This document shows, piece after piece, positions 1 to 64,000 of a stretch of DNA of 64,000 nucleotides. The stretch comes from Aurantiochytrium sp. KH105 (lineage: Eukaryota; Sar; Bigyra; Thraustochytrida; Thraustochytriidae), in the NCBI GenBank assembly GCA_003116975.1, contig BGKB01000223.1:1-64000 (forward strand), given 5' to 3'. The notes under the pieces were generated by a model. That model was not told the origin of the DNA, did not search any database, and saw only the letters and a program-made list of their open reading frames with translations. A program made the position numbers and the translations under genes. Each line of letters starts with the position of its first letter. The first letter of the stretch is position 1.

Positions 1-248
1 CACTTGCAGCAGCCTGCGTAGTACGTACGTGCGGATGGAAACCTGGCGCGCGCCCGCCCGTTCGTCCGCGAGCTACACTGCAGCCCCCAGCCCGTACCCG
101 CCGCGGCTTCGGTGACGCGCTGCTCTCGTACGTGCAATTCGTTTTCGTCTCTTTTCTTGAAGATCTCGCAGGACACGTGCACGAGAGGCCGCATAATAGT
201 ACATATGCGTCTGGGTGGGACTTTGCTGCAGACGCCACAAGGAGCATG

Positions 249-322
249 GTCGTCGTAGCTCAGTTGGTTAGAGCGTTGCCTTCACACGGCAAAGGTCATG
301 GGTTCGACTCCCATCGACGATA
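249..322 (+). tRNA. tRNA-Val (anticodon CAC), copy 1
   Basis: A complete cloverleaf can be folded: 7-bp acceptor (with a G1:U72 wobble), D arm GCTC/GAGC, anticodon stem TTGCC/GGCAA around loop TTCACAC, 5-base variable loop and T arm ATGGG/CCCAT around TTCGACT. The anticodon is CAC, decoding GUG valine codons. A-box (TAGCTCAGTTGG) and B-box (GGTTCGACTCC) are intact, as expected for Pol III transcription. T runs follow from position 329. No intron and no encoded CCA. It is identical to copies at 903 and 1263. Confidence 0.97.
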
Positions 323-902
323 CAATCGTTTTATTTTTTTTATTTTTTTGGTTTCCGAGAAGGAAAGAGTGGGTGGGTGGTGCTGCTAACTGGTAAGGGG
401 CAATGCCGTGCCAAGATTTTCCTTTTTGATGGGCTTGGGAGACGAGATGCGAGCATGAGAGACGAATGTAGGAGGATGAACACGTGATAATCTTTCCAAG
501 AACGCATAGTCAATCGATTGATTGCTTCAGTAATCGAATTGGCGGCTACAAAACGTGGAAACGACTGACAGGTTAACTTTATTTTTTATTTTGTTCTTTC
601 TTTTGCATGGTAGTTGTATCGAAGCAACTGACCACATTTCTGTTTCTTCTGCAATCTCGTCTTTTGCGTTCGCATTGTGATACGAATGTCAAAAATAAAC
701 GAACTGGTCTGCCAACACGTGTTTTGTCTTCTCATTACAACGAGGAAACGAATCTATGCAAAGTGATAACAGTAACCACATAATGAGACTCCTGTGAACG
801 AGCAGAACACGGCTTTTCTTGTAACTTTTCGCCAACACGTCACGGGAATTTGCAAGTTGGCGCTCATTAGGTTGCTTGCGCACCAATTTTCCATCTTTCT
901 GG
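323..902. other. Spacer between tRNA copies 1 and 2
   Basis: 580 bases, AT-richer than the surroundings, with no frame that looks coding. Apart from the T-run terminator I see no feature. Confidence 0.6.
329..349 (+). terminator. Pol III T-run terminator of tRNA copy 1
   Basis: T tracts of 4, 8 and 7 bases separated by single A residues begin seven bases after the tRNA. This is the usual RNA polymerase III stop signal. Confidence 0.8.
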
Positions 903-976
903 GTCGTCGTAGCTCAGTTGGTTAGAGCGTTGCCTTCACACGGCAAAGGTCATGGGTTCGACTCCCATCGACGATA
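903..976 (+). tRNA. tRNA-Val (anticodon CAC), copy 2
   Basis: Same 74-nt sequence as copy 1 with the same fold, anticodon loop TTCACAC, A-box and B-box, followed by a nine-T terminator at 985-993. The bases on either side differ from those around copies 1 and 3, so only the tRNA itself is repeated. Confidence 0.97.
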
Positions 977-984
977 GACCTTAA

Positions 985-993
985 TTTTTTTTT
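985..993 (+). terminator. Pol III T-run terminator of tRNA copy 2
   Basis: Nine consecutive T residues eight bases after the tRNA end. Confidence 0.8.
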
Positions 994-1262
994 GGAAATC
1001 ATTGAGATTGTGACCTGCCGCGAATAGGCCTACGGATTTCTTTTTGCCAGTATGTCTTGTCTCGTGCACAATCTCGGACATCATCGATGCTGCTACAAGG
1101 CTCGTACAGATTATTTTCTGAACGTTTTGATTGCAATCTTGAGCTCTCGAAAAAAAAATTTGGTTTTGTCGAAAACACGGCTGCGCGCACGAAGACAGCA
1201 AAACAGTGCAGGCCCTGTCCGCTCCCCGTTAGCGACAAAGGAGCTGCAATAGCAACTCTTCT

Positions 1263-1336
1263 GTCGTCGTAGCTCAGTTGGTTAGAGCGTTGCCTTCACA
1301 CGGCAAAGGTCATGGGTTCGACTCCCATCGACGATA
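1263..1336 (+). tRNA. tRNA-Val (anticodon CAC), copy 3
   Basis: Third identical 74-nt tRNA-Val(CAC). The folding, internal promoter boxes and G1:U72 pair match the other two copies. A nine-T run at 1344-1352 follows. The copies are spaced 654 and 360 bases start to start, all on the same strand. Confidence 0.97.
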
Positions 1337-1343
1337 CGTCGAA

Positions 1344-1352
1344 TTTTTTTTT
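1344..1352 (+). terminator. Pol III T-run terminator of tRNA copy 3
   Basis: Nine T residues seven bases after the third tRNA. Confidence 0.8.
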
Positions 1353-1635
1353 GCTTTCTTATTTTTTGCCCCGATTGGACCAAAGTGTACTACACTCGGA
1401 CGGTCCAGTTGAGCTCGCTGGCAGGCTGCCCGCCCGCCCGCCATCGCTTTCTTTTGCGCTCACGTCAATCATCAATCGATCGACCAGCGCAAGTCCGCAA
1501 GCCGCTGCCGCTCGAAGCTTTCGTCTCGAGGTTTTTCCAAGTCTTTGTCATCCTTGACCCGTGACATTGATGTGAGAGACCAAAAATTTTGGCTTGCAAA
1601 CGCTTGCAAACAAACGAAGAAACGCTTTGTGAACG

Positions 1636-2724
1636 ATGAGCGGCGAAGACGACGACACGAACGGGAACAACAAGGCTGCTGCCGCCGGCACCGGCACCGG
1701 CACCGGCACCGGCATGAAGGCCGGAGACACCAGAGAGCAAGAAGACGTGTGGTCTTTGGTGTGCCAGGCGTCGTTTTTCAAGGACGAACCGCGGTTTGCG
1801 AAAGATGAGGTGCCCACAAATGCGCCGACCCCTCGCGACGCTGATGCGGTGGTGCTTACGGTCGAGCGCCTTCGGGAAGGCGTCGAGGTGGCCGAGAAGT
1901 CCGTGAGCGTAGACGCAGCGGCCTTGTTGCAGAAACTTGGATGCGTCGTCAAGGATGGTGCATGGACGCATGAAGCCGACGCCCTGGCCGGTCTCTGGAA
2001 GTCCAAGGACGCCCATCGTCGTGCCTTTCACGAACGCATCGCAAAGCTGCGCTACGATGCGTTTGCACAGGAAATCGTGCGTATCCTCAATGGTCCAGCT
2101 CTTCGTACGCACGGAGCCATGTCCGCTGAAAGCGAAACTTTTGCGGAAACGGCAGACCTGGCGAGCGAGCAGCGTACAGCTGTTGCAGACTTTGTCACGC
2201 GATATGGAAACAATCCCAGTACAGCTCCTGTCGTAGCGGGCTTGCACGCCGCTCTTGCTCTCCAAAAGGGCAAAAGCGAGGTCACGGGATGGCAGATGGA
2301 GGACGCCACTCTTGTTGAGCGAGGCCATGAGCTTGCCTATGCTGCCCTTGAGCTCTTGCTCGTGCACTTGCGGTGCACTTTGCTGCATGACCCACGCTCA
2401 GAGGCTTCGTCTTCATCTGTAGGGGCGCTCGAGGCAGGAGTGGCTTCGCCAAAGTCTTCGCCGCCAAATGAACTATCTTCAGGCGGTGCCGAGCGGGTGT
2501 TTGTGATGGACACGAACCTTTCCGACAAACGAATCGATCATTTGCTTCGGCTTTTCCCGGCAGCGACTGTGACTACGGGAAAGAAACGCGTTGCACAGTC
2601 GGGTACGCCCTGCGAGAGCGTGGAGCCCGCACGCAAGCGAATCAATAAAGAAGGTGAAGCTGATGCTTCGTGTCCGCAAGACTCCGTGTTCTACGCGGTC
2701 ATTTCCAAGTGCGAGATTTTGTAG
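1636..2724 (+). CDS. Hypothetical protein, 362 aa
   Basis: I do not recognise a family. The ATG at 1636 opens a frame of 362 codons. The N-terminus is acidic and then low-complexity, with a run of alternating Gly-Thr (about residues 18-25). The middle (about 35-240) is a mixed, helix-rich globular-looking segment with Leu/Ala-rich stretches. The region after residue 250 is Ser-rich, and a basic patch around 315-335 (GKKRVAQ, ARKRINKEG) could be a nuclear localisation signal. There is no signal peptide or membrane segment. It is followed by a convergent gene on the other strand. Reality is supported by length and by the non-repetitive middle; a 307-codon antisense frame over the same DNA looks like a shadow. 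Function unknown. Confidence 0.65.
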   Translation: MSGEDDDTNGNNKAAAAGTGTGTGTGMKAGDTREQEDVWSLVCQASFFKDEPRFAKDEVPTNAPTPRDADAVVLTVERLREGVEVAEKSVSVDAAALLQKLGCVVKDGAWTHEADALAGLWKSKDAHRRAFHERIAKLRYDAFAQEIVRILNGPALRTHGAMSAESETFAETADLASEQRTAVADFVTRYGNNPSTAPVVAGLHAALALQKGKSEVTGWQMEDATLVERGHELAYAALELLLVHLRCTLLHDPRSEASSSSVGALEAGVASPKSSPPNELSSGGAERVFVMDTNLSDKRIDHLLRLFPAATVTTGKKRVAQSGTPCESVEPARKRINKEGEADASCPQDSVFYAVISKCEIL

Positions 2725-3232
2725 ACATGTGCATATCTTTTTGTAGATCGCACCTGGCATCACTTTGAGCGTTGGGGTTTTGGACACGAAAGAACGAGAG
2801 ACGGGGTAATGAAGCGCGCACCCAGCTCAAGGTCGAGCAGCCTCAAGGATGTAGTGGCAAGCACAGCGTGATCTGCGTTTGCTGAAATGGCTACGCGCAT
2901 CAAGTCCTCATGCGAGAGATGATCACGATCGAGTACGGAAGACGGTGCAACGCAGTGTCATTCGTAAGAGCACACTTCGTCATCATGAAAGGAGGAGGCG
3001 TGCCGCTTAGAGTCCAAGAGACTGACGATGCAGTAGCGAGCGCAGCGTGAGATCTCTTTTTTCTTCCTTTGCTTTTCGTTTCAGGGCAGAAAATTTGTCA
3101 TCGGCGTCAAGCAGCAAGAATGTCACGAATTTTAAATTGTAAAACATATAATGAATTGACTAGCTGACTAGCTTGCTAAACTAGGTACGGTAAGGTCAGG
3201 TGCGTCAAGCGCGATAGTGAAACATAACAAAA
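2725..3232. other. Convergent 3' intergenic region with a degenerate repeat
   Basis: 508 bases between two convergent genes, presumably both 3' UTRs. A stretch near 2845-2875 is imperfectly repeated near 3022-3055 (shared core AGCGTGA with similar flanks). Nothing else is seen. Confidence 0.5.
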
Positions 3233-4189
3233 CTAAACGAGGGCCTCCTCGTTGTCCCCAATAACATAGTTGGCCGCGTCATCGTCCAGCTGCAACCTAT
3301 TTTTACAAAGCAGCTGATGACCGACGGCGCCAGCCGCAGCAAAGACGAGGCCGCATTCAACGCGACGCCCCGGAACGAGCAGAGCGGCCAAGCCGCCCAT
3401 GACAATGCTCACCGTCGAGAGCGACGGTCGCACCCACCATGGGTCAGATCCCTGCGACTTGACACCCGGTCCGACCGGGCTGATTTCTCCGTCTGAGACT
3501 AATGACAGCGAAGAAGATGCGGAGCGCGGACCACAGGTCGACGACGAAGACGACGCCGTCGAAGACGAGGCGCAAGAGCGCGCGTTCGAAGGGCTCTCGT
3601 CGTCCTCGGACTCCTCGGCAATCGGCGTGTCCACCGAGGTCGATGCTGACGTAGTGGTCATCACGTCAGCCGTGCAGGACATTGCTGTGACGGAAGTCGC
3701 CGTACTGGCCCAGCTGACGGCCGTGCAGAGAGGGTTTCCGTCCTCGTCTTCGTCTACCGCGCCGGCCGCGGCGAGTCCGAGGTCGTCTTGGAACTCTTCG
3801 AGCGCCGTGTAAAAGTCCCAGTCGCTCGCGGACTTCTTAACGCCCTTTGGCGTTCCTGCGGCCGCGACCGCCACTACCTTTGCCTGGTGGTGCACTTTCT
3901 GCGGCGCCGGGAGCATGAGCATGAGAGACTGCACCTTGCGCATGCGCTCGCTGTCCGCTCCGCGTCTCCGCTGCCTCCTCCGCTGCGGATCGCGCCTGCG
4001 TCTCGCCGCCTGCTGCTGCTGCTGCTGCGGCTGCTGCGGCTGCTGCTGTCGCTGTCGAGGTGTCGCCGCGAGAACGCGCTGGGTCGTGGTGGAGGCTGTC
4101 ATGGCGGCGGCCTTTTCCTTCGTTCTCGTCGAGGCCGCGACCGTTTCTGCCGCGTCCAGCTCCAGAAGCGCAGCCGTCGCCACCGCCAT
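3233..4189 (-). CDS. Hypothetical low-complexity protein with hydrophobic C-terminal segment
   Basis: No family recognised. The frame reads further upstream, but only from a TTG; the first ATG is at 4189 and gives 318 residues starting MAVATAAL. The N-terminal third has a Gln-rich tract (about residues 45-60) and an Arg-rich patch, suggesting a nuclear or RNA-contact segment. The middle is Ser/Asp/Glu-rich and disordered. Residues about 255-295 hold two hydrophobic stretches (STVSIVMGGLAALLV and CGLVFAAAGAVG) that could be membrane-inserted, then a short acidic tail ending EEALV. A Gln/Arg-rich N-terminus with a membrane-like C-terminus is odd. Antisense frames over this DNA look like GC-driven shadows. 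Moderately sure it is a gene, unsure of its function. Confidence 0.5.
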   Translation of the reverse strand: MAVATAALLELDAAETVAASTRTKEKAAAMTASTTTQRVLAATPRQRQQQPQQPQQQQQQAARRRRDPQRRRQRRRGADSERMRKVQSLMLMLPAPQKVHHQAKVVAVAAAGTPKGVKKSASDWDFYTALEEFQDDLGLAAAGAVDEDEDGNPLCTAVSWASTATSVTAMSCTADVMTTTSASTSVDTPIAEESEDDESPSNARSCASSSTASSSSSTCGPRSASSSLSLVSDGEISPVGPGVKSQGSDPWWVRPSLSTVSIVMGGLAALLVPGRRVECGLVFAAAGAVGHQLLCKNRLQLDDDAANYVIGDNEEALV

Positions 4190-5440
4190 TCGCGGCCGCC
4201 CGCCCGCGCGCGCGCGCCTCGCCCGGCCTCCCGCCCGGCGCGCCGCGGGCTCTGCCGCGCCAGCCGTTCGTTCGCCTCGCTCGGGTCCCGCGCGGCGGAA
4301 TTCGACTTTTGCAATGAACCAGCCAGCCAAGCGGAGCAGAGAGAGCAGAGAAGGCAGAGCGAGCAGAAAACTATTACCACCACAGAGAGGAAGGAGTGCG
4401 GAGGAGGAACAGGGGGTCGCCTGTGAACGCCACTTTCGTCTGTTTCACTTGCGCCCCCGCCGATTCCCACTTGCGCGCCCCGCCTTCGCGCTGTTTGCGC
4501 ATCCCTTTACGCGGCCCGCGGGAGGTATGCCAGCGCTGGCGGCGGGGCGGGGGTGCTCAGGGAGTCTTCCGCCGCACGCCGGCAGGTCCCCCCGCGCCCA
4601 AGGAGCGGCGTCCAGCGCTTACCGGCGCGCAGAGCCGCATAATGCCCCCCTGAAAGCCATTTCACCGCCCACGGCTTGCTCCCTGTGGGACGACCCAGAA
4701 GCAGCTGCCATGCATACGTATACTCCAGTGTAGGGAGGGGCTCGCGCAACGCCTCTCGAGCTTCACAGCACGGGAGGGCAGGCAGCTAGCTGCAGGCCAG
4801 GGCCTCGCGCCGCTCGCTCGAGAAGCCGAGGCGCCGGGCCTGGCATGCCTGCCTGCCTCTCTGCACGCATGCATGCATGCCAGAGGCAGCGGCGGAGCGC
4901 CCGCTTCGAGATTGTCGTCTCGCAGATAGATCGCTGCTGGCTGCTGTCACGAGCAATCAATCTCTTTTATGTCAACAGCAGCTTGGTGGTTAGTTCTGGA
5001 ACCAAAACGAGGCGACGATGATGACGTAGAGCGATGACATCAGCCAGCAGGCGCAGCCGCTGCCGACAGCGAGGCTCCGCTTCTTTTTTCCCTACGTGGC
5101 CCTGTTGCTGTTGCTTGCCTGACTCACGCGGGGCGGACAAAGCAGCTGCTGCTTGGTGATGGTCGTGGTCGATGTTAGCGCCAACCTCAATCTCAGCCAT
5201 CGATGATGATCAGTGCAGAGACCGGCTGCGGCCAGCGGCAGCGGCAGCTGCAGCGGCCAGCCGGACACGGAATGAAGAAGATTGGCAAGTCGCTCTTGCT
5301 CGCGGCGGCGACGTGAACGGATTCCAGTCGAACCGACCCAACGGGAATATCTAGAATAGGCCTCTTTAGAGAAAAACAGCGGCGGGCGGCATGCAGGGAG
5401 AAGAGAAAACAGAGAGAGCGAGAAAGCTCGAACGGGAGAG
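4190..5440. other. Divergent GC-rich promoter region
   Basis: 1.25 kb between two divergent genes. It is very GC-rich near 4190-4640 and carries a short ATGC-repeat run near 4867-4880. A GA-rich stretch (5400-5440) lies just before the kinase start. Short frames on both strands look like compositional noise. No gene supported. Confidence 0.5.
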
Positions 5441-6544
5441 ATGCAAGAAGCGCACCGGGCGTGGACGCTGGCAGTTCTGTGGCTCGCGTGGACCTGGAAC
5501 CTGATGCGGGAGCTCTTCCGAGGCCTCCTCTGCGGCCTGGGCGCGGAGCGCATCACCGTGCGCGGAGAAAAATACAAGGTCGTCAGACCCATTGCTGACG
5601 GCGGCTTCAGCCAGGTTCTCGCCGTTCGCAACCCGCACGGTAACGACTTACTCGCGGTGAAACGCATCATTCTGCAAAGCGACGAACAAGTGCGCCAAGC
5701 GCAGTGGGAAATTCAAGTGCACGAGCTCGTCGGCAACGAAAACCCAAACTGCGTTGCGCTCCTCGCGCGCGAAATCACTCCGCTGCGCAGAGGCCGTCGT
5801 CAGGCCCTCCTCGTCTTCCCCATCTTTGAACGAGGAAGCCTCGTCGACCATCTTCTCGTCCTCGCGCAGTCTGGACGCCAAATGTCCGAAATTGATGCTC
5901 TTGCCAACCTCTCGCAAATTTGCAACGGTGTCGCCGCCTTTCACAACCAGCAGCCTGCTCTTGCGCACCGGGACATCAAGCCGCACAATGTCCTCATCGC
6001 CAAGGATGGTACGCCCGTCCTCATGGACTTTGGCAGCGCAGCCGAGGCAAACGTCGACACCTCCTCGCGTCAGGCTCGTCTCGCTCTTCAGGACCATGCC
6101 TCGCGCTACTGCTCCATGGCATACCGAGCCCCCGAGCTCTGGGAGCCTACTGACGATCCAACTTGCATTGTCGACGAGCGCACAGACGTCTGGAGTCTTG
6201 GGTGTCTTCTTTTTGCTATGCTCTTTGGTCAAGGCTTCTCCCCCTTTGAGTGCAAGTTTCTTCACAACCAAAACGCCACAAATGCAAATCCGGGGCCCTT
6301 TGCGCGCCCTGACCAGCAGGGTCAACAGAGCACAGGACCTGCCAAAGCGGTGCCCAGAGAATGCACCTATCTCTCCGTCATTGGCAGTATCCCACTTCCA
6401 CCAACTCACTCGCGCTCTCCTGCCGCACTCGAGCTCATGCGCTGGATGCTTACAGCTACGCCTTCGCAACGTCCCACGCTCCATCAGGTTATCCAACGGC
6501 TTCCTTCTGTCCAACAAACCCATCATCATCTGAACATCGCATAA
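5441..6544 (+). CDS. STK16: STK16-like Ser/Thr protein kinase (NAK family)
   Basis: A 367-residue kinase. Visible motifs: glycine loop DGGFSQV (about 53-59), VAIK-type lysine in LLAVKRI (K74), catalytic loop LAHRDIKPHN (HRD 176-178), DFG at 196-198, then CSMAYRAPELW and DERTDVWSLGCLLFAMLFG. The last segments closely follow human STK16/MPSK1 and yeast Env7, kinases of the secretory pathway and Golgi/vacuole membrane in the numb-associated family. Animal STK16 is tethered by N-terminal myristate and palmitate (MGxxxCxC). This protein has instead a Trp/Leu-rich hydrophobic N-terminus (about residues 7-32), a plausible alternative membrane anchor. An insert of roughly 50 residues after SPFEC lengthens the C-lobe. 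All catalytic residues are present, so it should be active. It is convergent with the coiled-coil gene at 6907. Confidence 0.9.
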   Translation: MQEAHRAWTLAVLWLAWTWNLMRELFRGLLCGLGAERITVRGEKYKVVRPIADGGFSQVLAVRNPHGNDLLAVKRIILQSDEQVRQAQWEIQVHELVGNENPNCVALLAREITPLRRGRRQALLVFPIFERGSLVDHLLVLAQSGRQMSEIDALANLSQICNGVAAFHNQQPALAHRDIKPHNVLIAKDGTPVLMDFGSAAEANVDTSSRQARLALQDHASRYCSMAYRAPELWEPTDDPTCIVDERTDVWSLGCLLFAMLFGQGFSPFECKFLHNQNATNANPGPFARPDQQGQQSTGPAKAVPRECTYLSVIGSIPLPPTHSRSPAALELMRWMLTATPSQRPTLHQVIQRLPSVQQTHHHLNIA

Positions 6545-6906
6545 GTTTCTTCTCCCTCTTCTTTTTCTTTTCTTTTCCACAATGCAAGAAAAGATAAGAC
6601 AGCGGACATGCAGTGGGACGCCGCGGCCGAATAAGTAAGTCTTCAAGACATCACGATGCAAGCGAACAGAACAAGATCGTTCAAAGTTTGCTTGACAAAA
6701 ACAAGCCTCTCATCTTCTCTGCTTCGTCTCGGCAAATCAAGCGAATTGAACAATGCTGCTCGTGAAATAACGATCGAGCAAACCATGGCGCTACTGTTCA
6801 CTGCCATTGACCGGAATTGTCTTCTTTTTCCTCCTCTTCAAATTTTTCTTGTAGAGGAGAACAAGGTGGTCTTGTCAATACTCATTTGGGACTTACGCGC
6901 AATTCA
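6545..6906. other. Convergent 3' intergenic region
   Basis: 362 bases between the stop of the kinase and the stop of the coiled-coil gene. It starts with a pyrimidine-rich run (6545-6585). No other feature seen. Confidence 0.5.
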
Positions 6907-7635
6907 TTATTGTGTGAGAACGAACGCAGAAGTCGGACCAAAGGCGCGCAAAGCCAACTGAAGTACCTCTGCTGTTTGCACTTCGTTGTCCTCGTCGTCG
7001 TCATCACGGCCATTTTCTTGGTCGCAGCTCGGCACAATCGCATTGACACGAGCCTGCGTTTGGCGAGATTCCTTCATCAAGGCATTCATGCTGTCGGTGA
7101 TCGCCTGCACGCGCTTGTCAAGGCCTTGAACCTTGAGGAGGGCCGCCTCAACTTCGTCAAGGTCAGCGTCCTCGGGTTCTGGGTTCTTACCACTGCTTTG
7201 TGCGCGAGTAGACGATTCGTCATTTTTTCCATGCTTTTCCTCAAAGTCACGCAATTGTGTCTGCGCGGCGGCAGCACGGCGCTGCACGGTCGTTTTCGAG
7301 GCACGGATTTGTGACTTGGCTCGGGTCGTCTGCTTTCGCTTCTTCTCCTGCAAGAATTGGTTCATCAGGTCTTCCATTTCGGAACCACTCTCTGCGTCGT
7401 CATCATCTTCCTCCCCGGCATCAAGTTTGTTGTCGTCGTTGGTGATCTTGTGGTTGTTGTTGTTCCTGGTGTTGCTGCTGCTCTTGGTCGCTCTCGTCGT
7501 TAGCACCTCGCTCTCCTCGCCTGACAGTTCATCTTGGTCGCGAGACGCTGATGATCGCCGATCTGGCCAAGAAAGAACCCTCAGCGCTTTGGCTCGGCCT
7601 GCGCTGCTGTTTCCCTTTCGCTTGCGAGAGGGCAT
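6907..7635 (-). CDS. Small basic/acidic coiled-coil protein, candidate SYCP3/ASY4-like
   Basis: Starting at the ATG at 7635 (MPSRKRKG) the protein has 242 residues; upstream in-frame sequence looks like 5' UTR. Order: basic N-terminus with likely nuclear signal (SRKRKG), disordered Ser/Asn-rich stretch, acidic cluster (GEEDDDDAESGSEMEDL, about 75-95), a helical Lys/Arg/Gln-rich coiled-coil stretch (about 95-150) and a second heptad-rich stretch (about 175-220). Length, acidic patch followed by coiled coil, and nuclear signal are like animal SYCP3 or plant ASY4, small partners of the axis protein SYCP2/ASY3. The divergent neighbour starting at 8125 looks SYCP2-like, which is the main reason for the suggestion. 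Sequence identity is not convincing by eye; it could be any small nuclear coiled-coil protein. Confidence 0.55.
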   Translation of the reverse strand: MPSRKRKGNSSAGRAKALRVLSWPDRRSSASRDQDELSGEESEVLTTRATKSSSNTRNNNNHKITNDDNKLDAGEEDDDDAESGSEMEDLMNQFLQEKKRKQTTRAKSQIRASKTTVQRRAAAAQTQLRDFEEKHGKNDESSTRAQSSGKNPEPEDADLDEVEAALLKVQGLDKRVQAITDSMNALMKESRQTQARVNAIVPSCDQENGRDDDDEDNEVQTAEVLQLALRAFGPTSAFVLTQ

Positions 7636-8124
7636 TGTCCGTTTGGCCAGGCCAAGAGGATCTTTTCTTTTGCAAACCCCCACGTATCGATGAGAGCACT
7701 GGCGTGAAGGAACGAGGGAAGGAGGGCTCACTCTCGCTGCCAAAGAACGCGCAAATATTGCCGTCAAAAGGCAAATGTAAAGGCGCTTTGAATCGAAATT
7801 CGTACAAAGAACTTGGTGTCGCGCTTGCGCTCTCTTTCTTCCCTTCTCTGAAAAGGCGGATGAAAGGGTCAAGAGGGTCTCAATGAAATCAAGAAAGTCA
7901 AGACTAGATCCTCTCGCCGATCCTCCGAATCAAGTAACGCAATGCACGCTGCTGCGCGCGATGCTGCTCTGCCCTCGAGGCCTTTTGCCGTGGAAGTCAG
8001 CGTGCGATCGTTTTCAAAATCTGGATTTTCAAATTTTCAAATTTTCAAATCCCGAATTCGCTCAATTGGCTCGGTAGTCTTTCCACTCCTTGCTGACTGA
8101 CGCCATCGCCAAAGGAACGCCACA
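7636..8124. promoter_or_regulatory. Shared promoter of the coiled-coil/SYCP2-like divergent pair
   Basis: 489 bases between two outward-facing start codons. Near 8025-8050 there is a triplicated motif, CAAATTTT-like units in tandem, about 80 bases before the plus-strand ATG. The sequence only shows the head-to-head layout; common regulation is inferred. Confidence 0.35.
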
Positions 8125-9368
8125 ATGCCATCGCTTGCTGACACGCTGCCTCCGGAATGGAAAGAGCGCCTCACGCCACTCCGTAAGGCTACGCGCGTCG
8201 ACCCCAAGGTGCAAGATGCTTTATCTGCAGTTTGCGAGGCGCGCGACGACATTCAAAAGCTCAAATTTGTCATCAAGAACTCCATCCCGGGAGCGCTACT
8301 CAGACTCATCGAGTCAAAATCAGCAACAAATCGCTCGCACCTCGGCGAGCTTTTCGATGCCGCGGATGCCGTCGCCTCTGGTGTCCTCGAGACGGCTCCC
8401 AGTCTTTTGAAATCAGACATTTGCAAGCAGCAGACTCTTGTTCGCACCCTCGTAGCCTGCTTTGTTGGCCTCGTTCGCGAACTGTACGACGAGTCTCAGC
8501 TCGCCAGCTATGTCAGTCTCGACCTGCTCCGATCGACATGCTATCCAATGAATGATCTTTTGAACCAGGCAAACAAGCTCAGGGCCAATGTTGGACCGAG
8601 CCGGGCGAAACCCTTCAACGTCTCGGGATGGGAACCCGTCTCGAAGATGGTGCATCTACTTCGCGTTGTCGCTGATGTACCAACGCAAATTCAGCTGCTC
8701 GAGTTTGTCTACCGCGTGTGCGCTCTCGATCGAACCTTTGAACAGACAGAGCTGCCTCGTCTTCTCGACTCAAGTGGCATTGATCCTGCTCTTCTCAATG
8801 GCGTGCACATGTCCAGGTCCCAGCACGAGTATATGACCCGACTTCACGCAGCTCTCCGCGCGCTTCATGCGCGCTTCGTCAAGTCAGCGGCGATTTTACC
8901 GTGTTCAAACGTCGCTCTGGTCGGCGACTCGCGAAAGTCGGGTGAGCGACGTCACTTGGACATTATCTCCACGCGCGCAAGCGCCAGTCGTCTTTCTTTG
9001 TACATCAACGCCACCAGTCTTACGGTTGGTTATGCCTCTGGCGAGCCCGTTACTGTGCTCTACGCAGACGTCTGTCGCGTGAGTTTTAGCCCCCATGTGC
9101 ACGATGGCACAAGCCGTCTTCAGATCAAGCTGCAATCGGCGGCAAATCTTTCGCGCTCTTTGCACGCATGGGACGAAAAACCCGTTGGTCTGAACACGAT
9201 CCTCGCAGACCTTGAGGCCCCTGTCCTTCACGTTTTTGCTGCCACATTCCATGTCGAACAGGCTTTCCGCATGCTGCAACATAAGCTCAAGGCCAATGAC
9301 ATTGATATGGACGCTGGCATTGTGCGATCCGCGACGAAAATCTCAGTCTGCTCCATTCCTATTGCCAG

Positions 9369-9399
<31 letters not shown>

Positions 9400-11511
9400 A
9401 CTCAAGCACACGCACAAACAATCAGCAAAGCGCAGGCCTCGCTTAGGGCCAAAGCCGCCGAGCCAAACGAAACAAGGCCTGCCACGGAGGCCGAGATTGA
9501 CCCTGCGCGCGGTTCTGAGCCCTACCAGAAGCGTCACAACGCCCAAAGCAAGTCGAAGAATGCAGCCCCGGCGATGCTAGTATCGCCAAAGTCCAAGCTG
9601 GTGTCGCCAAAGTCGAAAGGCAAGAAAACGTCCACCCTTGCTTCATGTACTGAACATGTTGTGCAGTCGAGCGAGGACGAAAATTCGAGTGTGGGTGAAA
9701 GCGAGGAGAATGTAAAAAGCGTTGCTGACGAAGTTGTGGACTTGGCGCAGCAAATGGAGAAAGAAGAAAAAATGAGCACGCAAAGCATTGCAAGGCCGAC
9801 AACCCCGGCGTGCGACCTCCGAAGCGTAGTAAGCCGTCACTCTTCACCATCGCAGCTGCTCACGAAAGCGTCGCTTATGCGAAAGACATTGGCGAATCTC
9901 GAAAAATTCGCACTCACTCACGCGCCAAGTGTGCATGCCCGCTTCTTTGACCGCAACAACTCGACCATGTGGCATCGTTCGGGCAAGAAGCGTCGCTGGC
10001 AAAAAGACGACCTTGTCCGCGCGCTCCTCCAGGAAGATGGTTGCGAGCCAGTTTGTGTTCAAGCTAACGACGCAGAAGCCAGCCAGGACATGGAAGTCAA
10101 GCCGCCGGCGCCAACCCCGGCCTGTACGCCACATCGCGAGACCAGCGCAAAGTCGTCACCCGTGACAACCAAGAGCGATTCGCAACGCGAGACCGCACCA
10201 ATGCAGCCGCGATCCGCAAGTTCGCAACATCGAGAGTCCACCGCAGTTCCAGCACGATCGGCGAATATTGCACAACGTGAAGTCAGCTCAAAGCATTCGA
10301 CGTCAGCGAGCATCCTGCAGCGCGAGAGCACCTCAGTCCAAGCACGATCAGCGAGCACAAAGACATCAGAGGCCGCGCCTTCGACATTGCAAACGACTCC
10401 ACTCAAGGGTGCTGACCAGCCTGAAACGCAGCACAGCTGTGAGCCAACACAGACGCCCGCGACCAAAACGCTAGCGCAGAGGGGGGCATTGCAAGTACAG
10501 GAAAGTGCAGGTGCCTCAAGCAAGGTCATGAGTCTGCTCAAAGAGCACCTCAAAACGCAAGAGGCCTTCATGAACAAATGCCAGGAGCAATTCAAGTCTA
10601 ATGACTCGCGACTCCAAGAGCTTGCTGCTGAAGTCAAGGCGAGTAAGACACAGTCGGAGCAGGCGCTCGAGCAGCAGGAGTCCCTCAAAAATGCTCTTGC
10701 CAAAGAGATGTCGACGCAGATTGCACAAGCAATGGCAAACGCAAAATATTCAGTTGCTCCTCCTGCTCCCCCTCAATCATCGTCCTCTTTGTCTGCTCCT
10801 TCGTCAGCAACACCACGCAGAACTGGCATTCAGGTCTGCCAGGAGGACCAAGAAGGCGAAGACGATCCTCCCGCAAATGCCATGCCAGTCAACACGCCAA
10901 TGAACGCGTCCAAAAAAATGCAACAAGTTTGCGAGCAGGATGCCTCGCAAAGAGAAGAAGCTCGAGCTGCATTGCAAAAGCTGGATCCGACCGCATGTGA
11001 CCTCTTGGAGCTCGCGCAGACCTCCTTGTCTGATGCCGCGGAGCAAGCACGCGCGGATCTCCAGCGCGCTCAGCACCGTTTTGAGCGTGAACGGATGCGC
11101 ATCGCGCAGCGCACAGCGGTCAAGGCTTCGCGACGCCGCGCCTCGAAGCAGCGAGGGGCCTTACAAATGCTCCGCGTCGATGCAAGCAAGCTGGACAAGC
11201 TTCGCACTTGTCTCGTGGCCAAGGCTGTCGAGCTCGAGGCCTGTCTGCGCGAGCGCGAGCTCGCTGCGCACGACCTTCGTGCTCGCCTCGATGCGTGCCG
11301 CGCTGCCACGCCTTCCCTACGAACACAAGAGAGCACCCCTGCAGCGGAGACCGACGCGACGACTGCCGCGGCGACCGCCCTTGGCGCTTCGCTGGTGGCC
11401 GGCCTCAAGACCTTGGGCGACGAGCATGTTCGCCTCGCGCGCAAACGCAAGGCTCAAGTAGCGAGCCAGGTCGCCAAGTTGCAGCGCCTCGTTCAGACCT
11501 TCGAGCTCTAA
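8125..11511 (+). CDS. Large ARM/PH-like plus coiled-coil protein, candidate SYCP2/Red1/ASY3-type axis core
   Basis: 1128 residues with ATG in good context (CACAATGCC). Order: an all-helical N-terminal region (about 1-265), a beta-rich stretch (about 275-400, with alternating strands such as LSLYINATSLTVGY and SRLQIKLQ), a poly-Ala run (about 415-425), a long disordered Ser/Lys region with a doubled VSPKSK motif, a degenerate repeat built on QRES and ARSAS (about 667-752), and C-terminal coiled coils (about 795-850 and 940-1128). Helical ARM-like domain, then a PH/Spt16M-like domain, long disorder and C-terminal coiled coil is the layout of SYCP2 and its relatives Red1 and ASY3, which build the meiotic chromosome axis. 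In SYCP2 the coiled coil binds SYCP3; here a small coiled-coil gene lies head to head. I cannot exclude another nuclear scaffold. No enzyme motif seen. Confidence 0.6.
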
Positions 11512-12951
11512 CAACTGGTAAGGCGGCCTAGGACCTCCCTACGTGTCTATTGTTGTAGTAATGAGATGGCTGAGGCTTTTCCATAATTATTATTTGCCGG
11601 GACGATCACGTACACTCGGAGCACGCGCGCGCGCCTGAGGTATTAATAGAAGCGCCTCGAGGAGCCAGCGGCCGGTGACGTCGCGGTCTGCCTGCTCCGT
11701 TGCCGCGGCGCGCCCACGTACGGCTCGCAGCTGGCGGGTTCGGCCAGGTGGAGTATAAGAAGTGGGAAAACAAGCACAACAGGACATCGGGGGCAGGATA
11801 CGATTTTTCGAAAATCTTAATCTTGTAATGTGAACGAAAAAAACCAGACCAAGAAAATCTTATATGCTTATGTGATGGTACTGAATCCTCGACCCCCTGG
11901 CCTCACAAACGGACTCTTTGCTGGGTAGCCCCCGCATCCTCCCACAAGAGCAGAATTCGTGGGGAAACGCAATGGCAAGTCACATGGCCGTAAGGCTATA
12001 GCTCGGTTTGGATCAGGGCCTGTTTGAGAGTGCAAAGCGGGTAGCTCGCCTTGGCTTAGTCAGCAGCCATAGCTTCTAACAAGAGAATTATGTCAGCTTG
12101 CTCAAGCTGGCACAAACGCTTGACCTCATCTTAACACCAAAAAGTGTCAATACAGTCAGATGCTCTTGAGGCTGCGACGTAGTCGGTCGCAAGTTGAAAC
12201 GAGCAACTACCCAATTGTAGACCGTTGCGCAAGCCACACTCGAGGTCTCGACAAGCTTCAACGACAGGCAGCTCTCCAAGACTGTCCGAGGCAGCAAAGT
12301 AAATGTTTGCGCGAAACAAAATAACAAACACGGAGCACAAACTGCAAGTGTGTTTTGACCAAAATCCATTTCGAGTCTGGTGCTCATGGTTGTCTCCGAA
12401 TAGTTCATTTTGGTAAAGAGAACTCGACAAATTTCGAGTAACTTCGTGCAACTTCGAGGACGACGTTATTTGTTTTGTTTTTTCAAATTTTGCACCTTGT
12501 AGACAAAAGACCTACCTGTGCCTGGAGAACAACGTCATGAAGAAGAACATAACAGATGCAAAAATACTGTTTGCGTTCGCGTAGGAGGCGTGAAGAATAA
12601 TCGAAAAGAAAGCGAATGAATTGAATCGAAAATGCCGCGTCTCTTGCTGCGAGTTTGCGAAGGAGAGAGAGAGAGAGAGAGAGAGAGACGGCGGTGATCA
12701 TACGTCTTTGCTATCTCATGTACATCTCTTATTCTTTGAGGCGGCGGCGAGGGAATTGGTAGCTTTCGTTCATCCCCCCAAAATAAGATTCCCTAATCAG
12801 GTCTCTTTGCCGCAGCCAGCTCAAGAGTTACGATGTGTGACATTGACCCCTTGTAAAACATACTAGGAAAAATAAATCTCTCGCATTCTGGACTTGCGAA
12901 CTGCGGCAGCTTACCTGCTCGCTCAAGCAGACATAGTGGTGACCCCATGGC
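11512..12951. other. Intergenic region, no supported gene
   Basis: About 1.4 kb downstream of the SYCP2-like gene and upstream of the GCAT transcript. GC falls after 11800. A TATA-like GAGTATAAGAAG lies at about 11751. Two overlapping 106-codon minus-strand frames (12088-12451) have no recognisable content and are not called. A GA microsatellite is listed separately. I looked for U1, U2, U4, U6, SRP and RNase P signatures and saw none. Confidence 0.5.
12663..12688. repeat. (GA)13 microsatellite
   Basis: Uninterrupted GA dinucleotide run, about 670 bases before the chosen GCAT start. A similar CT run sits in the promoter at 19429. Confidence 0.95.
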
Positions 12952-13356
12952 ATGAAGCGCACCACCGCCAGTTACAAACAAGAGCAACATCGCAATCAAA
13001 ACAGCTTTTCTCAGAAGGACCTAAGTTACAGTCACCAACTTGAATTCTCTCTCTGCGTGCTACTTCTACTTTCCGTACAGTTTCCTTACAGACCCTTTGC
13101 CGCCAAAAAGGCCCTCGTTTTCCTCGGCTCGGCTTCCTCAGCTTGGCGTAAGTCGCCTTCTCTGCCTTCCTTCTTTCCCTCGCTCGCACCCGCTCGCTCG
13201 CAGATGCTCGCCGTTCGGGCAATGATCGACCTTCCTTCCTTCCTAGAAGCGTCCCAAGCGGCAGTTCACGGCAAGAATTGTATCCACCCTCCTTCACTCT
13301 CAGCTCGAAAGTTATCGCGCCGAGCAAATCGCCAACGCGCGCGCCTGCCAAAGACT

Positions 13357-14655
13357 ATGCAGCCCCTGGCAGCAAGCATCTCGCTCGGCAGCCGCACCTC
13401 GCTCCTCGCCCAGGCCGTCCGCGGAAGCCGCACCATGGCGTCGTCGTCGCGCGCCGCGTTGCAGACGCTCGAAGCGCGCCTCAACGAGGAAATGGACGGC
13501 ATGCGCGAGGCCGGCACCTACAAGACGGAGCGCGTGATCACCAGCCCGCAAGACAGCAAGGTCAGCGTTAGCGGGCGCGAGGACAAGGTGCTCAACTTTT
13601 GCGCCAACAACTATCTGGGCCTCTCGGACCATCCTGAAGTCGTCAAGGCAGCGCACGAAGCGCTAGACTCGCATGGGTTCGGTATGAGCTCCGTTCGCTT
13701 CATCTGCGGCACGCAAGATATTCACAAGGAGCTGGAGACCAAGATCGCCAAATTCCACGACATGGATGACTGCATTCTCTTTCCCTCGTGCTTTGATGCC
13801 AATGCTGGACTCTTCGAGGCCATTCTTGGGCCCGAAGACGCACTCATCAGTGACAGCCTTAATCATGCGTCCATCATTGATGGCGTCCGGCTTTGCAAGG
13901 CGCAGCGCCATCGCTACAAGCACATGGACATGGCCGATCTCGAAGAAAAGCTTGTTGCAGCCAAAGATGCGCGCGTGCGTCTCATCGTCACGGATGGTGT
14001 TTTTAGCATGGACGGCGATGTGGCACCGCTTCGAGACATTTGCGATCTTGCGGAGAAGCATGACGCTCTTGTTTTCATTGATGAGTGCCACGCCACGGGA
14101 TTTTTTGGCGAGACAGGCCGCGGCACCATCGAGCATTGCGACGTGCACGGACGTGTCGCCATCATCAACTCCACGCTTGGCAAGGCGCTTGGTGGCGCCA
14201 CTGGCGGCTACACCGCAGCGATTCAGCCTGTCGTAGACATTTTGCGTCAAAAGGCGCGCCCCTACCTCTTCTCGAATGCTGTGGCCCCGGCCGTCGTTGG
14301 TGCCTCACTCAAGGTCTTCGACATGCTCTCGCAGCCGGACAATCCTTTCGTGGCCAAGGTCCGCAAGAACACGCACCTTTTTCGCGACCGCCTCACCGAG
14401 GCGGGCTTTCGTCTCAGCGGGGATTATGATCATCCGATTGTTCCCGTCATGCTTGGCGATGCCCGTCTCGCATCCGAGATGGCTGACGACATGCTGCAAC
14501 GGGGTGTCTACGTCATTGGCTTTTCCTTTCCTGTTGTGCCTCGCGGCGAGGCACGCATCCGCACGCAAATCTCCGCGGCGCATTCAGAGGACGATGTAAA
14601 CTTTGCTGTCGACGCCTTCATTGAGATTGGCAAGAAGCACGGAGTCATCAACTGA
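13357..14655 (+). CDS. GCAT: Glycine C-acetyltransferase (2-amino-3-ketobutyrate CoA ligase), mitochondrial
   Basis: A PLP enzyme of the alpha-oxoamine synthase family. It cleaves 2-amino-3-oxobutyrate with CoA to glycine and acetyl-CoA, the second step of threonine breakdown after threonine dehydrogenase. The conserved body runs from [17 protein letters not shown] through [45 protein letters not shown] (cofactor-stacking His and Asp region) and the Schiff-base lysine in [10 protein letters not shown] to the C-terminal [18 protein letters not shown]. It resembles E. coli Kbl across nearly its whole length. I chose the ATG at 13357: it gives 432 residues with an Arg/Ser-rich presequence of about 30 residues, typical of mitochondrial import. 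The frame is open back to 12952, but that part is unlike any Kbl and holds a GTAAGT (13147) and a pyrimidine-rich CAG (13202), so it may be UTR with a small intron. Confidence 0.93.
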
Positions 14656-15184
14656 ATTGGCTCTTGCACGTACGTATCGTATCGTGTCGTAGCGTAGCGT
14701 ATCGTATCGCAGCAGTAAAAAAAAAAAACTTCGAAAATAATAAAGTAAGCTTGGTTTTGGTGATTGTATGAGCTTGGCTTGGTGATTTTATGCTCCTGGT
14801 GGTGACCAGAAAGTGATGTTACGCCCGCAGAAGCAGAGACGATCGAATGCTTGGCTGACAAAGAGTAACGAAAGGTAAGTCGTCAGCATTTCGGCTAGGT
14901 TCTCGAGGCTTATTGTCCTCTTTTGTTCCTTTTTTCTCTTGCGCGCTGTTTGGTCCAGAATATCATTGTTCAAGAAGGGACACCAGATTCTGGTGAATGA
15001 ATACACATGAATCAAATCATAAAGAATCTATCAAGCTTCTTTTCGAGGCGAGGCCATACCATTTCGTGTCATATCCATGTCATGGCGCGCACGCCAGGAC
15101 CCGCGCCAAGCAGGTCCTCTGGAGCGGAAAACACACAATAAATGCCGCACGACTGTCCGATGAACGAACAGGGAACACCTCAAA
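14656..15184. other. Convergent 3' intergenic region with simple repeat
   Basis: 529 bases between two convergent genes. A CGTATCGTATCGTGTCGTAGC-like pentanucleotide-derived repeat occupies about 14668-14712, followed by a 12-base A run (14717-14728). Nothing else seen. Confidence 0.5.
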
Positions 15185-17026
15185 CTAACAGGGGACGAGG
15201 GAAACTACCTCGCGGGAACAAGTGACTTCCCGCGTCACGAGAGCAAGCTCATGGTCTGCGGCCAGGTTCTTTACCTTTACTTTTTGCAAAGCACGCGCGA
15301 TGTCCGCAGTCTGTGAATCCTGAAGAAACTCCACGTCTTCCTGATAGCGCATCGGCAGCAAAGACATATCGTAAAAGAGGACGGGGTTGATCCGCTTAAT
15401 GCGGATGTAACGGGAAAATGTAGAGAACCCAGTCCCCAAATAGAGAGACGAACGGGCGCAGATGAGCTGTTCCAGAATGCCCAGCAAACTCATTTGAATG
15501 TCATTCTGAGGAAATTGCGAGAGGAATCGCCCCACAGCAGGAACTTCGGCCAGAGCGCGACTAAAATACAATTCGAAGCCAGCCTTTCGAAAGTGCTCAA
15601 AGTACACCGAGTCCGCGCGCGATGGCTGCGTGGCAACGTAGAGGCGCGGGGAGATCTCTGTTGCGTTGTACTTTAGTAGTCGCTTCACAAAGCTGGTAGC
15701 AGGGCCGAGCTTGTCCGTGAGCAACGCCGAGTCGCGATCTTGGAAACGCACATGTACAGAGTTAAAAGGTTGCGTGCCAAAGAGGCCCTCTGTGGCGAGG
15801 CGGGCCACCATTCGAAAGTCGGGAGCCAGCTGTACGTGACTCTGCGCGTATTCAGCCTCATCGTCTGTGAAATTAAAACGCTTCCACATGGAGTACTTGG
15901 CAAAGAACAGGACCTCGCTCGGGTCATCGCCGTATAGTCGTTGCAGGTCTTGTGTCGTGTACGGTGCATCGCGTTCCGAATTCTTGTACGGAAGCTCTAC
16001 GCGGTGCCACTTGGGAAATTCCCGCTTTTCGTTAAATTCGACGAAACGCCGCAAGATAATGTGCCGCAGCCCCAAGGTCCGCACGGCCTTATTCATGCGC
16101 ACTTCATCAAAGACGTGAAAAGCTTGTACGGTGCGCTCCCAGGTCACCTTATTGTAGTTCCAAAACATGCTCGTGTGCGGGCAAACAGGCGGAACCACAA
16201 GAGTGCGCCCAAGCGCTTTGGCCACCAAAAGAGCCTGCTCGAGAATAATACGCTGGTTGCTCATTCCCCCCGATGGCTGGTACACAAAGTATTTTTCTCC
16301 TGGTTTGTACCAGGATGCGTGCGTGAAATGACGCTCTATGGCGAGATTCTTGAGTGGTTTGGCTGCGGGTTCACTCTTGGACGACCACATGGTCACGAAA
16401 TCATTGTGATTCTGCATCTTTGCCTTGGCGAGCGCCTCTCGCTCTCCCAGGCGCTCAATTGAATTTTTCGTCACTAGCACAGACAGTTTTTGTTGCGCGG
16501 GAAGGAGGAAATCCTCTGTGAGATCCGGCGGTGTCCCCGTTTCAAGATCTTCCTCGTCTTCTTCATCCCCTTCTTCTTCGAATCCTGGTTCATCGTCGTC
16601 CTCTTCTCTCAAGTCATCTTCTCCATCATCACCTCTATGATGTCCCGTGGTCAGTTTTGGGGTCTCGTCGGCAGGATAACGAAGATTGCTGCTCCCCAGA
16701 CCTCCTGTGTTGGCAGGATCATAAGCGCTCTCAAGGCCTGATAACTCGTTGTCCTTGTTGAGTACGTCTGTGAGCGCGCCACCCAAAAGCCACGCACGCC
16801 ACGTCATTGTCAGGCAAAAGGCGCAGATGCCGAGGAGCAGACCTTTGCGACTCATTTTTGCCAAAATCGCTCGCCAGCCTGTTATGCGATCCGATGACGC
16901 GGAAGCCGCTGCTGAGCCTGACGCTCCGGGTCCTCGCTTCGGGGTCTTCGCTTTCGCCGTCCCAGACGAGAGCGCCGCCGCAGCGGCGCCGTCCGGCGTA
17001 GCCGGTCCGCGCACAGGTCTCAGCAT
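15185..17026 (-). CDS. O-fucosyltransferase-like type II Golgi membrane protein
   Basis: The frame extends to 17098 but begins there with GTG; the first ATG is at 17026 (MLRPVRG), giving 613 residues. A short basic cytosolic N-terminus, one membrane segment (about 62-83, GLLLGICAFCLTMTW) and a long acidic stem (about 120-185, Asp/Glu runs) precede a lumenal catalytic-type domain. Diagnostic motifs are FVYQPSGGMSNQRIILEQALLVAKALGRTLVVPP (about 240-275 region), VHVRFQDRD (about 424) and a C-terminal block with LICARSSLYLGTGFSTFSRYI. These match the GDP-fucose O-fucosyltransferase superfamily, where an N-terminal GGxxNQR and an HxRxxD-type motif shape the GDP-sugar site. Donor and acceptor cannot be read from sequence; plant-type relatives include rhamnosyl- and fucosyltransferases. 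Convergent with GCAT. Confidence 0.8.
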   Translation of the reverse strand: MLRPVRGPATPDGAAAAALSSGTAKAKTPKRGPGASGSAAASASSDRITGWRAILAKMSRKGLLLGICAFCLTMTWRAWLLGGALTDVLNKDNELSGLESAYDPANTGGLGSSNLRYPADETPKLTTGHHRGDDGEDDLREEDDDEPGFEEEGDEEDEEDLETGTPPDLTEDFLLPAQQKLSVLVTKNSIERLGEREALAKAKMQNHNDFVTMWSSKSEPAAKPLKNLAIERHFTHASWYKPGEKYFVYQPSGGMSNQRIILEQALLVAKALGRTLVVPPVCPHTSMFWNYNKVTWERTVQAFHVFDEVRMNKAVRTLGLRHIILRRFVEFNEKREFPKWHRVELPYKNSERDAPYTTQDLQRLYGDDPSEVLFFAKYSMWKRFNFTDDEAEYAQSHVQLAPDFRMVARLATEGLFGTQPFNSVHVRFQDRDSALLTDKLGPATSFVKRLLKYNATEISPRLYVATQPSRADSVYFEHFRKAGFELYFSRALAEVPAVGRFLSQFPQNDIQMSLLGILEQLICARSSLYLGTGFSTFSRYIRIKRINPVLFYDMSLLPMRYQEDVEFLQDSQTADIARALQKVKVKNLAADHELALVTREVTCSREVVSLVPC

Positions 17027-17920
17027 CCACGCCCGCACGCGTGGCGAGGCGAGGCGAGGCGAGGCGCTCTTCGTCGCCGCGCCCCGTCGAGCGTCCACGG
17101 GCCTCGCCGGTGGGTCCCGCCGCGCGCAGAGCCTTGCCAGGCAGAGCCGCCTCGCGGCAGCCTTTCCCTCGCTGCCGTCTGCGCCGCGCTTCCGGTCTGC
17201 GCGTTGTGCTTTGCGTCCACCGCGTTCGTTCGCTTTCCGCGCTTCCGTGCCGGGGTTCCAGAGGTTCTGTTTTTAACCGGTAGCCCGACGCTGGAGCCGA
17301 GTGGGACTCGCGCTCGCGCGCGTCCGGCGTGCGCGTGGGAGGGAGGGAGGGCGACCACGCGCCGATGCGGAGGAGCCCGGGGAAGAGCAGAGCAGAGCAG
17401 GGCAGAGCAGAGCAGGGGAGACGAGGACGAGAGTGGGGACGGGGGCAGGGTGAAAGCGGGCGTGCTTGCTCGTAAGTAACGCTTTCCCGCCGCCGCCACC
17501 GCCGCCACCGCCGCCACCGCTGCGGTCGAAGGGTGTTCATGACATGCTGTCGCTGTCAGTGGTGAGAAGGATCGAAAAGACACTCCTTTTTGGGCCAACC
17601 CATCCGACCACCGCAAAGGCTGACTCTCCACGGCGGCTTGCTGTCATGGTGGGCCGGCTCCACAAACTCGACATCAAGTAAGTTGCCAGCGAGAGTAAAG
17701 GCTCAAGGTGGGATCATCGCAGTAGGCTGTCGGTGCAGCGACGAAGATCAAATTTAATTAACCCACCATCTGCAATGCAACTGTCACGTTCCGGTGCCGC
17801 TGCTCGTGGCAGTGGTGTGGAATCTCAGCACCGTGTTGGCCCCCCCCCCCCGCACCCCCAAAGCGTATAGGCCAATCCGATTGTGACAGCTGTTCTAGTA
17901 GTTCTAGTGCAAAACGCAAA
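17027..17920. other. Divergent promoter region, GC-rich with CCG/CCA repeat
   Basis: 894 bases between the O-FucT-like gene and the HAUS1-like gene. It contains repeats at 17040-17065 (GGCGA units) and 17385-17415 (GAGCA/GGGCA units), a CCG/CCA triplet tract at 17488-17524 and a C10 run near 17841. A short plus frame ends in CATCAAGTAAGT near 17675, which resembles an exon end plus donor, but I cannot connect it to a downstream exon. Confidence 0.45.
17488..17524. repeat. CCG/CCA triplet repeat
   Basis: Repeated GCCGCCACC units in the intergenic GC-rich DNA. Confidence 0.85.
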
Positions 17921-18670
17921 ATGAAGCGCAAGACAAGACGAGGCAGAAACGGATGCGAAGCGAGCACGATGGGCCGCGGCGAGGAGCAGCAGCAGCAGCA
18001 GGAGGAGGAGCTCAATGCGTGGCTTGGAAACGCAGCGCACGGAGGGCCGCAAGAGCTTGTCTCTACTGAAGATGAACGCGAGGGCAAAGAAGAGACTCAG
18101 GACGATGTCGCGGCCAGACTTGCGAGCTGCCTCGCCAAACTAGGCCTCGCGGCAACCGATGCCGGGAGCGACGCGGCCATCGCGAGTGCGTGGGCAGCGG
18201 CGTCTGCGCGCGACCAAGATGCGCGAGCGCAGCTTGATGCGGCGCGCGCACATCATACCGACATTCAGGAAAAGGTGGCGCGCGTTGGCGTCTGGCGAAG
18301 GCAGCTTCAAACGCAGCTCGCGGACCTCGAGGCCGAAACGGCTGCGCGGAACGAAAACGTGGCGACTTTGAATCAAGAGGTCGAGAGCTTTCGCGTTAAA
18401 CGATCAGAGTACGCGCAGCAGAGAAGAGAGGCTCTTGCTGCCTTGCAAAACGTGGACTTGGAGCGTATCAGTCACCAGGCCATTCTTGAAAAGCGAGCAC
18501 GCCTTGATCGGGCGCTGCAACGTCAGAAAGAACTCCGCGACTTGCACCGACCGTATCATGATCTTTCTACAGACGCTCGGGCAGCGACGCAGCAGGTTGC
18601 TCAAGCGCGCCAAACCCTGTCAAACCTTGACGCTCAGTTCCAGCGCCTTGTCGCCGGGCTCAGTCTCTAG
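17921..18670 (+). CDS. HAUS1: HAUS augmin-like complex subunit 1 homologue
   Basis: A 249-residue, almost wholly helical coiled-coil protein. Augmin recruits gamma-tubulin to existing spindle microtubules so that new ones branch off. Several landmarks follow animal HAUS1 in order: an N-terminal LNAWLG motif (animal form AAWLKKIFG) near residue 32; long heptads through 100-190; ERISHQAILEKRARLDRAL (animal form ASLSHQSLVALSEKLARL) near 185; and the ending YHDLSTDARAATQQVAQARQ (animal form YLDLMPNPSLAQVKIEEAK). The match runs to the C-terminus, where both proteins stop within a few residues of each other, and total length (249 against about 278) is similar. The comparison is from memory, so the call is probable rather than certain. 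An internal ATG at 17969 is an alternative start. A poly-Gln run sits near residue 23. Confidence 0.7.
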   Translation: MKRKTRRGRNGCEASTMGRGEEQQQQQEEELNAWLGNAAHGGPQELVSTEDEREGKEETQDDVAARLASCLAKLGLAATDAGSDAAIASAWAAASARDQDARAQLDAARAHHTDIQEKVARVGVWRRQLQTQLADLEAETAARNENVATLNQEVESFRVKRSEYAQQRREALAALQNVDLERISHQAILEKRARLDRALQRQKELRDLHRPYHDLSTDARAATQQVAQARQTLSNLDAQFQRLVAGLSL

Positions 18671-18698
18671 AAAGTTTCGCCGGCGCAAGAGCAAGCCA

Positions 18699-18740
18699 AC
18701 CGACTGACTGACCAACCTGCCGGTCAGCGGGTCAGTCGGC
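18699..18740. other. Near-palindromic hairpin in the HAUS1 3' flank
   Basis: CCGACTGACTGACC (18700-18713) is followed after an eight-base loop by GGTCAGCGGGTCAGTCGG, giving a stem with one internal bulge about 30 bases after the stop codon. It may be a 3' UTR hairpin. Function is not inferable. Confidence 0.4.
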
Positions 18741-18890
18741 AGAGGAAGAAGAACCTCTTTTGTTCTTTTGTTTTCTAAAATGAGAGCGGGCCTCGAAGCT
18801 AATCTCTACATGTGTTTTGTATAATTCAAGCAACTGGATTCACCTATTTCTTCATCCCAACTTCTCTTTTGCTGCTACTGCTGCAGCTGC

Positions 18891-19421
18891 TCATTTGCTT
18901 GTGCTTCGCGTGAAGTGTTGCTGTTGCATGGCCGTTTCTTGATGACTAGAAATGACGCGCTTTGCACAATGGTTCATTGCATTTTGCGCAACACGTTTTT
19001 CAATCTCCTCAATCTCTGATGCTGCCGTATTCACCGACAAGATGAGCCAAGTCATTGGACCAAGGCTCAAAGTCCTGGGATTGAATTCAGGTTGCCCGAG
19101 ATTCTCCAGCTCCTTAGGCAACTGCATTCCCACAAAGGAGGCCATCAAGCGGTGCCGTAGTACCTCAGGATAGAGCTGTGCATACTGAACAGCCGCATCT
19201 CGTTCCGTGTTCCACAATATGTATGTGGACAGCCCGAATCCAACGCAAGAGCCCAAGAGATACGGGCCCAGAGGCCCGACCGTGGCCGAGAAAAGGTTCG
19301 CGCCGATCCACCCGGAAGTCAACCCAAAGCTGAGACTGAGAAAGATGCTTTGGCCAAGGTGCTTGGTGACGATGCGCGCTCTGGACGGCACGAGCGCGAC
19401 GAGATCATGCGCAAACTCCAT
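18891..19421 (-). CDS. Hypothetical two-pass membrane protein
   Basis: From the ATG at 19421 (MEFAHDLVAL) the protein has 176 residues. Upstream codons in the same frame cover a CT microsatellite and the promoter of the divergent neighbour, so that extension is unlikely to be coding. Two membrane segments are visible, about residues 25-45 (IFLSLSFGLTSGWIGANLF) and 52-72 (GPYLLGSCVGFGLSTYILW), then an amphipathic region and a short hydrophobic stretch LGPMTWLILSV near 130. I do not recognise the family. Its ATG lies only 129 bases from that of the ERG28-like gene, so the two probably share a promoter; a role in the same ER membrane system is only a guess. Confidence 0.6.
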   Translation of the reverse strand: MEFAHDLVALVPSRARIVTKHLGQSIFLSLSFGLTSGWIGANLFSATVGPLGPYLLGSCVGFGLSTYILWNTERDAAVQYAQLYPEVLRHRLMASFVGMQLPKELENLGQPEFNPRTLSLGPMTWLILSVNTAASEIEEIEKRVAQNAMNHCAKRVISSHQETAMQQQHFTRSTSK

Positions 19422-19428
19422 TTTCTGG

Positions 19429-19449
19429 TCTCTCTCTCTCTCTCTCTCT
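19429..19449. repeat. (CT)n microsatellite in a divergent promoter
   Basis: Uninterrupted CT dinucleotides between the two divergent start codons at 19421 and 19551. Confidence 0.95.
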
Positions 19450-19550
19450 TTGCAAAATAGACCAAGACTCTTGCTCGGGCCCAGGAGAGGACTGCTGCTG
19501 CTGCTGCTGCCACGACGCCGCGCTGCGCCGCTATCCCGAGCTACGCCACA

Positions 19551-20042
19551 ATGCCCGGCGCGCACTTTGATCGTGCGCTTACCCTCGGCGCCGCCTTCGA
19601 AGTTTTGCAGGCCGCGTAAGTTTTCGGATCGAACTTGACTCACACACGTCGATCGAGGTGGTCCTCAAGACTGACAACGAAGGAGACTTGCACGGCGACG
19701 CCATACAGACGCCTGGTGGGCGGCAACACCAAGAACACGGAGCTGCAGCCCATGCTCTCCCCGAACCTTGCGCATGATCTCTCGTACCGCCGCCTTTGGA
19801 CGCTCTTTACACTCATTTTGGCGTACTCGAGGTGGTCCTGCGTGGGACCCAAGGCCGACCGCCAAGTCAAGAAACTTACGCTTGCCATCCACCTGATGGA
19901 AATTGGCTTTTTCGCGCGTGAATTGAGCGCTGCGGTAAATCCCTCGCCGAAAATGTATGGCCTGCTCGCAATCTGCACCATCATGCCCTCATTTCTCATC
20001 TCAGACCTCTTCATGACTCGAAACCAAGACGACAAGAAGTAA
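19551..20042 (+). CDS. ERG28: ERG28-like sterol-biosynthesis scaffold, one 42-nt intron
   Basis: I model two exons, 19551-19615 and 19658-20042, joined across a 42-nt intron (GTAAGT at 19616, CGAG at 19657, branch-like GACTCAC inside). The join preserves frame and yields 149 residues, against 140-148 in human and yeast ERG28. Four hydrophobic segments are seen, including RRLWTLFTLILAYSRW, where animal ERG28 has RTFGIWTLLSSVIR, and LTLAIHLMEIGFFARELSAA, matching its LTLWTFLLALGHFLSEL. ERG28 is an ER membrane protein that holds the sterol C4-demethylation enzymes together. Exon 1 starts at CCACAATGCC, a good initiation context. Identity is modest and judged by eye; the length, segment order and conserved positions support it. 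The intron is unusually short and has little pyrimidine tract. Confidence 0.55.
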
Positions 20043-20105
20043 CTTTTTCAGAGGTAAAAAAAAGTACGACCGAGTACGACTGGTAAAAATTGACAAAGAC
20101 TATCA

Positions 20106-23100
20106 TTAGTTGGGATTACAATTCCTGCAGATTCGCTTACGCGGCTCAAGAGGGAGGCCGCAATCCGGGCAGACGCGAGCTTTGCTGCGCTTCCAACCCT
20201 TCGGTCCTGTTTGACGCGACTTTTTGGACCCACCGCCGCTACTACTGCGGCCACGCTTGCCTCTTCCTGTCGACCTGCTCGATCTGCTGTTGCTGCTAGC
20301 GCCTCCGCCACCACCAAAACTATTACCCATAGCGCCGCCGTTGCCACCTTTTTGAGGACAGTTGTTTGAGAAATGGCCCACTTGCCCACATGAAAAGCAA
20401 GCTAATCCTCCTCCTCCTCCTCCTCCGCCGCCGCCGCCGCTGCCATGCCCAAAATTGTTCTGAGCATGACTGCTTGTCGATCCTCTTTGTGGGCAACTAC
20501 TCGAAAAGTGTCCCACTTGTCCACACGAATAACATGTTGCGCTGGCACCTGGACCTTCGCCACCGCCAAAACTATTCGTTCCGCTATCCATCTGAAGTCC
20601 TCCACGAAAGTTATTTGCGCCGCTAGTGCTCTTTTGAGGGCAACTGCTTGAGAAATGACCTGGCTGACCACACGAGTAACATGTTGCACCGGCAGCCGGG
20701 CCACCACCACCGCCACCAAAGCCACCAAAGCCGCCGCCGCCACCACCACCACCACCACCACCGGAGGGCGCTCCAGCGTCGTCGGACCACTGAAAGAATT
20801 CGCATTCCTCACCACGTTGTCCACACTTGAAAAACTTGCGTCCCTTATTCGGCCCCTCCTTGCGAACCGTCAGCTCCACGGCCGGAAGTTGGTGCCCTGG
20901 ACACACCACATTCTGCTCGTCACCCCCAGTACCAAATCTTGGTGCTTCCACACGGGGCGGCGCCGTTGCGACAGGAATAACACGATTCATCGGTGCAATC
21001 GGACGAGCGTAGGGTTCGCGCTGCTCGGCTCCGCCGCCCTGAAAGCTGGAAACTTGAGGATTGGCTTGTTGCAGAGGAGGTGCAGCCTGAACTCTCCGCG
21101 GTCCCTTGTTAGAGAACGCAGACGGCCCGCCGCTACTCTTGAACGAATCCATAATGCAATCAAGCTCGGTCGAACGGTCGCTGCAACTTGGAGATACACA
21201 CAGGTACAGAGGATTGTCCCAGCCTGGGGGTAGCGCGCTTGATTTAAAGAGAAGTTTTACCTTGCAGCCACCGCATGCTCGGCATTTCGCGCTTCCCTTT
21301 TTTGGAACCGACGCCTCGCGGACGGAGCGAGGAAAGTACAGGCGTTGCTTGCACGTCTTATTTTTACATCGTAGCGAAAAGCTGGCAGGTTCACCAATGG
21401 CGCCCGGAAACTTGACAAGCCGTAGCCCACCAGAATCGCCGCCTCCTCCTCCTCCACATTGAGGACACGGCAAAACGTCCACGTCATCGCCTTCGACGCC
21501 TCCGGAAAGTGCGCAACGCGCTTCGCGGCAATCCCGGCATGTCATGGTCCGTCGGATCAACATGTCTTCGATATCTCCTGACTTTGGGGGACAATGATAA
21601 CATCGTGGACACACGTTGAAACTCCACTCCCCGGGCTTAGCACTCAAGACTTGAGTCTTGCATAGGTAGCATTCGTGCTCAACAGTCGAAATGGCACCAC
21701 GAGGCAATTCGAAGGCCTCTGTACAGGATGAACATATTACTGCGTTCAAAATCGCTGTCGTTTTGCCGCCGCGCGGACCCGGCTTGCCCTCAACCGTGCG
21801 CGTGTAGTGGTCCATGGACTGATTTCCGCATTTTCCGCAACTCGAGATACCGCGCTTTTTAAGTCGATACTCCTTCTTGATTTGCTCGAGCTTGCGCGCA
21901 TTTCCGCGCTGTACTCTTGTCGGAAGAGGATTGCCGCCTCCGCCATGGCCTCCACCGCCACCATTACCTCCGCCACCATTACCTCCTCCTCCTCCTCCTC
22001 CTCCTCCTCCTCCTCCGCCGCCGCCGCCGCCGCCACCACCACCGTCTCCGTTGTCAGGGTCTGCGGGATTGTCCATGTTGGCTGCGAAATTTTCATAGCC
22101 TTGCAGGTACTCTTCGACGGCTTGGTGCAAAAGGTTAACTCGTGCGAGCGTGGCTTGGAAAACGCCACGAAAACGTTCAATCATTGCCTGGATAACAGCC
22201 GGTTTCGTCGCCCGTCCCTGACAAATATCCTTGAGTTGCTGCTCCATCTGAGCCCGGAGCGAAGGACCAGAAATCTCTTGCTCGTGACCAATGCGCTTGT
22301 ATGCTTGGACAAGAGCATAACCAAGTGGACTTGGCCGGAAGCGCTTGACAGCCTGGCCCACTTTTGTCGCATACTCGCGGTCTTGAACTGTCTTGATGTG
22401 GTCTTGGATGGTTGCATCGGTTCCAATGCCATGTCGATCCATCAACCGAATCAGCTCCGGCTCGGAGAGTAGCTCAGGCGGCACTGTTCGGCCGTGATGC
22501 ATTTTTAGCACGCTTGGCACAAAGGTCTGGCCCTCTTCGAAACGAGGCAGGCTACGCTGCGCCCAGCGCTCGTAAACATAGACGTCCAAATAGTTCCGCT
22601 CGAGGACCTCGAGGCCGGATGTCTCGAATGTCTCAGCACCCATGCTGACCACGATTGTGCTCTTGCTGCCCCGCGCGTCCCGACTGCAGCAGGCCAGAAA
22701 GTGCCGCACAACAAACTCGTACACCGCCTTTTCCGGGCCCTGCAGCTGTTCAAGAGGCACGCACGCCGTCGGATGGATGGGAGGGTGTGCCTGATCGTTA
22801 TTGCGACCCTGTCTGGGCATTTGGAACCCCCCCGCATCCAGCAACATCGCCGCGTAGCCCCCCCAGGTCGCATGTGCGCGTTGGACGTCGACAAGGGCCT
22901 GAAGATCAAAACTTGCATCGAAACTATCCGTCTCCGTACGTGGGTAGCTGATGAGACCCCGCTGGTAAAGTGACTCGGCGGCATGCATGGTGGCTTCCGA
23001 GGCAAGGCCCCGCGACCGTGAGAGCCGAATCTGCATTTCCACCGTCGAGAGGGGCACAGGCCGCCACTTGGTCGTCAAGCGCTGGTTCACTCGCTCCACG

Positions 23101-23951
23101 CGCGCTTCCCGTGCCTCGACGCACATTTCAAAGAGAACAAGCGTCGTGAGATGGTCATAAAGCTGGCCACGGCTCCACTGAAAATCACAAGCGGCTTCGG
23201 CGCTTGCTTGGTACGACATGCGAATCGTCCAGAAATCCTCGGCCACAAAAAGTCGGATTTCCTCAGCGCGCTCCACAATAAAGCCCAAGGTAGGGAACTG
23301 GCACGGCCCAAAGCTAATGAGGCGCTGCTGCAGGCCCATGTTTTCCCGCAGGTCAAGCGTTTGAAAGCGTGTAAAAGCCGAGCCAATACGGAGATCAATC
23401 TCGCTTCGTGTCTCGACGGCGTCGACTTCATTCTGATTGAGGTCTCGCAGCGTGCGAAGCGCCTGCCACAGGTTGGCCTCGTTGGCGACCGAGAATTGCG
23501 CGCGCTTCACAATAATGTTGGGCGCTTTTTCACGACAGGCCTCTGCAATCTCTTGACCAATTGCCTCGCCTTCACGGTCACAATCAGTCCAGATAATGAG
23601 CACGCGCGCGGCTCGCGCCTCGCGCTGCAGAGTTTTGGCAATGGCTTCGCTTTGCGAACTCACCTTGCGGATAACTGGCGCTTCGAAGAGTGTGCTTGGA
23701 TTGCACGCATTCCAGCTTCGAAACTGGTCCGCAAAGTCGAGCTCCATGAGATGACCCGAGACGGAGGTGACCACCATGGAAAACTCTTGCTCTTGCGCAA
23801 ACATGGGCGGAATGGCGAACCTGCATCGAAAGTCGAAGCACCGGTTGTACTTGGAGAAGCCGTCGCGCGACCGGAACCCGTTCTGCGAGAGCACCTCTGC
23901 TACGCGTTTGGCAATCGACGGCTTCTCCGCCACGTTCAAGACTACCACCAT
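20106..23951 (-). CDS. TOP3A: DNA topoisomerase III alpha with extended zinc-finger tail
   Basis: A type IA topoisomerase of 1281 residues. It passes single DNA strands and, with RecQ helicase and RMI1, dissolves double Holliday junctions. The Toprim domain opens with VLNVAEKPSIAKRVAEVL and has the metal motif DCDREGE (123-129). The active-site tyrosine is Tyr336 in RGLISYPRTETDSFD. Then come IRLMDRHGIGTDATIQDHI and the end of the core near 610. A Gly run of over 20 residues (about 630-665) separates the core from several C4 zinc fingers (about 690-950), a GRF-type finger (about 1015-1062, ending GEECEFFQW) and three CCHC knuckles of form CxSCGQxGHFSxxCPQ (about 1090, 1140, 1190), split by Gly-rich spacers. 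The tail ends with a C4 motif CPDCGLPLEPRKRICRNC. CCHC-tailed TOP3A is known in plants. All catalytic residues are intact. Confidence 0.95.
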   Translation of the reverse strand: MVVVLNVAEKPSIAKRVAEVLSQNGFRSRDGFSKYNRCFDFRCRFAIPPMFAQEQEFSMVVTSVSGHLMELDFADQFRSWNACNPSTLFEAPVIRKVSSQSEAIAKTLQREARAARVLIIWTDCDREGEAIGQEIAEACREKAPNIIVKRAQFSVANEANLWQALRTLRDLNQNEVDAVETRSEIDLRIGSAFTRFQTLDLRENMGLQQRLISFGPCQFPTLGFIVERAEEIRLFVAEDFWTIRMSYQASAEAACDFQWSRGQLYDHLTTLVLFEMCVEAREARVERVNQRLTTKWRPVPLSTVEMQIRLSRSRGLASEATMHAAESLYQRGLISYPRTETDSFDASFDLQALVDVQRAHATWGGYAAMLLDAGGFQMPRQGRNNDQAHPPIHPTACVPLEQLQGPEKAVYEFVVRHFLACCSRDARGSKSTIVVSMGAETFETSGLEVLERNYLDVYVYERWAQRSLPRFEEGQTFVPSVLKMHHGRTVPPELLSEPELIRLMDRHGIGTDATIQDHIKTVQDREYATKVGQAVKRFRPSPLGYALVQAYKRIGHEQEISGPSLRAQMEQQLKDICQGRATKPAVIQAMIERFRGVFQATLARVNLLHQAVEEYLQGYENFAANMDNPADPDNGDGGGGGGGGGGGGGGGGGGGGGNGGGGNGGGGGHGGGGNPLPTRVQRGNARKLEQIKKEYRLKKRGISSCGKCGNQSMDHYTRTVEGKPGPRGGKTTAILNAVICSSCTEAFELPRGAISTVEHECYLCKTQVLSAKPGEWSFNVCPRCYHCPPKSGDIEDMLIRRTMTCRDCREARCALSGGVEGDDVDVLPCPQCGGGGGGDSGGLRLVKFPGAIGEPASFSLRCKNKTCKQRLYFPRSVREASVPKKGSAKCRACGGCKVKLLFKSSALPPGWDNPLYLCVSPSCSDRSTELDCIMDSFKSSGGPSAFSNKGPRRVQAAPPLQQANPQVSSFQGGGAEQREPYARPIAPMNRVIPVATAPPRVEAPRFGTGGDEQNVVCPGHQLPAVELTVRKEGPNKGRKFFKCGQRGEECEFFQWSDDAGAPSGGGGGGGGGGGFGGFGGGGGGPAAGATCYSCGQPGHFSSSCPQKSTSGANNFRGGLQMDSGTNSFGGGEGPGASATCYSCGQVGHFSSSCPQRGSTSSHAQNNFGHGSGGGGGGGGGGGLACFSCGQVGHFSNNCPQKGGNGGAMGNSFGGGGGASSNSRSSRSTGRGKRGRSSSGGGSKKSRQTGPKGWKRSKARVCPDCGLPLEPRKRICRNCNPN

Positions 23952-24407
23952 GCTGCCTTCCAGGGCAGCGCGCGCCCACCTCGTGCGCCTCCCGAGCCTC
24001 GCGCGCCCGCCACGTTTCTTGGCGGCCTCAGCGTTAGGCTTTTGCGCGCGTTCTCACTCGCGCTCTCGACCCCGTTCAAACCGTGGTTCGTTCCGCCAAT
24101 GGATGGGGTGGAGTAATGGTTGGGCTCTCTCCTTCCACCCGCCCTCGCGGCCCACGCCGGCCAAAGGTCTGCCCTGCGCCGCCCGGACTCGCCCGTCCGT
24201 GCACCGCCCGAGCGCGGCGCCTCCGTCCGCGCCCGGCGGCTGCACCTGGGCGCACCAATTGAACTCTGTTCTCTCAGCTGGAGCAGCAGCGGTGGTTAAC
24301 TAATCCTATAGTGGGGAAGAGGCCCATGACAACACAACGCTCGCGATTCGTGCTAAAGAGGCCAAATGAAGTACTGCTTCCACGGCCATTTTCCCGACGC
24401 AATACAA
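23952..24407. other. Intergenic region upstream of TOP3A
   Basis: 456 GC-rich bases, presumably the TOP3A promoter plus the 3' UTR of the next minus-strand gene. No feature beyond that. Confidence 0.5.
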
Positions 24408-25091
24408 TCATTCTTGATCTGCACTCTGCAGCTGCTGTTCAGAGTTTGCCGTCTTCTTGCTAGCCCCAGATGCTTTTAATATTCGAGGAGGTGGCGTGCA
24501 ATTTGCGATGCGTCGCGTTCTGGGATTGAAATCGAAGATGAGACGCCAATAGAGAGTTACAATGACGCAAGCATTGCAAAGTACGTCAAGCGAGCCACCA
24601 TACGTTGTATACAGCCGAAGATGCTGAACGCTAGCGCTCTCATCTCCGGCAAGCCGCGGGGTCGTTATGCCAATTCCAAGCAAGTATGCATTCGACGAAA
24701 AGATTGAGATGCTCGAGAGGACCAGATTTCGCCATGCCGCCTTGACAAGTGCTGTCTTCACCGTTGAATCACTTCCCAAGGCGACCCGATTGCTCTCGTG
24801 GAAGACTGGAATTACAAACAATACCAATAGCGTACCCGTCAAGCCAATGTCCATGAAAGCTCCAATCACGGGAAGCAGCCCCTCCATTTGCTGCGTACAA
24901 ATCTGCTCTTCAAAGGTCGTTTTCCCAGATGTAAAAAGCACCGCAGTAACAAATATTGGCCCCAGACCACCATGGGCTCCGATCTTTACCAGAAGCAAGA
25001 GCACGTGCGACCAATCGGGCATTACCTGTTCCACACTTTTTACTCGCAACAAAAGGACTCGATAGCAAAAGAAGCGGGACAAGCCGTACAT
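24408..25091 (-). CDS. Multi-pass membrane protein, 5' end unresolved
   Basis: The open frame reaches 25163 but begins there with GTG. The first ATG is at 25091 (MYGLSRFF), giving 227 residues, which would cut into the first hydrophobic segment. Five membrane segments are visible, e.g. HVLLLLVKIGAHGGLGPIFV, LLPVIGAFMDIGLTGTLLVL and CNACVIVTLYWRLIF, followed by a polar tail rich in Gln/Ser. A separate short frame at 25266-25436 encodes an N-terminus with one membrane segment, so the real gene may be spliced and have six or seven passes. I could not find a convincing donor/acceptor pair. No family recognised; not obviously a receptor or channel. Confidence 0.55.
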   Translation of the reverse strand: MYGLSRFFCYRVLLLRVKSVEQVMPDWSHVLLLLVKIGAHGGLGPIFVTAVLFTSGKTTFEEQICTQQMEGLLPVIGAFMDIGLTGTLLVLFVIPVFHESNRVALGSDSTVKTALVKAAWRNLVLSSISIFSSNAYLLGIGITTPRLAGDESASVQHLRLYTTYGGSLDVLCNACVIVTLYWRLIFDFNPRTRRIANCTPPPRILKASGASKKTANSEQQLQSADQE

Positions 25092-25265
25092 GCATAAAGG
25101 CACAGTCCCCAGGATGGAGCACGCCCGCCAAGAGAGCGCAAGCCCGTGTAAGCAGAGCGACACAACAGGAAAAAGTAAAGAGAAGAGAAGGAAAAGCAGA
25201 ATCTCGCGTAGCGTTGTTTCGCGAATGGACAGCTGACTAGTTTTCCCTTCATTTCTTCTCCTCTT

Positions 25266-25436
25266 TCATTCCCTTCTCAGCGCCAATGTCACGACAGCGA
25301 TGCATATCGCAATCACGACGCTCGCGATGCTGGCAATCATGATCGAAAACTGTACTGCAGTGACGAATGACGCCGGTGCCAGATTTTCCGCAAAGAGCAC
25401 GGTCGACGCTTCATTTCGAGATGCTCTTCCGCCCAT
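25266..25436 (-). CDS. Possible first exon or small membrane protein (56 aa)
   Basis: From the ATG at 25436 (MGGRASRNEAST) a 56-codon frame carries a polar N-terminus and one strong membrane helix (FSIMIASIASVVIAICIAVV). It may be a separate small protein, or the 5' exon of the multi-pass membrane gene just downstream on the same strand, which lacks a convincing start of its own. MGGRAS also resembles an N-myristoylation start. Low certainty. Confidence 0.3.
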   Translation of the reverse strand: MGGRASRNEASTVLFAENLAPASFVTAVQFSIMIASIASVVIAICIAVVTLALRRE

Positions 25437-26129
25437 CTTTGTGGGCGACGCGCACCTATCGACACAGGCTAGCCAGGTCGTGTCTTTGTGTTTCGACTCT
25501 GCCTCGATTTTTGTCGATGAACACCAATGCACGCATAGCCTGAGGAGGGGAGGACCTTGAGCCCTGGACTCACCGGTAATGAAAGCTTGATGTTCCGTTG
25601 AGTAAATCAAAACAATTTTATTTTTATTTTGAAGCGCCACAATCTTCTACTGTCATGTCGAAACGATGGACCGAATTATCTGAAGGAGACGAAGGCCCGC
25701 ATCCGGGAACGGCCACAGTGCTGTCTTGTTTTGCGATTCATCGGGGGTGGAACAAACACAGACTTGCTCTGGACACCTTGGAGAAACAAAGCCGCAACTG
25801 AATACTTGCTTGACTGCTTGAAGTCTCGGCTCCATGATACCTCGAGAGTACTAGATCACAGAGTAAATAAAAGACTAAACATGCGCACGCACTTGGCAAT
25901 GAGCAGATCATCCATATTCTTTTACCTCGAGCATTGACGTCTAGTAGGCTCAAAGGGCAACATCTGGCGATAAGATGTCGCTACGACATTGCGTTGACGC
26001 TCGTTTACTCGGACTTGACGGCGCAAAAGCTAATATGGTAAACAGCACACATCAGTCGACCTTAAGAAGTCAAATCTTTGATTTTTAGGCGCATGGCAAA
26101 GGCTAAATGTCGATACTCAGTTCTCGGTG
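25437..26129. other. AT-richer intergenic region
   Basis: About 690 bases upstream of the membrane-protein gene and downstream of the Cys-rich gene. Short frames here look non-coding. Nothing further seen. Confidence 0.45.
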
Positions 26130-26471
26130 TCAGTTGAGAATTATTTTGCGCCCCTCGGGACTTTTCCAGACTTCGCGTTGGTCGACGGGGCAGCACACAA
26201 TGCATGGGCACCCAATGAGACAAATGACAACGCTCAGAATGCCACAGTAGCGCTCGTTATCATACGTGCCTCCCGTCTGACGTTCGGGAGGCACGCCGCG
26301 CATTGTCAATCGTGGGTCTGCCATCGTTTGAACCTGGGGCGCCTGCTGCTGGCGCGGCGCGGAAGGAGTCCTGCAGCCTGGCTGAGCGACACGTGGAGCC
26401 TCCTGAGGAAGTGGAGTCGCATATTCTGCCTTGGGAACTTGCTGTTGCTGCTGCGTTTCTTGCAGAGACAT
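26130..26471 (-). CDS. Small Cys-rich tail-anchored-type membrane protein
   Basis: The frame reads back to 26585 from a TTG; the first ATG is at 26471 (MSLQETQQQQQ), giving 113 residues. The first 70 residues are Gln/Pro-rich and disordered. Near the end is a compact hydrophobic Cys-rich segment, YCGILSVVICLIGCPCIV then CCPVDQREVW, and a short basic end. A proline/glutamine-rich cytosolic part followed by a Cys-rich membrane insert is a recurrent pattern in small eukaryotic membrane proteins (plant CYSTM-like and similar groups), often palmitoylated. The particular family cannot be fixed. A TATA-like sequence lies about 265 bases upstream. Confidence 0.55.
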   Translation of the reverse strand: MSLQETQQQQQVPKAEYATPLPQEAPRVAQPGCRTPSAPRQQQAPQVQTMADPRLTMRGVPPERQTGGTYDNERYCGILSVVICLIGCPCIVCCPVDQREVWKSPEGRKIILN

Positions 26472-26734
26472 CGTTTCAAGAGCTGGCTTCACGTTTGTTC
26501 TCTCTTCTGATTCTTGAATGCTCTTGTTCTTGATTATTCCGCCTTGAACTTTCTCTCTTGGTTGCGAATTTGCTTGCAGACCCAAGTGTCTCCAGCGACG
26601 GCAGGGCTCGCTAACTTGCCGCGCGTCGAGGGCTTATGCGTCCCAACATCTTTTGGGACCGGCATGTTCCGGTTCAGACACAACTTTCCCGCTCTTTTCG
26701 ACGTTGCATTTGAAGAGAGGGGGTATAAAAGAAG

Positions 26735-26747
26735 TATATAAAATATA
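26735..26747 (-). promoter_or_regulatory. TATA-like element
   Basis: TATATAAAATATA on the plus strand reads TATATTTTATATA on the minus strand, upstream of the Cys-rich membrane gene. A second TATAAAA lies at 26724-26730. Assignment to the gene is inferred from position. Confidence 0.3.
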
Positions 26748-27285
26748 GTCAAGTTTTTACGATAGCTCTTATAAGGAAAATTGGGTGAACAACTCTCCGT
26801 ATACTCGTATTGTACCCCCTTTTTCTAAAAAAAAAAAACTGAATGAAATTGGGCTAGAGTTCGGCGCATCTGGCATGCTGCCAGGTTTTCTTCTTGCTAT
26901 CGTGGCGCATTGGCCTTGAGCCGACTTGGCAGTGGGCCATGTACCGAACCGGTGTCGTCATTCAGAGCAGAGTGTCCCGACAAAGTCTTGGCGTAAAGCC
27001 AGCTCGATGGAAAAGGTTCGCGAGACTATGACTGAATCGAGTGACCTCCTTTGGGCATAGGCGGCAGGATAGTATTTGACAAAAACTGTCAAGTGTCTTG
27101 AGAAACATGCGTATACTTACGACTTCTGCCTGATACTGCGATGCAAAGATCTAAGAAGAGAGAAATCAATCAAGATTCCGAATACGAAGATCCTCAAACA
27201 AAAACATACAATATTCTTTTCAACAAATGGAACGAAGTTCCTGCACAAATTTTAATTTTAAAATACACCCGTGCCCTGCAGAACA
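26748..27285. other. Intergenic, 3' flank of the oxidase-receptor gene
   Basis: About 540 bases, presumably 3' UTR of the large minus-strand gene at 27286. A 12-base A run lies near 26827. No gene seen. Confidence 0.45.
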
Positions 27286-30200
27286 TTAGACAAAATCAAG
27301 ATCGTCGTGGCGAAAGTCTGGGTCGTCCTCGTCTTCGTCGTTATCAAAGACGGAACGGGCATCTTTTCGCTTGAAAAGCATGGAGGAGAGGGTCGAGCCT
27401 CGGCGCCGGCGTGGCGTACGCGCAGTGTTGAACGTTGTGTGCGAATCGCTTGGAGCAGAGGACTTGGCACCAAAGAATGACTTACTTTGGTGCAATGTCG
27501 TGTCTGTCCCCGTAGTCTCGTAGCCATCGTCAACCTCGTCTTCATCTTCATCTTCATCATAATACTCGGTGCCCTCCTCGTCGGTGTTCACAGTATTCGT
27601 CATGAACTTGCTCAGGATACCCGAGAAACCAGTTGCAGCTGACAACGTCGATCCTCTTCGGCGCGAGGACAATTTGCTTTGTGGGCGAGGCTGTTCGCGT
27701 TGTTGGCGACGTCGCTGTTGCTGCTGTCTCTGCTGCTGCCCTTGTTTTTGCTGCATGCCAAAGACCTCGGCGGCCTTATTGTCCAAATCACTTGCCACAG
27801 AAAAGTTCAGCGAGGTTGCTGAGGGATCTTGATGTCTCGCCCAATCCCCGCGCCGCCCCTGAACGCCTCCGCCCAGGCTTCGTTGACTATTCTGTCTGAA
27901 TGAAGGCTCGCGGCCGCTGATGGGTTCCATCTCAAGCGACCTCGTCGAGATTCGACTATCCCATGAAAAATGTGACCCGCGGTTCCGAGAAATGAGCGGA
28001 ATCTTCTCGCGCGTGTGGCGAGGAAAGAGCGCAAAGGCGACAAAGAATAGCACCAAGGGTTCAACGATGACAACGCCCACACCAAAGGCAATGACAGCGT
28101 GAAGAGCCCAAGATCTTGGGGTGGAAATATCCTTGGTTCCAATCGCCACCAAGTACGTGCATGCAGCAAATAGCCCAAGCATCAACAGCGCACAGAGAAG
28201 TCTTGGTAAATTGCATCGCCTCGGACGCACATGATATGCCCTCTCGAGCCTGGCAAGGCCTCGCTCATGGCGTGCTAGTGCTACAGAGATATGCACTTTA
28301 CCGCCATAGATGCGACGGAGGCCATCATTGAATAAACGGAAAAACCACACGCTTGATGCAATGTTCTTGGCCAGACGGTAGTACTTGGAACGCATAACGT
28401 GGTCGTGCATTGCCTTCATGAAGATGAGCTGGCCACGCTTTATGAAAACCTGCATTTGACGCTTGCGCAGCTGCTCGAGCTCCGGATTGGCCGTGCGAGA
28501 AATGTTTCGTTCCAAGTCCACAAGCTCTGTGTCTTCAATCCTGTGCTGATTCGGGTTTCTCCAAGCCTTGTCGGCGGACCGGTTCTTGCGCCGGTTCTTG
28601 CGCTTGCGTACTTGCCCACTATTGTGCCAAGGCGAATCAACGATCGCAATAGCTTGCGCCTTGAGGTGCGCCACACGGCCCAGGACGCGTCGCTCGCTCT
28701 GCGCCAGCTTGTAAAGCGCATATCGATACACAAGAATGACAGTTGCAACCACAAGTGCGCCCACGATAAAGCCCACCAACGTGAGCGACTGTTCTTCGAA
28801 TTGATCACCGAGCTTATTCACCATGTAGACGCTGGCAAAGGCGGCCAGCATGGCCAACGGGACCACCACACTCCGCGCAATGCGACTTCGCTGCGGGTCA
28901 AAAACCAAAAGACCCGCTACAGAGTGTGCATTTGCCACATCGCCAAGGAGGTCAGAGAACGACTTGGTAGGATTCATCGGTGGCTGTGCGTGCGCACGAA
29001 GCTTTTGAAATGCATCGCGCTTCATGAACTCAAGGCTCCGAACGTTCTTACCAAAGTGCCGCTGCGCCAAAAACGCCAGCACTGCGCCACGCTGCACGCG
29101 ATTAGCGTCACGGACATCCTGCGTATGCAACCACATGGAAAGGAACAGCCACGCGCCGATGGTTGCACCCAAGATGATCCCCAGCAAAGCCGGGTCAAAA
29201 GGCAAACCGGAGTCGACGACTTCGGACAACTGAATTCCCGCAAATTGGCTCCGCGAGGTGATCGGGCCGCACTCACAGGTAATGATATCCGACGTGCGAT
29301 TGATGACGGCACAGGCATCAGAGTCCCAAACCTCTCCGGTCGAGTCCCACATGCTACACGAGATTGCGCTTGTCGATGAGGCATCAGCATAAAGAATGTC
29401 CAAACTGAGATTGACGCGTCTCGACGAAGAGGCAAAAATCACAGACGAGTGCTGAAGCTCGAGAGACAAAACGTCTGTCACAACATTCTGTTGATATGCG
29501 GTGGTCTGTTGCGCGCGCTCCGTTGACGCAAGGTTCCGGCCTAACTCAGAAGCCTTGATATCAATGTTGGCGAGCTTGGTCACAATAGCGTTGACAGTGT
29601 CCCCATTGACGCAAATCTCTTCTGGAGGAGAGCGCAACACCGAGACAATGACCTCATCGTAAACGGCAGAGGGCCCAGGATCAAAGAGCTCGGAAGGAAT
29701 CTCTACAAACGTGTAATTCCCTGCATCCGTAGTGGAACTCGCTGGTTGGTAGCGACCCGATACGCCATTGGAGAACTCCTTGTACGATAACGAGTCCATT
29801 CCAGAGAAGCTAACTGCGAAGCTGCCTTGACCTGAAAGCCGCGGGGCAAGGACTGTCTCGATAATGTCGCTGTGCAAATCAGTGAGGGAAAAGTTGTATC
29901 GGCAGATCCCGGAGAGTGAGGCGAGCTCGGCGAGAACCTCCGATGCGATGCCCATGGCCCCCTCGGGAACGGAAAAGGCAAGGTTGGGCTCCACATTCGC
30001 TGCCGAGGCAACCTCCACAACTCGGGTGATCTCATTCCGCCAGAGACTCAGTGTAGTCTGGAACATCTCCGCGACGCGCTCGGCAAGGGCAATGTCATCG
30101 TCATCGAGACTGAGAGCGATCTCGAGTAGCACGAGCATGATAAGTTCGCCGAGCTGCGAAGAAAAGGTGCGTTCGTGCAGCAAGGTCAGGGCCCCCTCGA

Positions 30201-32973
30201 GCTGCGTGGTAATCTGAGACTTCAAGGTGTCCACGCCCTCATCCGAAAGGCTTTCGAGAGCACGTGTAAGCACGGATGAATACGCGAGCTGGTCTCGTAA
30301 ACTTTCATCTGGATCCTCATCATCAACCTTGCTGGCAACGGTCACCTCATCGATCGATGAAGGCACGCTGAGTCGGATAAACACCGGGTCTGATGCTGGG
30401 GACTCTGCACCGTAGCCGTCACGCACAAAGGCCACCACGGACGTGTACGATACGGTCTCGGTTTTTTGAGTAAAGGGCAGCACAACGTTCGACAACGTTG
30501 GGGAAGAGCTCCACTCCGAAATGGAAACGGGCTCCGCCCCCAGCGTGTTGCGCTCCAGCGCGAACTTGTACTCGAAGAGGTCTGTGTTTTCCGCATCATC
30601 GGCAGGAACGGCTGTCAGCGTGAAGCGCGTGACACCAGCTGTTCCTTGGGAGCTCGAAACCACGACAGAAGGGGCCGCGGGGAAGCCGTACACTCGGAAA
30701 CCAATTTCATTGGTATAACTCGACGCATTCGCCTGCTTCGCGACGAGTTCATATCGAAAGCTTACTTTTCCTGTGCTCACGGCAGGAACGGCGTACGGCT
30801 TGATGGCGAGGTTTGGAGAGAGAGGGGATGTCGCATAGACCTCGTTGACCTTTTCAATCTCTGCAGCAGACAGTTCGCAGCTGGACCGTTCCACCAATTC
30901 TCCAATTTCGGCCTCAACGTCATCCGTAAACTGCCCTTCACGGCGGGTCCAGCAGTACTCGACAGGGGTGTCAGCGCGTGCCTGAACCACGCGCGTCGAG
31001 AGAACAATGCCTGCATGGGAGTACGTGACGTCTGCAACATTGTTGATGGTCACTTTGATGGAGGTTTCAACCGGAGCAGCAGTAGGACTCGGCGTTGGTG
31101 TTGTGCCTGACGAAGTTGGTATCTCGAGGGCGACCTCAGAGCCACAGATATCCGCCCATGGGCGCGTCAGAGAAGGCACCCGGCTATCCGAAAGGTTCGG
31201 GTTCTCAATAATGAATGCCTGCGCCTTGGCTCCTTCGTCCGAGTGCTCCATATTGTGACAATGAAGAGCAACGCGGCCAAGAAAGGTGTCTGGCTGAAAG
31301 CGAAAAGAGACGGCTGCGCCCGTACGTGGGCGAACGGTGTCGAGCCAATCGCCTCGCTTGTGGAAACCGGTCTCGTCTTCGATATCATGCAAAAGCTGGT
31401 AGTGATTGACGTGAATGTGAAGCGGGTGATTGTGGCTACTCTCGGTGAGCTCCCACTCTTGGACCTCGCCAAGTCTCATGACGGAGACATTGCGCTGCTC
31501 GGGCAACGCCTCGTCGGCCGTAATCCAATCCTTGGCAAACTCAACGTTATTGACGGAAAAGGGATTCACAAGAATGACCCACTGCAGAAAGTCAGGGGAC
31601 TTCCAGCGCTCCTCAAAGTCAGGTCTCGCAATCGTCGCCGAGGCTTCCTGGACTTCGGCGAGCGTGAAGCCCGAGTAAGGACTTGGCTCTCGGTCCAAAA
31701 GGTCGGCGAGATAAAAGGGAAGGCAAGCTTGCCATGAAAACGCAGTGTCCGGAAGCGCAGACGTTTGCGTCGCACTGACGACCGAAATTGTAAAGAGAAA
31801 CTCCCGTTGATACACGGGATCCTGCCGCGAGTCGTCAACGAGACCTTCCTCGTCGAACGCGTCAAAGTTGTCATACACCAAGGCTTGCGAACCTGGCTCA
31901 CCGGAACAGCGAACAAGGACGTCGGCGCGATTGGCCGGATGAAGGTGAATCGAATGATTCGCAGCAAAGTTCAGGTCACGAGGGCCATCTCTAAGGTACA
32001 CGCCATCGCGCGCAATCACTTGAACCTCGCAATTCGACGGAGTGGCAGCGGAGGCGTTGTAGATGGCCATTTTCAAGTCGCGCACCGCAGCAACGTGCGC
32101 AATGCGCCATCGATACCAGATGCCCTGTTCCACTTCAAGACGCGGTTTGTAAAGACCGTTGATGAGGAAGATACCATCCGACTTGAAATTTGCAAAGGCA
32201 TCTGTAGCAGAGTCAAAGCCGAGTCCGCTTACGTTGACTGCAAAGGTTGTGTCTTTGACCCCAATTCGATGCGAGAACGGATCATCCTCGACGCCGTCGG
32301 AAAGATCGAGAAGTCGGGGCGGATCAACGTGCTGCACAAAAATCACCTGCTCCGGTGTGTCCAAGAGCTCTGTGGGGATTTCGGTCCCATCGTCCGCATC
32401 GTCAATAATGAGCATCCCTGCTGCGCCGGCGCCAGTAAAAGCGACTGCCAAAGGATGCATGTGCGGATGGTACCAGTGCGAGCCACCGGCGTGGTCCGTG
32501 GGGAGCGTGTACACGTAGTCATGGCCCTCTCCCGGCGGAATCTTGAGTGCGACGTCATCTTCATCTCCAGACACGTGGAGGCCATGCGTGTGGATATTCG
32601 AAGTATGATTTCCGGGCGATGGAGGATCGAGATCGTTTGTGTAACGAACAGTGACCTTGGCGCCCTTGGCCATGCGGATGATGGGGCCAGGCACTGTTCT
32701 GGCGGCGCCATTGGCGCCATAGCCCTTTCCGTGCATCGTAAAGGACCCCTCGTGCGAGATGGTACGCGTCGTGCCGTCCGTGCTTTCTACGAGAAAGGGT
32801 AATTCCAAGACGGATGTGCCAAAGGAGAGGTCCATGGAGTCTCCATCGCCCAGAACGACCTCGCTCAGCGGGCAGTCGCTCAATAGAATTCCCTCCTCGT
32901 TCGAGTTGCAGTTCGCGGTTGTCTGCGCGCGTACAGCCTGCACCAAAAAGGCCACGAGGACTACGCTGAGCAT
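27286..32973 (-). CDS. Multicopper oxidase fused to a REJ-GPS-polycystin-1-like membrane receptor
   Basis: I start at the ATG at 32973, which gives an immediate signal peptide (MLSVVLVAFLVQAVRA) and 1895 residues; the open frame further upstream covers a GCA microsatellite. Residues about 30-620 are a three-cupredoxin multicopper oxidase with all four copper motifs: HTHGLH (128-133), HWYHPHMH (166-173), HPLHIH (516-521) and HCHNMEH (571-577). These enzymes oxidise metals or organics and reduce O2 to water. Residues about 620-1200 are beta-rich and REJ-like (pattern ...LFEYKFALE...VVAFVRDGYGA). A GPS motif follows (1206-1245: CSMWD, VWDSDAC, CECGPIT), then a first membrane segment (about 1258-1281), two more (about 1361-1420) and two more (about 1586-1654, starting LPRLLCALLML). 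The last resemble polycystin-1 TM2-5. PLAT and the channel-type TMs are not seen. The cytosolic tail is Gln-rich, then acidic. No frame break anywhere. Confidence 0.88.
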   Translation of the reverse strand: MLSVVLVAFLVQAVRAQTTANCNSNEEGILLSDCPLSEVVLGDGDSMDLSFGTSVLELPFLVESTDGTTRTISHEGSFTMHGKGYGANGAARTVPGPIIRMAKGAKVTVRYTNDLDPPSPGNHTSNIHTHGLHVSGDEDDVALKIPPGEGHDYVYTLPTDHAGGSHWYHPHMHPLAVAFTGAGAAGMLIIDDADDGTEIPTELLDTPEQVIFVQHVDPPRLLDLSDGVEDDPFSHRIGVKDTTFAVNVSGLGFDSATDAFANFKSDGIFLINGLYKPRLEVEQGIWYRWRIAHVAAVRDLKMAIYNASAATPSNCEVQVIARDGVYLRDGPRDLNFAANHSIHLHPANRADVLVRCSGEPGSQALVYDNFDAFDEEGLVDDSRQDPVYQREFLFTISVVSATQTSALPDTAFSWQACLPFYLADLLDREPSPYSGFTLAEVQEASATIARPDFEERWKSPDFLQWVILVNPFSVNNVEFAKDWITADEALPEQRNVSVMRLGEVQEWELTESSHNHPLHIHVNHYQLLHDIEDETGFHKRGDWLDTVRPRTGAAVSFRFQPDTFLGRVALHCHNMEHSDEGAKAQAFIIENPNLSDSRVPSLTRPWADICGSEVALEIPTSSGTTPTPSPTAAPVETSIKVTINNVADVTYSHAGIVLSTRVVQARADTPVEYCWTRREGQFTDDVEAEIGELVERSSCELSAAEIEKVNEVYATSPLSPNLAIKPYAVPAVSTGKVSFRYELVAKQANASSYTNEIGFRVYGFPAAPSVVVSSSQGTAGVTRFTLTAVPADDAENTDLFEYKFALERNTLGAEPVSISEWSSSPTLSNVVLPFTQKTETVSYTSVVAFVRDGYGAESPASDPVFIRLSVPSSIDEVTVASKVDDEDPDESLRDQLAYSSVLTRALESLSDEGVDTLKSQITTQLEGALTLLHERTFSSQLGELIMLVLLEIALSLDDDDIALAERVAEMFQTTLSLWRNEITRVVEVASAANVEPNLAFSVPEGAMGIASEVLAELASLSGICRYNFSLTDLHSDIIETVLAPRLSGQGSFAVSFSGMDSLSYKEFSNGVSGRYQPASSTTDAGNYTFVEIPSELFDPGPSAVYDEVIVSVLRSPPEEICVNGDTVNAIVTKLANIDIKASELGRNLASTERAQQTTAYQQNVVTDVLSLELQHSSVIFASSSRRVNLSLDILYADASSTSAISCSMWDSTGEVWDSDACAVINRTSDIITCECGPITSRSQFAGIQLSEVVDSGLPFDPALLGIILGATIGAWLFLSMWLHTQDVRDANRVQRGAVLAFLAQRHFGKNVRSLEFMKRDAFQKLRAHAQPPMNPTKSFSDLLGDVANAHSVAGLLVFDPQRSRIARSVVVPLAMLAAFASVYMVNKLGDQFEEQSLTLVGFIVGALVVATVILVYRYALYKLAQSERRVLGRVAHLKAQAIAIVDSPWHNSGQVRKRKNRRKNRSADKAWRNPNQHRIEDTELVDLERNISRTANPELEQLRKRQMQVFIKRGQLIFMKAMHDHVMRSKYYRLAKNIASSVWFFRLFNDGLRRIYGGKVHISVALARHERGLARLERAYHVRPRRCNLPRLLCALLMLGLFAACTYLVAIGTKDISTPRSWALHAVIAFGVGVVIVEPLVLFFVAFALFPRHTREKIPLISRNRGSHFSWDSRISTRSLEMEPISGREPSFRQNSQRSLGGGVQGRRGDWARHQDPSATSLNFSVASDLDNKAAEVFGMQQKQGQQQRQQQQRRRQQREQPRPQSKLSSRRRGSTLSAATGFSGILSKFMTNTVNTDEEGTEYYDEDEDEDEVDDGYETTGTDTTLHQSKSFFGAKSSAPSDSHTTFNTARTPRRRRGSTLSSMLFKRKDARSVFDNDEDEDDPDFRHDDLDFV

Positions 32974-33036
32974 CGTGATGGCCCTGTTCGACGCACTTCT
33001 TCGCTTGTCTCTTGGCGCAAAAGTAGTGGTAGCAGT

Positions 33037-33067
<31 letters not shown>

Positions 33068-34325
33068 GCAGAACACGAACTGTTACTCCTCGCGCAACTC
33101 CTATTCCTCGACCTGTCCTCCTCGGCCATTAAGTTTGTCGCAGCGCCGCAGCTCCTCAACCTCATTTCCGTATTGCACGCGGCGCACGCCTCTCTTGGCG
33201 GCGCGGCGTGGGCGCGTTTTCGCCCCTCGTCGCCGCTGTCGACGCCGCCGCTCCTTCTCTTCCTGCTCCTGCTCCTGCCACCGCTGCACCTGCTGCTGGC
33301 GCGCGCTTCTGCGGCCTCCTCGCTCTTCGTCGCCGCGCGCTCCATGGCCAAAAACGTGCTAGACCCGCGCGCGAGCCGCCAACCAGACGCCGCGGTCTCC
33401 GCCGATGGGCGTATGCTTGCCCGCATGCCAGCGCCCAGCAAGCACGCACGCACGCAGGCAAACAAACAAACTACAATAACCAGCACGCCAGCCAGCGCGC
33501 GCACAACTTGGACGCTGTGCTCGCCTGGTTTGCTTGCTCGCTCGCTTGACCTGCTTGCTCGCTTGCTTGCTCGTGCTTGCTAATACTACTCGCTTGCGGG
33601 CGCGCGATAAAGTGGGCCCCAGCTCCGCGCCCCGCTGTGTCCCCGCGTGCCCCCCTCGAACCTGGACTCCGCCCCCGCGCTCGCACGGGCACGTGCCCCT
33701 TGCGGGGCGCATCTGGGGAATCTAGAGGGGGACGCATGCCGCCTGTCGGCGACGCTCCAACAGTGCTGTGCGCGTCGTGTTTCCCTGCTGCTCCTTGCGC
33801 GCGCCTCCAAGTTGGGTGCAGAGCCTGCCATCAGAGGCGACTCGCCGGGCCAGGGCGTCCATTCCCTCCCCCCGGCCCGCTCGAGCCGAACTCGCGGCCG
33901 CGGCCTCCGCCAGCTGCAGGCTGCAGCTGCGTGCGACGCGGGCCGCCGGCTGCTGCTGCGGCCGGCCAGGCTGTGACGAGGCGCGCGGCGGATCAACTTG
34001 GTGCACACCCCGGGAGGACGCCGGGGAACCCAATTGGCGAGGCACCCGATTGGCCCGGCGGCGAGAGCGGGGTGACCGTCGGCGCCACCTTTGCGGCGCG
34101 GTGGTCACTGTCGAGGACGAGGTGATTACGCAGTCATGCGCGGCGATGCGCGGCGTGAAAAGGAAAAGAAAGTAGTGTAGGCCTAGAGTGGAGTCTGTTG
34201 GGGTGGGTGAGGTGGGACGGACGGCCAGGCTCGTGTTGCCACTTCACGAGTTCTACCAGGCAGGCCCAGCATACGAGCTGCTTACTTCCCTCGCTCGGGT
34301 CGCTGACGTGAGCGACAAACCTGCA
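32974..34325. promoter_or_regulatory. Divergent region between the oxidase-receptor and FLVCR-like genes
   Basis: 1.35 kb between outward-facing starts. It holds a GCA/GTA microsatellite (33028-33070), CTTG/CTCG tetranucleotide runs (33525-33585) and otherwise GC-rich DNA. Frames on both strands here begin with non-ATG codons or are compositional. Shared regulation is inferred only from the layout. Confidence 0.4.
33028..33070. repeat. GCA/GTA triplet microsatellite
   Basis: (GCA)n with a few GTA interruptions, just upstream of the chosen start of the oxidase-receptor gene on the minus strand. Confidence 0.9.
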
Positions 34326-35753
34326 ATGATATGCGTGGCCGACGGGAGCCAGACGAGCACGATGCAACAAAAGGATACGGCAGCGGTCGGGCACGTGGCG
34401 GGCGCACCGAGCGACGATGGTGACGCGGCGGTCCACAAGGCGTACCGGATCAGGTGGCTAGTGATGCTTATTTTTTGCATGGCAAGCGCGTCGAACGCGG
34501 TCTTATGGATCACCTTTGCGCCCATTAATTCTCTCGTGCAAGAGTTCTATGCTTGCAGCGCAGCCGCTGTGAACGCGCTTAGTCTCGTGTACCTCATTGC
34601 GTATGTCCCGTTTTCCATTGTGGCCAACCTGATTTTCAAGAAGCAGGGCATGTATCGGGCCATCGTCCTCGCCGTGTTTCTTGACTTTCTGAGCAGCCTT
34701 TTGCGATTCCTGAGCGCAGCATCCAACGCAGAGCCGCGCGGGGGAAGCGATACCGGCTATGCCCTTCTCTTAAGCGGACAGACGCTGGGAGCGATGGCAC
34801 AGCCGCTCTTGACCAATGCTCCGGCACTCATGGCGTCAAGATGGTTTCCTACAAAGGAACGTGACGTAGCCGCGGTCGTCATGTCTCTTGCAAACCCAGT
34901 AGGAATCGCAATCGGCTCGGTGCTACCGACCTTTTATGTCATCGGAGATGACGCTGGTGTGCGCATGTACGACCTCCTTCTCGTTGAGATGGGAGTGATG
35001 GCCGCTATCTTCATTCTCGCGTTGATTTTCTTTGCGGAGAAGCCCGAACTTCACCCGTCGCACAGCGAGACGCTCAAGGCAACGCAGCAGGAGCTCCCAC
35101 TCAGGAGCGAGCTGGGCCTGATGCTGTCAAATCGAGATTACCGCATTCTCTTTGTCTGCTTTGGGGTTGGTCTCGGATTCTTCAACGCGCTCACCACCCT
35201 CGTCGAGCAATTTGTAAACAAGAGTGGCTATACGTCGGATGACGCGGGTTTGTTTAGCGGTCTACTCATTGGAACTGGCATCATCTCCGCCATCATTATC
35301 GGATTGGTGCTCGACCGTGTGCACAAGTACAACTTTGTGCTCAAGCTTCTCTTTGTTATTGGCGGCACGTTTGTGATCATCTTTGTGCTTGTCTTGCGTC
35401 CGAACAATATGCCTGTTCTCGCGTTCACCTTTGCTGGCATGGGGTCCGCCATGTTGCCTCTCCTTCCAGTCGTCTTTCAGTGCGCAGCCGAGTGTACCTA
35501 TCCTCTACGCGAAGACCTTACCACGGGTGGGATCATGAGCGCCGGTCAAGTCACTGGCGTAGTCTTTATAGTTGTCCTCGGGGAGATGGTGGATGCGCAG
35601 CCCGTATACGATGGCTATGTGTTCGAGCCCGCGTACATTTTGATTGTTGTTTGTATTGTCAGCTGTGTTTTGGGTATTCTTCTGTACAATGGCTCATACC
35701 ACCGACTCAAGGCAGATCAAGATCCACTCAGCCCGGCAAGCACAATCGCTTGA
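34326..35753 (+). CDS. FLVCR/SLC49-like major facilitator transporter
   Basis: The frame is open from 34188, but that codon is GTG; the first ATG (34326, MICVADG) gives 475 residues. Twelve membrane segments can be traced. The start of the first, RWLVMLIFCMASASNAVLWITFAPINSL, closely follows animal FLVCR ([28 protein letters not shown]), as do the SLVYLIAYVPFSIVANLIF segment and ANPVGIAIGSVLP in TM5. The SLC49 family includes FLVCR1/2, reported as haem exporters and more recently as choline/ethanolamine carriers, and DIRC2. The substrate cannot be told from this sequence. The gene is head to head with the multicopper oxidase fusion, and 76-bp tandem repeats follow its stop. Confidence 0.85.
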   Translation: MICVADGSQTSTMQQKDTAAVGHVAGAPSDDGDAAVHKAYRIRWLVMLIFCMASASNAVLWITFAPINSLVQEFYACSAAAVNALSLVYLIAYVPFSIVANLIFKKQGMYRAIVLAVFLDFLSSLLRFLSAASNAEPRGGSDTGYALLLSGQTLGAMAQPLLTNAPALMASRWFPTKERDVAAVVMSLANPVGIAIGSVLPTFYVIGDDAGVRMYDLLLVEMGVMAAIFILALIFFAEKPELHPSHSETLKATQQELPLRSELGLMLSNRDYRILFVCFGVGLGFFNALTTLVEQFVNKSGYTSDDAGLFSGLLIGTGIISAIIIGLVLDRVHKYNFVLKLLFVIGGTFVIIFVLVLRPNNMPVLAFTFAGMGSAMLPLLPVVFQCAAECTYPLREDLTTGGIMSAGQVTGVVFIVVLGEMVDAQPVYDGYVFEPAYILIVVCIVSCVLGILLYNGSYHRLKADQDPLSPASTIA

Positions 35754-35852
35754 CGAAGCGTCTGACCGAGTCAACAAGCTCAAACGATTTTTCTGCATGT
35801 CAGACAATTGGAAAGCGAAAAGCGCAAAGAAATGTAATGCGGCGGGCATCAA

Positions 35853-36050
35853 CTTGTCATTCCTGGCCCTGACACCAAACTAAGTGTAATGTTGTTGTTT
35901 TCATTGTTGTACCGCACACTCAAACCAGCTTGTCATTCCTGGCCCTGACACCAAACCCAGTGTTATGTTGTTGTTTTCATTGTTGTACCGCACACTCACA
36001 CCAGCTTGTCATTCCTTGCCCTGACACCAAACCAAGCGTGATGCTGTACT
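35853..36050. repeat. 76-bp tandem repeat, about 2.6 copies
   Basis: Units start at 35853, 35929 and 36005, each opening CTTGTCATTCCT(G/T)GCCCTGACACCAAAC. The first two are nearly identical over the full 76 bases, including GTTGTTGTTTTCATTGTTGTACCG; the third diverges after about 45 bases. The array begins 100 bases after the FLVCR-like stop, so it is probably in the 3' UTR. Confidence 0.95.
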
Positions 36051-36389
36051 TTCCAATGTGATCATTTTTCTGGACCACACAAGATAGCAGAAAGTAGGAG
36101 ACCTAAATGCGATTTGGAAAAGTCAACACATCGCAACGCTCAAGATGCGTAGGCCATGCTTCATTTCGATTTTGATTTTTGAGACCAATTGTGTGAGACA
36201 AGCAAAGTTGTCGCTGGTAGCATGAAACAAATTGCGATAAAGATACGAAAATCTTACTCGCAAAACAACCTTGCGATTGAGTCTCCTTTTTTCTTATAAT
36301 AGATAGAATTCTTTCCGAAACAATGCTACACTGTATACATTGGTAGTGGTTGGTGGTGCGGCGCGCACGATTGCTATTCGCGATACTGG
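36051..36389. other. AT-rich convergent 3' region
   Basis: About 340 AT-richer bases between convergent genes. Nothing beyond probable UTR sequence seen. Confidence 0.45.
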
Positions 36390-37496
36390 TCAAGTGACGC
36401 TTGCCCACGAGGGAGAGTCTACTGCAATAGGCGACACTGTGCTCGCTACAGGCGGCATGGAATCGACAAAGGGCCAAATGAGCCGGTCAGCTCTTACGGA
36501 AAGTATCCGTTCGCGATTGTTCTTTTTCGGGTCTCGTACCGAAACGGTGAATCGCAAAAGAGCGGCCGACGGCGCGCGGCCAAGTACAAAGCATTTCAAA
36601 CCGTTTAAGTGTGACACCTCTGGTTTACGCAGGCCGTGGAGAACTGCCATGGCTCCAGCTCCCCAAAGTAGAGGTGCAGCAAAGTTCGTACGAGAGAGCC
36701 GGGCCGGGTCGACACTGATTTCGCGAAGAGTTTTGGTTGAGGCTTTTGACTCACAAACTTGAACTACAATACGGCTCACCTTTGCAGGAGCGGACCCAAC
36801 TACAACACAGCGTCTTCCATTCAGCTCCAAGGATTTCAAGCCCTCGAGCACAGTAAACTCCCCAGGTTGCCAAAGCGCAGTGCCAGCAAAGGGGTGCATT
36901 TCTCCAGTCAAAGTGTCATCGGACCCGCTCTCGGAGAGCACTTTAGCCGTGGGAATCGAAACGTCAATCTCGGTGATGGCATCGTCTTGTAATGGGCCGC
37001 ACGGCATGCCACCTCGCAAGAGTACTTGATCGCGACGGGCGCGCACAAGCAATTTGCGTTTCGATCCCATACAATCCAAAAGAACGACGACTCGGCCGTC
37101 GTCGCGAGGGTCCTCCGCTACAAAGCCAGTCACCCCTTCGAGACTTATGGGTCTGCTCTGCGATCCATTTACAAGCAAACTGTACTCATTGACAGCGCGC
37201 AGCTTCACAGGGAAGCCCCGCTCGAGGTGCTGCACAAACTCGATATTTTGCAGCTTGACCCAAACAGAGGTCCCGCCCTTGATCTCCACGCGACATTTGA
37301 TGCCCGAGTCCCCTTCCATGGCCTCTTTCACAAACCCTATCTCCCCGTTGAGGTCGGCGCGCCGCTGGAGCCCGACCAGCCGCACGCGCGTGGCCTCTTC
37401 AAATTCATCGCAAGCCGCATCCTTGTTTTCGCTTTCTGCTCGCGACTCGGCTTTGCGCGGCAGCCCTCTGCCGATGCAGGAACGCGCGGCGCCCAT
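36390..37496 (-). CDS. Possible N-acylated protein with repeated LNG-type small domains
   Basis: Starting at the ATG at 37496 the protein has 368 residues and begins MGAARSCIG, a good N-myristoylation sequence with a Cys at position 7 for palmitoylation. After a charged linker there are about four copies of a short beta-type module with the pattern hydrophobic-x-L-x-GL, then LNG, then GxV: VRLVGLQRRADLNGEIGFV (about 37), a degenerate copy around ISLEGVTGFVAEDP (about 120-150), FTVLEGLKSLELNGRRCVVVG (about 210) and MAVLHGLRKPEVSHLNGLKC (about 283). Similar LNG repeats occur in many protist and algal proteins, often beside MYND or ankyrin domains, and have an SH3-like look. I know no function for them. 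The gene is head to head with the Furry gene. Confidence 0.65.
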   Translation of the reverse strand: MGAARSCIGRGLPRKAESRAESENKDAACDEFEEATRVRLVGLQRRADLNGEIGFVKEAMEGDSGIKCRVEIKGGTSVWVKLQNIEFVQHLERGFPVKLRAVNEYSLLVNGSQSRPISLEGVTGFVAEDPRDDGRVVVLLDCMGSKRKLLVRARRDQVLLRGGMPCGPLQDDAITEIDVSIPTAKVLSESGSDDTLTGEMHPFAGTALWQPGEFTVLEGLKSLELNGRRCVVVGSAPAKVSRIVVQVCESKASTKTLREISVDPARLSRTNFAAPLLWGAGAMAVLHGLRKPEVSHLNGLKCFVLGRAPSAALLRFTVSVRDPKKNNRERILSVRADRLIWPFVDSMPPVASTVSPIAVDSPSWASVT

Positions 37497-38449
37497 TCGC
37501 AGTTGCTGTCCGTCTGCCCCGCGAAGGCGGGTCGGATGGCGGCGCTGCTGCGCGCGACGCTGCCGGCCCTCGCGTTTCAGTCTTGCTTCTCGTTCTGCTC
37601 GAAAAGCCAGAGAGAGAGAGTGCGGGAGAACGTGCTTGACACATGTTTGCCAGACCTCGACTCGGATGGGCTCCAAGTTCTCAAGCTGCTCTTTTCCTTG
37701 CGCGGGGCCATCTTCTCAAGCGAGCGAGCGAGCGGGCTGGCGAGCGAACTCACATCTTGGAGCTCGCGTTGGGAGCTAAGAAGGTGAGCATGGTGGTCAA
37801 GATTATCCATCCTCGAGTCTCATCAAGGTCGATGTAAGGGTAGGCTAGCTAGCAGCAATAGCAGCAATCATCCCCCCTCTTGGTTCATGAGCACCGCTGA
37901 GCACCGCCGGCTGCAAGTCACACTGACTGCTTCGAACCCATGGTCCGGCAGACAACCCATCTTCTTCGCCCGCTGCCTTCCGGAGGCATTTCGCTGCACG
38001 CGTATCCTCATCGAGGCCTCGCCCTCGCGCACGACGTTGCTCCTCCCTCGCAGCAATCATCCTCTCCTCCGCATCCGCTGCGGCCCCATCTTGAGCCCTC
38101 CGTTGGCCAAAAAGCGACGCGGAAAAGCATAAACATCCCCTCCGCAGCCCCTCCACGAGCCCGCGCGGATCGCCCGCCGCCGGCCCGCGCTGCCTCGCGT
38201 CGCGTGGCCTCGCGAGCCTCGCGTCGCCGGTGACGGTTCTGCGGTCTCTGCTCAGCTCCTCGACGGCGCGAGTAGTAGCATAACATCGCACAACAATCTA
38301 GACCCCGTTGGCGAGCCGGCGACCCGACCTCGTCCAGGCCCGGCGCTGCGCCGGGACCTTCGCGCTCTCGCGCTGCGCCGGCGGCGATCGCATCGCGTCG
38401 CGTCTCGCCCCGCGCGCGCGCGGGCCTGCTCGCGCTCGCGGCCGCGGCC
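37497..38449. promoter_or_regulatory. Divergent promoter of the LNG-repeat and Furry genes
   Basis: 953 bases between two outward starts. A GA run (37609-37621) and GAGC repeats (37720-37735) lie on the left side; the right half is very GC-rich up to the Furry ATG. No extra gene supported. Confidence 0.35.
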
Positions 38450-41400
38450 ATGGAGCGCGAGGCGGCGCCGCACGAGGTCGACGTCGGCAACGGCGGCGAC
38501 AGCGTGGAAAAACACGGCGACTCGCGCGCCGCGCGGCTGCAGCAGGAGCAGCAGCAGCAGGAGGAGATGGCCCGCGCCGGGGATGGCGACGGAGAGCTCG
38601 AAGACATTGCGCTCGACAATGATGACGACGACGAGGAGGAGCACGTGGACGATGTAGAGGACCACGAAGAGACGGCGCCTGCCGCCGCGAATGAGCAAAG
38701 CGAACGGGAAGACGGCCACGTCGACGACAGAAAAGGAGACAAGCAAGGCAACAAGGAGGCAAGCCAAAGTCAAAGTCCACACGTGGCAGTACCGCCAGTC
38801 CCGGCAAGTGCTAACGAAGGCGACGAGCAGAAACGCCCGCCTTCGCCAACTGCGAGCTCCGTCTCCTCGACAGCGACAACGGGCACCACATCACGCGCAG
38901 CCGTCTGCAGCGACCCATCCCTCAATGACGCCTTACTTCAGCTTCAACTCTTGCTGACAGCTCACGTGGCAAGAATGTACGGCATTCTGTGGCCATCAGA
39001 TAGTGGATCTCGCAAACTCGTCGAGGCAGGCTTCTCACCCAAAAGGGTGGTGGCCCTCCGCAAGGTTTCCCAGCAAGATATCGAGCGCGGCCTCGAGCAG
39101 GTCCTTCAATATCTTGCCATTCTTTTGAGAGACCGCACAGGCACGGTCGTGCCCATGTGCGTGGTCTTGCTTCGCGTTCGCGAGCAAGCCATCTCCATGG
39201 ATCCGCAGAAAGCCAAAAAGACGCGTCTACTGCCCTCAATTCAGCAGCGCGAACCCAAAGAGGCAATCTCCGAGACAAGTCTTGCCATGGAAGGGATTCT
39301 TTTCAGCACCTTGAATGAGCTTCTAGCAGGCGTTTCGGCAGCTACAGTAGTGGAGCCGCTCGACGCCCGCGGCGAAGCCGTCGTGAACAAATTCGTCGAC
39401 ATTGCCTACGAGCATTTTGCCAAGCATCTCAAATCTGCCGAAGCTGGATCCCTGGAGCCGTGTGTGGCGCTCATTGGACGTCTCTCTTGGTTCTGTCTTC
39501 CACGCACATTGGAGAACTTTGCCACGAGAATGGGAAAGGTATACTTTAATGCCAGCGCACTCGAGTACGTGCCCTTTATGCAAATTCTGTCACGACGCGT
39601 CAAGTACTCTCTTCTCCGGACTCCCCAATGCAGACCCGCATGTCTCTCGTTCACGCAAGCATTGGCTAAGCTGCTAAAAACCACCTCGTGCGGCGAGCTC
39701 ATTGACGAGACCTTTCGTTGCGTTGTCTTTATGCTCTCCCGACTGCGCCGTGAGCACACGCAGCAACAACAATCGCTGCAACACTCACAGCGATATTTCA
39801 AACGAAGCACTTCGTCGGCCAGTTCGGTGGTTTCGGCGAGCTCGGTGAGCTCGGAGACCTCGGCCTCATCGCCATTAGCATCGTTCGAGGCCGCCATGGG
39901 CACCGCGCTCGAGGCCATCTTTGGCTATGCCCATGGGTACGCCTCGCATGGCAAGCACCTTCCGTCGGCGCTCGAGGCGATGGAGACTCTTGTAGGCTGG
40001 CAAGCCTTGCAAAGCCCCTTGCCTGCTCTTGTGGGTTCGCAGCACGAGCGTCTCTGCAAGGAGTTGCTCCGCCGCGTGTGCAATACAACGACACGAATCT
40101 CTGGCCTTGATCACATGCAGCGCTACCTCAAGAGTTTACCGCCGACGAGCTCTTTGCCTGGCCCAGAACCCCTCGATGAGATCCCCAAGGCTCTCTTTGT
40201 CGATGAAGCCGTACCCCGGGCGCAGGAAGCAGCGCTCGTGAGTGCAGTCATGGTCGAGCTGGGACGATGTTTTCCACGCCTCTTTGACGCAGCAATGGCG
40301 CGCGGACTCACAAGCACCAAAACGACCACGGCGCAACGCGCCATTTGCCTCAATGCGCTGTCCAAAATTGCGCAGTCTGTCCCTCAAGGCGAACGTTCGC
40401 CGCTTCGAGGCTACGCAAAATTTGTCATCAATCTCTCTGGCCGTGACTCGCCAGTCGGTACGGTTGCCGAGGCGCTGGCATGCTTTCCCATGCTTGGAGA
40501 GCAAAGCCAACAGCTGCTACAGAACTGTGTGAACTGCGCATTTGGCTTTGATCTGACACTTGTCGACGCAGGCCGCGATGCGTTGATCCGGTTTTGCCAG
40601 CTGGGTCCCATCTATGCCGAGAAAGCCATCATGGTCACGGTAGAGTCCCCATCCATCAAGTTAGTGTGCACCATGCAGCATACCAAGGCACCGCTCGACA
40701 CGGCTCAGATTTCAAGCAGCGTCACGACTCTTGAACGCATTCTTTGCGCGGCCTTGGACAAAGGTTTCGAGTCTTCCGATCTTGTTGCCGAGGCTGGGGC
40801 CTCGTTGCTTCTCGCGAGCACGTATCCCGATGAAAAAGTCCAGGCCAAGGCGCGGGATGCTCTTGAGCGTATTGGGACAATCACTGACAAACATGGCGAG
40901 AGTCAGTACCTGCAGCGTGCGCTTGACAAGCTCTTGCTCGGGCTCTTGGGCGCGAGCGGTTCGGCGGACTCTTGTGGCGGAGCTCGGGTTCAAGCTCTGA
41001 ACAAGCGACTGGCGCGAAAAGCGGGCTATTGCGATTTTGTCGCGTGGTGGCGCAACCAGTGCACCCTGATTTGCGAGGCAAATCTGCCGCATAGCAACAA
41101 GCCGCCCTTTGTGCGCTCTCTTGTGCACGAGTACCTGACGGCCTCAAGCAATCGGTTGCAAAATGCGGCGCTCATTTCGCTCAGTCATTTGAAGGATTGC
41201 CATGAGGTTCTTGAGAAGCAAATGGCCATGCAGTCGTTGCAGGCGCGCAATGAGATCTTTAATGGGCTTTTTGTAAAGCTTATGGCGGCCTTGCGCGATT
41301 CGTATCGCGGTGGCGCGTTGGAACGTCGCGTGCATCAAATGGTTCGCACGTGGATCCAGTCTTCTGGAGATGAGGTGGCTCGTTTGCACATGGCCAAGTG

Positions 41401-44400
41401 GACTCCGCACGTGGTCGAGGCGGCAGCGCGACTGTTGCGCAAGTTTGTTCTTTTTGGCCAACTGAACGCGTTTCCTGATCCCGATGTGGCGCGAGACCAG
41501 GCCATTTTCCTCATTCGAGAGTGGCATCGTACACGTGACCGTGCGCCGCGTCTCGCCGCGGTTTCGGACGCTTTTGTTACCTTGCTGGACTCGGGCCATC
41601 TCAAGACGGTTGACGCGCAGTCGTTTGCACTCGAAATGCTCTCGGGCAGCGCCGGGTCGAAGCGGTATCAGCAGTTTGGCCTGCGCGCACTTTTACGTCA
41701 AAACCTCGATGCCATGCTCAAGCATTATTACGAGGCGGTCTTGCGCTCTTTTGATCCAGATCGTTGGGCCAAGGAGCCCGCAGGGATCATCCCAATTGGG
41801 AGCCCCGCATCTGCTCGTGCAAATGATCCTGCTGCCAGGGGTCTCGCGAACAAGAGCACTGAACGAAGCCCCTTTATGGTCCACATTGCTTCGGCTGTAC
41901 TTTACGCCCTCGATGCCTCGGTGACGAGCGATCACACGCTTGCGGAAGGTCTGCGACCGCAAATGGCCCTTTTGGTGTCGCTGCTCTTTGTGCACCCACT
42001 TCGAGAGATGCGCGAGCTGGTCGCAGGATGGGTACCGCACGGCACATTTCTGGGTCTGCCTCACCGTGACTTTTCTCCTGCGCTTGTGTCCAACAAGCTA
42101 TCCGGCCTCGAACGCTCTGTTCTTGTCTCTAGATTCCTCGCCACGCACTGGGAAGCGTCGTCGATTGACGAAATGGTCCAGGGCGCTGCCAAGGTGTCGC
42201 CGTACTTGAGCGACGAGCACATTAGCTGTCTTTTGCAGGTGCTTGAACCGTGGCTCGTTCACTGCTACCCTCGCGCTACGCGACAGCCTGGACGTTTGAT
42301 CACCCGACTTTTGCGACTATGTGCGCGACTTCGATCCGGCGACAATGATCCCGCATGGGGCATTTGGCGCAGCGTGAGTCTCGAGGAGGGCCTCGAAGAA
42401 ACGGTGCGCACGATGGTGAATTTCGTGGTGGCCATGGAGCAAGACAACGCGCAGCAGCGTTCCGCGATGGACGCCATGAGTTCTCTTTTTTCGAAATCGT
42501 CTCAACTTGGCGATGCGCCTGTTGACACGCTTCGTGCGCTCGTTGCCGCCTTTCCGGAGCCCTCGTGGAAAGTGCCAGACAAGGACTCTTTTATTCGCGA
42601 GGCTGAAGAGGCAAGTGCCGCGGACGCAGAGGCGATTCCAGGTTTAACTGCGACAGAGCGAGCGCGAGCCGAGGAGGATACTCGAACTTCGCGTGCAGTC
42701 TTGCGCCTCGTAAATCATGCCCCATTTTTGACGCGCAATTTCTCTGGTGCGGACCTCGCACGTGTGCTCTACTTTACGTTTGTGGAGGAAGGCGTGGACA
42801 GCGCGCTGAGTCAGCGCACGCTTCGCGCAGTGAATGAAGAGTTTGCGGCAGGCATGCCGGCGCTCTTGCTGCACTTTGAAGCTGATGGCGCTCGCGAAGA
42901 CCATGACGACGGCGTCGCGCAGCAGGTTGGCGGTGCTGCTGGTATGGCGAGTGCAAACGGACATGGCAACCTTGCGCGTAGTAGCAGCAAGAACTTGGGT
43001 GATCTTGATATTGGCGAGGTGACCAGCGTCGGGAGCGGAGGAGACTGGCTCTCTGTCATCGCAGAACATAGCACGGAAACCGTACGTAAACTTGCGGAAA
43101 CGGCGCTTCATTGTGTCATTTACTGCCTCGAGCCTGGGAAGCGAACTCGCGCGATCATGCTGCTGCAAAATATCCCGACGACAGCCTTGGAGGACAGCTT
43201 TGTGCGCGAGCTTGCGAAGCGGATTGAGTCACGCTGCATGTATCTTTTGAAGCTGCTTGAGCTGGGAAATGGAAACGCGGCGACCGCGCCGCGTCTGGAA
43301 GCTCTCGAGCACCTTTTCATTCTCGGCGAGTGGCTAGCTTCGGCACCGTCTCTGGAGAGGCGTTTGCGCGAGGATCTCGCGATCCTTGGCACGTGCGCAT
43401 TGTCGATTCCGGTAGTCATGCGTCCGAACCCATTCTCGCGCATTCGCGTCTCGGCGCTCAAGCTGTTGCAGTCGATTGGACCCTCCGATGATGGGGAGGC
43501 TGCAGACCCGGTTTTGCAGGATCATTTGGTAGGCTGTCTGGTGCACCAAGAGGTAGCCCCTCGGGCGGCAGAGATTATTCTCTCGCAGGGGGCAGCGCAC
43601 GGCCTACCGGAGCCTGCGAACTTCGTCTTGCTTGCAGCAGCGATTTGCCTTGTGCAAGCGTCGGCGTCTGGGTCACGCGTCCAGGCCGAGACGCAACGCG
43701 GTCTTGCGCGTTATCTCGTCAACCAAGTGGAGGCCGTAGCGGACACCCGTCCCCAGGTGAGCGGGCTATTGGACCAGCTGAGCGCACGGCTTTTGGCCCT
43801 ATCGGAGCCGAGCAAGTCAATGTTGATGGCCTCGGCCTCGGCCTCGGCCTCGCCGTCGTCTGCAGTGCGGCGCTCGAGCGACGCGAGCGAGGATCGCGAA
43901 TCCGTGGTGGCGCTATCGTCATCGGTGTCGACGCCAGCCGACTTTGTGCAGAATTTTGTTGCAACTCTTCTTCGCGGATCTGGGACGGCTGCTGTTGTTA
44001 TTGATGGTAGTGGTGATGCTGACGAAACTGGGAACGGTGGCACCAATGTCAGCACAGAGAGCTTTCAGTCGGTGCTGCAATTTTTGGTGCAGACGATAGA
44101 AGTCGGCAGCGAACCGTGGGCCTTTGGCGCGCTGGAGCTCTTGCGCGAGTGCATCAAGCATCGCGAAGTGGTGAGCTTGCTACTGGAGCCAGAAAATAGA
44201 TTGCTGGAGACCGTCATGGACGGTCTGGTAGTAGCTTTGGAATCTTGGCCACGGGCGCGGCGCGCGGACATCTTTAATGTAATGGCGACGCTGCGGCTTA
44301 AGCCCGCGAGCTCGTTTGACTTTATTCACGCTGAGACAACTGCGCTAGCGGCGAAGCAGCGATGTCTCGTGAGCGGGCTTGCACACTGCAGAGCACAGCT

Positions 44401-44419
44401 CGACGCGAATTTGCACTAA
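38450..44419 (+). CDS. FRY: Furry/MOR2/Tao3-family cell morphogenesis scaffold
   Basis: 1989 residues, ATG in strong context (GCGGCCATGG). An acidic, Gln-rich disordered head (1-165) precedes about 1800 residues of helical HEAT/ARM-type repeats. Blocks matching Furry in order by eye: ETSLAMEGILFSTLNELL with VVNKFVDIAYEHFAKHL (animal FRY: RRDLAVDFIFCLVLVEVL... VHEVLNLAFKHFKH), SLEPCVALIGRLSW, YCDFVAWWRNQCTLIC (FRY: YIGLWRNYLILCCS), and DEHISCLLQVLEPWLVHCYP (FRY: GRQVMLHYLLPWMNNIEL). Furry proteins are scaffolds for NDR/LATS-type kinases with MOB, controlling polarity and cortical growth. Length is nearer to plant MOR2 (about 2150) than to animal FRY (about 3000). A Ser-rich stretch with tandem ASASAS lies near 1800. 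No intron is needed. Confidence 0.78.
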   Translation: MEREAAPHEVDVGNGGDSVEKHGDSRAARLQQEQQQQEEMARAGDGDGELEDIALDNDDDDEEEHVDDVEDHEETAPAAANEQSEREDGHVDDRKGDKQGNKEASQSQSPHVAVPPVPASANEGDEQKRPPSPTASSVSSTATTGTTSRAAVCSDPSLNDALLQLQLLLTAHVARMYGILWPSDSGSRKLVEAGFSPKRVVALRKVSQQDIERGLEQVLQYLAILLRDRTGTVVPMCVVLLRVREQAISMDPQKAKKTRLLPSIQQREPKEAISETSLAMEGILFSTLNELLAGVSAATVVEPLDARGEAVVNKFVDIAYEHFAKHLKSAEAGSLEPCVALIGRLSWFCLPRTLENFATRMGKVYFNASALEYVPFMQILSRRVKYSLLRTPQCRPACLSFTQALAKLLKTTSCGELIDETFRCVVFMLSRLRREHTQQQQSLQHSQRYFKRSTSSASSVVSASSVSSETSASSPLASFEAAMGTALEAIFGYAHGYASHGKHLPSALEAMETLVGWQALQSPLPALVGSQHERLCKELLRRVCNTTTRISGLDHMQRYLKSLPPTSSLPGPEPLDEIPKALFVDEAVPRAQEAALVSAVMVELGRCFPRLFDAAMARGLTSTKTTTAQRAICLNALSKIAQSVPQGERSPLRGYAKFVINLSGRDSPVGTVAEALACFPMLGEQSQQLLQNCVNCAFGFDLTLVDAGRDALIRFCQLGPIYAEKAIMVTVESPSIKLVCTMQHTKAPLDTAQISSSVTTLERILCAALDKGFESSDLVAEAGASLLLASTYPDEKVQAKARDALERIGTITDKHGESQYLQRALDKLLLGLLGASGSADSCGGARVQALNKRLARKAGYCDFVAWWRNQCTLICEANLPHSNKPPFVRSLVHEYLTASSNRLQNAALISLSHLKDCHEVLEKQMAMQSLQARNEIFNGLFVKLMAALRDSYRGGALERRVHQMVRTWIQSSGDEVARLHMAKWTPHVVEAAARLLRKFVLFGQLNAFPDPDVARDQAIFLIREWHRTRDRAPRLAAVSDAFVTLLDSGHLKTVDAQSFALEMLSGSAGSKRYQQFGLRALLRQNLDAMLKHYYEAVLRSFDPDRWAKEPAGIIPIGSPASARANDPAARGLANKSTERSPFMVHIASAVLYALDASVTSDHTLAEGLRPQMALLVSLLFVHPLREMRELVAGWVPHGTFLGLPHRDFSPALVSNKLSGLERSVLVSRFLATHWEASSIDEMVQGAAKVSPYLSDEHISCLLQVLEPWLVHCYPRATRQPGRLITRLLRLCARLRSGDNDPAWGIWRSVSLEEGLEETVRTMVNFVVAMEQDNAQQRSAMDAMSSLFSKSSQLGDAPVDTLRALVAAFPEPSWKVPDKDSFIREAEEASAADAEAIPGLTATERARAEEDTRTSRAVLRLVNHAPFLTRNFSGADLARVLYFTFVEEGVDSALSQRTLRAVNEEFAAGMPALLLHFEADGAREDHDDGVAQQVGGAAGMASANGHGNLARSSSKNLGDLDIGEVTSVGSGGDWLSVIAEHSTETVRKLAETALHCVIYCLEPGKRTRAIMLLQNIPTTALEDSFVRELAKRIESRCMYLLKLLELGNGNAATAPRLEALEHLFILGEWLASAPSLERRLREDLAILGTCALSIPVVMRPNPFSRIRVSALKLLQSIGPSDDGEAADPVLQDHLVGCLVHQEVAPRAAEIILSQGAAHGLPEPANFVLLAAAICLVQASASGSRVQAETQRGLARYLVNQVEAVADTRPQVSGLLDQLSARLLALSEPSKSMLMASASASASPSSAVRRSSDASEDRESVVALSSSVSTPADFVQNFVATLLRGSGTAAVVIDGSGDADETGNGGTNVSTESFQSVLQFLVQTIEVGSEPWAFGALELLRECIKHREVVSLLLEPENRLLETVMDGLVVALESWPRARRADIFNVMATLRLKPASSFDFIHAETTALAAKQRCLVSGLAHCRAQLDANLH

Positions 44420-44726
44420 AATCGTGACGATAGCGATGGTGGTTTGTTTGTAGCTGACGATTGAAAATTCAAGTTTAGGTCTGGTGCGAGAAATGAAGAA
44501 GCTGGCTGGATTTGATGAGAAAAAAGAAAAGAAAAAAGAACTGGAAATGAGAAAGAACTGACTTCAGGCCTTACTCAGCTTTGGTGCCTGCAAGCTGCTT
44601 GCAAGGCCGAGAACGAATGCGGAATGGAAAGCTACTGAATGGATGAGTAATTTTACGTTTTCGATAAATTGAGCGTACCCACACTGAGGCACGTATAAGA
44701 AATAGAGTACAGAAAAACTGGGTTTT
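44420..44726. other. Convergent 3' intergenic region
   Basis: 307 bases between the Furry stop and the next minus-strand stop, with an A/G-rich run near 44518-44545. Nothing else seen. Confidence 0.5.
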
Positions 44727-45806
44727 CTATGACGCAGAGGGTTGGCTTCCTGGTTGGACTTGATGTTGCATGTTCTGCAGCCATGGGAAAACGAGCGGAG
44801 AATTGACAACTTGGAGGGGAAGCGCATTTTGAAGAAAAGAGGGAAGAGGCATGTGATTTCCAGAATTGCCCACCGGGGCTTGTGCGCTTTGCCTAGCAAC
44901 TTGCTGCAATTGTTGCAATTGCTGCAAGCTGAGGGCGGTGGTATCGACCCTGAGCTTGGGTTCTGCCTCCTTGAGGTGGTGAGGTGTTCCAGGCGCTGAA
45001 GCTCCCAGAAAGGGAGGGATCGAACTTGCGCTCGCCGCAGTGCAGGTACTCTTGCTGGTGCTGCTGCTACGGCTCTGGGCGTCCATGGCGTGAGGCGCTG
45101 GCGAGTCGGAGCCGCCATGCGAGGCGCCGGGAAGCCTCGCGCCGTCGGCATCTGACTCTGTGGCATCCGATGCCGCGGTTTCGTCACTCGTGTTGCGCGC
45201 ATCAGTGCGCATGCGCTTCTTGGGGCGAGCGTCCTTGGCGCGTTTTAGATTCTTGAATCTCGCGTCGAGGATATCGACAACGGCAGGGCCGTCAGGGCGC
45301 ACGAGGCCGATCTCACGCAGCAGACAGTCCACGGATTGCACGAGTTCGCGGACCTTTCGGACGGCGTACATCTTGCCATCCTTGCCGTACGGGCCGCGGA
45401 GCGCGATGAGGGCGATGAGGTCGCGGTCGGGTTTGGCATGAAAGTCAGTAATGTCGAGCTGCACGCAGGCGCGCTCGAGGTCTGGGCGCGCCATTTCGGA
45501 GAGCTCGCAGACGGTGGCTGGGAGTTGGAATTCATGTTCATGAGAAGAGGAAGGCGGGGCTAATCCGCCGAGAGCGGGATTCGGTCGTGCGGTCTCGACG
45601 GCGTGGATGCCCTTTAGCAAGGCCTCGATCTTGCCGCGAGTGTCCATGAGGTCAAAGGGCACCTCGCCCTGCGCTTGGCTGGGCGCTACGGCGGCTTTTC
45701 GGACGACGCCTTTGTTCCGCGAAATGGTCACCTTCTTTCTCTTGTGCTGGTTCTGCTGGTGGCCCGCTTGGGCGTTGCTTTTCGCGGCCGTCTCGATTTT
45801 GCTCAT
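44727..45806 (-). CDS. Hypothetical nuclear-type protein with a SAP-like helix
   Basis: 359 residues from an ATG at 45806 (MSKIETAAK). A basic signal (KRKKVTISRNKG, about 22-33) suggests nuclear location. Residues about 95-200 form a compact helical segment with CELSEMARPDLERACVQLDI, which has the Leu spacing of a SAP-type DNA-binding helix pair but is not a clear match, followed by YGKDGKMYAVRKVRELVQSVDCLLREIGL. A second basic patch (RPKKRMRTD, about 195) and a Ser/Asp-rich disordered part follow. The C-terminus is Gln/Leu-rich (LQQLQQLQQV) and Pro-rich. No family recognised. Its upstream side opens on the long microsatellite-rich tract. Confidence 0.6.
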   Translation of the reverse strand: MSKIETAAKSNAQAGHQQNQHKRKKVTISRNKGVVRKAAVAPSQAQGEVPFDLMDTRGKIEALLKGIHAVETARPNPALGGLAPPSSSHEHEFQLPATVCELSEMARPDLERACVQLDITDFHAKPDRDLIALIALRGPYGKDGKMYAVRKVRELVQSVDCLLREIGLVRPDGPAVVDILDARFKNLKRAKDARPKKRMRTDARNTSDETAASDATESDADGARLPGASHGGSDSPAPHAMDAQSRSSSTSKSTCTAASASSIPPFLGASAPGTPHHLKEAEPKLRVDTTALSLQQLQQLQQVARQSAQAPVGNSGNHMPLPSFLQNALPLQVVNSPLVFPWLQNMQHQVQPGSQPSAS

Positions 45807-46010
45807 CTCTCGCTTGCGCGCAATGTGCAGAAATGCAGAAGGGCTAAGCGTGCCCGATACCTGCCTGCCTGCCTGCCTACCTGCCTTCCCTCCCTTCGAA
45901 GCGGGCGCGCAATCAATCGCTCGCTCGCTTGGACGATCGAATGTACAAAGCTATGTACTTCTGTATGGATGAGCGAGAGTACCCGCCCGCCCTGCCGTGC
46001 CGCCACTGCA

Positions 46011-46029
46011 ATCGATCGATCGATCGATT
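46011..46029. repeat. (ATCG)n palindromic tetranucleotide run
   Basis: About four and a half copies of the self-complementary CGAT/ATCG unit. Confidence 0.9.
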
Positions 46030-46107
46030 GCTCACTCGATGCAGATCGAATTAGGTTTGGTCCGTGCCAGCGAGGGGGCTCCGCACTCCTGTTGAGTTCG
46101 GGACCTA

Positions 46108-46149
46108 GCTTGGCTTGGCTTGGCTTGGCTTGGCTTGGCTTCGCTTCGC
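46108..46149. repeat. (TTGGC)n / TTCGC pentanucleotide repeat
   Basis: Six to seven TTGGC units followed by TTCGC variants. Confidence 0.9.
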
Positions 46150-46948
46150 GGGTCTCTTCCGCGCCGCCCGCGTCTTGGATCGACGATGATTCGTTTTTCG
46201 CTTCTCCGCTTCTCCGCAGCCGCTTCTTCGCACGCTCGCTCGCACGCTCGTTGAAGCTGGCTAGCTCGCGAACGAGCTGCCCTTTGATTGGTTGCGGTTC
46301 TGCTCGTGCTTGTTGTTGCGCTGCTCGTCCGCGCGAGCACAGCTTCCCGGCGTTTCACGGCGGCGACGCAGCCTCTGGAGGAAGCGCCCACCGCGAGCGC
46401 ACGCACCAAGCTGTAGCTTGCCCTCCTTCCTGCCCGGCCGCCGCTCGCTCGCTCGCCCAAGCAAGCAAGCCAGCTAGCTAGCTTCGCTTGCTCGGCCCAG
46501 GTCAAGGTCCTCTCGAGGTTGGGAGTTTGCGAGCTCGCGCGCGAGCTCGAGATGGTCGAAAGATCCCGCCCCTCGAGGCTTGTTGATTCCCGCGCAGACG
46601 ACGAGCACCCAAACGCCGCCGTCGCCCTCGTCGCCGTCCTCGCTCGCCGTCCTCGCTCCTGGGCAGCCTGAGCCCCCGCTGGCACGCTGGCACGGCACGG
46701 CACGGCGGGCGGGCAGCTCGGGTTTTGCTCGCGGCTTTCTCGCGGTCTATCTGCAGTGCGCCGGCGCCTGGCGGTGTCGCCTCGCGCGGGGTCGAGCGGA
46801 CTCGTGTACTCGTGCCGCGCCGTGTCGTCTTGTGCCCGTCGCGGCCGGTCGCCTCGCGCCCCCGCCTCGCCGCTTCTTGGTCCGGCGCGGGCCGTTCGCG
46901 GGCACTTTCGCCTGGCCCCGCACCCGCGTTCCGCTTTTTGTATTCGCG

Positions 46949-46995
46949 GAGCTAGCTAGCTAGCTAGTAGCTGGCTGGAGCTAGCTAGCTAGCTG
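46949..46995. repeat. (GCTA)n palindromic tetranucleotide runs
   Basis: Two GCTAGCTAGCTAG-type runs separated by TAGCTGGCTGGA. Confidence 0.9.
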
Positions 46996-47483
46996 CAGGG
47001 GGAGCTGCCGCCTCTGCGCACTTCCTCCCTGCTGTGGGGGGAGGGGGGGGGGCTGCGGAGCGCGGGCGGCGAGCTGCCTGAGCTGCCTGCTCTGCTTAGC
47101 TCCCCCCCCGCTCTCTCTGAGTCCGCCAGCGCCCGCCCCGCACCGCGCGTCTTCCTCCCGCACTGGCCCGTATTCCTGCGCTTATCATGCCACGCTGGGT
47201 AGCTAGCTGTGGAGAGATGTGGGGGAAGAAAAGAGGCCGTCTGCGGGCGGGCGAGCAATCGGCCGATTCGTCAATCGATTGGTCGATCGAGCGATCGATC
47301 GACCGTCGAGCGATTGGGTGATCCGCGCCGGCGAGCCTGGTGCAGCCGCTGGGACGCGGCCAGGCGAGATGTCTTGCCAATGTCATGCTTGCTCGGCCTC
47401 GAGAAGGAAGAGCTCGCGGGCAACTCGACTAGCCTCAGCGCAAGCAAGAACCAACCATGAGCAACGCCAAAACCGCGACGTCA

Positions 47484-47560
47484 GAACAAAGAAACAAACA
47501 AAGAAACAAACAACAAAGAAACAAACAAAGAAACAAACAGACAAACAAGAAAACAAACTG
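47484..47560. repeat. AAACA/AAAGA-rich repeat
   Basis: Interspersed AAACAAAC and AAAGAAAC units, strongly purine-rich on the plus strand. Confidence 0.9.
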
Positions 47561-47644
47561 CTCCTCCCAAGAACCGTTCATCGATCCGCCAGCGAACTCG
47601 GAGTCTCCCGCCCACCTTCGAAAAGGCGCGAGTCAGCATCTGCA

Positions 47645-47705
47645 GCTGCATGCATGCATGCATCCACATGCATCCACAATGCATCTACATGCATCTGCAT
47701 CTGCG
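47645..47705. repeat. TGCA-based repeat
   Basis: (TGCA)n followed by repeated ATGCATCCAC / ATGCATCTAC units; TGCA is self-complementary. Confidence 0.85.
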
Positions 47706-48052
47706 TGCATGCCGCACCAGCAGCTGCAGCTGCACCAGCGAAACGTACGCGCCAGCGACGTGCGGCCACGTTCACTCGTTCGACGATCATGGCGGATGAA
47801 CCGCACCCGGCACCTCGCCTCCTCCCGCGCCGGCCAGCTTTGATTGACGCGCTCTACTTCGCTCTAGCTCGCCCCAGCTTGCTCCAGCCTGCTCAGGCTA
47901 GCTTCGCTAGCTTCTACTCTCTTGCGTTGGGGGACATTCCGCGTGCATGCGCAGCCCAGCTGCGCCGCGCGGCTGCGGCTGCGGCTGCGGCTCGTCTCGT
48001 CTCGCCTCCAACGCTCCGGCTGCTGGCCGCGGAGGAAACGGCACGAGCCGTG

Positions 48053-48095
48053 TCGTGTCGTGTCGTGTCGCGTCGCGTCGCGTCGTGTCGACGCA
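48053..48095. repeat. GTGTC/GCGTC pentanucleotide repeat
   Basis: Eight to nine tandem five-base units, GTGTC grading into GCGTC. Confidence 0.85.
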
Positions 48096-49452
48096 GCCCG
48101 CGGCACAAACCGGGGCGGAGGCCGCGCTTCTGCGCTGCTTTCGTGCGTGCATTCATTCTCCGCTTCCACGTTCTTTTCGTCTCCAACGCTCTCTCCCTTC
48201 CATCTTTCCCTCCTTCCTTCACTCATTTCTTTCATTCATTCACAGTCAATCTTTCTTCCTTCCTTTCTTTCTTTCTTCCTTTCTATCTTTTCTTACACTT
48301 CTACCAGCCACAGCAGCTGCAGCTGACCGGGGCAAAAGGCGCGCACGGTGTCGACCTCGAATTGTCCCAACGCCGCCGCCCGGACCACCGCCGACCGGGG
48401 GAACAGGTCCCCGCCTCGCAGGCGCTCGAGCTCGAGCTCGCACCCTCGCACCCTCGCCCTCGCCGCCTCCGCGCCGTCCCGCCCTCGCTGCCGCGCCTCG
48501 CTCTCCTGCCCGCGCCTGCGCGCACGCGCGTGCACTGCATCACCATCACCATCATCAAACCTCGCCCCCTGCTCACCGTGGCAGGCTCCACCTCGCCTCG
48601 CCCTTCGCGCGCGTTTCGCTGGCGCGTCTGACGACCTCGCGGCCTCCGCGCCTCCGCTCGCCGCGGCGCGTCGCCCGCGCCTGCGCCTCCCGCGCTCGCT
48701 CGCTCGCTCGCTCGGGCCTCGCCATCCTCCAGCGCCAATCTCCAGCGCCGTTCGCCATCGCCAATCTCCATCTCCATCAGCGAGCGCCCTGCGCCAAAAA
48801 GGCAAGCGAGCAGAGCCTCCGGGGCGGGTGCTGGCCGCGCCGGCGGGCCATGATGGATGCCTGCCTGCCAGCTGCGCGGGTGCCGGCTCGTCCGTCGCTC
48901 GCAGGTCAGCCAGGAGGTCGGCCAGCGGGGAGGTCGGCCGGAGGTCACCGCTCGAGCCGTCAAGCGGCCAGGCTTCGAGTCGCTGTCGCGAGTGCGGACC
49001 TCGGCCCGGACGCGCTCGTACAGCGGGATGTCGAGGTGTTCCCGTGAGATGGATAATGCAGCCCGTGTCGCATCGATCATCGCAAGAGATCATCACAAGA
49101 ATCGCAAGCTCGCGCTCACAGGCGGCGCTTTACTGTTAGTGCAGCAGCCACACCGCGCACTTGACCGTGGCGTTATAGTCCACACCGCATTACGTACTTA
49201 CATTACTAATTAACCCTGCCTCGCATCGCAGGTCCCGGTCCTCGGCAGAGGCACGGCCGGCCACGTGGAAAACTTGGCAGGAATGGCCGGAAGGCGCACG
49301 TCGCGGCAGCCCTGTGACCGCCGCCTCCCGAGCTCGTGCGCTTCCTCCGCGGAGACGCCAGGACCAGGCTCGGGAGGCCTGGACCAGGCTTCGCGCACGG
49401 CCTGCCTTCCTGCTTTGGCTCCTTCCTGCGCTCGCTGCGCGGCCGCGGCCTG

Positions 49453-49512
49453 CCGCAGCTTGCCGAGCCGCAGCTCGCCGAGCCGCAGCTCGCCAAGCCG
49501 CAGCTTGCCGAG
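49453..49512. repeat. 15-bp tandem repeat, four units
   Basis: Units CCGCAGCT(T/C)GCC(G/A)AG start at 49453, 49468, 49483 and 49498 with exact 15-base spacing and only two variable positions. Confidence 0.95.
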
Positions 49513-51132
49513 CCGAGCCGAGCGCGGAAAGTCCGCGAGTCTTGTCTTGCCAATGCGCGGGACCCGGGCTCGTTCTACACAGCCGGACCATCCATCGTCG
49601 TTCACAAGATACCCAAAGCCGAAGCCTGGCAAGAGAAAAGAGCGCTGTACGACCGAGCGCAAGATTTGATTTTCTTCCCCACGGACCCATCCCTTTCCCC
49701 AACTCCAAAAATCATCGGCCTCGCGCACCTACATCGCGCACCGCGACCACCCAGCCAGCTGCGCCTGCACCTGCTGCGACGTCGCGGCTCCGCGAGCCGG
49801 AGTCCAAGGCCCCTCCCTTTTCCCGCGCGTCGCAAGATCGCTCGCATCGTCCGCACGCGCCGCATGCATGCATTCGCTGCTCGCTCGCTCGCTCGCTCGC
49901 CGGCCACGGCCGCGACAGCTGGACGCGGGCGTTCCCGGGCGCCGCGTCTGCCCCGGCAGCGATGCCGCCGCCTCGCCCGCGCGGCGCCTGGCGCACGGAC
50001 CTGGCCTGCCTCGGCCGCGGGAGCCCCGCCCTCGCTCGCGCCCGGACGAGCGAGCGTGGCGCCCAAGTCCCAGGCCAGGCCTCCGGGCCGACCTGCGTTT
50101 CCTCGCGCCAGCCGCCGCCGCGCTTCCAGCAGCCTGGCCCCGCCTCCCGAGCCGCCGCCCGCCTCCCCAGGCCGCGCGGGCGGTCGCGAGGCCTCGCTCG
50201 CGCGTCGCGGCGCGCCATGGCACGCCGTGCGTGTCTTGCTTGCCACGCCGCGGCGTGCCACGGCGCGCCCCGGCATGCCATCCCGAGCCCCGGGCCGCGG
50301 CCGCGACCCCCGGCCGGACCGCCTGGCGCCGGCGACCGTGACCGTGCGCGGCCGCGGCGGGCTCTTTCGTACCTCCGGCCGGGCCACGCACGCCAGCGCC
50401 CGCGGCGCCAGCGGGGTCGAGGGGAAACGCGGCCGCGATAGGAGCCATGCGGGTGGAAAGGTGGCGAGCCCTGGGGATGCGGATCGGGCGAGGCGAGGGC
50501 TCCGGGCGCCGTCGGCGAAAAGTCTCCGGGCGGATGCATTCGCCGCCGCGCAAAGGTGGTGGCGAGCGAGAGCTGTACTGTGCGGCGGTGCGGTACTGCT
50601 CGGCTTTGCACTGGCCGCACCCAGACGATTGCGCATCCGTTTCGGCTGGTTGGTTGGAGCTGCAGCCTGGCTGGCGTGCTCGCTCTGCTCTGCTCTGTTT
50701 TCTTTCTGTCTTCTCGCATTGCCTTCGCATTGCTTTACGTAAAATCGAAAGTACGAGCTCTTCCGCGAACCTGACGCACCCAGTCCATCGGCAGAGCGAG
50801 GCTGCCTCGCCATCGCTCGATCGATCACGGCCGCGGCCATCCCTGCTCAGCCTGCAGTGCAGAAAAGCATCATGTCCAAGACAACCAGCAAGAAGTAAAG
50901 CGCGAGCTCCGTGCTGCTCTGATCCACGGCCAGTCTCGCCCGCGCCTCGAACTTGCGTACGTACCAGGCAGGGGGCGGTACCGCGCGTGCCACTGCGGCG
51001 GGGCCGAAGTGCGGCCTGCGCTGCGACGCCAGGCGGCGGCGTCGGCGGGGCGCGGTAGATAGCTTGGCGGGGCTCGGGCTGGGCGGCCTTACTGGCAGCG
51101 GAGCAGCGGCGAAGCAAGCAGGCGAGGAAGAA

Positions 51133-51175
51133 GAACTTGAGCTTGAACTTGAACTTGAGCTTGAGCTTGAACTTG
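51133..51175. repeat. (GAACTT/GAGCTT) hexanucleotide repeat
   Basis: About seven tandem six-base units alternating GAACTT and GAGCTT. Confidence 0.9.
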
Positions 51176-52939
51176 GGTGAACTTGAGTTCGCGGCCGGGG
51201 CGCGAGTCCTGGCCCGCGCGGAAGGCTGCAGCCGGCACGGCGGCGGCCGCGTCAGTCACCCAGGCAGGCAGCCGGCCAGCCATGCGTGCAGCCAGCTGGA
51301 ACGAAGCGCGGAGCGCTCGCTTGCTTGCTTGCTTGCATGGGCAAAGGGGGGACGTGAAGGAGAAAAAGGAGGAGAAGAAGACTGGCGTACTAGTAACATC
51401 AGTAAGTATGCTACTTATCTCCCAGGACCGCCCGCCGGGTCCAATTGTCGGCCCCACAAGAGGCCCCAAAGTTCCTCCACACCTTCCCCCACAGAATCAA
51501 GGAAACCGCTCCGGCGCGGCCCGCTGTGGGGGGACGGGCGCGCAGGGCCGCCGGACCAAATCTGCGCGAGGAGGAAGGCAGACTCGCGAGGCGATCAAGA
51601 GCGCGACACACGCAGGCGCCACTCGCGGTCAGCGGCGGCGGCGAGCGCGCGAGGGCACGACGTCGCATGGCGCGACGCGGCGTCGCGATCATCAGCGACG
51701 TGCGTCTCGAGTCTCTCGGTCGGTTGGCCGGTCGGCTGATTGCAGGACCAGCACGCGTGCGGACATGCATGCGTGCATGTATCGTGCATGCGTGCGTGAA
51801 CTTGACTGTGAATGCGAATGCAGGATGCGGATGCGGACGCAGAGCAGGGGCAGATGCAGATGCAGGCAGATGCACGCACGCGTGCATCAACGATAAAGAG
51901 CTTGTCATGCGTAGATCAGACAGCGAGACCCACGAGATGGCACGGAGCTAGTGGATATCGATCGCTGCAGAGGAACTGCCTTGCTTGCATCCGTTGGCGC
52001 CGCCGCTCTGAGCTCAGACTGCACCAGATTGGCAACGAACTTGAAGACCGCGAGGAAACTGCTCCCTGCGCCACAGTGCAGAACGCCGCAGATGCACGGG
52101 TTGGCGCGCTCGCTCGCTCACTCGAGGCAGCTTCGCTGAGCCTGCTGAGCGCGCCGCGCCTGAGAACCGTTGCGGGCTATTTACACTGCACTGGCAGGGC
52201 GAGGCGACCAGAGCTGGCATGTACGAAGCACCAAGTTCGACGCTCTGCTGCCGTAGGCCTGCGTCTCTGTGCGGCGCAAGTAATTTCCAGCACCGCGGAA
52301 GCAAGCCCGGCCGTCCAAGCCATCCAAATTTGTCGCCACAACGAACAATTGTGCAAGCTCACTTGGAGTGTTCGTTGGGTCGATGAAAATTGAACTGCCT
52401 TCCGCGTCTAATGACTTGGCCAGACGCTGGGAATCCACGCTGTGTCCACGCAGGAGATTGGACAATGCCATGATAACGGCGGCAGTAACGTATGGGTAGG
52501 TTTATCCTGTTTTTTTTTGCGACCATTCCTTCGACAAGAGACAGCAATCAAGCAAGTCGAATGAAGAGGGTTGAATCGGAGGGGAATGGGGAAGGAAGGA
52601 ATTGGTGACGCGGCCGCCCACGAGCGTTTCTCTAGCCATCCTCCTCAGCGGCCGAACCGCTATGCTTCGCAATGCAGATCGCGACCGGCAAGTTGAAATG
52701 GCGTTGAAGGCACAAAGAAGTCGTCTGGTTTCTCTTCCACAAACACGGCGTCACCCACTTGCCATGGCAACACGTTACACATAGGAGGGTGTACAAGTCG
52801 TTCATTCGAAACAAAGTTCGCGTATTTTGATAATTTTCTTTCATTTCTTTTCTTTTCTTTTTTCTTGGATGCCTACTCCCCCTCCCCCGCTTTCCCCCTC
52901 CCTCCATCCCCTTCAAGAGGAGACCGTGAGCGACGCGGA

Positions 52940-55900
52940 CTAGGCCTTTTTGGAGCTGGCAAGGCTATCTAACACGAACTTCAGCTCCTTCTGCAGGGCC
53001 CTTAGATTGGTTAGATGAGCTGATGGACCAAACTCCTCGGCCTCAGCAACCCAGCCTTGTACAGTTGTCTGAATATGATCGCACTTGAGCCGAAAATGCT
53101 CGCGTACAAGATTCTCAAAGAATCGCGGAGGATCCAGAATCTGCGCAATGATGGCATGTTGTATAGTGCTCTCGCGAAGCTTCTCATACCCGCCATTTGC
53201 GTGAAGGCGTCGCGCGCGGCGTCCTCGGGCAGTGCCCCACTCTACCTCAGCGCCTGGCTCATTAAAGTAAGGGAATTCGGCTCCAAGAATCGCGCTTTGG
53301 ATCGACACGAGCACTTGGATCAAGGTCGATTTCTTCGTCCACATCTCATTTCTCGTCGCGCCACCTCGCCACGTCCCGAGGAGAGAAAGGCAGACCTTGC
53401 CATTAGCATACAAATTGGGATTGAAGCGCACCGACCCATTCCCCGTCGTCATGCTCTGCACCTTTGGTGGCTTACTCGGATACTCTGGCGGAACATGTAT
53501 GTCGAACAAAAAGCAACCAGAATCGTAAGGCGTCCCTCCCGGAGCAAGAATGATCGCTTGCATAAAAAATGGCTGCCGTTCATCGACTCGAACCGCAATT
53601 GACGAACCCCAGTGCACGGGCAATGACTTACGCAGAGATCGCACCTCTCTGTTCAAGCGCATGGCCCGCGTCCGTGCCGTCCTGCCTCCACTTTCAGAGT
53701 CTTTCTTATCAGCAAAGTAGTGTGCGGCCCATAAACTGCGAACTGTTGACACAGATGCTTTCATGGTTTTGCTCTTGCTCGTACTTTCTGAGCCAACAAT
53801 TTGACTTTCCTTTAGGGCGTCGCTCCCTTCTTTACCGCTCGCTTGTGCCTTGGACATCAATGCAAATGAACCTGCTTTACTCTCGTGAGGATGGGACGTT
53901 GACAATAAATTTGCCCCCGTGCAACCTTCTTCACTTGGCGTCGCGACGCTTTCTTCACCTTGAGTGACGGCCTGGCCAGTAGCGTCCGACAAAGGACTAT
54001 TTTCTTCCTCGCTGGTTTTTGGTTTGGCACTTGCAGTTGCACCGCTCGCTTTTGCTGGAGCATCTTCAGCAGACGGAGCAGCATTTGCAAGAGACTCTGA
54101 ATACGATTCGGTCTTTGTACCTTGGCTTTGAACCTCATTGTTGCCTTCGCTAGTAGAATCGCGGCTATAATGCGCAGACCCAAATATCAGAGCTCCAAGC
54201 GTCTTCTCATACTCACTCGCCAGAGTCGATGTTGACGGCTTCGAAATTTCATCTGGCCGATAATTGCCAGCATCCTTGTTTGATGAGCAAGTCTCCGCAG
54301 AGCAAGTTTCCGCGGCAGCACATGCCGTTAGAGCCATGCGGCTTTCCTTCAGCACCTTAACTAAAGATTCCAACAGCGCAATATCTGGTACCTCGGACCC
54401 GGTCGATTCGGCTGCAAGAGAGAGAAGCCCCCCATCTTCGTCACACTCCGTGCATACGACGTCTTCGAGCTCTTCAAGCAGATCATCGGCCAGAGACTGC
54501 ACGAGCTTTGCCACGGACCATCGACCCTTAACCTCAAAGTGCCGCAAGGACTCGAATTCGGCCCGTGTCAAGATGTTCTTGCAAATGCGCAACAAAATTA
54601 ACACGAGCTCAGCGTTGTCCATGAGGGATTTGAGCGTGTTTCCGAACAAATTCTCATGCGCAACCAACGGAAAGAATGAATTGCGGACTTCCGCGGCGAA
54701 GAGAACGCCGCCATGACCATGGGCGCTTTCCATCATCTCTTGAAGTACGAAGAGTACTTGTGCTTGAGCAGCTCGGCGCTTCTGCAGGGCCTCTTCGTGC
54801 GCGCGACTGCCGAGATCTGTGTCACGATTAAATCCACTGCCATAGCCAGGTTTCCAGAGCGAGACCTTTTCACCTGCAGTCGAGCTGCTCCTACTGCTCC
54901 TGCTCCTCCTGCTTCTTTTGACCTCGGTAGTGTCAACGACGTTCTCTGTGCGTGATGTTGCAGACCTATCGCGTTCATCGGACCCCTCACAAGCGGGCAA
55001 GAGACCGCGGACCATGTCCAACGGGGCCTCGTAGTCAAAGATGCCATGCCCATAGTTCAAAATGAGACTCCCATTCTGGCACGGACGACACACAATCGCG
55101 AGACGCCAGCTGTCTGATTGTGGATTTAAGCTTTTAGATTCCACGAGATCGCCAAAGAAAAAGTCCGCCGGCTTCGCCAAGGTTGCTGCTGCACCTTCAC
55201 TGCCAGCATTGCCCAAAGTCGCTTCTGAATTTTGGCCGCTTTCTGCTACAGTAGTTGCGAAAATGCCTCGAATAGCAAGATAACGACGATCATACTGCGC
55301 TTGGCGCGCTTCAAAGGCGCTTGGAAAGCCCGCGAGTTCGCCACTCAGGTCTCCGAGGCGAAGCAACACAAGCCCCACCATGCCGTGCTCAATGAGGTCC
55401 GCAATGTCGAACTTTGTGAATTGAGGCAAGATCTCCACAAAGAAATTGCATGGATCTTGGCGACAGAGGGCAACGGCCCCAAAACCTGGGTCGCTCTTCG
55501 TAAACCGACTCCACAACAATGAGGAGAAGATCTCGAACACGGTTTCATGGCCCATAAGCTCCGGGAAAATAGCTTTCGAGGCAACGCGAAAGAACATCAA
55601 CCACCGCATCCAGTCATCTCCGTTGCGAAAGGACTGACCTCTTTCGTAAAATGGATCACCAGTCTCAAGAGGGGTAGGACTGCCCTCCATACATACCCTT
55701 AGCCTCTTCCTTGGTTTGCTAAAGGTTCCGTCCGCGTCTGAGCTAGAATCCGAAATGAAGAGGCCATTGATAGTAGAGACAGCATCGTTTTCATAAAAAG
55801 AATCGGGGGTGTCTTGGGGTTTAAGACGCCTCAGTGCATGTTCCCATAGGCTGGTACTGAAATCGCTCAAGAGCTTGTGCTCGAGAGCGCGGACCAGGTG

Positions 55901-58900
55901 GCCCAACAGCGTAGAGTCACGGCTAAGAACATACTTGAAGGCGCCAGCAACGGATGAAAGCGTCGAGCAAAGAACAGCGACATCTTCTTCGACAACATCA
56001 TTCGCAGCTGGCTGCCAAGAAACGCTAATGTCCTGCATTGATCCGCAGTTCGCACCAGCTGTCGCAGTCAGCGCATAGGAACTATCATGCAGACATTTGC
56101 ACACGGAGGTTTCAATGTTGCAATCGCAGTAAAAACCGAATCGAGAAGTTATCTCCTCCAAAGTGTGGCCTTCATGGCAAACTGCCGCGCAGGCCACGCA
56201 GCAGCCCAAACCATCGGACAGCTTGCAAGTCAGGCAGGCGTACCGGGTCTGCGTTATATATCTCTTTCCAGTATGAGCAATAGAGCACGGCTGAAAGCGC
56301 AGCTCCCTGCGAGAAAAGTCAGGTTTCTCGGTCTCGCTCGTGGCTGAGAACTTCTTTAGTCTTGCGAGCATGATTTGCCAGCGGGAAATTTGCGTCATCG
56401 GCGCAGTCAGACTTGCACAGTCACCAAGTGCCAAAGCAAGGCTTGCGCGGACAAGCGTCGGTCCCGCATTGTTTCGCAATGAGATGACGGGAAAAGGACG
56501 CAGCGCCCAGGCATAGTCGTTCGCATCCCCACTCCACGGAGAATGACTCCGCCAAATGTTATCATGGGGCGAGACTGGGAAGTTGAGCGTCTGACGCCCG
56601 CTTCGCATCGTGTGATCCAACTGAAGGCTCTCAACAAACGTCCGAGGAGGCTCGCTGACGAGCGAGCGAGCTTCATCTTTTAACTCCTGCATCTTCTTTC
56701 GGACGGCACTCACTCGATAATTCGCCAAGGCCGTCCTTTCTTTATCATTTTGTCGGTCGTACATCCACCCATTTTCAGTATCATCGCGTGACGTCTGCTG
56801 CGCTGCAGGAAGCCCTTCTTCTTCCCCTTCGTCGTCGTCGCCGCCGACGTCGCCGTTGTCGTGCGTCTTGCTCGCCAGTTCCAGCGCCTCCAGTCGGCTT
56901 ACGTGCCACTCCCAGAGCATGAGGATTCTTAACGGCAAGCGTTCAACTGCTTGATACTTGATCATTCGCTGCCCTGGATGAAAGCCTTGAAGCTCGCCTC
57001 GAAGGCCCTTCTTGCTCCGTAGGGGTTCCAAGCTGACCGTCGCAATGTACTTACGGTCACACGGAATGTTTTCAAAGACGTGTGCATTTCCCCAGTCGCC
57101 GTCAGCCGCGATCAAAAGACACCCCTTTGCAAGGTCCAGGCGAAAGGAGACTCTCTTCTTGAAGGAAAATATTTTGTTGGGGATATCCCCGCCGTGCCAG
57201 AGATACGTCCCACGGACTCCCCACCACAGAATACTCGTGCAGGTCCACGCGATCGGTTCCTCGATATCAGCAATTCCAACACACACCTCTCTTTTATCGT
57301 CCTCATCACTTTCAGGCGCCACATCGAATTCGTACACGTTATTTCCTTGCATTGGCTCAACCTCTGAACTTGTGTTCCACTTGCCGTGCAGATTGCGGGG
57401 GACAAGCTCCCCGCACGGGCCTTCTTCCGAGATAGGCGAAGCAGATTCTCGTCGCGTCCAGCAAAACGTTTGCAAAATTCGCGACGGTGGCTCTGCGAGA
57501 TCTTTCGCCGTTGCCCATTGGCTGTCCTTCAGCCTTGCGACTTGGATAAGTTCCGTGGATCCAACTGCGTGTCCAGGCCATGCGCAGATCGGCGCGTGTT
57601 TCATCCACTGCACAGTCTTCATCAGCAAGGAAACCACGCGTGCACGCGTGCCATCATCCTTCTCTGCAAGCGAATCATCTTCTTGCCAGTGTGTGGTCTC
57701 ACAGTTTTCGAGTTTCTGCTTGATCCATGAAGAAAACGTGCTCAAGAAGGGGTTGGACTCAGGATCTCTCCGCAAAACGGAACCCAAAGTGCGGGCCGTC
57801 AGCTCTGTCACGTCTTCATCGAGTTTCCCCAAAGAAGCAATTTCTGCCAAGTCAACGACTCTCTCGCCAATCCATGTGCGCACTGCAAGTGGGCCGTTTT
57901 CGCTCAGCAAAGAAAGTATTCGTAGTCCACGCCTCCTGTCTGATGCGCCTGCGGTGACAGCGTCAAATGCATCGTGAGCAAACTCCAGGCATTGCGGCTC
58001 GGTCGCCCGGCCAGCCGCACAATGCAAAAGAATGCAGAGCTCCATGCTCGGTCGTGTAGACGGGGCGACGATTGCGTTTTGCGCCTCATTTGCGAGATGC
58101 TGCGCATGAACAGAGGGCCACAGCGTCCCCTTTGAAAAAAAGTCGCCGGCGTCAGCGCGCGAGAGAGCCAATATTTTCTCGCCGACCGCGCCAACGATTT
58201 GAGGAAAGGCCCCTGCAAGCTGTGTCAGTGTCTGCACAATCGCGATGCCAATGCGCCGTGCAAAGGACGCTAGTATCAAGCAGCCATAAACGCGACTCTC
58301 GTCAAAACACCAACCTGGCAACGGATTGTTTGACATCGAATCCTGACTGGCAACAAAGTCAGGATGCAACCAAATACGCTGAAGATTCTCGGCGAGACAG
58401 TATGCAAGCCGAACGGCCCGATTCTCTTCACAAGCGCTAGATGGACGAGACTCTCGCTTCGTGCAAAGGAAGAGTGATTCCGCGGCAACCTCCAGAATCT
58501 CGACTCCCGCAAGAGCATTTCTCGTGCCTGTCTCCTCGCCAAAGAGACAGATGCCATCGAGTGCAAGTTCCACAACGTCAAAGACTTGACCCATTGTTGC
58601 AGACCGTAAAAGAGCCCGCAATCCCCAGGCGCAAGCAGACATACGCCTCGCACCTTCTGATGCGTTTGGGAGCGCATTCAGCCTTTGCGGAAGAGCATCC
58701 CGTACTCTGACCGGGAGCTCTACATCGGAGGATATTCTGCCGTCCAAGAGGCCAAGCTGCAGTACGATTTGCGAAATCAGCTCACGAACATGCTCCACAT
58801 TGCCTCGTACCTCTGCCGCTGAAAATTTGACCAAGCCTGCGAGTTTTGCAAAGGAGCTCGGCAGACTGTGAATGCAAGTCCATCGTAATAGATCCTGACG

Positions 58901-61900
58901 AATCTGTGCCCCTTGCAAAGGCGAGAGAAAGCAAGAGCTGGAGGCATTCACCTCGATCAAAGCCTCCGCGACGAGTCTCCTTTCTGAGCTGGAAAGTCTG
59001 ACCCATTTGTTCGTTTGGCTAGAGCCCTCGGCGAGTACTTCACTGTGACGCTTTCCAACGAAGCGCAGCATTTTGATGAGGTAATTGCGAACTTCATTCG
59101 GGCAAGAAGGCGTGTTCACGTCGTTCGGTTCTGGCCACACAAGACGCACGTATCGACCGACTGCGGGCGACTGTTTAGAGAATCGAAACCGAAATAAGCG
59201 CGCAGCACAGATCGGAGTCGCGCGCTGTGCTGCCACTTCCTGTGAAGGAGTTTCTGTGGCGCCAACATATACCCGAACTTCTGATGGTGGAGAAATCGTA
59301 GATGTGTCGATAAAGTCGAGTTGGATCTCCGAAAGATGACACGTCGTTCCTAGGTCAACAACGAATTGAAAGTTTCGAAACCCAGTCAAACCTTTCGGAA
59401 AGTGAACCTCTACGCCCCGTTCCAATTTCTTCCCCTTTGGGTCAGTCTGTAGGTGTCTGTTCATGGAAGTGACAAAATTCCGATACTCGGACCGCGACAG
59501 AGTTCGAGGCCTTGGATGGGGTGCTACCAGAGTCCCTTTGAGCCAGGCTGGGGCGATTGAATCAGGAGCAGAGTAACACTTCCAAATGTCTTGCGCTTCG
59601 AGTCCGGTCACACGCAAACCCAGGCGAGTTTTGAGAGTCTCTGCCACGAATTCCTCCACCTCTTTACGGGGAGTACTGGTTCGCTCGGTTTCAATTTGCG
59701 CGCAGGATGCTGCATCTGTTGCTGCCGGCGAGACTGATCTTTTCACTGACATATGGCCGGAGGCAACGAGATGCGAAAGAGTGTTCACGGCGCGCGAGCT
59801 TGTAAGGTGCGCGCGTGCCTCAGGAAAGCTTTTGACAATGTACAAGAGGGCGTCGGCCACATATTCCTTCTGGTATACGCCTTGCGTCGAAAGTACCTCT
59901 ACGCACGTCTGCGCTACTGTGGCTGGATGACACTCCCCAAGACGCATGAGGAAGGCTCGGAGGCTGGCACTCGCGGCGTGTTTGGCATTCGCTACGAGTA
60001 CTGCCTCATGTTTTCGCGTTTCATCCCCGAGCATGCACTCATCGATATTTAAAGAAGCTGCCAGCTCATTGAAATATAACCACACTTGATCCTTTTTGGC
60101 GGGTGTGTCCAAGCTCAGACACTCGCACAGAATACGCACGACATTGTCAATACGAATCAAGTCTCGCACATCGCGCATCTGGCTGATTGTGAAAAGGATA
60201 GAAACAAGATCCTCCTCAACGACAGCCGGAACATTGTGCTCGGCGAGACGAATCTCTGTTCGTCTGCAATCACTACTAGATTCATCCTCAAAGAGGCTGA
60301 AAGTCGACTCATGCCCAAATTCGGAGCTTACCTCGGTATCTTTGCTTTTCTTGCCAGAACTAGCAGCAAGCCCTGGAATAATGTTTGAACCCCCGGGGGG
60401 AGTGAAAAAACTCGGTGACACAGCCGTTCCTTCCCCAAAGGCTTCTATACCCCCAGAGTTTTGCGATTGTGGCGTCGCCAAGACATCAGGAAGGTTCGCT
60501 GCTTCTGGGGCCTTTGAGCTGCCAGCAATGGAGTCTTTCATAGCCTTGGTATCGACCAAAATTCGAGCCCTCGCCCGTCGCAAGTCATTACATCCCCGGG
60601 CCTTCTTCGCGGCCAGCGTTGCTGCCTCGGCTTTGCGTTCAGCTTCGCGGCGGGCGTCTTTCCGTGTTGAGAGGATGCGCCAGAGACTATGATTGAAAAA
60701 GGAGACGAGCCCCAACCGCAAGGGGGAGCTTGCCTCCATTTTTGCGAAAGAGATCCGCTGAAAGTGGATCTGCAGTTGCGTCACAAAGAAGAACAGAAGC
60801 TCTGGTGGCGCCCGCTCCCCAGCTTGGAGAACGTCCAGCAGGATGTCATCACAATGGGCAGACATTGACAACATGTCTTGATCCTGAGCTGCATCTCGAG
60901 CGTTTTCAGCGGTCTCGCCTCTCTCGGTCTCAACTGTTACAGTCTCACCATGTTTTTCAGCTTGGATCACATCAGCAGAGGATTCATGCTTGCAAGGACC
61001 ATTGCCATCAGCGGCAAAAGGAGGATTTCGAGAGGTGCCCACCTTGCCACTCAATTCAAGCCAGTACTCGCGCAGCTTGAAGGCTAATTGAAGCGTGTCT
61101 TCTACGGTATCCGTCACCAAAAGGTGCTGGCGAATCGCCATTCGAAGATCCAATGAAAAAATTTCCGCTACTGCTGAGGTCTCCAGTTGACGAAGAATAG
61201 AGACGGCCAAGGTCCAGCACACGGCATCATCGACGGATGTAGAGGCATAGCGAACGATCGAGCGAAGCGTTTCGGCGGGAATGGGAAATCTAGCGTGTCT
61301 GAGAAAAGTGATTGCTTGCATAACGCGACGCGAGACTGGGGCCTGGTATGCCATTTTGGTCAGAGTCTCCGGCATATAGCCGTCTTTACCAACCACCACG
61401 TTGAGAAGAGACTCCCCGATGTCTTCATCGACAATTAGTGAGCAATATGGCAAGCCACTGAGTGCAGTTCCAAACAGCATGTCACTCAAAATGAAGAAGT
61501 CGTTCTGCTCGAATGTGGCACGGAACGGGAATTCGTCTTTCCCAAATAAGATAATCGTGTTCAGCAGACGACTTATCTCTTCTCTGCACGACCAAAGCGA
61601 GCTGTCCCAAGAGGGGCCCTGGGATGAGTGAATTCTGGCAAATAAGCGAAGCGTAATCTGGGTGATCCTGCGGAAATTGCTGAAGTGCACCCTTTCAGAC
61701 TTTGTGGGCGATTTGAGACGGGTGATTCCACTTCGCAGAAACAAGCCAATGTTACTTTCAAGAATGTCTCGCAGGACCGAAGTTACTGCATGTAATGGTA
61801 GAGCGCGCTTGAGAAAGAGCTCCACTGCAAGCAGGACGCTGATGAGAGCAGCAAATTTCGTTTCTGTCCACGCGTCCCCGGGGATAACGTTGAAGAGGGC

Positions 61901-64000
61901 CGATGCACTGCCAAACTTCATCCAATCTCCATCGCCAACAGGATGCTGCTCCGCCTCGGATGAGAGAATGTCACCAATCAGGTGAGGCTGTATTTCCACA
62001 CAGTTGCTCAGAAGTTTGGCACAGTCCCGGCTCAGGTTTTGAGACGATCCGAAGAACACGAAAGACCGAAGAAGAGACATGATTTGCTCGTTCTTAAGAT
62101 GCCTCGTTCCAATCGCTTTCTTTGTAAACTTGAAAACTTCCCCCGCACAAAGGCGAAGACGTGCTATCGCAAGCGCACTGACAGAGCTAGGGTCGTCTTC
62201 GTCATTGTCGATATCACCATCATTGGCGCGCCAGATGACTCTCATCTCTGCAAGCGGATCGTTGCTAGCAAAGGCCGCAGCAATATCTACGTGAGCCCGA
62301 AGGTTCCTTGATGCAGCTGTGTAGAGATTTTGCAGGCAGCGCAAGGAATTCGCAGCTTCGCTAAAGGTGCGAATGTCGCCCTTCGAGGGCGTTCCCACGA
62401 GCTCCCAGCGCCTCGCGTTTGTTTCCAGAAATGACTTCAACGCTCTTTTGCGTTCCTGGAACAGTCGTCCAACCTTTTCACGTAGCTCCTGTGCACGTTG
62501 TAATGTAGCTGTCGTGGGTGCGGATCGCGCCTCGGAGACGAGCGAGGTACCTTTGAGATGCACGTCCATAACTTGGCAAGGACCACGTACGTGAATGACC
62601 AACAGCAAAAACCGGCTTCGTATCGGGGTTTCGCATCGAAAGTTTAAAACATTTGCCTGGCCTCCGCCCTCCATGTTGTGGTTTTCGCACAATAGACGCC
62701 CGAAAGTCGTGAGGCCTGAGGCAGTATCGGCATTAGACCTGCTGGCTTCTTGGGCGAGCTCCGCAGACGAAAAGCAATACAGTGATGCGCGGGATTCACA
62801 TATCGCCGATTTACGGAATCTTCTCGGATCATGAGTCTCGAAGAATTTAAAAGAACATGTCAGTGCGATGATCAGTGGGGGTTCCTCCATGGTGCCATTC
62901 GTGGCCTCAAATGCAAATTGTAAAGTTTGGCTTCGAGCCGAACCCTTGGGCTTGAGCGGAAGGTTGCAACGGAGCTTAATCTGAGCGCCCCGATCGGAAG
63001 ATAGCTCTTTTGAGCACGGATTACGAAAGACAAGACTCGCCGCGGCAGTTGTCAAAGACTCTTTTTCGCATGGTTCCGCGTTATTATCGCGCCGTGGGAC
63101 AGGCAGCAAGCCATGACCTTCCAATCCTAAAGCTCGGCGGAGCGAGTCCCACACTTGATCAGCCTCTGCGTTCGTGATGCTATGCAAGTTCATCGTATCA
63201 TCATTGCCAAGGGTATTGCCAAGGGTATAACTGATTTTCACAGCATACTCGGCCGGTTCCGAGAAGATGTGGCGCCAGCTTACGTTCTGACTGCTCAAAG
63301 CCCTTCGTCGCGCCGTAAAGGGGTCAACAGCTGTGTGTCTCGGCCAGAGTAGGGGTAGTGGCGTCCATCCAGGAAAATCATCCGCTAGCTCATACACTCG
63401 CCTGGAGAACAACTCGTGAGATCCGCTGTCTTTGCTGAAAAAGCGGGAGCAAAGCATCTTGTGGTAGGCGTTGAGATCTTCGTTCCGAACTTTGACAAGT
63501 TCTTCCCCAAGGTTGCACAAGACACCAACGTAACGATGCCAGTCAGACTCAGGCACATACCTCTCCGAACGATGAACGAAGTAATCGAAAAACATGTGAA
63601 GCGAATGAGCGGAAACATCATTCACCTGATGGATCTTTTCGAGTGTCGCAAGCACGCTCTCTGACCAGAGCTTTGGAGGAGGAAAAGGAACTCCCATTTC
63701 CGAAGACTGCCTCTTCCAAAGCTCGCCTGCCAGAATCGACCCCACGCAGGACGACACAAGGATCTTGCGTGGGAGCAAGATCACTCGTTCCGCATTATCC
63801 GCTCGATCTTTGATGAGAAAAAGGTCCTCCTGTTGAATTAATGGCTGGCAAAATTCGGCCTCGGTGTCGTCCAACGCACGCTGAGGATCGATCCAGTCGA
63901 TCATATCTACGCCAGGACGCGTGTCGTAATACTGCGCTTCGTGCTCTGCGGTACGCGGCCAGCCGTTCGGCGTGACACGGACGAGGGTAGATATGCCACT
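52940..64000 (-). CDS. Giant E2/E3 ubiquitin enzyme: UBR box plus BIRC6-like UBC (5'-partial)
   Basis: An ATG at 63904 would give 3654 residues, but the frame stays open for 32 more codons to the window edge, so the start is probably outside. Numbering here uses 63904. The N-terminal 2500 residues are mostly helical with no recognised enzyme; about 1490-1580 a beta-rich stretch (FRNFQFVVDLGTTCHLSEIQLDF) looks like a discoidin/DOC-type jelly roll, and about 2230-2330 may be SPRY-like. A UBR-type zinc box lies at about 2540-2605 (RYACLTCKLSDGLGCCVAC, CHEGH, FYCDCN). The C-terminus (about 3420-3640) is a UBC domain: GTPYDSGCFLFDIHVPPEYP, NGKVCLSLLGTW with catalytic Cys3505, and YFNEPG. It follows BIRC6 closely, including the post-UBC HFRLKCDHI. 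BIRC6 and UBE2O act as combined E2/E3. BIRC6 carries a BIR where this protein carries a UBR box. Confidence 0.85.
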   Translation of the reverse strand, partial: SGISTLVRVTPNGWPRTAEHEAQYYDTRPGVDMIDWIDPQRALDDTEAEFCQPLIQQEDLFLIKDRADNAERVILLPRKILVSSCVGSILAGELWKRQSSEMGVPFPPPKLWSESVLATLEKIHQVNDVSAHSLHMFFDYFVHRSERYVPESDWHRYVGVLCNLGEELVKVRNEDLNAYHKMLCSRFFSKDSGSHELFSRRVYELADDFPGWTPLPLLWPRHTAVDPFTARRRALSSQNVSWRHIFSEPAEYAVKISYTLGNTLGNDDTMNLHSITNAEADQVWDSLRRALGLEGHGLLPVPRRDNNAEPCEKESLTTAAASLVFRNPCSKELSSDRGAQIKLRCNLPLKPKGSARSQTLQFAFEATNGTMEEPPLIIALTCSFKFFETHDPRRFRKSAICESRASLYCFSSAELAQEASRSNADTASGLTTFGRLLCENHNMEGGGQANVLNFRCETPIRSRFLLLVIHVRGPCQVMDVHLKGTSLVSEARSAPTTATLQRAQELREKVGRLFQERKRALKSFLETNARRWELVGTPSKGDIRTFSEAANSLRCLQNLYTAASRNLRAHVDIAAAFASNDPLAEMRVIWRANDGDIDNDEDDPSSVSALAIARLRLCAGEVFKFTKKAIGTRHLKNEQIMSLLRSFVFFGSSQNLSRDCAKLLSNCVEIQPHLIGDILSSEAEQHPVGDGDWMKFGSASALFNVIPGDAWTETKFAALISVLLAVELFLKRALPLHAVTSVLRDILESNIGLFLRSGITRLKSPTKSERVHFSNFRRITQITLRLFARIHSSQGPSWDSSLWSCREEISRLLNTIILFGKDEFPFRATFEQNDFFILSDMLFGTALSGLPYCSLIVDEDIGESLLNVVVGKDGYMPETLTKMAYQAPVSRRVMQAITFLRHARFPIPAETLRSIVRYASTSVDDAVCWTLAVSILRQLETSAVAEIFSLDLRMAIRQHLLVTDTVEDTLQLAFKLREYWLELSGKVGTSRNPPFAADGNGPCKHESSADVIQAEKHGETVTVETERGETAENARDAAQDQDMLSMSAHCDDILLDVLQAGERAPPELLFFFVTQLQIHFQRISFAKMEASSPLRLGLVSFFNHSLWRILSTRKDARREAERKAEAATLAAKKARGCNDLRRARARILVDTKAMKDSIAGSSKAPEAANLPDVLATPQSQNSGGIEAFGEGTAVSPSFFTPPGGSNIIPGLAASSGKKSKDTEVSSEFGHESTFSLFEDESSSDCRRTEIRLAEHNVPAVVEEDLVSILFTISQMRDVRDLIRIDNVVRILCECLSLDTPAKKDQVWLYFNELAASLNIDECMLGDETRKHEAVLVANAKHAASASLRAFLMRLGECHPATVAQTCVEVLSTQGVYQKEYVADALLYIVKSFPEARAHLTSSRAVNTLSHLVASGHMSVKRSVSPAATDAASCAQIETERTSTPRKEVEEFVAETLKTRLGLRVTGLEAQDIWKCYSAPDSIAPAWLKGTLVAPHPRPRTLSRSEYRNFVTSMNRHLQTDPKGKKLERGVEVHFPKGLTGFRNFQFVVDLGTTCHLSEIQLDFIDTSTISPPSEVRVYVGATETPSQEVAAQRATPICAARLFRFRFSKQSPAVGRYVRLVWPEPNDVNTPSCPNEVRNYLIKMLRFVGKRHSEVLAEGSSQTNKWVRLSSSERRLVAEALIEVNASSSCFLSPLQGAQIRQDLLRWTCIHSLPSSFAKLAGLVKFSAAEVRGNVEHVRELISQIVLQLGLLDGRISSDVELPVRVRDALPQRLNALPNASEGARRMSACAWGLRALLRSATMGQVFDVVELALDGICLFGEETGTRNALAGVEILEVAAESLFLCTKRESRPSSACEENRAVRLAYCLAENLQRIWLHPDFVASQDSMSNNPLPGWCFDESRVYGCLILASFARRIGIAIVQTLTQLAGAFPQIVGAVGEKILALSRADAGDFFSKGTLWPSVHAQHLANEAQNAIVAPSTRPSMELCILLHCAAGRATEPQCLEFAHDAFDAVTAGASDRRRGLRILSLLSENGPLAVRTWIGERVVDLAEIASLGKLDEDVTELTARTLGSVLRRDPESNPFLSTFSSWIKQKLENCETTHWQEDDSLAEKDDGTRARVVSLLMKTVQWMKHAPICAWPGHAVGSTELIQVARLKDSQWATAKDLAEPPSRILQTFCWTRRESASPISEEGPCGELVPRNLHGKWNTSSEVEPMQGNNVYEFDVAPESDEDDKREVCVGIADIEEPIAWTCTSILWWGVRGTYLWHGGDIPNKIFSFKKRVSFRLDLAKGCLLIAADGDWGNAHVFENIPCDRKYIATVSLEPLRSKKGLRGELQGFHPGQRMIKYQAVERLPLRILMLWEWHVSRLEALELASKTHDNGDVGGDDDEGEEEGLPAAQQTSRDDTENGWMYDRQNDKERTALANYRVSAVRKKMQELKDEARSLVSEPPRTFVESLQLDHTMRSGRQTLNFPVSPHDNIWRSHSPWSGDANDYAWALRPFPVISLRNNAGPTLVRASLALALGDCASLTAPMTQISRWQIMLARLKKFSATSETEKPDFSRRELRFQPCSIAHTGKRYITQTRYACLTCKLSDGLGCCVACAAVCHEGHTLEEITSRFGFYCDCNIETSVCKCLHDSSYALTATAGANCGSMQDISVSWQPAANDVVEEDVAVLCSTLSSVAGAFKYVLSRDSTLLGHLVRALEHKLLSDFSTSLWEHALRRLKPQDTPDSFYENDAVSTINGLFISDSSSDADGTFSKPRKRLRVCMEGSPTPLETGDPFYERGQSFRNGDDWMRWLMFFRVASKAIFPELMGHETVFEIFSSLLWSRFTKSDPGFGAVALCRQDPCNFFVEILPQFTKFDIADLIEHGMVGLVLLRLGDLSGELAGFPSAFEARQAQYDRRYLAIRGIFATTVAESGQNSEATLGNAGSEGAAATLAKPADFFFGDLVESKSLNPQSDSWRLAIVCRPCQNGSLILNYGHGIFDYEAPLDMVRGLLPACEGSDERDRSATSRTENVVDTTEVKRSRRSRSSRSSSTAGEKVSLWKPGYGSGFNRDTDLGSRAHEEALQKRRAAQAQVLFVLQEMMESAHGHGGVLFAAEVRNSFFPLVAHENLFGNTLKSLMDNAELVLILLRICKNILTRAEFESLRHFEVKGRWSVAKLVQSLADDLLEELEDVVCTECDEDGGLLSLAAESTGSEVPDIALLESLVKVLKESRMALTACAAAETCSAETCSSNKDAGNYRPDEISKPSTSTLASEYEKTLGALIFGSAHYSRDSTSEGNNEVQSQGTKTESYSESLANAAPSAEDAPAKASGATASAKPKTSEEENSPLSDATGQAVTQGEESVATPSEEGCTGANLLSTSHPHESKAGSFALMSKAQASGKEGSDALKESQIVGSESTSKSKTMKASVSTVRSLWAAHYFADKKDSESGGRTARTRAMRLNREVRSLRKSLPVHWGSSIAVRVDERQPFFMQAIILAPGGTPYDSGCFLFDIHVPPEYPSKPPKVQSMTTGNGSVRFNPNLYANGKVCLSLLGTWRGGATRNEMWTKKSTLIQVLVSIQSAILGAEFPYFNEPGAEVEWGTARGRRARRLHANGGYEKLRESTIQHAIIAQILDPPRFFENLVREHFRLKCDHIQTTVQGWVAEAEEFGPSAHLTNLRALQKELKFVLDSLASSKKA

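Follow-up and report, generated by a model that had tools for sequence, protein, structure and literature searches.

A multicopper oxidase in one reading frame with a GPS-type stalk and five hydrophobic helices in Aurantiochytrium sp. KH105

Can a multicopper oxidase and a receptor-type membrane protein be encoded as a single polypeptide, and what would such a protein do? The question is raised by a long open reading frame in a 64,000-nucleotide stretch of DNA from the thraustochytrid Aurantiochytrium sp. KH105 (positions 1 to 64,000 of contig BGKB01000223.1, assembly GCA_003116975.1), here called the window. The original prediction for this frame comprised a signal peptide, a three-cupredoxin oxidase with every copper-ligand motif, a REJ-like region, a GPS motif, five membrane segments resembling TM1-5 of polycystin-1, and a long cytosolic tail. 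The frame has the following extent:

27286..32973, minus strand: whole open reading frame, a multicopper oxidase-GPS-five-helix fusion of 1895 amino acids (ATG at 32973, TAA at 27288-27286)

The predicted uninterrupted minus-strand frame is present, running from 32973 to 27286 through 1895 codons with zero stops, and the probability of 1895 codons without a stop at the GC content of the window is about 1e-31. Stops occur nearly throughout the other two forward frames. Measured against a codon-usage reference taken from five other long open reading frames of the window, codon bias favours the frame in nearly every 120-codon step across residues 1-1895, including the junction between oxidase and receptor. 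There are zero N characters in the window, and its genes are plainly nuclear eukaryotic. Overall, the oxidase-receptor fusion looks real and unusual.

Several other genes occupy the same window. A gene for an FLVCR1/2-like (SLC49) MFS transporter (34326-35753, plus strand; E 1.7e-43 to FLVCR2) is divergent from the oxidase gene and head-to-head with it, and a GC-rich spacer of about 1.35 kb separates it from the start of the oxidase. Within 1.1 kb (249-1337, plus strand) lie three tRNA-Val(CAC) genes that score equally against Rfam. At 20106-24053 on the minus strand is a gene for a type IA topoisomerase whose C-terminal part contains a GRF zinc finger and several CCHC zinc knuckles, and an open frame of 2046 codons with no Pfam match lies at 38279-44419 on the plus strand. 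A stop-free minus-strand frame of 3686 amino acids spans 52940-64000 and runs off the window edge; a ubiquitin-conjugating (E2) domain is found close to its end, and a UBR-type zinc finger is weakly matched.

The N-terminal part of the fusion consists of the following features:

32923..32973, minus strand: signal-peptide-like segment, residues 1-17 (hydropathy)
32395..32703, minus strand: cupredoxin domain 1 (Cu-oxidase_3), residues 91-193, with HTHG at 128-131 and HPH at 169-171 (Pfam E 1.1e-14, motifs)
31891..32166, minus strand: cupredoxin domain 2 (Cu-oxidase), residues 270-361, weak (Pfam E 0.22; weak alignment to Thermus laccase)
31219..31542, minus strand: cupredoxin domain 3 (Cu-oxidase_2), residues 478-585, with HPLHIH at 516-521 and HCHNMEH at 571-577 (Pfam E 5.4e-12, alignment)

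By hydropathy, the N-terminus is signal-peptide-like, as predicted, with MLSVVLVAFLVQAVRA preceding QT. Domains 1 and 3 of the three-cupredoxin oxidase are recognized by Pfam over the curated cut-offs, at 54.9 bits for Cu-oxidase_3 (cut-off 21) and 46.1 bits for Cu-oxidase_2 (cut-off 20.4), but the middle domain scores under its cut-off and is assigned weakly. The four copper-ligand motifs are in place and supply all ten His and the one Cys of the T1, T2 and T3 sites; the claim that every ligand motif is kept stops short at the axial position of the T1 copper (Cys+10), which is Ala582 here and Met in the four bacterial oxidases aligned. An axial Ala at the T1 site is unusual. Laccases with Leu or Phe provide the analogy for a T1 copper without an axial Met, and by this analogy Ala582 suggests a three-coordinate, high-potential T1 copper. 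From the sequence, we infer that the oxidase is catalytically active. The closest solved structures are the Thermus laccase 2xu9 (E 3e-22) and CueO, which share with the present oxidase the three-domain order and all the copper-binding His and Cys residues and differ from it in the axial Ala and in its joining to a multi-pass membrane module. The NCBIfam CueO model matches with E 3.4e-23, far under its equivalog cut-off, and therefore the oxidase is not CueO itself. Multicopper oxidases held at the membrane are also represented by the anchored ferroxidases, yeast Fet3p and hephaestin; unlike the present protein, these have a single membrane helix and no GPS stalk.

The oxidase is followed by a linker and a long stalk that leads to the GPS motif:

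31054..31140, minus strand: Thr/Pro-rich linker at the junction, residues 612-640 (sequence; frame bias continuous)
30334..31053, minus strand: putative FN3/REJ-like region, beta-rich-looking, residues 641-880 (no family match)
29362..30321, minus strand: GAIN-like region, helical then beta, residues 885-1204 (low-confidence model, pLDDT 40.5; no significant Foldseek match)
29254..29361, minus strand: GPS motif, residues 1205-1240, with CECGPIT replacing CxCxHLT (Pfam PF01825, ADGRF1 match, pattern)

Residues 641-880 contain beta-sandwich-like repeats by eye and have no Pfam family match. The predicted REJ-like region was not confirmed: PF02010 gave no match up to E 10 with the whole protein or with pieces of it. 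Two bacterial genomes searched for REJ-family proteins on which to build a profile yielded nothing, and the controls of that search were negative as well. The segment from the oxidase to the GPS motif has only four Cys residues (674, 699, 1024, and 1121). A single-sequence AlphaFold model of the GAIN region, residues 885-1250, reached a pLDDT of 40.5, which is too poor to judge the fold. With this poor model, GAIN-bearing chains (CELSR1, a CD97 complex, latrophilin-1, BAI3, and GPR110) occupy five of the top seven Foldseek rows, none with E < 0.001, and VIA-align gave GAIN chains non-significant Z values of 6.0-6.8, under those of designed helical proteins.

The GPS motif itself is marginal by score and right by position. 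PF01825 scored 19.5-22.0 bits (E down to 2.4e-4), just under the gathering score of 22.5, and the best match in the PDB is ADGRF1 (E 1e-3). The Trp positions and four Cys residues of a GPS are present, and the motif is located shortly before TM1, which agrees with the predicted GPS. The GPS pattern occurs once in six frames and in 0 of 20000 shuffles, a rarity check only, since the pattern was composed with the present sequence in view. Alignment to ADGRF1 places Pro-Ile-Thr at the cleavage triad in place of His-Leu-Thr. GPS cleavage occurs between HL and T/S (PMC9672506), and self-cleavage is therefore unlikely here; to judge from its triad, the protein most likely remains uncut.

The remainder of the protein is a membrane module with a tail:

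29125..29196, minus strand: TM1, residues 1260-1283 (hydropathy)
28810..28875, minus strand: TM2, residues 1367-1388 (hydropathy)
28714..28788, minus strand: TM3, residues 1396-1420 (hydropathy)
28207..28713, minus strand: basic cytosolic loop between TM3 and TM4, residues 1421-1589, with 39 K+R versus 14 D+E (charge count)
28138..28206, minus strand: TM4, residues 1590-1612 (hydropathy)
28021..28101, minus strand: TM5, residues 1625-1651 (hydropathy)
27289..28020, minus strand: cytosolic tail, low-complexity and polar, residues 1652-1895 (sequence)
27640..27663, minus strand: RRRGSTLS motif 1, a basophilic-kinase-like site, residues 1771-1778
27385..27408, minus strand: RRRGSTLS motif 2, residues 1856-1863

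The charge distribution gives a positive-inside topology with the N-terminus out and the C-terminus in, and the loop between TM2 and TM3 is short and acidic. The long cytosolic tail of the prediction corresponds to residues 1652-1895. The helices also gave weak hits in Pfam, to FecCD, DUF456, and other families, all of them under the cut-offs and attributed to chance hydrophobic similarity.

How far does this module resemble polycystin-1? TM1-5 of polycystin-1 (PKD1) follow a 1+2+2 spacing, and the third helix is followed by a long cytosolic loop. The present protein shares with the polycystin-1/REJ family this spacing and loop, together with a large ectodomain and a GPS just before TM1, and differs in that no REJ domain, PKD repeats, PLAT domain, or TM6-11 channel was detected and in its Pro-Ile-Thr triad. 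The five predicted membrane segments are thus present as hydrophobic helices, and their likeness to polycystin-1 TM1-5 is one of helix count and spacing only. The in-frame fusion of the oxidase to a receptor-like GPS multi-pass protein is supported, and for this protein "polycystin-1-like" is a description of layout only. Profile searches recovered Cu-oxidase and, marginally, GPS, but neither REJ nor PKD_channel. A phmmer search of solved structures matched no polycystin chains in the PDB; Pfam found no PLAT/LH2 domain in the loop of 83 residues that joins TM1 to TM2; and for a TM6-11 cation channel there was neither a PKD_channel match in Pfam nor any further helix. Structure prediction over the helices (single-sequence AlphaFold, residues 1180-1665) gave a pLDDT of 44.5, too poor for fold comparison; Foldseek returned no meaningful match for this poor model, and the matches listed by VIA-align for the low-pLDDT models, which carry no weight, began with designed helical proteins and included no polycystin. 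PKD1-family proteins of the sea urchin were assigned by REJ, GPS, and PLAT, and some members of the family also have fewer helices (PMC1934368). Only the GPS was found here among these three domains, so the protein is not filed as a PKD1-family member. It may work in a PKD1-type mode; its non-canonical triad means that it probably would not work like cleaved polycystin-1.

GPS multi-pass proteins outside animals are already known from the stramenopile Ectocarpus, in which Esi0130_0068 is a REJ-GPS protein with 6-7 TM segments and a REJ E-value of 4e-30 (PMC4700764). Both stramenopile proteins have a large ectodomain (976 residues in Ectocarpus), a GPS, and a handful of helices, but the Ectocarpus protein has a clear REJ domain and no oxidase reported. 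Adhesion GPCRs, of which ADGRF1/GPR110 is the nearest for the GPS, likewise place a GPS/GAIN-like stalk ahead of the first helix; they have seven helices and the cleavage His, whereas the present protein has five hydrophobic helices, no 7tm match in Pfam, and no cleavage His. The GAIN-7TM module has been reported as a holozoan combination (PMC12716839). Among prokaryotic genome contigs, the only relatives found are four bacterial oxidases with 25-31% identity that match the oxidase part alone, and neither the full-length protein nor its receptor half matched any viral contig; a relative with the same domain order was not found in either collection. The open-licence papers searched yielded no pairing of multicopper oxidase with polycystin, REJ, egg jelly, labyrinthulomycetes, or thraustochytrid, and a fusion of a multicopper oxidase to a PKD1-type receptor is not known to have been described.

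We favour, with a probability of roughly 0.55, the reading that this is one protein, a catalytically equipped multicopper oxidase on an uncleaved GAIN/GPS-type stalk, with a five-helix module of PKD1-like layout and a cytosolic tail, that acts as a permanent tether. The oxidase would face the cell exterior or the lumen of an endomembrane compartment, where it would oxidise a reductant, for example Fe(II), Cu(I), or a phenol, in four one-electron steps and couple this to the reduction of O2 to water. The uncleaved stalk would make the tether permanent, and the membrane module would mainly anchor and position the enzyme. The tail, with its two likely phosphorylation motifs, may serve trafficking or regulation.

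The same layout of GPS, stalk, helices, and tail is that of PKD1 and adhesion GPCR signalling proteins, and the length of the tail and its RRRGSTLS site, present twice, also fit a true receptor. In such a receptor the oxidase would be the sensor, for copper, oxygen, or some oxidisable ligand, and its state would be relayed by the GAIN/GPS stalk to the five helices and on to the phosphorylatable tail. This is possible but less likely than the tether: no known signalling domain, 7TM, or channel was detected and the cleavage triad is lost, yet cleavage-deficient adhesion GPCRs can retain function (PMC13197933). A related possibility, about as likely, is a redox receptor in which the copper, oxygen, or substrate-turnover state of the oxidase is read directly through the stalk and the five-helix module. 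Ala582 and the diverged domain 2 (Pfam E 0.22) would suit an inactive or structural cupredoxin ectodomain that gives a GPS protein a module for binding or adhesion; this is less likely than a receptor, because the ten His and the Cys are all kept, ligands that would be superfluous in a simple scaffold.

The least likely explanation, which we consider quite improbable, is an error of gene model or assembly: two genes or transcripts in one frame, with either an alternative end downstream of the oxidase or an in-frame intron that went unrecognised, or else a chimeric assembly. In its favour, the protein is known here from genomic sequence alone, and same-order relatives were missing from the prokaryotic and viral collections. 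Against it, there is no stop and no N, codon bias is continuous, and in-frame Met is absent from the stretch between residues 575 and 946 (576-945), so that a separate downstream gene would have no obvious start before the stalk region. A plain two-gene reading was dropped for its lack of a second start codon.

GPS proteins are described as carrying ectodomains that serve mostly in adhesion or binding. An oxidase as a GPS ectodomain, if true, would be an enzyme on a receptor-type stalk and would mean that GPS stalks are able to carry enzymes. It would also provide a means of asking whether the state of an enzyme can drive a GAIN-type receptor.
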